In this document: positions 1 through 39,101 of the stretch, piece by piece
Layout: each line of letters opens with the position of its first letter
How positions within the stretch are numbered: the first letter of the stretch is position 1
DNA from: Candidatus Magasanikbacteria bacterium CG1_02_41_34
GTDB taxonomy: Bacteria > Patescibacteriota > Patescibacteriia > Magasanikbacterales > UBA922
DNA length: 39,101 nucleotides
NCBI GenBank assembly: GCA_001871445.1
Contig: MNVD01000013.1
Coordinates: 1-39,101, forward strand
Reading direction: 5' to 3'
Notes under the pieces: generated by a model
Seen by the model: the letters and a program-made list of their open reading frames with translations, nothing else
What the model was told of the DNA's origin: nothing
The model's database searches: none
Program-made: the position numbers and the translations under genes

Positions 1-3000
1 ATACTCCGTGCGAGTGAGTTCTTGTCCGCGTGGGTTACACGTGTTTGGTGCTCCTCGTGGCGTCGCTGTGAATTTTGTCTTTTGTCCAATATAGGTTGCA
101 ATAAACGGATGTGGTTTTACTACAATATTGTCTACCCCACACAATGTATTGTCGGCTTTTGTACGGAAGATCCATGAGAATGGTGTAAGAGATTGTCCAT
201 CTTGTGCAATCAATGCAACACCACCCACAGATTTGATATTATCCGTCAACGATACTTTGTAATAGGTATTTGATTCAAGCGGTGACGTAGGTTTTGGAGA
301 AAGGGTCACCTCGAGTTTACTCGTACTATCGATAGTAAATTTATTTGTTACATCTGAAAGATTGACACAATTTGGGTCAGCACACTGATAGACAAGCACT
401 CCCCCATTGTCATATGTCACAGGATCCATGTGACGACTAAATGTTGCCTTCACAACAGCATTCGGACACGACTCAGAACAATTTGGTTCAAATGAAACCA
501 CATGCGGTGGTCCGATGTTGATAAACAATGTGGATGTATTCGCCTCAAGACCCTGAGGGAAAGCCTCTTGAAGTGCAGGTTTTTCTGCAAAATCAGTAGA
601 CGCACTGAATGTCACACCATCTGCAGCTTCCTGCCTTGCAGCAGCCGTTGCTCTTGTATCTTTATAATCACCTGAAGCATCAGCTGAAATAGTTGCTTTG
701 TCAGTTCGGTTAGAAGACCAATTCCACCCAAGCCCATCGGCATTCAACAGAGTACAGGCTCTATCAGCTTTTCCTTTCAAATAATAATAAAATGGTAAAT
801 CTACATTATAGATGTCATGCAATGGTCCAATTTGTGTGACTGTTTTTTCTCTTGGGGTGATATATGCACTATCAAGACTACACAGACCAGTACCAGTTTG
901 AAAATCATACGAAAATGCGATTTCAGCATCATTGTAGACAGCATCAATAGGTACTCGTGCTTCGTCTATACGCAACGCAGTGCTCGTCGAATTTCCTCCA
1001 CCAACATCTTGATTTGGTGTTTTTATTCCTGTTGTGAGAAGCACACGATACCATGTATTTGGTAAAAAATTGGGGCTTGAAAGATCACTAGCTTTTTTGA
1101 TAACTATAATACTTCCTGCATCTCCTGGTTGGACATTCAAATCCAAACTTGACACCTTATCTGCTTCTGTATAGGTACAGTCAATATCTCCTGTCGTCGA
1201 TCCACACGTATAGAGTAGGACAGTATTTTCCGTCACGGTTGTAGGATCAATGGTCATACTGACAGCTACCTGTGCAGTCGCATTGATACACATCTCCTCT
1301 GACTCTGCCCATTCGGACGAAGGAACTGGAGACGCTTCGACACTTTTTCCTTTGTACACACCATCATCTTCACACTGGACAAGAACATAAGGAACTGTAG
1401 GTGGAATCCCGGTGGTAAATCGCCATACATATCCAGAACTTCTGACATCTCCTTCACAAATAGTCTTCCATGAACCAGTATCAGGTCCCTCTGTACAACA
1501 TTGTAGTGCAGTATCTCCAGGAACACTTCCTTGAATACGACAATCCGTAACAAAATAATTGATACTGTTTCCTCTACTGCCATTTGCAGTAATAGCAATC
1601 GGCCAACGCCCAAGAGGCATCGTAGGATGGAGGCTTGCTTCCCTAAATCCGACACTTGATGTGATAGTTTTTTTGTCAGTACTGACTCCCCATCTAGCAT
1701 CACTTGAATTATCACCCCAAGCTATCCAACTGTCACTATCCAAATTACTTACATCAGTTGAATTCGTAATATCTCCAGCACCATTCCAAAAATATAAATT
1801 TGTAGAACCACGTGCAAAGTTTTTTCCACTAAAGACGAGTCCTGGATGCTCATCTGGTAGAATAGCAGGTCCTTGATTTGGATTAAGCTGACAAATACTT
1901 GGTTTTGCCTCACCGCTTTGCACTGAAATCAGGTCAATTGTTCCATCGGAAGACAATCCATTATCTGCACGCTCTACGGTGACGTAGTATGTTCCAAGAC
2001 CACTAAAAGCATCTGGAATATCTATAATAATTTGTGTATCTGTCCACGTATTTTGACATGGGGCTGGTGGAACTGTGAGTTCGATACACGTATCAGCATC
2101 ATTATTATGAGAACAAGTCGCACCAGCATTTGGAGAAATATATACATAGCCTGCTTGTCCAAAATGTGCACCAAAAATTGTGACAAAACTACCAGGCGTT
2201 GGATCTGAGGGGTCGATGTCCGTAATAAGTGGTTTTACGTCAGAAAGATCTGGGCGTGATACACGAAATGGTACACCATTGCTTTCAACTCCATTTTTCT
2301 CAACATGAACAAGTGGATTTCCTGGTGCAACAGCAAGAGGAACGTTTGTGTTGATAACAGTGTCTTCCCACCCAAAGACACTGGCAGCAAATGGCGTGTC
2401 TGTACCGATATCAAAGGTAATGTTGTCGCTATCTCCACGCGTACCAAATTTTCTTCCCATTGCACGAATACGTATTCCCGGTGGCCCAGCAGTTACACCA
2501 TCAAGGAGACCTTCCTGATCACCATCCACGACAACAGCACATAATCCAGGTCGGGTAGTATTGGTAAAACGAAAGAGGCCATCTGGATGCAACACACCAT
2601 CTCCGTCAGTATATACAGGCTTTGGACCAAAGTCATCATTGGTAGCGTCTGATAAATGAGATGTACTATTGGTAATACGTATAGCAGACGACGTCACAGT
2701 GCCTGCAAAATCTGCATTCCTAGGAACTTCTGCAATGACATACGTATTGTTCCATGCATTTCCTGTGAGAACACCACTACATTCGACAATATTAGCAGGA
2801 AGCCAGCCTTCCTCATCCGATCCAAATTCCACAGCACCTTCTTCGTTACCAAAATAATATCCTCGAATAGTAACCCAGTTTCCTGGTGCCCCATCCATAG
2901 GATCTACATCGGTAATTTTTGGTTGAACAACACATTGTCCTTCTACGCACAGCCCGCTTGAACATTGGTAATCTTCGATACAGATAGTATCACTTCCACA

Positions 3001-4317
3001 CGCTCCTCCAATATCGATATCTGTCTCGCCAAGCTCTTCATCCAGGACTTCGTTAAAACAATGACTGCCCACCAACACAAACATGCCCGTCTGAACCGCA
3101 GACACATGGTGATCGATATCCCACGTGATAAAGGTATATCGATATTGCTTTGGATGATTGGCATATCGAACAATGCCTGAAGAGAAAAATAATTCTTTGC
3201 TAAATAAATACGCCTTATCAGAAAACGTGCCTGATGATGGACCACGAAAGAAATCCACAGGAGTTTCAGAACCATCGGTTGCTTCAAGATGAAATTGCGT
3301 ATAGCCAACACCATTGTCGTCGTCTGTAGTACCGACAAAGGTATAAGTCTCACCAGCAGGAAGACGTGGTTCAAGATCTGTAAAAGGACTGTTTGTTTCT
3401 GGATTAATGATACCCACACCTTGCCAAGTTGGATCACCGACATCATTTGCTTCTGTAGGCGTCTCAAAAGATGACTCTTGCATACCGTCAAATGACGTAC
3501 AAGCAGTAGCACCAAAAGAAATACCTTCACCGTCTGTTGCAACAACCGTATCATTGATACTCACATGGTATTCACCAAGAGGTACACATTCTGTCCCATC
3601 AACATAGTTTACCTCACTACATTCAGCAGAGACAGTATTGCCAAGAGACATCACTGCTTCGATGACTTTTTTGTCTGTGCCAGGAACAACACGATACGTG
3701 AAATTTCTTGATACATCGATGGTATTTTTCAAAATAGTAAATACTTCAGCCGCAGGTGTTCCAACAGACTTTGTAAAGACTGCACGAATAACAATATTAT
3801 TCACACCAGAAATAGACTGATTTGGAGTAATACTCTGCGCAACAAATATATCAGCACATGGATCCTGAAAATTACATGACACTACGTCAGTACAACCCAG
3901 TGGTGAATTTGTATCACCAATCTCTCCCCCACCAGCGGCTTGATTGAATCGTGTAATGATAAATTGAACAATAGCAAACGAGAACAAGATAATAGTAAGC
4001 CCTATTACCCCATTTCGCAAAATCATTTTGGCTTGGGATATTTTGTCTTCATTGCCACCAGCAGTCATGTATACATAGCCACCATACAACACAATAATGA
4101 CAGCAATAAGACCGAGGAAGCCAAGAATAGCACGGATGACCTTCACGACCGTGACTTGCAAAGGTTGGCTACTCAGTCCAAGACCCTGATCCTGTACATT
4201 TTGTACCCCAAAATCAGCAGCTTGCGCAAATACTACGTGAGGAACAAGAAAAACCAGGAGCGATAGCAACAGAGTTCCGATAAATATCCTTTTGTATATA
4301 GTATGATGTTGAAACAT
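1..4317 (-). CDS. Giant secreted protein with pilin-like N-terminus and IPT/TIG repeats (C-terminus off the window)
   Basis: The minus frame is open from the ATG at 4317 to base 1 without a stop, giving at least 1439 residues; the C-terminus lies outside the window. Residues 1-31 are a signal peptide ending in VFA. Residues about 55-120 hold two hydrophobic helices around a GGNEDK turn, as in VirB2/TrbC-like pilins found in CPR bacteria (the Mbov_0395-type pilin-like family). IPT/TIG-type beta domains start near residues 465 (ITDVDP), 694 (ITDIDP) and 804, a Cys-rich knot lies near 438-462, and an SbsA-like Ig domain starts near 1264. The gene starts 15 bases after a paralogous giant gene, so the two are probably co-transcribed. 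The role is inferred to be a surface or pilus-associated adhesive protein anchored by the hairpin. The family assignment is by pattern only. Confidence 0.85.
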   Translation of the reverse strand, partial: MFQHHTIYKRIFIGTLLLSLLVFLVPHVVFAQAADFGVQNVQDQGLGLSSQPLQVTVVKVIRAILGFLGLIAVIIVLYGGYVYMTAGGNEDKISQAKMILRNGVIGLTIILFSFAIVQFIITRFNQAAGGGEIGDTNSPLGCTDVVSCNFQDPCADIFVAQSITPNQSISGVNNIVIRAVFTKSVGTPAAEVFTILKNTIDVSRNFTYRVVPGTDKKVIEAVMSLGNTVSAECSEVNYVDGTECVPLGEYHVSINDTVVATDGEGISFGATACTSFDGMQESSFETPTEANDVGDPTWQGVGIINPETNSPFTDLEPRLPAGETYTFVGTTDDDNGVGYTQFHLEATDGSETPVDFFRGPSSGTFSDKAYLFSKELFFSSGIVRYANHPKQYRYTFITWDIDHHVSAVQTGMFVLVGSHCFNEVLDEELGETDIDIGGACGSDTICIEDYQCSSGLCVEGQCVVQPKITDVDPMDGAPGNWVTIRGYYFGNEEGAVEFGSDEEGWLPANIVECSGVLTGNAWNNTYVIAEVPRNADFAGTVTSSAIRITNSTSHLSDATNDDFGPKPVYTDGDGVLHPDGLFRFTNTTRPGLCAVVVDGDQEGLLDGVTAGPPGIRIRAMGRKFGTRGDSDNITFDIGTDTPFAASVFGWEDTVINTNVPLAVAPGNPLVHVEKNGVESNGVPFRVSRPDLSDVKPLITDIDPSDPTPGSFVTIFGAHFGQAGYVYISPNAGATCSHNNDADTCIELTVPPAPCQNTWTDTQIIIDIPDAFSGLGTYYVTVERADNGLSSDGTIDLISVQSGEAKPSICQLNPNQGPAILPDEHPGLVFSGKNFARGSTNLYFWNGAGDITNSTDVSNLDSDSWIAWGDNSSDARWGVSTDKKTITSSVGFREASLHPTMPLGRWPIAITANGSRGNSINYFVTDCRIQGSVPGDTALQCCTEGPDTGSWKTICEGDVRSSGYVWRFTTGIPPTVPYVLVQCEDDGVYKGKSVEASPVPSSEWAESEEMCINATAQVAVSMTIDPTTVTENTVLLYTCGSTTGDIDCTYTEADKVSSLDLNVQPGDAGSIIVIKKASDLSSPNFLPNTWYRVLLTTGIKTPNQDVGGGNSTSTALRIDEARVPIDAVYNDAEIAFSYDFQTGTGLCSLDSAYITPREKTVTQIGPLHDIYNVDLPFYYYLKGKADRACTLLNADGLGWNWSSNRTDKATISADASGDYKDTRATAAARQEAADGVTFSASTDFAEKPALQEAFPQGLEANTSTLFINIGPPHVVSFEPNCSESCPNAVVKATFSRHMDPVTYDNGGVLVYQCADPNCVNLSDVTNKFTIDSTSKLEVTLSPKPTSPLESNTYYKVSLTDNIKSVGGVALIAQDGQSLTPFSWIFRTKADNTLCGVDNIVVKPHPFIATYIGQKTKFTATPRGAPNTCNPRGQELTRTEY

Positions 4318-4332
4318 GGTATTACGCATATA

Positions 4333-7300
4333 TTATTCTTGTTCTTTACCAAATTGTGTTGGACTTATCGTATCATGTTGTAACAATTCAAGACACGTGT
4401 CTGTATCCGGTTGAGCTTTGTCTATACCAGTACCAATACTGACACAGCCAGTATCAGTACTACTCGTCACTTGAAAACCTGATGGCACACATGACGAAAT
4501 ACTTTTTATACTTCCATCATCATAGTAGGTAATCTCGCATGAAGGTGTACTGATACCTGTCTGAGGACCGCTTGCTATAGGTCCGCGCCCAGGATACATA
4601 CAAAATTGATTCATCGCCTTTACCGATCCAGGAATACTTGGAAAATACCAATGATCAATGCCATACATCCCAAATGGTCTTGCAGGATGAAACAAACTCA
4701 ACGTAGTTTTTGTAACTCCTGCAACATCACTATCAAATGATCGCTGATAATATCCCAACCCAACACCTGAATCTGGATATTCCACAAGCGATGCGCTATT
4801 TGACGACATCATTTCTTTGCTAAAATGTATATCAACAGGAATAAACGGCGCAACACCAGGTTGATCAATACCTGGAGATACTTGTTCTATATATGGGGCT
4901 TCACTGTCAATTCTATTTTCCACCGTAAAAAACCACCAGTAATTGTCTGGAAACTGTTCACTTGGTTCATTAGTTTTTAATTGACTAATAGGTGGTTTAT
5001 GTTTCCACGAACCATCTGCTGCAGATGACAACACAAAATCATGTGCACCAGGTGCAACGCTCTGTCTTGCTCCAACATATTCTGGCGCACTATCCATAGC
5101 ATTAGCAGCGAGATCTTCTACACCATCAAAAAGACCTGCAGATACAAAACTATCGCCATCAGGAACATCAAGAGAGGCCGTACGAGCAAGTACAGAATAT
5201 GTCACGGTACATGCCTTATCCGCAGGATCACACAGTGTAGGCAAACAATAAATTGTTTCTCCACAACTATTGATACCACAAGCCTCATTTGAAACAAATT
5301 CAACCGTACGATACCCGTTGGTAATTGTCCACGCGCCATCGACAGTCGTTCGTATTCTTTTGTTTGCAATGAAAGCATTGCTACGTGCTCCGGCCATATC
5401 AAAAACAAAAATATTTTGACTTGGATATTTTACAAATACTCTGCCATTACTATGGGTAAAAGACGGAACTTCGTTAATTGAAGTAAGTGTTCCTTCACTC
5501 TCTGGATACGAAAATAACAATGAAGGATTGAGTGAATCTTCAGTAAGACTGAATACCTTCAGTGCACGAACTTGTCCGACAAACAATTGTTCATTGATCA
5601 CAAACAATGATTTCGCACTAGAGCCATTTATACCAAAGGCACTGTTGTTCAAATTTACTTGGCTAAAATGTATCTCTGTTTCAGGATGCGAAATATCTGC
5701 AATTTTAAGTGCAGAGGACTCTGTAATATATACAGCATCCCTATATACGGCTATATCTTGTGGCTGAAGACCTGGCGTTGTAGTCGCTACAATAACAGGT
5801 TGACTAAGATTACTCATATCAACAATACCAAACATACCATTCAAAGATCTCTTTATGAAGTATACGGCATTGTCCTGAATGGCAATGTGAGTAATAAACC
5901 CATTCTCTGTTGTAACAACGGTACTGATGATATCACCAAACCTTCCTGAACCAGCATCCATATCAATAATACGAATTTCTTTTCCATCAGCAACAACTGC
6001 ATAATTTTCCAAAAATTCTAGTTCCTGAGGATACTCTAATTTGCCACTAAGGCTATCGATCTTCTCGCCTGTATCAGTATCAAATATAACAATATCTTTA
6101 CCAACGATCATATACAGTTTTCCATCGTGCAATTTGAGTGAATGGATTACCTGTTGAGTTGTAAAAAATGTTGATACATTGGTAGGATCATTCAAATCAA
6201 TTTTTTTTGCGCTTGTACTATCTGCTACATAGAGATATCTATCGTCAGTCGCCATAGCAAGCGCTGTCCCTACATAGGGAGCAATCTCACTAAATGTAAA
6301 TGGAGGTAACGTTTCTTCAGTAGCAGAGATGATTTCCTCTGAAGGACGCATATCTACAATAATATTGTGAAAACTTGAAGTTTCGCCAAGTACTCCCTGT
6401 ACCATCATAGGGTCAACTGGCTCATTGAACGTAATTTTGAGTACTCTATTCTTTTCTACACTTTCTCCAGGATTTGGGGAGACATCAACAACATACGGAG
6501 GACTCAAATCTACTTCGGTATTTGTTTCAAATTCCCAAATATAGCTGTCGTCACGGCGTGCGGCAAAAACAGAAGCACCATCGGTATTTAATACATCATT
6601 GGTAATCGTCACACGATGCCACTGATCAGATTCTTCATTTCCAAGCAATTCTTGTGGCTTGAATACAAACGTGTGCACTTCACCATTGGCATCGTATGAG
6701 GCCTGTGCTGTTGCAGCGATAGCATCACCTTCAGTTGTACCATTTTTATCGTCTAGTCTATTGACGGCAATCACATTCGTTTTCAAGGTATCGCATACTC
6801 GTGTCGTTCCAGTGTCGATACAGTCACCAAATATTCCTGACCCATTTGCATCATCAATAAGACTCTTTGGGTCAATACTTTCAGTAAAGGTAACAACTAT
6901 CTTCGTATTTCTATATACGTCTGCCTGATTTGGCTCAGGATAATGGTCTTTGATAACACTTCCAAGAGAACCAACACTTATAAATACTTGTTGACCAGGT
7001 ATTTGCTGTTGACCAGGAGGAATAGAACCACTTACACCACCAAGAATATTGATAGCAAACTGAACAATGATAAACGAAAATAAAATAATCGCAGTCCCAA
7101 TCACTGCATTTTTGATAATCGTTTTTCCTTGTTCTACTTTTTCCTCATTCCCTGCCGACGTCATGATCGTATATCCTGCATAGATAATCATGACGACAAG
7201 TATGAGACCGAGAAACCCAAGCAGAATACGAATGACGCGAAGCATGATCACCACGATAGAATCTCCTGACAGTGCAATCTGTCCACCGACTTGTGCAACG

Positions 7301-7437
7301 CCAAAATCACCTTGTGCATGTACAGCAGATGGCGCAAAAGAAAACAGAACAAGAGCTACAAAAAACACAAGAAGTGCTACCAAAAACGGAGCACTCTTCG
7401 TATGTCTGCAATACAATGATTTGAATATATGTCTCAT
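4333..7437 (-). CDS. Giant secreted protein with pilin-like N-terminus, Ig-like domains and LVIVD-type propeller
   Basis: This 1034-residue protein begins with a signal peptide (residues 1-41, ending VHAQ). A pilin-like two-helix module with a SAGNEEK turn follows at about 60-130; it resembles the same module of the next gene and VirB2/TrbC-type pilins. An SbsA-like Ig domain follows (VTFTESIDP near 180) and another starts near 315 (ITFNEPVDP). Residues about 390-660 contain repeated segments of the type VVADGKEIRIIDMD and DIAVYRDAVYITESSALKI, typical of LVIVD-type beta-propeller repeats. The C-terminal third is again beta-rich and Cys-containing. It is first in a two-gene unit and has its own promoter at 7464-7492. 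The likely place is the outside of the cell, anchored in the membrane. The specific ligand is unknown. Confidence 0.85.
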   Translation of the reverse strand: MRHIFKSLYCRHTKSAPFLVALLVFFVALVLFSFAPSAVHAQGDFGVAQVGGQIALSGDSIVVIMLRVIRILLGFLGLILVVMIIYAGYTIMTSAGNEEKVEQGKTIIKNAVIGTAIILFSFIIVQFAINILGGVSGSIPPGQQQIPGQQVFISVGSLGSVIKDHYPEPNQADVYRNTKIVVTFTESIDPKSLIDDANGSGIFGDCIDTGTTRVCDTLKTNVIAVNRLDDKNGTTEGDAIAATAQASYDANGEVHTFVFKPQELLGNEESDQWHRVTITNDVLNTDGASVFAARRDDSYIWEFETNTEVDLSPPYVVDVSPNPGESVEKNRVLKITFNEPVDPMMVQGVLGETSSFHNIIVDMRPSEEIISATEETLPPFTFSEIAPYVGTALAMATDDRYLYVADSTSAKKIDLNDPTNVSTFFTTQQVIHSLKLHDGKLYMIVGKDIVIFDTDTGEKIDSLSGKLEYPQELEFLENYAVVADGKEIRIIDMDAGSGRFGDIISTVVTTENGFITHIAIQDNAVYFIKRSLNGMFGIVDMSNLSQPVIVATTTPGLQPQDIAVYRDAVYITESSALKIADISHPETEIHFSQVNLNNSAFGINGSSAKSLFVINEQLFVGQVRALKVFSLTEDSLNPSLLFSYPESEGTLTSINEVPSFTHSNGRVFVKYPSQNIFVFDMAGARSNAFIANKRIRTTVDGAWTITNGYRTVEFVSNEACGINSCGETIYCLPTLCDPADKACTVTYSVLARTASLDVPDGDSFVSAGLFDGVEDLAANAMDSAPEYVGARQSVAPGAHDFVLSSAADGSWKHKPPISQLKTNEPSEQFPDNYWWFFTVENRIDSEAPYIEQVSPGIDQPGVAPFIPVDIHFSKEMMSSNSASLVEYPDSGVGLGYYQRSFDSDVAGVTKTTLSLFHPARPFGMYGIDHWYFPSIPGSVKAMNQFCMYPGRGPIASGPQTGISTPSCEITYYDDGSIKSISSCVPSGFQVTSSTDTGCVSIGTGIDKAQPDTDTCLELLQHDTISPTQFGKEQE

Positions 7438-7463
7438 GAGATGAGAGCAATAAGATTTATTTC

Positions 7464-7492
7464 ATTATAGCAAAATATTGTATTTATCACAA
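7464..7492 (-). promoter_or_regulatory. Promoter of the giant pilin-like gene pair
   Basis: On the minus strand TTGTGA (7487-7492) is followed after 17 bp by TATAAT (7464-7469), preceded by TGC (extended -10). The start codon lies about 27 bases downstream of the -10. Seen by eye, not measured. Confidence 0.6.
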
Positions 7493-7521
7493 AGCATTTG
7501 TGTGACATGTTATGTGGATAT

Positions 7522-7554
7522 AAAAAAATCCTTCACATAATGAAAGATTTTTTT
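7522..7554 (-). terminator. Rho-independent terminator after the yqeY-like gene
   Basis: An inverted repeat pairs 7522-7535 with 7541-7554, with one mismatch and a CATAA loop. It is flanked by A/T runs, so it would end minus-strand transcripts coming from 7574 and keep them out of the giant genes. Confidence 0.7.
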
Positions 7555-7573
7555 ATAATTGTATAGAAATATC

Positions 7574-8017
7574 TTACTGCAAGAGCTTTATAACGACAGT
7601 TTTAACTCGAGTTCCATCCGCTTGTCCTTGCACTTTTTTCATGACAGCTCCCATGGCCTTGCCTATATCTTGTGGCGTAGTTACCCCTATTTCACTGAGT
7701 GTCTCAGCAACAATCTTTTCAAGTGCTTCATCTGCAAGTTGCTCTGGAAGATATGTCTCGAGAATCCCAATATCTGCCATATTCTGTGCAACAAGATCGT
7801 CTCTTCCGCCAGCCTGAAAATCAATAATAGCATCTTTGAGTTGTTTTACTTGTGCAGCAACACTCGCCAGAGCATCATCGTCAGTAAAAGCTTCACCTTT
7901 CTCGATCATAGTATTTTTTATAGCTGCAATAGCATTGCGTAATACACGCACGTGCTCGCTGTTTTTTGCCTTCATGGCAACAACCATATCAGCATGAATG
8001 TTTTCTTGAAATGTCAT
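7574..8017 (-). CDS. GatB/YqeY domain protein
   Basis: The 147-residue protein is of normal length for stand-alone YqeY proteins, which resemble the C-terminal tRNA-binding tail of GatB. Family-typical stretches are ILETYLPEQL near residue 85 and the C-terminal GKAMGAVMKKVQGQADG. The exact cellular role of YqeY is not established; an amidotransferase or tRNA-related role is usually assumed. The ATG is preceded by an A/T-rich leader without a clear ribosome binding site. Strong terminators lie on both sides (7522-7554 and 8072-8099), so it is probably expressed alone. No gatA/gatC are in the window. Confidence 0.85.
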   Translation of the reverse strand: MTFQENIHADMVVAMKAKNSEHVRVLRNAIAAIKNTMIEKGEAFTDDDALASVAAQVKQLKDAIIDFQAGGRDDLVAQNMADIGILETYLPEQLADEALEKIVAETLSEIGVTTPQDIGKAMGAVMKKVQGQADGTRVKTVVIKLLQ

Positions 8018-8071
8018 ACTTTTCTATTTTTAGAATAAATATATATCACACCCAGCTTAGCAAATACAAAA

Positions 8072-8099
8072 GAAAAAAGCCACATATGTGGCTTTTTTC
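8072..8099 (-). terminator. Terminator overlapping the rpsU stop codon
   Basis: This is a perfect 28-bp palindrome: an A-run, GCCACATATGTGGC in the centre, then a T-run. Its right edge shares a base with the rpsU TAG stop (8099-8101), so the hairpin starts immediately as the gene ends. It could work in both directions. Confidence 0.85.
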
Positions 8100-8341
8100 T
8101 ATGCGACGCGAGATATGTCTGCATCGATTGGAAGTTTTCCTGTTTTTTTCAAGTAGTTGAATTTTGATACTTTCTTGGCAATCTTCAGCGTATGTTTCTT
8201 TTGAACATTCTTACTCTTTGTAGGAATGTAAAATTGTATTTTTCGTGCTTGTAAAATACTGCCAGAATTTCGCCATGATTGCTTCGTGCGACGCATGAAA
8301 GCTTCAAAAGACTCTCCTTTTTTTCGTTTTACTTCGCTCAT
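8099..8341 (-). CDS. rpsU: Small ribosomal subunit protein bS21
   Basis: The protein is 80 residues and matches bS21 in its N-terminal half (VKRKKGESFEAFMRR, then W and an LQARKIQFY stretch) with a basic C-terminus. bS21 binds the 30S platform near the anti-Shine-Dalgarno region and helps initiation. An in-frame GTG at 8353 would add MNTH, but that GTG is the end of the AGGAGGTG ribosome binding site. The ATG at 8341 is therefore the better start. The gene has its own promoter (8384-8412) and terminator, and its ribosome binding site lies in a small hairpin. Confidence 0.9.
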   Translation of the reverse strand: MSEVKRKKGESFEAFMRRTKQSWRNSGSILQARKIQFYIPTKSKNVQKKHTLKIAKKVSKFNYLKKTGKLPIDADISRVA

Positions 8342-8349
8342 GTGTGTAT

Positions 8350-8365
8350 TCACCTCCTCAGGTGA
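8350..8365 (-). promoter_or_regulatory. Ribosome binding site of rpsU inside a hairpin
   Basis: On the minus strand TCACCT-GAGG-AGGTGA forms a 6-bp stem with a 4-base loop. The AGGAGG site that decides the 8341 start is half loop, half stem. Pairing would hide it from the ribosome. A regulatory role is inferred. Confidence 0.55.
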
Positions 8366-8383
8366 TTAAAATATAACAAGAGT

Positions 8384-8412
8384 ACACTACAGGATTGTGA
8401 CAATTTTGTCAA
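8384..8412 (-). promoter_or_regulatory. rpsU promoter
   Basis: TTGACA (8407-8412), 17 bp, TAGTGT (8384-8389) on the minus strand. The predicted leader is about 35 nt and carries the SD hairpin. Confidence 0.6.
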
Positions 8413-8432
8413 GAGGGTTTTCTTTCTGATTG

Positions 8433-10025
8433 TTACTTCAACAACTTCATCACTTCTCGCACAATCTTGCCTTGATCAATAATTTCTTGAATCCCTGACT
8501 CCATATCGCGGATGATAATAGTACCATCCTGTACTTCTTTTTGTCCCAGAATCAACGTATGTGTCACACCAATTTCGTTTGCTTGTTCGAGCTGAGACTT
8601 GAGTGATGATTTACCAAGATTGTGATACGTAATAATATTTTCCTGTCGCAGGTCTTCGATCAGTCGAAGCGTATGCTGTCGTGCCTGATCACCAAGCTGT
8701 GCAAAATACACAGGTGATTTTTTTGGTGCATGACGAAGTGCTTTTGGATTGTTTCGAAGATCTTTCAGTGCGAGCACCACCCTATCAAGGCCAATCGCAA
8801 ATCCTGCCGCAGGTGTCTGAGGGCCGCCAAGCTGCTCGATAAGACGATCATATCGTCCTCCCCCACCAAGTGCTGTTTGACTTCCTTCTTCTGTATCTGA
8901 ACGAAACAATTCAAATACCGTGTCTGTGTAGTAGTCGAGACCACGTACTAGTGTTGCGTCGAGAATATAGGGGATATTCAAGTGATCCAGATATTCGAGA
9001 ACACGCATGAAGAATTTCTTTGATTCTTCGCTGAGCCAGTCGATAATCTGTGGCGCTTCTTCGATGACTTCCTTATCCTGTGGATCTTTTGAATCAAGAA
9101 TACGTAATGGATTTTTTGCAATGCGCTTTTTTGAAAGTTCTGACAAATAACTCCGCTTTGAGCGCAGGTACGCTGTAAGTTCAATCACATAGTTTGCTCT
9201 ATCTTCTGGCGAACCAATACTGTTCACACGAACGGTTGTTTCTAAACCTAGATCTTTCAAAAAGTTGTATGCAACAGTAATCAGCTCAGCATCAACAGCT
9301 GCATCGCGCGTCCCCATGGTCTCACAATCAAATTGACGAAACTCTCGATAGCGTCCTGCTTGAGGACGATCATGACGAAAAAGGGATCCGCTCGTCCAAA
9401 CCTTGATAGGCTGTGGATCACTTTGCATACCATGCGTGATGTATGCACGTGCAAATCCTGCGGTAAACTCAGGACGAAGACCAATTTCAGATCCATCTTT
9501 GTCACCAAACACGTACATTTCTTTATCTACAACATCAGTCCCCTTTCCGATGGAACGAGTAAAAAGTTTTGCATCTTCAAGCACAGGTACCTCCATATAT
9601 TGAAAATTGTACGCCTCTGCCATTTGTTCTGATGCTCGATAGACACTACGCCAAAACTTTGCATCTTTTGGATGCAAATCTCTCATACCTCTGAGCGGTT
9701 GTATTTGTGGTATTTTTTCTTTTTTTGATTTTTTTTCTCCGTTGTATGGTGCCGCAATCTTTGCAGGAGCAGATGGTTTCACAGGAACATTCTTTTCTAC
9801 TTTCTTTGGTACCACAGTTTTTTTTCCACTTGCGACAGATTTTGAAACAGGTTTCTTTTTTGCTACAGGTTTCGTTTTTGTTGTTTTTGATTGCACCACT
9901 TTTTTCTTTGCTATTGGTTTTTTCATCACAAGTTTTTTTATTTTTTTTACTACACCTTTTTTTCCGCCCGAGGCGGATCCGCCTCGGGCGGACTTTTTTG
10001 TTGAAGATATTTTTCGTTGTGGCAT
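8433..10025 (-). CDS. hisS: Histidyl-tRNA synthetase with basic N-terminal extension
   Basis: This class II synthetase charges tRNA-His with histidine in the cytoplasm. The catalytic part starts near residue 109 (PLRGMRDLHP). It shows the motif 2 region (VWTSGSLFRHDRP), the histidine-binding motif LVRGLDYYTDTVFE and the GGGGRYDRL stretch, and ends with a normal anticodon-binding domain. Residues 1-108 are an added Lys/Ala/Pro/Val-rich low-complexity tail, unlike standard HisRS of about 420 residues. Residues 12-21 of this tail (SARGGSASGG) are coded by a perfect palindrome at 9964-9991. It lies 43 bases downstream of lepB and is probably co-transcribed with it. No clear terminator follows; the rpsU promoter starts directly after. 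Confidence 0.95.
   Translation of the reverse strand: MPQRKISSTKKSARGGSASGGKKGVVKKIKKLVMKKPIAKKKVVQSKTTKTKPVAKKKPVSKSVASGKKTVVPKKVEKNVPVKPSAPAKIAAPYNGEKKSKKEKIPQIQPLRGMRDLHPKDAKFWRSVYRASEQMAEAYNFQYMEVPVLEDAKLFTRSIGKGTDVVDKEMYVFGDKDGSEIGLRPEFTAGFARAYITHGMQSDPQPIKVWTSGSLFRHDRPQAGRYREFRQFDCETMGTRDAAVDAELITVAYNFLKDLGLETTVRVNSIGSPEDRANYVIELTAYLRSKRSYLSELSKKRIAKNPLRILDSKDPQDKEVIEEAPQIIDWLSEESKKFFMRVLEYLDHLNIPYILDATLVRGLDYYTDTVFELFRSDTEEGSQTALGGGGRYDRLIEQLGGPQTPAAGFAIGLDRVVLALKDLRNNPKALRHAPKKSPVYFAQLGDQARQHTLRLIEDLRQENIITYHNLGKSSLKSQLEQANEIGVTHTLILGQKEVQDGTIIIRDMESGIQEIIDQGKIVREVMKLLK
9964..9991. repeat. Perfect 28-bp palindrome inserted in hisS
   Basis: The sequence is CCGCCCGAGGCGGA followed by its exact reverse complement, with GGATCC at the centre. 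It is in frame and GC-rich within an A-rich coding stretch. A diverged copy is found in smc at 13558-13579. This looks like a small mobile palindromic repeat of REP type. Confidence 0.8.
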
Positions 10026-10068
10026 ATAAGAAGATAATAACGAATAGGCGTCAGTCTAACAAAATACA

Positions 10069-10695
10069 TTACAAGTTATATTTAGGAAGATGACTGTTGC
10101 CAAAATAACTCACACGCGTCAATGGCCACCCACGCAAAAGTGTACGTCCTTGAATAGAATCTTTACTAATAGGACCAAAACGTCTGGTATCATAGCTCGC
10201 TCCTCGATTGTCGCCAAACACTGCGTATTGATCATCTCCTAGAGTAAAGGCAACATCTCCATCTGTTTTGATACCATTGAGATACGGTTCATCAAGCACT
10301 GTGCAGGCTACCTGACAAATAGTTACGTTACCATTCTCAACACGAACACGTTCTCCTGGAAGACCAATAACCCGTTTGAGATAAAAATCTTCCGGAGAGG
10401 TTGGCGAACGAAAGACAATAACTTCTCCACGTTTTGGGTCGCGAAGACGATAACTGAGCTCATCAACAATGAGATATTCATTTTCGTAAAATGTCGGCGA
10501 CATCGATTCACCCTTCACATAAAATGGTTTGAAGAGGAAATATCGCACGACCACAATGGTAATTGCTGCCAATACAACAATCTTTACCAATTCCAAAAAG
10601 AAAAGGCCAATCTTTCCAAGCAACGTTGTTTCAGTGTGTATGTCTTCTATCCCTTCCTGCTCTTCGGGCAATGTAGGAGATGGTGTGTCTTCCAT
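10069..10695 (-). CDS. lepB: Signal peptidase I
   Basis: The 208-residue membrane protease cleaves signal peptides of exported proteins such as the giant proteins, the CAP protein and the lipoprotein-like protein in this window (a true lipoprotein would need a different peptidase). One transmembrane helix lies at about 30-53. The catalytic serine is Ser64 in GESMSP and the general base is Lys107 in YLKRVIGLPGE; the GDNR.AS.D motif follows near 185. A longer reading frame exists upstream to 10812, but it runs through the terminator and into tRNA-Val, so the ATG at 10695 was chosen. The promoter at 10725-10752 supports this. hisS follows 43 bases downstream. Confidence 0.93.
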   Translation of the reverse strand: MEDTPSPTLPEEQEGIEDIHTETTLLGKIGLFFLELVKIVVLAAITIVVVRYFLFKPFYVKGESMSPTFYENEYLIVDELSYRLRDPKRGEVIVFRSPTSPEDFYLKRVIGLPGERVRVENGNVTICQVACTVLDEPYLNGIKTDGDVAFTLGDDQYAVFGDNRGASYDTRRFGPISKDSIQGRTLLRGWPLTRVSYFGNSHLPKYNL

Positions 10696-10724
10696 AGAGT
10701 ATGAAGATTGCAAATAACAAGAAC

Positions 10725-10752
10725 AGTATACCAAAAAAAAAGAAAAATGCAA
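10725..10752 (-). promoter_or_regulatory. lepB-hisS promoter
   Basis: TTGCAT (10747-10752), 16 bp rich in T, TATACT (10725-10730), all on the minus strand. It overlaps the region just after the tRNA terminator. Confidence 0.5.
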
Positions 10753-10757
10753 GATAC

Positions 10758-10786
10758 AAAAGCAGTCTTTCAAGAAGACTGCTTTT
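10758..10786 (-). terminator. Terminator of the tRNA operon
   Basis: A perfect 12-bp stem (AAAAGCAGTCTT with its complement) encloses a 5-base loop. It lies 2 bases beyond the 3' end of tRNA-Val. Confidence 0.85.
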
Positions 10787-10788
10787 TG

Positions 10789-10862
10789 TGACCATACGTG
10801 GATTCGAACCACGGACCTCTACAATGTCAATGTAGCGCTCTAACCATCTGAGCTATATGGTC
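10789..10862 (-). tRNA. tRNA-Val (GAC)
   Basis: A 74-nt cloverleaf folds on the minus strand: acceptor GACCATA with TATGGTC, D-arm GCTCAGATGGTTAGAGC, anticodon stem CTACA/TGTAG with loop TTGACAT (anticodon GAC), T-arm CGTGG-TTCGAAT-CCACG, discriminator A. The 3' CCA is not encoded. It lies 14 bases after tRNA-Ile and shares its D-arm and variable region, so the two look like an old duplication. Confidence 0.93.
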
Positions 10863-10876
10863 AAATATTTAATGAG

Positions 10877-10950
10877 TGGGCGATCCAGGAATCGAACCTG
10901 GGACCTCTACATTATCAGTGTAGCGCTCTAACCATCTGAGCTAATCGCCC
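10877..10950 (-). tRNA. tRNA-Ile (GAT)
   Basis: A 74-nt cloverleaf folds on the minus strand: acceptor GGGCGAT with ATCGCCC, anticodon loop CTGATAA (anticodon GAT), T-arm CCAGG-TTCGATT-CCTGG, discriminator A, no encoded CCA. It is the first tRNA of a two-tRNA operon with its own promoter at 10981-11009. Confidence 0.95.
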
Positions 10951-10980
10951 TCGAAAAATCATTTGGAAAACGTGAGTCAG

Positions 10981-11009
10981 AGTATATAAGATTTTATTGA
11001 TTTCGTCAA
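10981..11009 (-). promoter_or_regulatory. tRNA operon promoter
   Basis: TTGACG (11004-11009), 17 bp, TATACT (10981-10986) on the minus strand, about 30 bases before tRNA-Ile. Confidence 0.7.
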
Positions 11010-11034
11010 GGGGTTTTCCGAACGTTGTGATAAA

Positions 11035-11062
11035 AAAACTCCTCGCCGTAGCGAGGAGTTTT
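11035..11062 (-). terminator. khpA terminator
   Basis: AAAACTCCTCGC pairs with its exact complement around a 4-base loop, ending in a T-run on the minus strand. It starts 11 bases after the khpA stop. Confidence 0.88.
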
Positions 11063-11072
11063 ATATCTGTGT

Positions 11073-11453
11073 CTAGATGGTAAACCCATCGACAGCACTT
11101 GTATCGATTTCTTCATCTTCAGCACTCACTGCTGGAGCATATGCAGCTACAGGAGCAGCTACAGGTGCTGAAGCTGGAGTAGCACTGCGATATGCAGGAC
11201 CACGGCCACCTTCTGGTTCATTGATCTTCAAATTAACGCGAGCGTTATTCTTTGCACCAACGATCTTCAGAAGTGTTCGGACTGATCGGGCTGTTTGTCC
11301 TTGGCGACCAATGACGTATGCCATATCGCTAGGATCGACGTCGAGAGTGATGAGAACACCACGCTCATCTACAGTACGTTCCGCCTTCACTTTGTCAGGA
11401 TTGTTGACAATAGCTTTGACGACGTACTCCACAAAAGATTGATCTTGTTCCAT
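11073..11453 (-). CDS. khpA: KH-domain RNA-binding protein KhpA (YlqC)
   Basis: The 126-residue protein has a single KH domain (residues about 1-80) with the RNA-binding loop GRQGQ in YVIGRQGQTARSVRTLL. KhpA proteins are small RNA chaperones and often sit beside rpsP. Residues about 88-126 form an added Ala/Pro/Val-rich tail ending in acidic residues, longer than usual. A longer frame to 11561 would include the leader hairpin and the promoter, so the ATG at 11453 was chosen. In many bacteria rpsP and khpA are adjacent; here a GC-rich cassette separates them and khpA has its own promoter and structured leader. Confidence 0.88.
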   Translation of the reverse strand: MEQDQSFVEYVVKAIVNNPDKVKAERTVDERGVLITLDVDPSDMAYVIGRQGQTARSVRTLLKIVGAKNNARVNLKINEPEGGRGPAYRSATPASAPVAAPVAAYAPAVSAEDEEIDTSAVDGFTI

Positions 11454-11481
11454 AAAATTCGTTTCAGAATATATATTTGTG

Positions 11482-11522
11482 AAGAACTGTCGACATTTCC
11501 CGAGCATTTCGGGCCAGTTCTT
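11482..11522 (-). promoter_or_regulatory. Structured 5' leader of khpA
   Basis: AAGAACTG pairs with CAGTTCTT (11482-11489 with 11515-11522) around an inner stem CCCGA/TCGGG (11499-11503 with 11509-11513). The predicted transcript starts just upstream, so the hairpin forms near the 5' end of the mRNA. It could stabilise the mRNA or be a protein-binding site; this is inference. Confidence 0.55.
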
Positions 11523-11532
11523 TCGTGAAATA

Positions 11533-11561
11533 AGTATATACAGATGGGTGTATTTTGTCAA
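11533..11561 (-). promoter_or_regulatory. khpA promoter
   Basis: TTGACA (11556-11561), 17 bp, TATACT (11533-11538) on the minus strand, a near-consensus sigma-70 site. Confidence 0.75.
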
Positions 11562-11593
11562 TATGATTTGTATTTCTTACATAAGACACATCC

Positions 11594-11630
11594 GAGGGAG
11601 GCTTCATCGATTCTCGATGAAGCCTCCCTC
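11594..11630 (-). terminator. Long hairpin ending GC-rich cassette 1
   Basis: A perfect 17-bp stem (left arm GAGGGAGGCTTCATCGA) with a 3-base loop lies 26 bases after the stop of the cassette gene. There is no long T-run, so it may end transcription weakly or serve as a 3' stabiliser. Confidence 0.65.
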
Positions 11631-11656
11631 TCCCCCAAATCAACCCAGTCCGTGGT

Positions 11657-12127
11657 TCAGGTCGCCATGTGGCCGAACATCCGACGAACCGGCCATGTTC
11701 CGATCTTGTAGAGTCCGAAGAAGATGCCAACGACTGGCCCCAGGGAAACACAACAGGCTGTCATGAAAGTGATAAAGAACAGTCCGACTGTGAGCCAGCA
11801 CAAGCTCCACACGATCCCGAGCGGCCAGATCACGGCCATGACACGACAGGTGTCCTCTGGAAACGGTTCACGTAGACAGTACATCAACTCGTACTGGTAG
11901 TTGAGCTTCTGTTGCCAGTCGTCACGCTTGTTGATGTACTGTTCGGTGTAGGCATCCCAGCCGACTCCAGGAAAGAGCAGAAGGAAGGTCAGGCGACGCC
12001 ACCAGGGCCCCAGGCTTCCCCACGAATGATGATGCACGTACCAGTAGCCGTAGCCGATGACGTAACCGAACGCGAAATACATCGCCAGGCCCACGAGGCC
12101 TAACGGAATGATCAACTCCCAGTACAT
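11657..12127 (-). CDS. GC-rich orphan membrane protein (cassette 1)
   Basis: I do not recognise this 156-residue protein. It has hydrophobic segments at about 3-26 and, in the second half, at about 105-128 and 130-150. An aromatic, His-rich stretch (YWYVHHHSWG) follows the first helix and a charged loop (YINKRDDWQQKLNYQYE) lies between. The ATG at 12127 follows GGAGG at the right distance; earlier in-frame starts lack this. One 60-base line here (12001-12060) counts 36 G/C, against about 20 in a line of the ftsZ-like gene. It has its own promoter (12160-12188) and hairpin (11594-11630) and lies between rpsP and khpA. It is probably a recently gained membrane protein. Confidence 0.7.
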   Translation of the reverse strand: MYWELIIPLGLVGLAMYFAFGYVIGYGYWYVHHHSWGSLGPWWRRLTFLLLFPGVGWDAYTEQYINKRDDWQQKLNYQYELMYCLREPFPEDTCRVMAVIWPLGIVWSLCWLTVGLFFITFMTACCVSLGPVVGIFFGLYKIGTWPVRRMFGHMAT

Positions 12128-12159
12128 GTCGTACCTCCAGGTCCGGGATGAACACAAAA

Positions 12160-12188
12160 AGTATACTCATCCATCATGATAAAAGCAA
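12160..12188 (-). promoter_or_regulatory. Promoter of cassette 1
   Basis: TTGCTT (12183-12188), 17 bp, TATACT (12160-12165) on the minus strand. The predicted leader is about 25 nt and carries the GGAGG site. Confidence 0.55.
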
Positions 12189-12199
12189 TTGTAATTTAC

Positions 12200-12229
12200 A
12201 AAAAGACACACCACACGGTGTGTCTTTTT
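12200..12229 (-). terminator. rpsP terminator
   Basis: AAAAAGACACACC pairs with its exact complement around an ACAC loop and ends in a T-run, 14 bases after the rpsP stop. Confidence 0.88.
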
Positions 12230-12243
12230 TTATTTCAAACGTA

Positions 12244-12762
12244 TTATTCTGCTTTCTTTTCCTCAGTTTCTTCCGCAGAGGTCTCTTCTGCAACAGGTGC
12301 AACTTCTTCCGCTGGAGTTTCTTCAACAACAGGCGCTTCTGCAGCAGCTTTTGCTTCGGCTTCTACAGCTTCCTTTGCTGCAAGTGCTTCAACAGCTGCA
12401 GCTTCCTTTGCCGCCTTTACTGCTTCAGCTGCTTTTTGTTTTGCTTCTTCTACACTTGCTTTCTTTGCATCAATCTTTCCCTTACGTTTATTTGAAATAC
12501 TAACAGCTTTCTTTTTGTCCGCAGTCAAAATTCCTTCACGAACAAACAAATTGTGAACAGCTTCTGATGCTGTTGTACCTAGTTCAAGCCAGTACTTGAT
12601 ACGATCTGTATTGAGTGATACAATTTTTGGATTTGCAACGGGGTTGTAGTTCCCGAGGATTTCGAGTGCATGCCCCTGTGTATCGCGAGCGTTTTCCGAA
12701 AGTACCAAACGATAGCTTGGTGACTTCTTTCTACCAACGCGCTGAAGACGAATAGTCAACAT
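12244..12762 (-). CDS. rpsP: Small ribosomal subunit protein bS16 with long Ala/Glu tail
   Basis: Residues 1-80 are a clear bS16 (MLTIRLQRVGRKKSPSYRLV, then GNYNP and the KYWLELGTTAS region). bS16 helps assemble the 30S subunit. The usual protein has about 80-90 residues; here about 80 more follow, an Ala/Glu/Lys stretch likely to be helical and then a Glu/Val/Pro/Thr-rich acidic end. A frame extending to 12798 has no support; the ATG at 12762 starts the conserved sequence. No strong ribosome binding site is seen. The leader from the promoter at 12888-12916 is about 120 nt and folds into hairpins. Confidence 0.93.
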   Translation of the reverse strand: MLTIRLQRVGRKKSPSYRLVLSENARDTQGHALEILGNYNPVANPKIVSLNTDRIKYWLELGTTASEAVHNLFVREGILTADKKKAVSISNKRKGKIDAKKASVEEAKQKAAEAVKAAKEAAAVEALAAKEAVEAEAKAAAEAPVVEETPAEEVAPVAEETSAEETEEKKAE

Positions 12763-12800
12763 AATCAAGTCAATTAACAATATAAGTAAATCAATCAAGA

Positions 12801-12869
12801 CACAATAAGCAATAGTATCTATGACATATTGTGCAGTGATATGAGAGGTATCTTCTGGTTTCCCAGAGG
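12801..12869 (-). promoter_or_regulatory. Structured leader of rpsP mRNA
   Basis: Two hairpins lie in the predicted leader. One pairs 12801-12807 (CACAATA) with 12827-12833, with an inner ATAG/CTAT stem. The other, at 12852-12869, is a short stem closed by a GAAA tetraloop. Leaders of ribosomal protein operons often bind the protein product. No known leader family was recognised. Confidence 0.45.
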
Positions 12870-12887
12870 TATTTCGTGATGGTGGCG

Positions 12888-12916
12888 AGTATACCTGGAC
12901 GAAGCGTATATGTCAA
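12888..12916 (-). promoter_or_regulatory. rpsP promoter
   Basis: TTGACA (12911-12916), 17 bp, TATACT (12888-12893) on the minus strand. Confidence 0.75.
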
Positions 12917-13073
12917 TAGCAAGAACGAGGAGAAGATACGAGCACAAGTTCTTCTCTTCTCGACGATGACGAACTTGCCTTCACCTCTCCTTTATTACTC
13001 AGATACAGCAATTTGATCAATTAAAACATTTCCAATAATGTATTCCTTTTTCAAAAGTACTTCACCACACGCC
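12917..13073 (-). other. Gene-free stretch with overlapping hairpins between smc and rpsP
   Basis: Including the rpsP leader, 12763-13102 has no credible gene. In 12917-13000 two stems that exclude each other can form on the minus strand: CAAGTTC with GAACTTG, and CGAGAAGAGAAGA with TCTTCTCCTCG. A weak promoter-like pair TTGATC-17-TAATAA lies just upstream on the same strand, so a small RNA is possible. I saw no match to 4.5S RNA, tmRNA or RNase P RNA. Confidence 0.3.
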
Positions 13074-13107
13074 AAAAAAGTCATCTGTGCATATTAGACA
13101 GATTACT
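13074..13107 (-). terminator. smc terminator
   Basis: AGTAATCTGT pairs with ACAGATGACT (one mismatch) and is followed by TTTTTT on the minus strand. The left arm includes the smc TAA stop. Confidence 0.7.
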
Positions 13108-16100
13108 GAGAGACATTGTCTACATCTCCCAATTTTACTGACAACAGTCGACTCATACCATCATTTCCCATCGTGACACCGTAGAGCGCATCTGCAGCAT
13201 GCATACTGACACGATTGTGTGTGATGAGAATAAATTGTGATGCAGTAGCGAGCTCTTGCAAAATATTGGTAAATCGAAGTGTGTTTGCTTCATCGAGCGC
13301 CGCTTCGACTTCATCGAGAAAGACAAATGGTGATGGATTGGTACGAAGAATCGCACACACGAGCGCAATTGACACCATAGTTCGTTCTCCTCCAGAGAGT
13401 GATTGAATGTTTTTAATTTTCTTTCCCGGAGGATTTGCTTTGACATCAATCCCCTGCAAAATTTCTTTGCCACGCTTTTTCCGCCGACTCTTTGCGTCAT
13501 CTTCTTCATCAAGAAGATCATCTTCAACAAGAAGTTCTTCTTCACCGGTTTCATCTAAGGCGGATCCACCTTGGGCGGATTCCTCCCCGTATATTTCAAT
13601 AAGATCTGCTTCTCCACCTTCAAACAGTGTAACAAAATACCGTTTGAATTCTGCTTTGATTTGCTTGAATGCTTTCTTTCGTTTTTTTCTCATCATTTCA
13701 TCCAGCTCTGCAATCAATGTTTCAAGATCCTTTGCTGTTTTGGTCATGTCATCGAGCTGCATTGACAGATCACCATGTCGAGCTTTTGTTTCTTCGTATT
13801 CATCCACCACTTCCTGATCAATGCCACCGATAAGAGAAAGTTTGTATTTCAACTTATCTATTTCTACTTGCACACCTTCCAGCTTGTCGATAGTCAAGGA
13901 AGACTCCACACGATTGATTACCTCTGCGAGTGACAGATGCAATTCATGATAAATTTCTTCTTCGAGGTCTTCCATCTTTGTTTCAAGTTTTGCGATCTCA
14001 ACTTGGAGTATGTTACGTTGTTCAGAAATTGCGTTGAGTGACGTTTGCATACCTTGCATTTCATCTTGCAGTGCAAACACTCGTTTTCGTTTTTTTTCTT
14101 CTTCTTCGTTGAACGCATCGATTTTTTTCTGTGCCTGCGACAAATTATTTTCTGCACCACCAAGTGTTGTATCAATAGTATCACGTTCTTTTTGAAGCGT
14201 TTTCATTGCTTGATTATAGTCTCCTTCACTCATGGATGACAAAGAAAGCTCTTGCTCAAAACCTGCTTTTTCTTTATCTATTTCATGCTTTTGTGATTCG
14301 AGAAGTTCACGCTTATTGGTACGTTTTCCTATGTCTGTATCGATTGTGCGAAGCGCTTCGTCTGCTTGCTTGTGCGTGGCGGTAACATCTGTCAGCTTGT
14401 TATCAATAGCCAATAATTCTTCTTTGATAGCTTCTTCATTGTGTTGTGATCCATACATGGATTCCTGAGAAAAACTAAGTCCTGTACTTTTTTGTTTTCT
14501 GAATCCACCTTTCATACTACCGCTCTTTTCGAGAATATCTCCGTCAAGCGTGACCATGCGCACGCGGCCAACACCAATCTCACGCGCGGTTTCGATATCA
14601 TCGACAATCAAGGTGTCGCCAAGTGCATAAGAAAAAATATCTTCAAACTTTTCATCATACGTCACAATATCCAACGCGAGACCCACAACGCCTTTTTTAC
14701 CAAGTAAGGCTTCGATATCTTGTGAGATATGTCTACCACGAATTTTTGTCAGTGGAAGAAATGTTGCATATCCAAGACGACTCTCTCGCAAATATCGGAT
14801 ACAACTCTCTGCCACGCGTTCATCTTCTACCACAATCGATGTGAGATGCGCTCCCGCAGCAATGTCGAGTGCAAGCTGATACTCTACTGGGACACGAGCA
14901 AGTTGCGCTACAGCACCGAGTACTCCACCAAAACGACGACGCTCTGACAAAATCGCTTCCACAGCACGAAGACCTGTGTATTGAAATACCGATGTTTGTG
15001 TTTCTGCTTCTCGAAGGAGTCGTTCAAGTTCTTGTTTTTTTCGATGCAACCCTTGCATATCGAGCGTGACCTCCTGCATCTTTTTGATAGCAACCATTCG
15101 TTTTGTTTCAAAATCTTCTTCTTCTTTTTGGATGCGCATGATGTCCTCAGAAAGAGACGTTACTTTTTCTTCCACTTCATCACGCTTTCGCTCTAGCCAC
15201 CCAATGTTTTGCTTCCCTGCTTGGCTATACGCTGTTTGCATACGACCAGAGAGAATTGCACGTTCACGTTCGAGTGCATGTTTATTATTCTGTGCATCAT
15301 TGTACGCACGTTGCAATTCTGCAAACACTTCTTCTCGCGATGCCCCTTGTGCAAGAGCTGCAAGTTCTATTTGAATCGAACTGAGTGAACCACTCAATGC
15401 GTCATATGTTTTTTGAATGGATAGCAACTCACTTCGTCCTTTTTCAAGTGACATACTGTAATGTCCACCTAACGTGAGATAATATCCTTCCTGCAATTCT
15501 CGAAGTGCGAGTTCTACTTCTTTTCGCTGCTCAAGTTTTTTTACTTGTCGAGACAACAACTTTAACCGAGGTGTAATTTCATGCAAAAGCAATGATGCTT
15601 GATCAATATATTCTTTACTTTTGCGAAGTTTGAGAAATGATTGATGTCGTTTAATTTGAAATTCTTTGATTCCAGCAGCTTCATCAAAAAAAGCTTTTCT
15701 TTCTAAAGGAGATTGAAGCAGCATACGATCAATCGTTCCCTGCCCAATGACACTATATGATCCGTGGGCAAATTGTGCTTTTGCAAGTAAAATCTGCAAA
15801 TCAATAAGTCGAACAGCAGCACCATTGATCAAGTATTCACTATCTCCAGATCGATACAGATTTCGAGTGATGACAAGATCTTCGTAATCGATAGGTGCTT
15901 TGTGATCGCTATTGTCAAAGTTCAAACTCACACTTGCAACACTCATAGGTCCTTTTGTGGCAGATCCAGCAAAAATAACATCGGCAGTCTTTTTGCCACG
16001 CAGTTGTTTTACACTCTGCTCACCGAGCACCCAACGAATTGCATCTGAGATATTACTCTTTCCGCTCCCATTTGGCCCTACTATTGCCGTGATACTCTGC

Positions 16101-16186
16101 CTATCTTTGTAGGGCGGCAAAAAATCTACCGTTGTCTTATCAGCAAAGGATTTAAAGCCGTGGAGTTCTATTGATTTGAGGTACAT
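13103..16186 (-). CDS. smc: Chromosome segregation ATPase SMC
   Basis: SMC forms the dimeric, DNA-embracing ATPase core of condensin. The 1027-residue protein has the Walker A motif GPNGSGKS at residues 37-44, long coiled coils on both sides of a hinge (about 400-545), the ABC signature LSGGERT at 930 and Walker B FVFLDE near 955. It is somewhat shorter than the usual 1150-1200 residues, through shorter coils. In the C-terminal head, between EADLIEIYGE and the NPPGKK stretch, there is an added acidic loop of about 45 residues (near 865-910) that contains SAQGGSA coded by a palindromic repeat. No scpA/scpB lie in the window. A -10 element at 16227-16232 suggests its own promoter, but it also follows the ftsZ-like pair. 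Confidence 0.96.
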   Translation of the reverse strand: MYLKSIELHGFKSFADKTTVDFLPPYKDRQSITAIVGPNGSGKSNISDAIRWVLGEQSVKQLRGKKTADVIFAGSATKGPMSVASVSLNFDNSDHKAPIDYEDLVITRNLYRSGDSEYLINGAAVRLIDLQILLAKAQFAHGSYSVIGQGTIDRMLLQSPLERKAFFDEAAGIKEFQIKRHQSFLKLRKSKEYIDQASLLLHEITPRLKLLSRQVKKLEQRKEVELALRELQEGYYLTLGGHYSMSLEKGRSELLSIQKTYDALSGSLSSIQIELAALAQGASREEVFAELQRAYNDAQNNKHALERERAILSGRMQTAYSQAGKQNIGWLERKRDEVEEKVTSLSEDIMRIQKEEEDFETKRMVAIKKMQEVTLDMQGLHRKKQELERLLREAETQTSVFQYTGLRAVEAILSERRRFGGVLGAVAQLARVPVEYQLALDIAAGAHLTSIVVEDERVAESCIRYLRESRLGYATFLPLTKIRGRHISQDIEALLGKKGVVGLALDIVTYDEKFEDIFSYALGDTLIVDDIETAREIGVGRVRMVTLDGDILEKSGSMKGGFRKQKSTGLSFSQESMYGSQHNEEAIKEELLAIDNKLTDVTATHKQADEALRTIDTDIGKRTNKRELLESQKHEIDKEKAGFEQELSLSSMSEGDYNQAMKTLQKERDTIDTTLGGAENNLSQAQKKIDAFNEEEEKKRKRVFALQDEMQGMQTSLNAISEQRNILQVEIAKLETKMEDLEEEIYHELHLSLAEVINRVESSLTIDKLEGVQVEIDKLKYKLSLIGGIDQEVVDEYEETKARHGDLSMQLDDMTKTAKDLETLIAELDEMMRKKRKKAFKQIKAEFKRYFVTLFEGGEADLIEIYGEESAQGGSALDETGEEELLVEDDLLDEEDDAKSRRKKRGKEILQGIDVKANPPGKKIKNIQSLSGGERTMVSIALVCAILRTNPSPFVFLDEVEAALDEANTLRFTNILQELATASQFILITHNRVSMHAADALYGVTMGNDGMSRLLSVKLGDVDNVSQ
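13558..13579. repeat. Diverged copy of the hisS palindrome, inside smc
   Basis: AGGCGGATCC, then ACCTTGGGCGGA, matches the hisS palindrome (9964-9991) with two changes over 22 bases. It is in frame and codes for part of SAQGGSA in an acidic loop of the SMC head. Confidence 0.7.
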
Positions 16187-16226
16187 GGAGGAAAATAATC
16201 AGTATTCCAGAATCAGAAACCAGTCT

Positions 16227-16235
16227 ATTATAGCA
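16227..16235 (-). promoter_or_regulatory. Extended -10 promoter of smc
   Basis: TGCTATAAT on the minus strand lies about 40 bases before the smc ATG. The -35 region 17 bp upstream (ATGGTA) is poor, so the extended -10 would have to carry it. Confidence 0.45.
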
Positions 16236-16280
16236 AATATGGTATATGATACCATGGAGATAACTTCTCTCACAAGGTAA

Positions 16281-17192
16281 CTAGCCACCTATAATTACAA
16301 TCTTAACATTGTTTTTTAATTTTTTATCCTCTACAACACCAAAAATAATTCTAGCATGCTCATCTAAATGATCTTGTATTTTTTCTCCGATAGTCTGTAT
16401 TTCCTCTAAAAGCATATCTTTCCCAACATGAATGACATATAACGCTTTTTTTATTTTTGATAATTTTATATCTAAAATGGAATCTGTAAACATGTTTTCT
16501 GTAAGAGAAGCAATCTCTTTTTTTGATCCTTCAACACTACTAAAATAAAGCATACCAACATCCTGCACCGTTGTTTTCAAATCTGAAAAATCAACATTTA
16601 TAATCCCAAATTGCATAACAAGATCGGCAAGAAGCTGCATCATGTGAACTATTACCCTGTCTACCTGCTGTAATCCTTCATTTGCCGATTCTCCTTTTGC
16701 CAAAATTTTATCACTATTGATGCATAATACTCCATCTACGACTTTTTCCAGTATCTCTTTTCCTTCTTCTTTATATACCTTCTTTTTCTTGCCCTCAAAG
16801 AGAAATGGTGTAGCACTCACATAAAACACAAGAGTGTCAGTCTGTTTTGCGATCTCTGCGATATCGGCAGACTGCCGTACATTTATTGGGTTGGATATAT
16901 TCCCAAGTATAAACATTATATCTGTTTCAGAAGACACTTTCTTGATCTCATTTGATTTACCACACAGAGCATCCACTTTTTCATGAGGAAGTGCCTCTGC
17001 AAGCAAATAATTTTCTGGTAATTCTATTTGTTCCCGTATATCTTTTCCATATCGCAAGGATTTTTGCGTACCAATAGACACCAAACGTATCCCTTTTTCT
17101 TCCAAGGAAACAAGTCTATTTAGAATATTTGTTCCCCTCCCCCCAATAGAAACGACAGTCGTATTGAGAGAAAATTTTTTTTTAGATGTCAT
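16281..17192 (-). CDS. Degenerate FtsZ-like protein (predicted non-GTP-binding)
   Basis: The 303 residues align end to end with the FtsZ core. The T1 loop is kept in outline (IGGRGTNILNRL against VGGGGGNAVEHM in E. coli). TPFLFEGKKKK and EEGKEILEKVVDGVLCINSDKIL match the central region, INVDFSDLKTTVQDVG matches the T7 synergy loop with its N and both D residues, and the end IIFGVVEDKKLKNNVKIVIIGG matches the C-terminal domain. The nucleotide loops are lost: T2 NTD reads GTQ, T3 GAGANP is absent, and the T4 tubulin signature GGGTGTG reads NISNPINV. FtsZ's disordered tail is missing. The ATG lies one base after the stop of the upstream membrane gene, so they are coupled. It is inferred to act on true FtsZ filaments. 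The pair is visibly A/T-richer than its neighbours. Confidence 0.75.
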   Translation of the reverse strand: MTSKKKFSLNTTVVSIGGRGTNILNRLVSLEEKGIRLVSIGTQKSLRYGKDIREQIELPENYLLAEALPHEKVDALCGKSNEIKKVSSETDIMFILGNISNPINVRQSADIAEIAKQTDTLVFYVSATPFLFEGKKKKVYKEEGKEILEKVVDGVLCINSDKILAKGESANEGLQQVDRVIVHMMQLLADLVMQFGIINVDFSDLKTTVQDVGMLYFSSVEGSKKEIASLTENMFTDSILDIKLSKIKKALYVIHVGKDMLLEEIQTIGEKIQDHLDEHARIIFGVVEDKKLKNNVKIVIIGG

Positions 17193-17193
17193 A

Positions 17194-17871
17194 TTATTTT
17201 ATATTAGTTGATGTAGAGAAATTATATAAAAGTAACCAATTATTATAATCGTTCATGTTTGATTCATAGTCAAAATCTGAAACGACCCAATATCCTTCAA
17301 GTCTATTTTCACCGCTAACATAGTCAATACCGGGAATAGAAAAAAATTTACTCATTAAAGTATTTCTATATCTACCACCTTTTTCTATTCTATACTCAAC
17401 TGCCACCATATATACAAATAGTTTTTTATCAGGTAAAGGATATGAGAATGTCATTGTTACCCTGTTCCCTTCTTGAACTAGACTAGATAGCTCTAAATTT
17501 TTTGAAGACTCAAAAGCATCTATTAATGGAGAAAACAAATGAAATTTCTCGCTGTATTCGTCTCCATCTTTATTTGATAAATTAAGTTTGGCGTATGTTT
17601 CTGTTATATCTTCTAAAGATATAGGTACCAATTGCCTATTCTCAATAATATTTACTATGACATCCTTATCCGATACAGATAGTATATCTTTGTATTTCCC
17701 TTCCCCTATATAGGGATTACCCAATAAAAGAGAGTACGCAAAGTATCTACCCAAAGTAATAGCATCAGTTTCATTTGACTCCGTTGGTATATATTTGGTT
17801 TGATTATAAAAAGTCACTATGAGTAAAAAAATACAAGAAACTAGAAGGTATATTATTTTATTGACTCTCAT
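17194..17871 (-). CDS. Single-pass membrane protein coupled to the FtsZ-like gene
   Basis: I do not recognise this 225-residue protein. Residues about 5-22 are one transmembrane helix (IIYLLVSCIFLLIVTFY) with a short positive N-terminus, so the remaining 200 residues should be outside the membrane. The exported part has beta-like stretches (VTMTFSYPLP, FVYMVAVEYRIEKGGRY) and ends in Asn, Ser and Thr. The frame could extend to 17985, but the promoter at 17918-17946 favours the ATG at 17871. The TAA stop is separated from the FtsZ-like ATG by one base. By context it may anchor or sense for its partner; no function can be assigned from sequence. Confidence 0.65.
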   Translation of the reverse strand: MRVNKIIYLLVSCIFLLIVTFYNQTKYIPTESNETDAITLGRYFAYSLLLGNPYIGEGKYKDILSVSDKDVIVNIIENRQLVPISLEDITETYAKLNLSNKDGDEYSEKFHLFSPLIDAFESSKNLELSSLVQEGNRVTMTFSYPLPDKKLFVYMVAVEYRIEKGGRYRNTLMSKFFSIPGIDYVSGENRLEGYWVVSDFDYESNMNDYNNWLLLYNFSTSTNIK

Positions 17872-17917
17872 ACAATTTTTTGCATATGATATATGCACTA
17901 TAGTAGTTATTATTTTT

Positions 17918-17946
17918 ATAATAACATGAAAAAAAAACTTAAACAA
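17918..17946 (-). promoter_or_regulatory. Promoter of the membrane protein / FtsZ-like unit
   Basis: TTGTTT (17941-17946), 17 bp, TATTAT (17918-17923) on the minus strand, preceded by TGT. The leader would be about 40 nt. Confidence 0.45.
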
Positions 17947-18007
17947 CAAAAAAATGGCTCTATTTAGAGTAATTTTTGTGTTCAAAGCAATATTTCATAT
18001 TCTTACC

Positions 18008-18036
18008 TTGACACTTTTTCTAAAATAGTGTAGATT
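18008..18036 (+). promoter_or_regulatory. Promoter of the DHH phosphoesterase gene
   Basis: TTGACA (18008-18013), 17 bp, TAGATT (18031-18036) on the plus strand. The leader would be about 73 nt. Confidence 0.55.
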
Positions 18037-18116
18037 CATATGCTTGTCTTTCTTCGCTCACATATTATAGTAAAGAGGCCCAGTGACGAGTTCCAAGTCC
18101 CTAGGCCCAGATATAT

Positions 18117-19127
18117 ATGCCAAAACGGGTAGCCACCCACATTTTCAAGGCCATCCAGGCAGCAAGAAAGATTCTCCTTGTGTCTCACAAAAATCCAGAC
18201 GGAGACACCCTGGGATCGCTCGCTGCAATGATGCAATACCTTCGCCATATCGAAAAACCACATGTGGCATTTTGTGCTACCGATATTTCTCCGTCACTGA
18301 TGTTTTTGCCACACATCGACTATGTGACGCATACACCGACCGTGTGGGATGATAAAGATATTGATCTCGTGATTGTATTTGATTCATCCAGTCCAGACTA
18401 TGCTGGGGTAGAACACTTGCTCCCGATTATGAAAGAACGTGGTGCACAGATCGCAAATATTGATCATCACAATACCAATCTTCAATACGGAGATTTCAAC
18501 CTCGTCCTGCCAAAAGCAAGCTCTACCACTGAAATAGTGCATGATTTTTTTGCGCACAATAAAGTAACAATCACACCAGCAATGGCAACATGTCTCCTCA
18601 CAGGGATCATTACCGATACAGGAAACTTTACCAATGCAGCGACCACAAAACACTCGATGAATATTGCAAGTAAACTGATTGAAAAAGGCGGCAACATGGC
18701 ACTCATTCAAGGATGGGTCCTGAAAGATAAGACTATCAATGGACTCAAACTCTGGGGCACCGTACTCAGCCGCATGGCACATCATGAAAAACTCGATATT
18801 GTCTACACGTATGTCACAAAAGAAGATATAGCAAAACACGGCGTGACCGAACACGAAGTCGAAGGCATTGCAAACTTTATGAATAATATAAAGGATGGAC
18901 GTGCTGGCATGATATTGAAAGAAACAGAAGACGGCAATTTCAAAGGAAGCTTTCGTACGACGCATGACCATGTCGATGTATCAGCATTTGCAAAACTCTT
19001 TGGTGGCGGTGGACACAAAAAAGCAGCAGGCTTTTCTGTAGAAGGACCACTTGAACATGCTATCGAACATATTTTTGAAAAAATTCGTCTTTTTGAAAAC
19101 GGAGAACTTGCACTTGCTGAGGTATAG
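18117..19127 (+). CDS. nrnA: DHH/DHHA1 phosphoesterase, NrnA-like (oligoribonuclease/pAp phosphatase)
   Basis: The 336-residue cytoplasmic enzyme belongs to the family that degrades very short RNAs and 3'-phosphoadenosine 5'-phosphate. The DHH domain starts with KILLVSHKNPDGDTLGS (metal-binding Asp residues), continues with VIVFDSSSPD and the family motif NIDHHNTN. The C-terminal DHHA1 domain carries the substrate-binding motif FGGGGHKKAAGF near residue 300. Length is normal for NrnA. It is divergent from the FtsZ-like unit and is followed closely by a toxin-antitoxin promoter. Annotation as NrnA rather than another DHH protein rests on the motif set and length. Confidence 0.88.
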   Translation: MPKRVATHIFKAIQAARKILLVSHKNPDGDTLGSLAAMMQYLRHIEKPHVAFCATDISPSLMFLPHIDYVTHTPTVWDDKDIDLVIVFDSSSPDYAGVEHLLPIMKERGAQIANIDHHNTNLQYGDFNLVLPKASSTTEIVHDFFAHNKVTITPAMATCLLTGIITDTGNFTNAATTKHSMNIASKLIEKGGNMALIQGWVLKDKTINGLKLWGTVLSRMAHHEKLDIVYTYVTKEDIAKHGVTEHEVEGIANFMNNIKDGRAGMILKETEDGNFKGSFRTTHDHVDVSAFAKLFGGGGHKKAAGFSVEGPLEHAIEHIFEKIRLFENGELALAEV

Positions 19128-19133
19128 CGTTCA

Positions 19134-19162
19134 TTGACATGGCGTACACTCACGCATATACT
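19134..19162 (+). promoter_or_regulatory. Promoter of the RelE toxin-antitoxin pair
   Basis: TTGACA (19134-19139), 17 bp, TATACT (19157-19162), full consensus at -35. The predicted start of transcription is about 2 bases before the antitoxin ATG, implying a leaderless mRNA. Confidence 0.75.
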
Positions 19163-19170
19163 ATAGGCAT

Positions 19171-19368
19171 ATGTATACATTACCTGTCACAATTTCAAAA
19201 TTAAAAAGAAAACTGCATATAGAGGTAGATGCAGACAAGTTTGAACGCCTTGCCGCAATTTTTGGGTTATTCAACAAAAATTTTCTTCAGAGTGTTGATA
19301 ACGCCGAAGAAGAATATTCATCAGGAGATGTAGAACAGATTTCTTCTCTCAAAGACCTTGCATCATAA
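19171..19368 (+). CDS. Putative antitoxin of a RelE-type pair
   Basis: The 65-residue protein starts with a beta strand likely to pair in a dimer (YTLPVTISKLKRKLHIEVD), followed by a helix (ADKFERLAAIFGLF) and an acidic tail. This size and layout fit antitoxins, but I cannot name the family. It lies 20 bases upstream of a clear RelE-type toxin and shares its transcript. No ribosome binding site is seen, in line with a leaderless start. Confidence 0.7.
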   Translation: MYTLPVTISKLKRKLHIEVDADKFERLAAIFGLFNKNFLQSVDNAEEEYSSGDVEQISSLKDLAS

Positions 19369-19388
19369 TCAAAACACATAGGAGGGGT

Positions 19389-19655
19389 ATGACTATTTTG
19401 ATCACAAAAGAATTCAAAAAACGATATAAAAAATTACAACGAACGATTCAAGCTAAAGCAGAAAAGCAAGAACAGCTTTTCCGTGCCAATCCGTTTCATC
19501 CATCACTTCATACAGAAAAATTGAAACCTCGACATAATGAAATTTGGAGTATACGTATTGATAAAAAGTATAGAATCATTTTTCGTTTTGTTGATGGGGA
19601 GACTATTTTGTTTTTGACAGTAGGATCTCACGATTGGATATATAATTTTACATAA
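19389..19655 (+). CDS. RelE/ParE-family toxin
   Basis: The 88-residue protein shows the RelE/ParE pattern: an N-terminal Lys-rich helix pair (KEFKKRYKKLQRTIQAKAEK), the segment LHTEKLKPRHNEIWSIRIDKKYRIIFRF and a C-terminal strand with FLTVGSHDWIY. Toxins of this fold cut mRNA at the ribosome or poison gyrase; the His near the end (GSHDWIY) is common in the YoeB/RelE-like group. A strong GGAGGGG ribosome binding site precedes the ATG, so the toxin may be translated on its own. A terminator overlaps the stop. Confidence 0.87.
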   Translation: MTILITKEFKKRYKKLQRTIQAKAEKQEQLFRANPFHPSLHTEKLKPRHNEIWSIRIDKKYRIIFRFVDGETILFLTVGSHDWIYNFT

Positions 19656-19681
19656 AAAAACAGCTTGCAAGCTGTTTTTTT
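19654..19681 (+). terminator. Terminator of the toxin-antitoxin operon
   Basis: A perfect palindrome, CAGCTTGCAAGCTG, sits between an A-run and a T-run and overlaps the toxin stop codon. It could work in both directions. Confidence 0.85.
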
Positions 19682-19741
19682 ATATTATATGTTTTCGTCT
19701 TTTTCAAAATCTGCAAAGACTCATCAGTTTCGATATCATCG

Positions 19742-19793
19742 AAAAAACACACGCGACCCTGCAACACGATACCGAAGCATCGTGGCAGAGTCG
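19742..19793 (-). terminator. Terminator of GC-rich cassette 2
   Basis: On the minus strand CGACTCTGC and ACGAT pair with ATCGT and GCAGGGTCG around a C(TTCG)G tetraloop, followed by a TTTTTT run. Confidence 0.8.
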
Positions 19794-19796
19794 CTA

Positions 19797-19808
19797 CAAG
19801 AGAACATG
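19797..19808. repeat. Left 12-bp inverted repeat of cassette 2
   Basis: CAAGAGAACATG here is the exact reverse complement of 20377-20388. The copies lie in the 3' and 5' untranslated parts of the cassette gene. Confidence 0.75.
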
Positions 19809-19817
19809 CGCGAGGCG

Positions 19818-20300
19818 CTAGTAGAGGTAGCGTACCACCTCGAACGTCTCGATTACGCCTGGTTGTGGCGCAATCGGGATGAACTTCGACGTGTGAACGC
19901 CTCCGCCCAGCCCATCGAATTGGAAGACGTAGTCTTCCGTGTCCATGGTGAGGAAGGCCCCACCGTAGACGCCACCGTCTCCGGTCACGCCGAGAACCTC
20001 GATCTCGAAGATCAGTCCGGCGTAGACCTCCACGGAGATCTCGCCGGAAAACTCGTACTCGAAGAGCGCGATGTCCGGGTCGACGGGATCCCAGACCTGC
20101 TGGGCGAAGCCGGCCTCGTTGACCACGGTCAACCGACAAGTCGAGATACACTCGACCCACGCCAAGGGCGGGGTGGTGGTCTCGACGGTCGGCACCGTCT
20201 CGTCGACCTGCGCGGGGCAGGGGGCGACGGTGTCGGTGTCGTCGACGCAGGCGACGAAGGTGAGGGCGAGGGCAAGGGTGGCGGTGAAGATCGAACGCAT
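19818..20300 (-). CDS. GC-rich orphan secreted lipoprotein (cassette 2)
   Basis: I do not recognise the function of this 160-residue protein. It starts with a lipoprotein-type signal (MRSIFTATLALALTFVAC, Cys18 in the lipobox), followed by an acidic Thr/Pro/Val linker (to about 45). A beta-rich domain with two Cys (ECISTCR) and segments such as VEVYAGLIFEIEVLGVTGDGG follows. The ATG at 20300 follows GGGAG at the right distance. A line of this gene (20161-20220) counts 45 G/C in 60. The opposite strand also has a long open frame, but it lacks a signal peptide, a promoter and a ribosome binding site. The gene has its own promoter, a +1 palindrome, 12-bp flanking inverted repeats and a terminator, so it looks like a transferred cassette. 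Confidence 0.72.
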   Translation of the reverse strand: MRSIFTATLALALTFVACVDDTDTVAPCPAQVDETVPTVETTTPPLAWVECISTCRLTVVNEAGFAQQVWDPVDPDIALFEYEFSGEISVEVYAGLIFEIEVLGVTGDGGVYGGAFLTMDTEDYVFQFDGLGGGVHTSKFIPIAPQPGVIETFEVVRYLY

Positions 20301-20376
20301 CGGTTTTCTCCCAGTGATGCGGATGAACGCAGCGCTTGGACCTATTCCAAACACAACGTATTCACCGCACCACACA

Positions 20377-20388
20377 CATGTTCTCTTG
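20377..20388. repeat. Right 12-bp inverted repeat of cassette 2
   Basis: CATGTTCTCTTG is the partner of 19797-19808 and lies in the 5' untranslated part of the cassette transcript. Confidence 0.75.
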
Positions 20389-20404
20389 CATTGTAAATAG
20401 CATG

Positions 20405-20433
20405 TCAAAATAGGTACTTATGTCCTATTTTGA
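20405..20433 (-). promoter_or_regulatory. Palindromic operator or 5' hairpin of cassette 2
   Basis: TCAAAATAGG, 9 bases, CCTATTTTGA is a perfect 10-bp inverted repeat starting at the predicted transcription start. The 10-9-10 layout resembles CIRCE-like operators in spacing, not in sequence. It may be a repressor site or an mRNA 5' stem-loop. Confidence 0.6.
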
Positions 20434-20440
20434 ACGGGAG

Positions 20441-20469
20441 AATATAGCATAAAACACAACTTTTGTCAA
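20441..20469 (-). promoter_or_regulatory. Promoter of cassette 2
   Basis: TTGACA (20464-20469), 17 bp ending in TGC, TATATT (20441-20446) on the minus strand. It is a strong A/T-rich promoter in front of a GC-rich gene. Confidence 0.75.
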
Positions 20470-20506
20470 GTGTATAACTAAAAAAATTGCCTTATGTTAA
20501 TATTAA

Positions 20507-20630
20507 AATCATTTCCCTCCCCTTACGAAGGGGAGGGTTAGGGTGGGGTTATCGCATTACCACTTTTCTTACTTCTATGGAACCTCCCCTGCCCCCTCCT
20601 TCGTAAGGAGGGGAACGTTCTGGAATGATT
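20507..20630. repeat. MITE-like inverted-repeat element upstream of clpP
   Basis: AATCATT at 20507-20513 is matched by AATGATT at 20624-20630. Inside, each half holds its own GC-rich hairpin: CCCTCCCC-TTACGAA-GGGGAGGG on the left and CCCCTCCTTCGTAAGGAGGGG on the right, and the halves are roughly complementary (GGGTGGGGTT against AACCTCCCC). There is no coding sequence. The gene-free stretch 20409-20719 holds this element plus the cassette 2 and clpP promoters. Confidence 0.7.
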
Positions 20631-20665
20631 ATCACTCTATTGACAAGACTGACAACTCTACATTA

Positions 20666-20674
20666 TGCTATACT
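20666..20674 (+). promoter_or_regulatory. Extended -10 promoter of clpP
   Basis: TGCTATACT lies about 45 bases before the clpP ATG. The hexamer 17 bp upstream is poor. Two TGACA stretches lie further up. Confidence 0.5.
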
Positions 20675-20719
20675 ATATAAATAATGTTTGTTGTTTATTG
20701 CTAATTGTTTATTGACTCT

Positions 20720-21304
20720 ATGAATTCTCAATACCTCATTCCAACAGTTATCGAAAAAACGTCTCACGGTGAACGTGCATACGATATTTATTCTCGCCTT
20801 CTCACGGATCGCATTGTCTTTCTTGGTAGTGAGATAGATGATGGCGTTGCCAATACCGTTATTGCACAACTCCTCTTCCTTGCAAATCAAGATGCTGAAA
20901 AAGATATCAAGCTTTATATCAACTCCCCTGGTGGTTCTGTGACTGCAGGCATGGCAATTTATGACACCATGCAGTTCGTAAAACCGAACGTTTCAACAAT
21001 TTGTATTGGTATGGCTGCAAGTATGGGATCAGTCCTCCTCGCAGCAGGAGAAAAAGGAAAACGCTTTGTCCTCCCAAATAGTGAAGTCATGATCCACCAA
21101 GTCCTCGGTGGCACACAAGGACAAGCAAGTGATATTCAGATTCATGCAGAACGTATTATCAAAATGAAAAAACATTTGAATGAAATTCTTGCAAAGCATA
21201 GCGGACAGACATTTGAAAAGGTAGAAAAGGACGCAGATAGAGATTACTTCATGTCAGCAGAAGAGGCAGTGACGTATGGACTTGCTGATAAAGTTATCAG
21301 TTAG
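20720..21304 (+). CDS. clpP: ATP-dependent Clp protease proteolytic subunit
   Basis: The 194-residue serine protease forms the barrel-shaped chamber that degrades unfolded proteins fed by a Clp ATPase. The catalytic triad is visible: Ser101 in GMAASMGS, His126 in MIHQ and Asp171 in the EKDADRD stretch. YINSPGGSV and the terminal [15 protein letters not shown] also match. A TTG at 20705 is in frame, but the ATG at 20720 gives the normal N-terminus. Its TAG stop (21302-21304) is the first three bases of a 26-bp inverted repeat. No clpX lies in the window. Confidence 0.95.
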
Positions 21305-21560
21305 TACGAATCACGTAACACGTAACAATCTTACTATGAACGGCTAGATACATTGCAACGGAAGATTGCGCTTTGCTAAGATTACATCGTAAAAAGAAGG
21401 ACATGCATGATATGTATGCCCTTCTTTGCATGTAACATAATCTTCTAATCTTTTTCACCAAAGGTGAAATAAAGTCTTAACGAAGCGTAATCTTGCTCCG
21501 CAAGTTTTATTACATCTAAAGCACGTTGGTTAAGTGTTACGTGTTACGTGATTCGTACTA
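21302..21560. repeat. 259-bp inverted-repeat element between convergent clpP and permease genes
   Basis: Perfect 26-bp inverted repeats lie at 21302-21327 and 21535-21560, beginning TAGTACGAATCACGTAAC at each end. The interior is also partly self-complementary (AAAGAAGG...CCTTCTTT around ATGCATGATATGTAT; AAGATTACAT against ATGTAACATAATCTT). No coding sequence is visible. The first three bases of each end (TAG) are the stop codons of clpP and of the permease gene. It is probably a MITE-like insertion that also ends both transcripts. Confidence 0.8.
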
Positions 21561-22751
21561 TATGAATAACACAAATACGCTATATATCGCACCAACAGTC
21601 AGTACAAGCAAGAGGAGTGCTCCGATGAGCGCAATATGATGCAGTTTGTATTTTCCAGGATCAAGATCACCCATTTTTTTTGCTCGCCAATAGATAAGCA
21701 AAACTAACAACATCTCAAGACTCCCAAAGACACCGCCGACAATGTTAATCGCTTCTATAAATTGTCTGAGCCCAAGTAATACAACGGTTAACGGAATACC
21801 CAGAGCAATAAGTGCGGCAACACTGGTTGGGAGCTTATAGTCCCATGACAAGGAATCTTTGAGCGCAACACCATTGAGAAGAAAACTCGTCGCCATCGCA
21901 AAAAACGCAAAGGCATTGCCAAAAAGAAACATGACACGCCCGAGTTGATTGCCAAGCCCAATCGTTGCGATCTGTGTAGTATCTGCTCCGGTAACGCCAA
22001 CAGCAACGAATGAAAATAACAGATACAGTGCCATAACAACAAGTCCACCGATGATGATTGCTTTTTTGAACGTGCCATTGTCATGACGAAGTACACTATA
22101 CATCTCTGGAACAGCCGTTGTCCCATGAAAAGAAAATAACACGACACCGTATGGCAAAAACAAAAATGCAAGATTGGTCGTATATAGATGCACGACATCG
22201 ATATGAGGGACGCTAAAACTCGTAATCAACAGGACAACTGTCAAAATACCAATAGTCAACAAAAGCTCTGCAGTCTTGAGAGTCCTTATACCAAACACAA
22301 CAAGGAGAGCAGCAAAGACAAAGAAGATCAGACTCCAATGAAATGCACTACCACCAAAAAGTGCAGCAAGCGTTACCCCTTCTCCAATCAAATAGATAAC
22401 GAGAGCACCAAAAAGCATGCCATACATCATAACAGTCATGATAGCTCCACCTGTTTTTCCAAGATATTTTTTGGCAAATCCAACAAGCTGAAACGATCCG
22501 TTTGTTCTGACGGCTACTTCCCCGAGCATGAGATTGAGTCCAATCATCAGCATACCTATGCCAATAATATACAGTGCCCCAATCAACACACCAGACTTTG
22601 CCACCGCATATGGGAGCCCAAGAACTCCAGCGCCTATGGTCCCGCTGAGCATGAGTGCAATCCCTTCAAATAATGTGATACGAGATCGAAAAATGCCTTG
22701 ATGCATTGTGAGATCACTGAGTGACTCTGGTTTTTTTTTACGAAAAAACAT
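21558..22751 (-). CDS. Amino-acid permease (aromatic/hydroxy amino acid permease type)
   Basis: The 397-residue integral membrane protein has about 11 hydrophobic helices and the family-typical start FEGIALMLSGTIGAGVLGLPYAVAKSG, in which the glycine-rich first helix binds substrate. It fits the APC superfamily, nearest to tryptophan/tyrosine-type permeases. The precise substrate cannot be read from the sequence. The ATG at 22751 lies one base after the stop of the CAP-domain gene, which points to translational coupling; an in-frame TTG at 22766 would overlap that gene. Its TAG stop lies in the right arm of the inverted-repeat element. Confidence 0.83.
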   Translation of the reverse strand: MFFRKKKPESLSDLTMHQGIFRSRITLFEGIALMLSGTIGAGVLGLPYAVAKSGVLIGALYIIGIGMLMIGLNLMLGEVAVRTNGSFQLVGFAKKYLGKTGGAIMTVMMYGMLFGALVIYLIGEGVTLAALFGGSAFHWSLIFFVFAALLVVFGIRTLKTAELLLTIGILTVVLLITSFSVPHIDVVHLYTTNLAFLFLPYGVVLFSFHGTTAVPEMYSVLRHDNGTFKKAIIIGGLVVMALYLLFSFVAVGVTGADTTQIATIGLGNQLGRVMFLFGNAFAFFAMATSFLLNGVALKDSLSWDYKLPTSVAALIALGIPLTVVLLGLRQFIEAINIVGGVFGSLEMLLVLLIYWRAKKMGDLDPGKYKLHHIALIGALLLLVLTVGAIYSVFVLFI

Positions 22752-22752
22752 G

Positions 22753-24087
22753 CTAGATAGCAACAAGAGTAATAAGGAGAAGGATTAAACCAAGTGTTTG
22801 TACGGTGACATGATGATGCTGATATCGAATCTCCCAAAAAATGTTCGTGAAAAGCGCGATCGTAAAAAATCCAATAAAAAAGAAAAATATATCATTCGTC
22901 ACGTTGAACAAATTTGTTATGGAGGAAAGTAAGGATTTTGATGCAGTATATTGTTCTACAGGCGTGAGCGTGACCTTTGGCAAATGCTGCCAACGGAGTG
23001 CATAGCTCATGACTTCTCCCTGTTCATTTGTCATACGCAACTCCGGCACTAACACTGCTGCAAAATATTCTGATATAGATTCATCCATTTCAATAGATCC
23101 TGAGAGCACACCATAGCTACCATCAGTTTCTGTCAGCGGGATAGCAGTGTTCCCAATCAATACTGAAGCTGAACGAAATGGAACATTGATACTTGCAAAT
23201 GCAGCAATACGAAAATGAGTATCATCGATTTCCTCATATCGTACAAATGATCTATCAAAATCTATCGAAGACAACTCTTGAGATGTTTGTTCTACGAGTG
23301 GTGATGTCTGCTCCGCCGTTACAAGAATACTTTCTTCTGGATCTTCTGAAACAATTGCTTCTTCCAATACCTCAGTATCTTCTTTTGTACCGAGAACATC
23401 ACCAAAGGTGGTGCTTGAAACGACGATGATTGTTTCTTCACTGACAACAGGTGTCACCTCTGCGGTTTCAACTTGTGAAAGAATAGGTTTTTCTGCAACT
23501 ACGTCTATCTCACTACCAGACTTCTCTGTCCCAAAGTGCTGTGCCACGTATACAACAGGTACACCATCATACATTCCACCAGCAAGCCCGATACCTGTTT
23601 CTGCATACTCTGGATCTATAAGATTTGCCAAATGTGTTGGACTATTCACCCACGCATTCACAAGAGCGCGCGGATCAGAAAATCCTATTGCAAGATTTTC
23701 TCCTGCTACACTATACGAATAACCAGCCTCATTGAGCCACGATGCCAGTGATCGTCCATCTGGTCCTGTGTGCGCAAAGTATGAAGCACTCGCCATATCT
23801 GTTGCTTTGTGTTGCGAAGATGCATACAAACGCTGTTCTAGTGTCAGTGGCACGATGCCATTTGTAAGACGAACTTCATTTGTCAAGGTAAACAATCTTG
23901 CCTGTTGATCCGCAAGCACATCTGGAATCACATATACCTCCACAGGAACAAGCAATACAAAAACAACTACAATTGCTTTCATAGTGAGAAAGAGTCCACT
24001 ATACAAGACCGCCCGCTTTGTATGTAATATATGCGGGTGATAATTGTTGTCTCTGTGTGGTATGAAAAAATGCTTGAGTGATGCCAT
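22753..24087 (-). CDS. Membrane-anchored CAP/SCP-domain protein
   Basis: The 444-residue protein has an N-terminal membrane segment (about 37-55). A CAP domain follows at about 62-187 with His93, SYFAHTGPDG (His106), AGENLAIG (Glu130) and SPTHLANLIDPEYAETGIG (His152), the usual cavity residues. Then come a Ser/Thr/Glu-rich linker (about 190-285), a beta-rich domain (about 290-385) and two C-terminal helices (about 393-442). The biochemical role of bacterial CAP proteins is mostly unknown. Earlier in-frame starts run into the terminator at 24113-24145. The ATG at 24087 lies about 8 bases after the predicted transcription start. It forms an operon with the permease. Confidence 0.87.
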   Translation of the reverse strand: MASLKHFFIPHRDNNYHPHILHTKRAVLYSGLFLTMKAIVVVFVLLVPVEVYVIPDVLADQQARLFTLTNEVRLTNGIVPLTLEQRLYASSQHKATDMASASYFAHTGPDGRSLASWLNEAGYSYSVAGENLAIGFSDPRALVNAWVNSPTHLANLIDPEYAETGIGLAGGMYDGVPVVYVAQHFGTEKSGSEIDVVAEKPILSQVETAEVTPVVSEETIIVVSSTTFGDVLGTKEDTEVLEEAIVSEDPEESILVTAEQTSPLVEQTSQELSSIDFDRSFVRYEEIDDTHFRIAAFASINVPFRSASVLIGNTAIPLTETDGSYGVLSGSIEMDESISEYFAAVLVPELRMTNEQGEVMSYALRWQHLPKVTLTPVEQYTASKSLLSSITNLFNVTNDIFFFFIGFFTIALFTNIFWEIRYQHHHVTVQTLGLILLLITLVAI

Positions 24088-24101
24088 ACAAGAATACATA
24101 T

Positions 24102-24110
24102 AGTATAGCA
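24102..24110 (-). promoter_or_regulatory. Extended -10 promoter of the CAP/permease operon
   Basis: TGCTATACT on the minus strand gives a leader of only about 8 nt. The -35 position falls inside the upstream terminator and is poor. Confidence 0.5.
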
Positions 24111-24112
24111 AT

Positions 24113-24145
24113 AAAAAAGAACAGCGCCTAGCGCTGTTCTTTTTT
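24113..24145 (-). terminator. Terminator of the guaB-purA-purB operon
   Basis: AAAAAAGAACAGCGC pairs with its exact complement around a 3-base loop and ends in a T-run on the minus strand, 12 bases after the purB stop. Confidence 0.9.
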
Positions 24146-24157
24146 TGTCCTGCAATA

Positions 24158-26299
24158 TCAACGTGTCGTGACAAAACGATGCTTCACTTTTTCATATTCA
24201 TAGACCGCATCTTGTGATAATTGCATTGCCAAACCAATGTATTGCAATGGATCAAGTACTGAAAGCATCTGCTGTTTTACACCAAAATCTACATCAAGTG
24301 ATTCTATAAATACTCGTAATTCTTCCTGTTGCATATTTGCTCCACGCACCTTTTGTTTTAATACATCATATGCATCGGTTCTTCCATGCACACGTAACAT
24401 TGTTTGAAGCGCTTCGGTAACAACTTCTGGATGCTCGCGCAATTCTTTCTTTGCATATGCGACATCAGGTCTAATCAGGTCAAGGGCAATATGAAGATGC
24501 TTCATGGCAACGAGCACATACCCAAATGCTTCACCGTACGAACGTTCGAATTCATGATCAGACAAATCTCGTTGTAATCGAGAAACATCGAGTTCGTTTG
24601 AGAATGTATTGATGAATCCATTTGCTTTTTTTATACTTCCTTCTGCTACTTCTGCAAACCACGGATTTACCTTATGTGGCATAACAGAAGAACCAACATG
24701 ACTTTCTATCTTGGAAAAATATATGGTACGCAGTGATGCATAGAGCGACAGATCTTGTGCAAGATCGCGCGTGATATTCCCTATTTCTTGCAACGCTTGA
24801 AAGAGCTGAATGACATCTACATGCGTTCCCCGCTGATCAGTCCAGAGTGCGGTATCAAATACAAGAGTCCTACATAAATATGCGCTATAGCCTTTCCAAT
24901 CAATCTCTGGATACGCAGCAACAAATGTATTGTAATTTCCTACGGCTCCATTTATTTTCCCAGTCAATTTGACTTCTTCTACTCGTGTTATTGCTGCGGT
25001 ATATCGAGCCAAATACCCTGCAAAAATTTTTCCAAATGTTGTAGGACTTGCTGGTTGCATATGAGTCCTCCCCATGACTGGATCGGAAAGATATTTCTCT
25101 GTGAGTTCTTTTAGCCTATCTGTGATGGCAAATACTTCCGGGAATGCGATATCTTTCATTGCCCCATCAAGCATTTTTTTATACGCCAAATTATTAATGT
25201 CTTCTGAAGTGACGAACAAGTGAATAGCAGGAATAACATCTGCAAAAGGTGTCTTCCACAGTTGTTCCTGTATCCATAGCTCACATGATTTTACATCATG
25301 CTCTGTCGGTCCTATACCATGCCTACCGAGATGATCATATTGCAACACTTGATATGCATCTTTTTCTGAAAAATGTGTATATAGATTTCGTAAGGTTTCT
25401 TTTTCTTGCTGTGAAAACAATCGTATGACAACCCCATTCGTATATTCACTCAGTGCAATGACATGCTCTATTTCAACCATGATACGGTGTTTGTGAAGTG
25501 CGTATTCAGAAAAATAATGTCTGAGTTCATGCGACATCACATGGTGTCTTCCATCAAGCGCAGACGTATTGTAGAGTGAACGCTTGTACAACTCTGCACG
25601 CGTCACATTCTCTAGTGTCTTGCCGATATGCTGTAAATCTTCGACAAGACAGGCTTCTTCTATACCGTGCTCGAGAAACAATTCTTTTGTGGTCTGCCCC
25701 TGCAAGAGAGCAAGAAATGCTATGTGCTGATAATAACTTGCATAATAATCATCCAAGTGATCACCTATCACCAGTATTTGCGACGAAGCAATACCACGCT
25801 CTTTGAGCAATTGCAATGCACCTTCAAATGCCTTTGGATGTGGTTTTCTATATTCCATCTTTTCTGGTGCATGGATGAATGCAAAATCATTTACCGAAAA
25901 TCCAGCTTGTTGCAAACGATCTTCGATCATGCGAACTCTATTTGTCACAAGCCCTACCACAATCCCATGTGTCACCAGATACTTCACAGCATCGACCGCT
26001 CCTACGGTAGGTTTATACTGCTTTGCTGGCGCAGTCTCACGATATTTAACAAGAACAGTCTCCCACAATTGTTCATTGGCATGTACTCCAGGAAATACAG
26101 TTTGAAATATTTCTTCAAATGGCATATTTACAGCTTGCACCTTCGAGATCTGTTCATCTGATGGTACGTGTACTTGAACACCCTGTTTCTGCAGTATATC
26201 AACCGTTTCTTTTATATGTTCCAATACAAAACGATCTGTCGCAATGAGTGTATTGTCTACATCAAAGATGACTGCTTTTATTTCCTTATTTGTATACAT
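24158..26299 (-). CDS. purB: Fusion of HAD-family phosphatase and adenylosuccinate lyase
   Basis: The 713-residue protein joins two enzymes. Residues 1-230 are a HAD hydrolase with motif I DVDNT (Asp13/Asp15), Thr119 in LVTN, Lys152 in RKPHP and GDHLDD (Asp180, Asp183/184). Residues about 235-713 are adenylosuccinate lyase, which splits adenylosuccinate into AMP and fumarate: SALDGRHHVMSHELRHYFSEY at 246 onward, GRTHMQPASPTTFG (His413) and the signature SSVMPHKVNP at 537-546. The frame is continuous with no internal stop. The ATG is one base after the purA stop, so the two consecutive steps are made from one mRNA. The HAD substrate is unknown; a nucleotide or phosphoglycolate-like role is possible. 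Confidence 0.93.
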   Translation of the reverse strand: MYTNKEIKAVIFDVDNTLIATDRFVLEHIKETVDILQKQGVQVHVPSDEQISKVQAVNMPFEEIFQTVFPGVHANEQLWETVLVKYRETAPAKQYKPTVGAVDAVKYLVTHGIVVGLVTNRVRMIEDRLQQAGFSVNDFAFIHAPEKMEYRKPHPKAFEGALQLLKERGIASSQILVIGDHLDDYYASYYQHIAFLALLQGQTTKELFLEHGIEEACLVEDLQHIGKTLENVTRAELYKRSLYNTSALDGRHHVMSHELRHYFSEYALHKHRIMVEIEHVIALSEYTNGVVIRLFSQQEKETLRNLYTHFSEKDAYQVLQYDHLGRHGIGPTEHDVKSCELWIQEQLWKTPFADVIPAIHLFVTSEDINNLAYKKMLDGAMKDIAFPEVFAITDRLKELTEKYLSDPVMGRTHMQPASPTTFGKIFAGYLARYTAAITRVEEVKLTGKINGAVGNYNTFVAAYPEIDWKGYSAYLCRTLVFDTALWTDQRGTHVDVIQLFQALQEIGNITRDLAQDLSLYASLRTIYFSKIESHVGSSVMPHKVNPWFAEVAEGSIKKANGFINTFSNELDVSRLQRDLSDHEFERSYGEAFGYVLVAMKHLHIALDLIRPDVAYAKKELREHPEVVTEALQTMLRVHGRTDAYDVLKQKVRGANMQQEELRVFIESLDVDFGVKQQMLSVLDPLQYIGLAMQLSQDAVYEYEKVKHRFVTTR

Positions 26300-26300
26300 A

Positions 26301-27602
26301 TCAACGTTCTCTTATGAATGTTTCTGTACGTTCTGGACCAAACGAAACAATGGAAACAGGACATTGCACTTGCGACTCCACAAATGTGATGAATGATTTC
26401 ATCTCAGTTGGAAATGCTTCATATCCATTCAAAACAATCTGTTTTTTATCTTCTTCTGTCAGCTCATTCCACCCGGTGAGTACTGTATACACTGGTTCTA
26501 ATTTTCGTATCACATGCAAATTTGCAGGCATTTCTGTAACAAATTTTCCATCAAGTTTATACGCAACACAAATTTTTACTTCATCAAGTCCGGCAAGGAT
26601 ATCCAATTTTGTCATTGCAATTTCTGTCAATCCACTGGTACGGACAGCTTGACGCACTTGAACAAGATCAAGCCATCCGATACGACGAGGTCTTCCTGTT
26701 GTCGTTCCATATTCACGACCTTTTTCTCGAATGAAATCTCCCGTACTATCGAGCAATTCAGAGAGAAATGGACTTTCTCCTACCCTACTTACATAAGCTT
26801 TCACTACACCAACAATGCGTTTTGTAGCGTTGATGCCTAGCCCTGACCCTACTTCTGCATAGCCAGCAAGATTATTGGAACTCGTTGTATATGGATACAT
26901 CCCATGATCAGTATCAAGTGACATTCCTTGTGCTCCCTCAAATAATATTCGTTGTCCATAGCGATGTGCAAGCGATAATTCATGTTCTGTATCATATATA
27001 TATGTTTCCAGTCGTTTTCCATATTCTAGATATACATCAAGTATTTTTTCAAGCGACATATCAAAACTATGATGAAATTGCTCTTTCAACATGCTGACAT
27101 TAAAATGATATGCTTTTTCAAGTTTTTCTCTGAACATATCTGCATCGAGAAGATCACCCATACGAATCCCATGGCGATACATTTTATCGGCATAGACTGG
27201 TGCAATACCACGTTTTGTACTACCAGCAGCAAGATTTCCTTGATGTCCAGAAAGTGCTTCATCCATAGCGATGTGGTATGGCATAATGACATGTGCACGT
27301 TCGCTGATCAATAATTTTGGTGTCCAATTTTCTTCAATAAAATGTTCTAATTCTTCGAGTAATACACGCGGATCAATGACAACCCCATTCCCTATAATTG
27401 ATGTGACATGACGAGAAACAATCCCTGACGGAAGCAAATGCAACTTATAAGTTCTCTCTCCAACTTGAACAGTATGTCCAGCATTGTTCCCTCCATGAAA
27501 ACGCACAACATAGTCCACACTACTCGCAAGTACATCTGTAATTTTTCCCTTTCCTTCATCTCCCCATTGCGCCCCCACGACTACCATTGTTTGAGATTTC
27601 AT
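26301..27602 (-). CDS. purA: Adenylosuccinate synthetase
   Basis: The enzyme joins IMP and aspartate with GTP to form adenylosuccinate in the AMP branch. The 433 residues are normal length. The P-loop-like GAQWGDEGKGK is at 10-20, with GGNNAGHTV near 38, STKRGIAPVYADK near 128, and GTTTGRPRRIGWLDLV in the second half. Its stop TGA is one base before the purB-fusion ATG, and guaB lies 9 bases upstream. The three genes form one purine unit that uses IMP for both branches. Confidence 0.96.
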   Translation of the reverse strand: MKSQTMVVVGAQWGDEGKGKITDVLASSVDYVVRFHGGNNAGHTVQVGERTYKLHLLPSGIVSRHVTSIIGNGVVIDPRVLLEELEHFIEENWTPKLLISERAHVIMPYHIAMDEALSGHQGNLAAGSTKRGIAPVYADKMYRHGIRMGDLLDADMFREKLEKAYHFNVSMLKEQFHHSFDMSLEKILDVYLEYGKRLETYIYDTEHELSLAHRYGQRILFEGAQGMSLDTDHGMYPYTTSSNNLAGYAEVGSGLGINATKRIVGVVKAYVSRVGESPFLSELLDSTGDFIREKGREYGTTTGRPRRIGWLDLVQVRQAVRTSGLTEIAMTKLDILAGLDEVKICVAYKLDGKFVTEMPANLHVIRKLEPVYTVLTGWNELTEEDKKQIVLNGYEAFPTEMKSFITFVESQVQCPVSIVSFGPERTETFIRER

Positions 27603-27611
27603 AAAAAAAAA

Positions 27612-29048
27612 TTAAGTAATAGGATTGACATCGTGTACACCACTTTCTCGTGAACCGGCGTTTGTGATACGAACGAATGTTACGTTTTCTTGCAATTCAG
27701 CAATCGTGTGTGAGTTCGTATAACTCATTCCAGATTTCAGTCCTCCTATAAGTTGATATACAATATCGGCAACAACTCCTTTATACGGCACAATTGATTC
27801 CACACCTTCGGGAACAACTTTTGATAAATCTTTTTGTTCCTGTCCTTTTTGTTGTCGTTTTTGTACTTGGGTAAAGCTCGCACTGCCACGAGAAATTTTA
27901 TATTTTTTATCACCTTTTGTCATCACCACACCAGGACTTTCTTTTGTCCCTGCAAACATGCTACCGATCATCACCGTGTCGGCTCCTGCACCAATAGCTT
28001 TAACAATATCTCCTGACGTTTTGATACCACCATCAGCAATAACAGGAACACCATATTGCTTTGCAACTTTTGCTACTTCACTCACCGCTGTCAGTTGCGG
28101 CATACCACAGCCAGTGACAAGACGAGTGATACAAATAGATCCGGGACCCACACCAACTTTCAGTGCATCAACACCAGCTTCACATAAATCCTTTGCTGCC
28201 TGTGCGGTCGCAATATTTCCAGCAATGAGTGGTGTACCAGGCACTGATTGCTTGAGCTCTGCAATCGCATTGATCATAAGATCAGAATGTCCATGCGCAA
28301 TATCTATAACGAGTACATCAGCTCCAGCGCTAACAACAGCTTTTGCGCGTTCAATAAAATCACCATGTACGCCGACACATGCACCGACAATAAGTTGCCC
28401 ATCATGATCCAAATTTGCATCGGGAAAATCTATGCTGAGTTTCATATCATCGCTCGTGATAAGTCCGATGATAGTATTGTCTTCATCAACAAGTGGAAGT
28501 TTTTCTATTTTGTGCTGAGCAAAAATAGCACGCGCATCTTCAAATGTTGTTTTCCTGTTTCCCACAATAAGTTTTTCTCTTGGCGTCATAATCTGTGATA
28601 CACGTGTATCACCATTTGGTGCATAGAGAAAATCTCGACGAGACAAAATTCCAAGCAATTTTTTGTCAGGGCTCACAACAAGAAGTCCAGTAATCCCGAT
28701 GTCAGCAACATATTCTTTTGCAGCAGCAGCAGTTTTGTCTTGTTCAATGGTGTATGGATCTTCGATAATAAAATTTTGTGCCCGCTTTACTCGTTTTACT
28801 TCTTCGACATTTTCTTCAATAGTATTAAACCGATGCAAAATACCAACTGCTCCAAGCCGTGCAAGTGCAATGGCCATGTCAGATCCAGTCACAGAATCCA
28901 TATTGGCCGCAACAATAGGAATATTAATGTCGAGTTGTTTTGTGAACCTTGTTCTTGTCAGTGCTTCACTACGGGAGCTGAACGTGGATCGACGAGGGAC
29001 GATGAGCACATCATCGTATGTAAGGGCAAATGGGATATGCATACGCAT
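27612..29048 (-). CDS. guaB: Inosine-5'-monophosphate dehydrogenase
   Basis: The enzyme oxidises IMP to XMP with NAD, the first step to GMP. The 478 residues have the barrel domain interrupted by two CBS modules (about 95-205, LVVSPDKKLLGILSRRDF and LPLVDEDNTIIGLITSDDM). The catalytic cysteine is in GPGSICITR; GIKTSGDIVKAIGAGAD and GSMFAGTKESPG bind the phosphate. The ATG at 29048 follows an out-of-frame ATG 8 bases earlier and a small hairpin. It is first in the guaB-purA-purB operon. Confidence 0.96.
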   Translation of the reverse strand: MRMHIPFALTYDDVLIVPRRSTFSSRSEALTRTRFTKQLDINIPIVAANMDSVTGSDMAIALARLGAVGILHRFNTIEENVEEVKRVKRAQNFIIEDPYTIEQDKTAAAAKEYVADIGITGLLVVSPDKKLLGILSRRDFLYAPNGDTRVSQIMTPREKLIVGNRKTTFEDARAIFAQHKIEKLPLVDEDNTIIGLITSDDMKLSIDFPDANLDHDGQLIVGACVGVHGDFIERAKAVVSAGADVLVIDIAHGHSDLMINAIAELKQSVPGTPLIAGNIATAQAAKDLCEAGVDALKVGVGPGSICITRLVTGCGMPQLTAVSEVAKVAKQYGVPVIADGGIKTSGDIVKAIGAGADTVMIGSMFAGTKESPGVVMTKGDKKYKISRGSASFTQVQKRQQKGQEQKDLSKVVPEGVESIVPYKGVVADIVYQLIGGLKSGMSYTNSHTIAELQENVTFVRITNAGSRESGVHDVNPIT

Positions 29049-29056
29049 GGTGACAT

Positions 29057-29080
29057 AAAAAAACCACCTCTGTTGGCGGT
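29057..29080 (-). promoter_or_regulatory. Terminator-like hairpin just before guaB
   Basis: On the minus strand ACCGCC-AACAGA-GGTGGT (one G-T pair) is followed by a six-T run, 8 bases before the guaB ATG. It looks like a weak terminator in the leader, so attenuation is possible. The stretch 29049-29181 holds no other gene. Confidence 0.45.
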
Positions 29081-29181
29081 ATATACTAAAAAACTATTGC
29101 CTTCGTGTGTCCTCCTGTGTAGGAACATAGTAGAGTCATAGCAGAAGTATCGTAGCATGTTTCTTTTTGGGGAGCAAATCA

Positions 29182-29210
29182 TAGACGAAAAACTAACATC
29201 GCAGTATACT
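29182..29210 (+). promoter_or_regulatory. Promoter of cassette 3
   Basis: TAGACG (29182-29187), 17 bp, TATACT (29205-29210) on the plus strand. The leader is about 22 nt and carries AAGGAG. Confidence 0.5.
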
Positions 29211-29238
29211 GAGAGAAGAAACTACCAAGGAGAAGGCA

Positions 29239-29529
29239 ATGCCAGGCTACCAGGGACTGTTCCTGATCTACTACTACGAAGACTGGGGGATGAAACCAAA
29301 AAACAGAGAACGAAATGAAAGGTATTCCCCACATGCGTGTGTTCGATCGGTCTGTAATGGTACCTACCATTTCCGGATAACGGATACACGATCGGCAGAG
29401 TCAACCTGTGTGTTGCTGGGACCATGCGACACTACATGTAACGAAGGATCGGCCTCGTACATGGGAAAGGAACACCTGATCCAGTGTGCTCGACGCGTCA
29501 TCCTCGGGGAAGCTGCTACCATGGCATGA
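29239..29529 (+). CDS. Small cysteine-rich orphan protein (cassette 3)
   Basis: I do not recognise this 96-residue protein. It has six cysteines (about residues 34, 39, 57, 63, 67 and 83) and no signal peptide or clear membrane helix, so a metal site or disulfide core is possible. An AAGGAG ribosome binding site lies at normal distance before the ATG. It stands alone on the plus strand between two minus-strand operons, with its own promoter and a GC-rich hairpin at the end. Base use is moderately GC-rich (32 of 60 in 29401-29460), like but weaker than the other two cassettes. Confidence 0.6.
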   Translation: MPGYQGLFLIYYYEDWGMKPKNRERNERYSPHACVRSVCNGTYHFRITDTRSAESTCVLLGPCDTTCNEGSASYMGKEHLIQCARRVILGEAATMA

Positions 29530-29546
29530 ACAGCCACGAACACCAC

Positions 29547-29582
29547 GCACGCGCCGGTGACCATCCTCACCGGCGCGCGTGC
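29547..29582 (+). terminator. GC-rich hairpin after cassette 3
   Basis: GCGCCGGTGA pairs perfectly with TCACCGGCGC (29551-29560 with 29567-29576), extended by GCAC/GTGC past a bulge. There is no T-run of its own; a T-rich terminator follows at 29594-29623. Confidence 0.7.
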
Positions 29583-29593
29583 ACTCAACACAA

Positions 29594-29623
29594 AAAAAGA
29601 TGTCGCAGATGCAACATCTTTTT
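29594..29623. terminator. Bidirectional terminator between cassette 3 and the glycoside hydrolase
   Basis: AAAAAGATGT (29594-29603) pairs with ACATCTTTTT (29614-29623). It ends the minus-strand operon 14 bases after its last stop codon and can also end the cassette 3 transcript. Confidence 0.8.
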
Positions 29624-29636
29624 GAAATCTATATTA

Positions 29637-30638
29637 TCAATGCAACGGAAGCAATGTCTCCTGAATCAATTTCCAATATCTATTGTCATTTTTTTCTGTC
29701 TTCATAAAATACCACCATTCTACACCCCAAAAATAGACACGTGATGCGCCAATGTGTTTTGCATAATCAATATTTGCGACAAGAATATCTGGATTCAACG
29801 TTTGTTCCATTTTTTCTATCGAGGTATCGAGTGGTGTACTGTCTGTAAACCATGGCTCTGCTTGCAATTCTGACACAAAAAAACGATTGGACGCTTTGTG
29901 CCAGAGAGCAGCTTTGAGTCGATAAAATCCAGCAGGCAACCAATCATATGAAAAAATACTCCCTCCTGGCATACGGACTTTTCTATACAATGTTGTCCCT
30001 AAAATATCTCCAAGCTTACTTGGACGTCGCCATGAAGAAAGCTCTCCACTGTCCGTCATAATAATTTTGCGATCTGGATCTATATGTCGGACCAATGCTA
30101 ATTCTGAATAGACTGCTTCCTGATCAAACCAAGCACAATCACCAAAAGTAAAACGAATAAATGCTTCATTTTCTATTTGCCAAAATTCCACAGCTGGATT
30201 TTCTTGATATCGTTCCACTACAACTCGAACATAGGCAAGTAACTTTGTGCGATACATGTCACTATCTATACCGTCCACCCATCTGGGAACATGACACTCT
30301 GGCCAACGCGGTGCTTTTTGTCCCACCACGAGTGTGACTTTGACATTGTATGTTGTGGCTTCTTCGATCATCCAGTCTATATTGGAAAAATCATACGTTC
30401 CCTCGCTGTTTTCAATATCACTCCACATCGCTGCTATACGAATATAATTTGGGTGAAGATCTGTAAGCATCGTCTGATACGTCTGTCGCCAATCAAGTCC
30501 AAGGGACGTCGCGTGTTCTGCACTAAAACTAATACCATATCCCACATCATACATCTTGTGACTATACGACCAAAACAAAACCCACAGAGTGATAAGTAAC
30601 AGAATGACTGAGGCAGATATATATCCGAGGAGCTTCAT
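29637..30638 (-). CDS. Membrane-anchored glycoside hydrolase of clan A type
   Basis: The 333-residue protein has one N-terminal membrane helix (about 5-25) and an exported (beta/alpha)8-type domain. Signs are YIRIAAMWSDIENSEGTYDFSNID near 65-87, the acid/base candidate Glu158 in FWQIENEAF, the nucleophile candidate in VSELQAEPW near 265 and YFWGVEWWYF near the end. These fit clan GH-A enzymes (GH5, GH39 or GH42-like) that cut beta-linked sugars. The exact family is not certain. It is last in an operon after an aldo/keto reductase and an EamA transporter, 12 bases after the latter. Confidence 0.75.
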   Translation of the reverse strand: MKLLGYISASVILLLITLWVLFWSYSHKMYDVGYGISFSAEHATSLGLDWRQTYQTMLTDLHPNYIRIAAMWSDIENSEGTYDFSNIDWMIEEATTYNVKVTLVVGQKAPRWPECHVPRWVDGIDSDMYRTKLLAYVRVVVERYQENPAVEFWQIENEAFIRFTFGDCAWFDQEAVYSELALVRHIDPDRKIIMTDSGELSSWRRPSKLGDILGTTLYRKVRMPGGSIFSYDWLPAGFYRLKAALWHKASNRFFVSELQAEPWFTDSTPLDTSIEKMEQTLNPDILVANIDYAKHIGASRVYFWGVEWWYFMKTEKNDNRYWKLIQETLLPLH

Positions 30639-30650
30639 AGGTAGAATATT

Positions 30651-31580
30651 CTACAATACAAACAACGCAGATCCAAGTATAACAAATATCATTGCCGCTG
30701 TCTGTACAGCAATCTCACGGTGAGAAAATGTTTCTTTCAAAATGCGTGGTGCAAATTTTGTGAGAAAAAAAATAATGATAAACATGAGTGCATACTGAAT
30801 ACCCACAAGCGCATTCACGAGTGTCACACTCCCAATCGCAATTGCAAACTGTATGAGCACCACGCCCACAACACCAAGCACTTTGTCTGATACAACAAGC
30901 ATGACACCTCGTACACCATGAAACCCAGCATCTTTTGCTTTGCCCAATGCAACACTGTCATGCTGGGTACGATGAAACGTCTGTCGAACAGAGGGAAACA
31001 ATAATCCTATCAAACCAACAACACCAGTTGTAGCACGTGTCCAGACAAAACCGGTGAGAAATGGATATATGTCATACAGATACTTTGCAGTTGTGTGTGA
31101 AACTGCAAACAACACAGCTGCAAGTATTCCCCACGCAAAACTATTGTTCAAACCCACAAACCCTTTTTCATTAAAAAATGCGAGAAGTAATGTCGATCCT
31201 GCGAGAATCGCCATACCTATCATTTCTAGCGATGACAATGATTCACCAAGAAAGACAGAGGCAAGCACAAAAATAACAATGGTAATTATCGCACCAATAA
31301 ATGGATCGATGTGACTTGCTTCTCCTTTTTTGACCGCCACAAACATCGCCCAGAGTCCAAACCCAAAACCAAGTCCAGATACGACTGCCCAGAGCCAGTC
31401 TATGCCGTGCAGCAATTCCACACCAAAGGGAAAGGCAAGAAGTGCCGCAAACATAAAAATGGTTGAATAGAATGTATAGACAACTGGGTTATCGAGTGTT
31501 TTTGTCAAAATCAATTTATCGAGCACAAAGACGATTGCAAGTGCAACATATCCGCCAAGTGCAAAAAGTATCCAAAACAT
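30651..31580 (-). CDS. EamA/DMT-family transporter
   Basis: The 309-residue membrane protein has about ten hydrophobic helices in two similar halves, with the EamA-type stretch IDPFIGAIITIVIFVLASVFLGESLSSLEMIGMAILAG at the end of the first half. Transporters of this superfamily move small metabolites or nucleotide sugars; the substrate is not readable here. It starts 3 bases after the aldo/keto reductase stop and precedes the glycoside hydrolase. The middle loop (HRTQHDSVALGKAKDAGFHG) is hydrophilic. Confidence 0.85.
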   Translation of the reverse strand: MFWILFALGGYVALAIVFVLDKLILTKTLDNPVVYTFYSTIFMFAALLAFPFGVELLHGIDWLWAVVSGLGFGFGLWAMFVAVKKGEASHIDPFIGAIITIVIFVLASVFLGESLSSLEMIGMAILAGSTLLLAFFNEKGFVGLNNSFAWGILAAVLFAVSHTTAKYLYDIYPFLTGFVWTRATTGVVGLIGLLFPSVRQTFHRTQHDSVALGKAKDAGFHGVRGVMLVVSDKVLGVVGVVLIQFAIAIGSVTLVNALVGIQYALMFIIIFFLTKFAPRILKETFSHREIAVQTAAMIFVILGSALFVL

Positions 31581-31583
31581 ATA

Positions 31584-32492
31584 TTAAGAAAAATAAGGGA
31601 TCCCCCACCACCCAGATGGTTCGACATAGCGATATGGAATTTCAAGTCCAAGAAGCTGTACGATCTCTCCTGATGATAATGTAAAAGAAATCGCATTTAT
31701 ATTTTCTGCAATGCGAGAGGGTATGGTACTTTTTGGGATGACGACTATACCTCTATCAATACCAAATCGAAGCAACACTTGTGCAGGTGTTTTTCCATGT
31801 GTGTCTGCAATTGTTAGAACTGTTGGGTGCGCAATCAATTGTGGAAAAGGATCATCTTCATTGCTTTGTCCGGGCCGACCAAGTGGAGAATACGCAGTGA
31901 TATGAATATTTTTTTCATGACAAAACGCACGGAGTGATTCTTGTGGCAAATATGGATGCATTTCCACTTGGTTCATTGCCGGAACAATTGCCACTCGCTC
32001 GAGCAGCGATGTGAGCATGTCTTCTGTAAAATTTGACACACCAATTGCGCGGACTAATCCCGTTTCAACCAACATCTCCATTGCTTGCCATGTTTCTTCA
32101 AAAGGAATATCAATAATCTCACCTGTATCATTTTGTGCAATTCTCCAATGCATCAGATACAAATCTAGATAGTCGAGCTGCAGATCTTTCAATGTCTTTT
32201 CACACGCATAGCGCACACGAGTTGGATCATGTTCGGTATTCCAGAGTTTGCTTGTGATGAAGACGTCTTCTCTTTTTACCGATCCATGAGAAAAAACACC
32301 TGACAGTGCCTCCCCTATTTCTGTTTCATTTTCGTAAATAGCTGCGCAATCTATGTGACGATAGCCAGCTTCTTCGAGTGCATACTGCACTGCCTCCCCT
32401 ACTTTGCCTTTGTCAGCCTTCCACGTCCCCAGTCCAATCTGTGGCATCTTTGCTCCAGTGTTCAGTTGAATCATCGGAAGTTCTTTTTTCAT
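31584..32492 (-). CDS. Aldo/keto reductase
   Basis: The 302-residue NADPH-dependent reductase keeps the full catalytic set: Asp48 and Tyr53 in DCAAIYENETEIG, Lys82 in TSKLWN and His115 in LMHWRI. GVSNFTEDML, the NQVEMHPYL segment and VVIPKSTIPSRIAENI match the cofactor site. Such enzymes reduce aldehydes and ketones; the substrate is unknown. It is first in an operon with the EamA transporter and the glycoside hydrolase. A clear promoter was not seen in the 45 bases upstream. Confidence 0.92.
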   Translation of the reverse strand: MKKELPMIQLNTGAKMPQIGLGTWKADKGKVGEAVQYALEEAGYRHIDCAAIYENETEIGEALSGVFSHGSVKREDVFITSKLWNTEHDPTRVRYACEKTLKDLQLDYLDLYLMHWRIAQNDTGEIIDIPFEETWQAMEMLVETGLVRAIGVSNFTEDMLTSLLERVAIVPAMNQVEMHPYLPQESLRAFCHEKNIHITAYSPLGRPGQSNEDDPFPQLIAHPTVLTIADTHGKTPAQVLLRFGIDRGIVVIPKSTIPSRIAENINAISFTLSSGEIVQLLGLEIPYRYVEPSGWWGIPYFS

Positions 32493-32537
32493 ATTTGAAT
32501 TAGTACTAAAGCATCAGTGTACCTTGAAAATTAAACA

Positions 32538-33911
32538 TTACATTAAATGCATATCTTCTATTTCACTTCGTTTTCCTTTCAATACAATTTCTTCTATATG
32601 ATACGCCCCGTTTCTCGGAGCATTGAGAAATCCACTCATTGCTGCCTCTGCAAGCCATCCAGACTCAAGCCAATCAAAGAGCCATTCGTGTGTATACGCA
32701 GGATCTTCTTGTTCAAATCCTGCATTCACGGCATGAAGCCACGCCTTGTTGTATTCTTCTTGCGACCCAATTGTTGGCGCGATGATAATTGGGATACCGA
32801 GGCCGGCGTAAAATGACAATTCACTCGGCTTCGTCCAAAGAATATCTGTGGTGCGGAGTACTTCGTTAAATTGTGAAAAATAATCCAGCTTATGTTTTGC
32901 AAAAATAATGGTAATGGAACCACCAAGATGTTTTTCGAGATGAAATTCTTTTACTTTTTCATCATAATAGCGATACACATCGTTGCGAGAGCCTGCAACA
33001 AGGTTGAGTCGAACAGTGCCCTTATCAATATGTTCACGCAAACTCTCAAGGATAGTGACTCCCACATCACGTTGGGCGCCAGCTCCTCCTACGGCAAACG
33101 TGATCGTGAGAGGATGTTTTGCATTCACATTGCAATACCGTTTGCCAAGATACGAACTCAATACTGCGTCGTATTTTTTTTGATATTTTCCATGAGGATC
33201 GAGATTGCCAATACGACACCCAAGATCTTCTTTGAGTGTTTTGATAGTCTTCCCACCAATATTTTCTTTTGGTAATGGAAATCCTGTAACAAAAATATTT
33301 TTTTCTTTCACCCCATACAGCATGAGACGCTGTTTTACTCGCTTTGTAGGTGCAAAGTACTGGATTCTACTTTTTTCGGGATGGAGAGGAGCCCAGGCAC
33401 GACTAATATCTGTATCAGTACACAGGCAAAAAATGTCCCCTTTGTATCCATGTTCTTCGGCAAAAAATGCCGTGATGAAAAAGGACGTGACAAATGGTTT
33501 TGGATCTTCATTGAGCACCTCTATAAGATGTTTCCCCCACCCTTTTGAAATCATCTTATAGATTTGTTTGAGCTGAAGTGATGGCGCTGACAAATCTCTC
33601 TTTGGATAAAATGGTTTGATCCGCTGGACATAGTCCATGATATCAAAAATCGGCTGACCAATGAGCGGAATTTTTTTCATCCGAGAAATGGTCTCGTAGA
33701 CTTTTTGGTTATTTTCCCATGTTCGTTTGTCTTTTTTCGGAATACCGCCGTAATTATTTGCCGTAATAATACCAGATTCTTGCCAGCCTACAGGACACGC
33801 AGCAATATCTTTGAGCGGATACAATGCTCTCTGGTGACCGTATCCCATGTCAACAGTGACAATATAGGCTTGTTTTACGGAAGGTGAAGTTGTTGAAGTT
33901 TTTGATGCCAT
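32538..33911 (-). CDS. GT-B glycosyltransferase of MGDG-synthase/GT28-like type
   Basis: The 457-residue protein starts with VTVDMGYGHQRALYPL, similar in place to the GGGHRASA loop of monogalactosyldiacylglycerol-type glycosyltransferases. The second domain has ITFAVGGAGAQRDVGVTIL, VRLNLVAGSRNDV and TKPSELSFYAGLGIPIIIA, the last typical of the UDP-sugar and acceptor site in GT28-like enzymes. It probably adds a sugar to a membrane lipid or cell-wall precursor. Family membership is inferred from these motifs. It lies between hsdR and the aldo/keto reductase operon with its own short-leader promoter. Confidence 0.7.
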   Translation of the reverse strand: MASKTSTTSPSVKQAYIVTVDMGYGHQRALYPLKDIAACPVGWQESGIITANNYGGIPKKDKRTWENNQKVYETISRMKKIPLIGQPIFDIMDYVQRIKPFYPKRDLSAPSLQLKQIYKMISKGWGKHLIEVLNEDPKPFVTSFFITAFFAEEHGYKGDIFCLCTDTDISRAWAPLHPEKSRIQYFAPTKRVKQRLMLYGVKEKNIFVTGFPLPKENIGGKTIKTLKEDLGCRIGNLDPHGKYQKKYDAVLSSYLGKRYCNVNAKHPLTITFAVGGAGAQRDVGVTILESLREHIDKGTVRLNLVAGSRNDVYRYYDEKVKEFHLEKHLGGSITIIFAKHKLDYFSQFNEVLRTTDILWTKPSELSFYAGLGIPIIIAPTIGSQEEYNKAWLHAVNAGFEQEDPAYTHEWLFDWLESGWLAEAAMSGFLNAPRNGAYHIEEIVLKGKRSEIEDMHLM

Positions 33912-33926
33912 AGCACAAGTAAACTC

Positions 33927-33935
33927 AGTATATCA
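33927..33935 (-). promoter_or_regulatory. Extended -10 promoter of the glycosyltransferase gene
   Basis: TGATATACT on the minus strand; the start codon follows about 9 bases after the predicted transcription start. Confidence 0.45.
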
Positions 33936-33957
33936 CAAAATGGATTGGGCTAAAATA

Positions 33958-33987
33958 GAAAAAACAACTCGCTATATGAGTTATTTT
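33958..33987 (-). terminator. hsdR terminator
   Basis: On the minus strand AACTC pairs with GAGTT around a 7-base loop, with A/T flanks that can extend the stem, then a GTTTTTT run. It lies about 26 bases after the hsdR stop. Confidence 0.6.
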
Positions 33988-34012
33988 CTAAAACAAAACG
34001 TATATATACGAA

Positions 34013-36349
34013 TTATGCAACGATCTTATCACTTTCACGTACAACTTTTGTATACAATAACTTTTGAAATCCGAAAAAAATACTACGTATCTCCTTTACA
34101 TCACCCAATTTTTGTTCAGCATCAGCCATTGCGTGATACTTGAGGCGCAATAGATCGGGAAGTTTTTGCTCATCCAATTCTTCAACACCCTCTTCGATGT
34201 ATTTTTCAAGAACAAAGGTAATAAACTCTTGTGCATTAGAATCAAGTTCTTTAAAAATTTTGCCCTTCGTTTCGTCTACGCGTTCCTTTCTTGAAATTGG
34301 TGTACTTGCAAAAGAAACATAGGCGAGTACATCGAACAAATCACTGTCTTCAGCGTCTATCATTTTTTGTAAATCCTCAAGTTGTTCTTTTCCATAACCC
34401 AAATTCGCGATGTTATCAAGAAATACTTTTCTGGTTTTTGGATTAGACCAAATAGTACGTAATTCTTCTTCGCTCTTGAAAAAGTCAGGCAAATCCCCAA
34501 ACATTTTTTCCAGGAATTCTTGTGCAGACATGGGTGTACCATCTGCACTCCAAAATGAAGTAGAAATCATATGACTGATCTCTCGTTCTTTTCCATCACG
34601 AAGTTTAATTTTTATTTTCTCCGGTCGCTCATAGGTAACAAAGGTAGTAATAGTTTTACTTGTTGCAATACTTGCACCTTTTTTATGGGTATCTTCTGGG
34701 TTTTCATCAGTCTGATCTATTGGCTCACCATCCCACTCTGGATCACTGAAGTGTTTATACGCCCCTACAAAATCGTAGATCGTAAAATACTCTTTCCCTT
34801 CAAACAACCGTGTACCACGCCCTACAATTTGTTTAAATTCAATCATGGAGTTTACTGGACGCATGAGTACAATGTTGCGTACATTTCGGGCATCTACACC
34901 AGTTGATAGCTTTTGTGATGTAGTAAGTATCGTAGGAATAGTTTTTTCGTTATCTTGAAAATCCCGTAAATGTTGCTCGCCAAGAGCACCGTCATTTGCA
35001 GTGACACGTGCACAGTAAAGAGGATTTTTGCTCTCGGCATGCTGATTGATAAGGTCACGAACAGCAGCCGCATGTGCTTGCGTGGCACAAAATACTATTG
35101 TCTTTTCTTTTTGGTTGATTTCATCTAGAAAAATACGAACACGTTTTTCCTCTCGTTCTTTAATCTGGATGATTCGATTGAAATCTTCTTCTACATACAC
35201 TTTTCCTGCTTCAATTTCGCCTTCTACAATTTCATCATCAGAGGTGTAGACATATTCATCAAGTGTTGTTTGAATTCGTTTTACTTTAAACGGTGTAAGG
35301 AATCCATCGTTTATACCACTCTTGAGTGAGTAGGTATATACGGGCTCACCAAAATATTTGTACGTATCAACATTGTCTATCCTTTTTGGAGTAGCGGTAA
35401 GACCAATTTGTACAGCAGGAGAAAAATGTTCGAGGATAGCCCGCCACGTAGATTCATCATTGGCGCCACCTCTGTGACACTCGTCAATAATAATACAATC
35501 AAAAAAGTCTGGTTCGTATTCTCCATAATACGCCGTATCATTTGGCCCACTCATGAATGTTTGAAAAATAGTAAAAAAGATACTGCCATTGGTAGGGACA
35601 TGGCCTCGTCTTCGAATATCTGCAGGATTGATTCGAACCAGTGCATCTTCGGGAAACGCAGAAAATGAGTTGAATGCTTGGTCAGCAAGAATGTTTCTAT
35701 CTGCGAGAAACAAAATACGAGGACGACGATTGCCATCTCTCTTTGTATTCCAGCGAGTATGAAAGAGTTTCCAAGCAATTTGAAATGCAATGTATGTTTT
35801 TCCTGTTCCAGTCGCAAGTGTCAGAAGGAGTCGATTGTTTTCTTCTGCAATGTTATCGAGAACTTTATGTACTGCATTTTCTTGATAATATCGAGGTTTC
35901 TTGGTACCTCCAATATCTTCAAATGGAGTAGTGCGAAACGTCTGTCGCCATTCATCATGATGACTATATAATCGATTCCACAACTCCTCAGGCGTAGGAA
36001 TGATATCCACAATTTTTTCTTCACCAGTACGCATGACTATTTCATAGAGCTCTGTGCCATTACTTGCATATGCATACGGAGCTTGCAATTTTTCTGCGTA
36101 GAGTTTTGCTTGTGCCACACCTTCGGTATAACCCAGCTCTGCTCGTTTTGCTTCAATCACAGCCAGTTTTTCACCGTTATACTCGAGCACATAGTCTGCA
36201 ATATCTGGTTTCGCACGTGTTCCGCCAACCTGAATACGCCCATCGGTAATACGAAATTCCCGAAAGACTTTTGATCCTTCTGTAGTCCCCCAGCCAGCGT
36301 GCACAAGCTGTGGATCTATATATTGTGCTCGGGTATCTGCTTCATTCAT
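34013..36349 (-). CDS. hsdR: Type I restriction enzyme, R subunit
   Basis: The 778-residue motor-nuclease translocates and cuts unmethylated DNA. An N-terminal PD-(D/E)xK nuclease is visible as Asp49 in KPDIADYVLEY and Glu66/Lys68 in VIEAKRAE. The helicase part has ATGTGKT at 179-185, DECH at 289-292, GLTATPKR and VGRGTRLFEG. It is of the shorter HsdR type (about 780 residues). Its promoter gives a leader of only about 5 nt, so it can be made apart from the upstream toxin-antitoxin pair. hsdS lies 1.2 kb upstream; hsdM is not in the window. Confidence 0.93.
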   Translation of the reverse strand: MNEADTRAQYIDPQLVHAGWGTTEGSKVFREFRITDGRIQVGGTRAKPDIADYVLEYNGEKLAVIEAKRAELGYTEGVAQAKLYAEKLQAPYAYASNGTELYEIVMRTGEEKIVDIIPTPEELWNRLYSHHDEWRQTFRTTPFEDIGGTKKPRYYQENAVHKVLDNIAEENNRLLLTLATGTGKTYIAFQIAWKLFHTRWNTKRDGNRRPRILFLADRNILADQAFNSFSAFPEDALVRINPADIRRRGHVPTNGSIFFTIFQTFMSGPNDTAYYGEYEPDFFDCIIIDECHRGGANDESTWRAILEHFSPAVQIGLTATPKRIDNVDTYKYFGEPVYTYSLKSGINDGFLTPFKVKRIQTTLDEYVYTSDDEIVEGEIEAGKVYVEEDFNRIIQIKEREEKRVRIFLDEINQKEKTIVFCATQAHAAAVRDLINQHAESKNPLYCARVTANDGALGEQHLRDFQDNEKTIPTILTTSQKLSTGVDARNVRNIVLMRPVNSMIEFKQIVGRGTRLFEGKEYFTIYDFVGAYKHFSDPEWDGEPIDQTDENPEDTHKKGASIATSKTITTFVTYERPEKIKIKLRDGKEREISHMISTSFWSADGTPMSAQEFLEKMFGDLPDFFKSEEELRTIWSNPKTRKVFLDNIANLGYGKEQLEDLQKMIDAEDSDLFDVLAYVSFASTPISRKERVDETKGKIFKELDSNAQEFITFVLEKYIEEGVEELDEQKLPDLLRLKYHAMADAEQKLGDVKEIRSIFFGFQKLLYTKVVRESDKIVA

Positions 36350-36360
36350 AAGAATGGCTT

Positions 36361-36389
36361 AATATAGCAGAAAACCCTCCTTTTGTCAA
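36361..36389 (-). promoter_or_regulatory. hsdR promoter
   Basis: TTGACA (36384-36389), 17 bp ending in TGC, TATATT (36361-36366) on the minus strand. The predicted start of transcription is about 5 bases before the ATG. Confidence 0.75.
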
Positions 36390-36406
36390 TAGATTGTAGG
36401 TGTATT

Positions 36407-36799
36407 CTACAGCAAATGACGATATTCTGGATAGTGTTCCTTTATCAGCCTTTTCCAATTTGCCGTCTCCGCTCCACCGCCAAGATCGTTTTTATGATAT
36501 ACAAGCAATATAGACACTCTTTTGTACTCTTCATGCATTGCCAGTATACATCTATTCCCAGAAGCATTGGGAGACTTTTTGGTCCCTGCCACACTAAATT
36601 TACTCTTTATAATTTTCACACTTGTACTATCTACAATAGTCTCTGCTACATCCTTTTTCAGCAACATATCAATACGTTCAAACTGTCCAATAATAGCGCG
36701 AAGCGTGACATCCCATGCACTACGATACTTCTTCTCAAAGCTTTTTATAAAATGTTTATGAGCAAAGGGCTCAATACTCACGGTGTAGTTTTCCTCCAT
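36407..36799 (-). CDS. RelE-like toxin paired with a Panacea antitoxin
   Basis: The 130-residue protein has a helical N-terminus (EPFAHKHFIKSFEKKYRSAWDVTLRAI), then IKSKFSVAGTKKSPNASGNRCILAMHEE, a hydrophobic strand VSILLVYHKND and a C-terminal WKRLIKEHYPEYRHLL. The order of basic helices, core strands and a His/Tyr-rich end fits a diverged RelE/ParE fold. It begins 8 bases after the Panacea gene, the usual order antitoxin-toxin. The toxin call rests mostly on this context; direct fold evidence is weaker. Confidence 0.62.
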   Translation of the reverse strand: MEENYTVSIEPFAHKHFIKSFEKKYRSAWDVTLRAIIGQFERIDMLLKKDVAETIVDSTSVKIIKSKFSVAGTKKSPNASGNRCILAMHEEYKRVSILLVYHKNDLGGGAETANWKRLIKEHYPEYRHLL

Positions 36800-36807
36800 A
36801 TGCTCGT

Positions 36808-37494
36808 TTAGTACACCCCAGCAGGGTCTTCCTGTGTTATCAGCTCGTAGGGGATGATTTCATTATCTCTACACAAAAAATATGGCATTTGAGCGTGTGT
36901 AAATTTAACAATTTCAGGCGTTCTCTTCTTTTTCCATTTTTTTGCAATTTTTTTAATAAGTTTCAATTCTTCTTCAGATAAACTTTGTTGCTTATTTTTT
37001 TTCGCGGTTTCTGTCTCACTGATTAAAATGGCTTCTCCTTTTCTTTCTACAGTAATGACACCTGACTCTTCGAGCTCAGTGAGTGCTCTGAAGTACATGT
37101 CTGGGACAGGTCCATAGGGAAGTTTTTTGTACTTCATACCACTCATGCTTTCCAGGTGTTCATAAAACCAACCAAAATCAGCAAGGTATAAAAGTTTTGC
37201 AAGTTTTGTTTTTGGAATGCATCCATCGACATCACTTCCTGCAGTACGAAGATATGCAATAAGCATGTCCTTATATTTTTCGTAATTCGGGATCATCCCA
37301 GATTCAAGATCTTCTATGTCAATACCAAACATATCCGCCAGCTTGTGAGCTTCGGAGAGCATGAGTTCACGTTTACCTTGCTCGACAGCAAGATACGAAG
37401 TCCGAGCAATCTCAAGACGGTCTGCAACTTCTTGCTGTGAAAAGCCTCGCTTTTCACGTAACTCTTTTATGAATTGTGAGTATGCTTGGCTCAT
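36808..37494 (-). CDS. HTH-Panacea (DUF4065) antitoxin
   Basis: The 228-residue protein has an XRE-type helix-turn-helix at about 7-62 (LREKRGFSQQEVADRLEIAR, then VEQGKRELMLSEAHKLADMF). A Panacea/DUF4065 domain follows at about 75-190 (KLAKLLYLADFGWFYEH, LPYGPVPDMYFRALTELEESG). Panacea domains are known as promiscuous antitoxins that neutralise many unrelated toxins; the HTH would allow autoregulation. The C-terminus is Lys-rich. It is first of a two-gene pair and its promoter contains a TGTCGACA palindrome at the -35 position. The pair is placed between hsdS and hsdR. Confidence 0.83.
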   Translation of the reverse strand: MSQAYSQFIKELREKRGFSQQEVADRLEIARTSYLAVEQGKRELMLSEAHKLADMFGIDIEDLESGMIPNYEKYKDMLIAYLRTAGSDVDGCIPKTKLAKLLYLADFGWFYEHLESMSGMKYKKLPYGPVPDMYFRALTELEESGVITVERKGEAILISETETAKKNKQQSLSEEELKLIKKIAKKWKKKRTPEIVKFTHAQMPYFLCRDNEIIPYELITQEDPAGVY

Positions 37495-37529
37495 ATACGT
37501 ATTGAATTAGGGATATTCTTATATATCAT

Positions 37530-37558
37530 AGTATAGCATATGTGTCAATATGTCGACA
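37530..37558 (-). promoter_or_regulatory. Promoter and probable operator of the Panacea pair
   Basis: TGCTATACT (extended -10, 37530-37538) on the minus strand with TGTCGACA, a perfect palindrome at 37551-37558, where the -35 should be. A repressor bound there would block RNA polymerase; autoregulation by the HTH protein is inferred. The stretch 37495-37589 has no gene. Confidence 0.5.
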
Positions 37559-37589
37559 ATCTATGTACGAAATAATGACACTTGCAACA

Positions 37590-38834
37590 TTATTCTACTA
37601 ACTCCCCAGCAAACGCCTTTTTGAGCACTGACTTTTTCAACTCCTCCAAATTTGCAAGTTTTTGCTGGTAGATAGCCTCTAGTTTTTTGGTTTCCGCGAA
37701 AAGGGCGTCGAGTTTGATGACGATAGATTTTTGTTCGGCAATAGATTTTGGAAATATAATAGTGAAATTTTCTATCTGAGCTTTTGTGATGGCTTGTCTC
37801 GTGGCACCTTGTTCCCCGATTCCAAATAATTGATCCTTGTATAATTTTGTTGTCAATAAATAATTTAAAAAATATGTATCAATCAATTCTTGTCTTGGTC
37901 GAATAATTGAAACATGTTGATTTACTCTCGCTGGTAAATATTGTATAGGCATAACACAACATCGCGTCACCGAAGCCCCTGTTATATTCAGTAGAACATC
38001 ACCCTCCTCTAGCGTGACATTTGATAAATTCGATGCCTGAGTATCATCTATAAGTGCAAGATTTTTTTCTTTAAATCTTCGGTCATGGACATTCATACTT
38101 CTTATCAAAGAGATACCTTCATTTTTATATGATTTTCTGCCCCCACGAGGAGTTGCTCCACTCCCTATTTTTAAAGTCAATTCTTTCAACGTTTTTTCCT
38201 CCCAATCTCCCCCCGGCTTGCCCGCCGTAGCTTTAGCGGAGGCGGGATTCGCAAAAATATTCTGCAAATACGATTCAAAAAGTTCTTTAGTGTTTTGGAG
38301 ATTTTTTTCTGCATGTTCTTTTGCTTTTGCGATGTCTGAGAAGATTTCATCGAGGATTTTTACGATGCGGTGTTGGGTGGGGAGGGGAGGGAGAGGAATT
38401 TGGATATCACCTATCACTTGTAAATTTAATGATGGATATTTATGATCCTGAATCAGATCTTGAGCTTTAATTTCTAGCAAATAATAAAATAAAAAATCAC
38501 TCTCCAGTAACTTTTCAGTAGTTTTGATTGTTGCCAAATGACTGGAGACATAACCATCTACATCAAGAATCACCCTGTGATTTAAAAAAGTTGAAGCTCC
38601 GCTTTTAGGTAAAAGTATCGTTCCTTTTTTATATAATTTTAAACCTTTGATTCCTTTTTCATTAAGATAATCATTTGAATTTATTATTTTACCAATGTGA
38701 ATATTCCCTACATCAGAAGTTCTAAAAAATGGATACTTTCCATTAACAAAAAAATCCTTATTTTGTGGTGCAGAATTTCCAGCACCGATATCACAAACCT
38801 CGGCAAGTTTTTTTGTTTGCCAGTTAGCTTTCAT
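37590..38834 (-). CDS. hsdS: Type I restriction-modification specificity subunit
   Basis: The 414-residue protein has two target-recognition domains, about 1-150 (WQTKKLAEVCDIGAGNSAP at the start, QIPLPPLPTQHRIVKILDEIF at the end) and about 210-370 (WEEKTLKELTLKIGSGATPRGG to SIAEQKSIVIKLDALF). Each is followed by a long helix, the usual HsdS layout that sets the bipartite DNA site. Between the halves, NPASAKATAGKPGG at about 197-210 is coded by an in-frame palindromic repeat (38221-38246), so the spacer length between the two recognition domains has been changed. Its ATG overlaps the stop of the upstream gene (ATGA). Confidence 0.93.
   Translation of the reverse strand: MKANWQTKKLAEVCDIGAGNSAPQNKDFFVNGKYPFFRTSDVGNIHIGKIINSNDYLNEKGIKGLKLYKKGTILLPKSGASTFLNHRVILDVDGYVSSHLATIKTTEKLLESDFLFYYLLEIKAQDLIQDHKYPSLNLQVIGDIQIPLPPLPTQHRIVKILDEIFSDIAKAKEHAEKNLQNTKELFESYLQNIFANPASAKATAGKPGGDWEEKTLKELTLKIGSGATPRGGRKSYKNEGISLIRSMNVHDRRFKEKNLALIDDTQASNLSNVTLEEGDVLLNITGASVTRCCVMPIQYLPARVNQHVSIIRPRQELIDTYFLNYLLTTKLYKDQLFGIGEQGATRQAITKAQIENFTIIFPKSIAEQKSIVIKLDALFAETKKLEAIYQQKLANLEELKKSVLKKAFAGELVE
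38221..38246. repeat. In-frame palindromic repeat within hsdS
   Basis: CCCGCC-GTAGCTTTAGCGGA-GGCGGG makes a 6-bp GC stem, with an inner GC pair region. It codes for part of SAKATAGK, a peptide I recall as recurrent in CPR proteins. It differs from the hisS/smc palindrome. Confidence 0.65.
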
Positions 38835-39100
38835 ACTTTAAAAAATTCAATATCAACACCGTCGGGTATGTCAAACGTCATATCACTAATATCATCTCCG
38901 CTAGCTAAAATTAGTTTAATTACAAATTTTTTATCACCAATGTTGGGCAATAATTTTTTGTATACTTCACTTAAATATTTTACAGTGTTATCAACTATAA
39001 TTTTGGCAAATTCTGGCTTTAATATATATTTAATTTCAAAGAAATATAAGGTGTCTTTTGTCTGCAAACTCCCATCAGGGGTATAACGAAATTCTGGCTT
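38831..39100 (-). CDS. Unidentified partial protein upstream of hsdS
   Basis: The minus frame is open to the right edge of the window, so the N-terminus is missing; 89 residues are visible. I do not recognise it. It has a strand-rich segment (DTLYFFEIKYIL), a helix (KIIVDNTVKYLSEVYKKLLPNI) and an acidic end (GDDISDMTFDIPDGVDIEFF). It overlaps hsdS by four bases (ATGA), so it belongs to the restriction-modification operon. It may be an accessory gene placed after hsdM. Confidence 0.6.
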   Translation of the reverse strand, partial: KPEFRYTPDGSLQTKDTLYFFEIKYILKPEFAKIIVDNTVKYLSEVYKKLLPNIGDKKFVIKLILASGDDISDMTFDIPDGVDIEFFKV

Positions 39101-39101
39101 G

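Follow-up and report, generated by a model that had tools for sequence, protein, structure and literature searches.

Tandem giant proteins built on a T4SS_pilin hairpin, candidate host-contact proteins of a Magasanikbacteria-like patescibacterium

Genes A and B and their surroundings

The window, that is, the whole stretch of 39,101 nucleotides analysed here, is contig C32 of the genome of Candidatus Magasanikbacteria bacterium CG1_02_41_34 (G000; 1.04 Mb in 36 contigs, 96.75% complete), an ultra-small bacterium of the parasitic type. Two neighbouring genes, named A and B, encode very large surface proteins (Table 1). They lie in tandem on the minus strand, as an earlier note made from the sequence had described them, and are separated by 3 bases. 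A is complete, and the reading frame of B runs without a stop to the end of the window, which is also the end of the contig. The note had proposed to complete this left gene, and its continuation was found in the same genome at the start of contig C3, using the B protein of a relative as query: a frame of 2241 aa is identical to the window's B in 112 of the 117 overlapping residues. Joined across this imperfect overlap, B would be about 3567 aa long, with 142 Cys, and would occupy about 1% of the genome. Downstream of B on C3 lie genes of 128, 312 and 403 aa, followed by YbeY-, DgkA-, FtsA- and FtsZ-like genes, all assigned by order, size and sequence start.

Table 1. Features of the A-B locus in the window
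Feature	Position	Strand	Remarks
Gene A, pilin-hairpin surface protein	4333..7437	-	complete ORF, 1034 aa
Gene B, pilin-hairpin giant	1..4329	-	first 1443 aa; continues on C3:2-6727 (L159)
A signal peptide, residues 1-41	7315..7437	-	hydropathy; A41/Q42 nearly invariant
A hairpin, residues 56-135, PF18895	7033..7272	-	profile match; predicted helices 61-92, 98-136
A Ig-like region, residues ~155-365	6343..6975	-	Big_5; beta strands in model
A beta-propeller insert, residues ~375-690	5368..6315	-	LVIVD repeats; AlphaFold2 model; VIA-align
A Cys-containing C-terminal region, residues 697-1034	4336..5349	-	invariant Cys and other columns in alignment
B hairpin, residues 52-133	3931..4176	-	PF18895
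B arm within contig	1..3930	-	Soli_cterm, Big_5
yqeY, conserved neighbour directly upstream of A	7574..8017	-	PF09424; order kept in relatives
hisS, conserved neighbour (context)	8433..10025	-	PF13393; order kept in relatives

The N-terminal hairpin

Both proteins begin with a signal peptide followed by a two-helix hairpin, in agreement with the note, and in A the signal peptide is probably cleaved near A41/Q42. Against the T4SS_pilin profile PF18895 (cut-off 26.6) the hairpin scored 33.0 bits in A and 30.2 bits in B, and the same profile was matched by all 66 A/B hairpins scanned (E<=0.01). The note had likened the hairpin to VirB2/TrbC-type pilins and had suggested an HMM comparison, whose outcome was divided: the kinship with T4SS pilins stood, whereas assignment to VirB2/TrbC proper did not. 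PF04956 (TrbC/VirB2) reached 17.2 bits in B, below its cut-off of 27.9, the window's A was not listed in the search with this profile, and 13 of the 66 hairpins matched it at E<=0.01, alongside unrelated membrane families. A search of solved chains with the hairpin profile gave no sequence match; when the hairpin model was submitted to Foldseek, nothing matched at E<=0.001, and the 50 matches listed were generic helix pairs with no pilin among them. The traits of T4SS_pilin, namely two hydrophobic helices joined by a short turn and preceded by a signal peptide, are present in A and B. The turn reads SAGNEEK in A and AGGNEDK in B, and the turn and glycine positions G49, M53, G57 and G75 of A4 are invariant. 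With 1034 and about 3567 aa, A and B are unlike small stand-alone pilins; among the PF18895 matches listed for the phylum genomes, most lie in frames of 93-300 aa. The hairpin domain is filed here, by its profile score, under T4SS_pilin, and the proteins A and B themselves are not called pilins.

Hydropathy analysis of 21 A and 21 B proteins from the family loci, the window's own pair included and some B cut by contig ends, predicted a signal peptide and two transmembrane stretches near the N-terminus in every one of them. In the window's A and in one other A the first helix was scored as two adjacent stretches. Downstream of the hairpin no hydrophobic segment was found in any of these 42 proteins, over up to 4856 residues. 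Each of A and B is thus predicted to have a signal peptide, then a T4SS_pilin hairpin that is the one segment in the membrane, and C-terminal to it a very long arm, and the note's minimal proposal, a membrane anchor shared by both proteins, is borne out to that extent.

Domains and structure of the arms

The note had described arms of Ig-like, IPT and propeller repeats. Profile searches found Big_5 in both arms and LVIVD repeats in A, which agrees with the Ig-like part and with a propeller in A; the IPT/TIG part is indirect for the window, where B passes TIGR03437 (38.8 vs 29.05), and TIG PF01833 is clear in the B of one relative (7.8e-17). An AlphaFold2 model of A, built on an alignment of 42 sequences (mean pLDDT 81), predicted helices at residues 2-34, 61-92 and 98-136, a disordered linker and then beta domains. 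Residues 376-685 of the model match beta-propellers (VIA-align Z of about 28, rmsd 2.4-3.8 A, 265-288 residues aligned), and when the whole of A was submitted to Foldseek the propeller was the sole matching part among the matches listed. This propeller is not a general feature of A: it is an insert that 4 of the 21 aligned proteins contain. An Ig-like stalk combined with a surface anchor, a trait of fibrillar adhesins, is present in the predicted architecture (Big_5, strands of the model, the hairpin as sole anchor).

The arms of B vary in content and size. B proteins of relatives carry TIG, VWA, Big_5 and BNR-type or Cys-rich repeats, in sets that differ between the two examined. In 15 family loci the complete B proteins measure 2726-4662 aa. 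Those of 24 named loci measure 829-3450 aa, and the shortest of them includes unread bases; a B frame of about 14,000 aa in one relative consists mostly of masked bases and was dropped from these length statements. As a separate observation, the motif YW[HYS]VF[NK] occurs about 40-60 residues before the C-terminus in 11 of 21 family B proteins (e.g. L038, L045, L048); the other 10 lack it, five of them being cut by contig or stretch ends.

Conservation of the pair

The closest named relatives by protein matches are Candidatus Magasanikbacteria, with additional matches labelled Uhrbacteria, Falkowbacteria and Komeilibacteria, which together we take to be the class ABY1. A protein search with A gave matches in 45 of 46 family genomes when hairpin-only matches are included, and in at least 40 of 46 the match extends to sequence beyond residue 200 (hand count of the matches listed). 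The arm of A without its hairpin, used as query, was found in 98 of 191 class genomes. A hairpin-bearing B follows A in 67 of the 79 named loci with an A arm; the remaining 12 are cut off by a contig end that lies inside A or no more than about 750 bases from it. In the phylum sample, frames of both A size and B size occur in at least 20 of 22 same-class genomes (hand count of the matches listed, one B length being inflated by masked bases). Further, the gene order signal peptidase I (PF10502), hisS, yqeY, A, B, three short genes, ybeY, dgkA, ftsA is found again in the loci read, apart from some exceptions and places where a contig ends. The three short genes 3′ of B encode membrane proteins, the first two with TSP3 repeats. 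In one Uhrbacteria locus A and B are separated by a frame of 165 aa (L100:8753-9250) that, by eye, resembles a stand-alone pilin.

This conserved neighbourhood, shared by the window's own genome as judged by gene order, would also suit a structural role in the envelope, in which A, B and the three downstream genes near ybeY, dgkA, ftsA and ftsZ form a scaffold linked to division or to the envelope and not an adhesin. Gene neighbourhood is the whole of its support, however, while the presence of propeller, VWA and TIG domains suggests that ligands are bound and the arm varies faster than the hairpin; we regard such a scaffold as improbable.

T4SS machinery and small pilins in the genome

The note had called for a search for a T4SS ATPase. 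A search of the genome with the profile PF12846 gave no VirB4 match, and this apparent absence was overturned by a family-specific protein query: a relative's VirB4 (P0003, which passes CD1110 with 348.1 vs 325) is 79% identical to a protein encoded at C36:81772-83613, which itself scored 96 bits vs 25.8 for P-loop_TraG. Because PF12846 missed this gene, a survey with the same profile (186 of 286 phylum genomes at E<=1e-5) is an undercount and was not used as evidence; the profile PF19590 matched nothing anywhere, controls included, and is uninformative. Beside the VirB4-like gene lies PrgI/VirB3 (45 bits vs 27), and the same locus contains a VirB6 candidate of 1415 aa, which stays just below the TrbL cut-off (24.5 bits vs 25.9), and a gene positioned where the VirB4 N-part would be expected. 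The note had let its idea stand or fall with a pilin relation of the hairpin and the existence of assembly genes, and both were found (PF18895; VirB4 and PrgI). Upstream of the VirB6 candidate there is also a giant frame of 3014 aa (L146:183-9227 on C36), with a sub-threshold CBM_4_9 match only.

PF18895 was found in 277 of 286 phylum genomes and at 14 places in the window's own genome: two in the window, 11 in a cluster on contig C5 and one on C36. Besides A and B, each of the 10 genomes examined encodes 5-16 small pilin-like proteins, 92 in total. In the 11-gene cluster (G000:C5:12860-23532, L015/L016) the hairpin stands on the C-terminal side of proteins of 305 and 472 aa, in the middle of one of 569 aa and close to the N-terminus or alone in others; upstream of the cluster, genes with type IV pilin-like starts were noticed by eye. 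The abundance of small pilins bears on the fibre that the note had imagined, in which the hairpin is the major pilin and every subunit carries a giant arm. Membership of the hairpin in T4SS_pilin would be in keeping with such a fibre, but the small proteins are better suited as major subunits, and crowding would be expected if each subunit bore an arm of 600-4700 aa, which makes such a fibre very unlikely. What is left of the fibre idea is that A and B are perhaps minor subunits and at least anchors.

With the relative's VirB4 as query, VirB4 was found in 40 of 46 family genomes. It gave no match in G006, G008, G019, G023, G028 and G035, and the A arm is present in four of these (G008, G019, G028, G035). 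By coordinates the distance between VirB4 and A is 15-35 kb in G002, G005, G015, G027, G031 and G041, and VirB4 is on another contig despite a long A contig in G016, G026, G030, G032, G043 and the own genome, G000. Taken together, A and B are kept as a tandem pair in many relatives, and the genome encodes, by sequence matches, VirB4-like, PrgI and small pilin-like genes and a VirB6-like candidate. That VirB4 and A are not always linked, nor always both present, favours plain anchoring, the main rival explanation, according to which a borrowed hairpin anchors ordinary giant adhesins or surface-layer-like proteins that have no contact with either the T4SS or the small pilins. The same reading is favoured by the hairpin being the only hydrophobic anchor of A and B, by the many contexts in which hairpins occur in the genome, including the C-terminal side of the two C5 proteins, and by the giant membrane proteins of Vampirococcus, for which no pilin link is stated in the accessible text (PMC8080830).

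Evolution of the hairpins

Comparison of 20 of the 21 sequences each of A and B, one A and one B being left out where the hairpin pattern was not found, demonstrated that the hairpin is more conserved than the arm (first 700 residues). Median identity was 0.55 vs 0.42 in A, with the hairpin higher in 189 of 190 pairs, and 0.56 vs 0.31 in B, with the hairpin higher in 190 of 190. Moreover, the hairpins of A and B resemble each other within a locus. After identical and near-identical loci had been collapsed (89 to 77 to 74), within-locus identity was 0.637 vs 0.504 when permuted (74 loci; 1000 permutations, maximum 0.524), and in the set of 77 loci, 2878 of 2926 locus pairs had a higher mean within loci than across them. 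There is hardly any excess in the arm just after the hairpin (0.223 vs 0.204), and the segment before the hairpin shows an excess too (0.367 vs 0.257). Identical residues used identical codons at 0.483 vs 0.415 expected, strongly so in 4 of 77 loci; this test on 77 loci replaced a 10-locus version reduced by trimming. The codon excess and the excess before the hairpin suggest that part of the likeness between A and B stems from gene conversion of the 5′ module. The hairpin tree contains 50 cherries, of which 16 join the A and B of one locus, 30 join A with A or B with B, and 4 join A and B of different loci, the pattern to be expected if homogenisation were repeated but not universal. In view of this pattern, co-evolution as the sole cause of the likeness was rejected as unproven; the likeness fits co-assembly, with gene conversion probably accounting for part of it. 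In one locus (L111) the two hairpins are 0.90 identical, with identical codons at 0.72 vs 0.42, which looks like a recent A-B conversion.

A second signal came from the small pilins. In the 10 genomes, three of them of one genus, the small pilin nearest to A/B prefers the A/B of its own genome (0.507 vs 0.468, 0 of 1000 permutations), as does the second nearest (0.481 vs 0.451, p 0.003), while the remaining small pilins show no such preference (0.335 vs 0.331, p 0.15). The signal is small. Since the nearest small pilins lie off the contig of A/B in 9 of the 10 genomes, and about 700 kb away in G027, local conversion is a poor explanation for the match. Neither this tracking of the genome's closest small pilins nor the invariant glycine and turn positions would be expected of a mere anchor, and both argue against plain anchoring, which we nevertheless count as a real possibility, at somewhat under even chances.

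Interpretation and relation to known systems

The reading that we prefer, and hold to be probable on balance, is that A and B serve host contact within the T4SS-pilin system of Patescibacteria, anchored by their hairpins and perhaps acting as minor pilus subunits. A and B would be exported by Sec to the surface of a Magasanikbacteria-like patescibacterium. Signal peptidase I is proposed as the enzyme that would cleave their signal peptide because a PF10502 gene is found near A and B in relatives. The hairpin would have its two ends on the outside and its lysine-bearing turn in the cytoplasm, so that the arms would project from the cell. With less certainty, the hairpin may allow both proteins to assemble with the small pilins at the machine of VirB4, VirB6 and PrgI, as minor subunits that bear arms, and the arms (Ig-like, TIG, propeller, Cys-rich, and VWA in relatives) would bind ligands on the host surface. 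Co-assembly as minor subunits and simple anchoring are both compatible with the sequence data. A more specific version is put forward only tentatively and is rather unlikely as a whole: A and B would be giant adhesins on a T4SS pilin domain, minor VirB2-type subunits co-assembling with small pilins, with hairpins kept matched within a genome, and would be the missing host-contact adhesins of the Patescibacteria T4SS.

The T4SS with VirB2-like pilin arrays described in Patescibacteria comprises PF18895 pilins, VirB4, a split VirB4 N-part, PrgI and VirB6 (PMC12102498, PMC10633639), and the own genome has PF18895 pilin-like genes, VirB4, PrgI, a gene at the position of the N-part and a VirB6 candidate. 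In Ca. Southlakia epibionticum the T4SS and its pilin array were essential for epibiotic growth (PMC10633639), and in Patescibacteria attached to archaea genes with a T4SS-pilin domain were highly expressed (PMC10936435). An adhesin of the PrgB type was not found in Patescibacteria, according to the accessible text of PMC12102498, and A and B fit the gap that this leaves. PrgB and VirB5 share with A and B the proposed role of a surface contact serving the T4SS, and A and B would supply the function held by them elsewhere; in contrast, PrgB is anchored in the cell wall via LPxTG and VirB5 sits at the pilus tip, neither being fused to a pilin hairpin in the available description (PMC12857230).

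The proposed arrangement has partial parallels. PilB of Streptococcus sanguinis is far smaller than B. Like A and B it joins a pilin module to a large adhesive one, but it is a type IV pilin, of a different superfamily and machine (PMC8179133). The giants of Vampirococcus lugosii are, like A and B, very long, membrane-located and equipped with adhesion-type domains in a CPR bacterium, but they belong to a different CPR lineage and the accessible text mentions no pilin hairpin for them (PMC8080830). The accessible texts on the Patescibacteria T4SS treat the pilins as small and do not mention a tandem fusion with giant arms (PMC12102498, PMC10633639); a 2025 survey that used PF18895 may, as far as its accessible text goes, have counted such fusions as pilins without comment. 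A description of a fusion of pilin hairpin and giant arm was not found in the open-licence literature, supplements aside. T4SS, pilin arrays and giant adhesins are already known, and the new element is the pilin domain that carries giant arms. The A-B pair is a good candidate for the means by which such cells attach to a host, and bears on the role of the T4SS in Patescibacteria and on how cells outside Saccharibacteria hold a host. A conserved giant pair with a T4SS pilin domain, in genomes that keep VirB4, provides named candidates for the contact step. If the reading is true, modular pilins, known for type IV pili, would be extended to the unrelated pilins of the T4SS.

Other genes in the window

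Three further places in the window were noted. Positions 16281-17192 encode an FtsZ_C-type protein of 303 aa with a weak tubulin match, possibly a divergent FtsZ paralogue, an FtsZ-like gene being placed by order on C3 as well. At 24158-26299 a single frame of 713 aa fuses a HAD-type hydrolase to adenylosuccinate lyase. Finally, 34013-38834 holds Type I restriction R and S genes with a gene for an antitoxin of the HTH/SocA-Panacea type between them.
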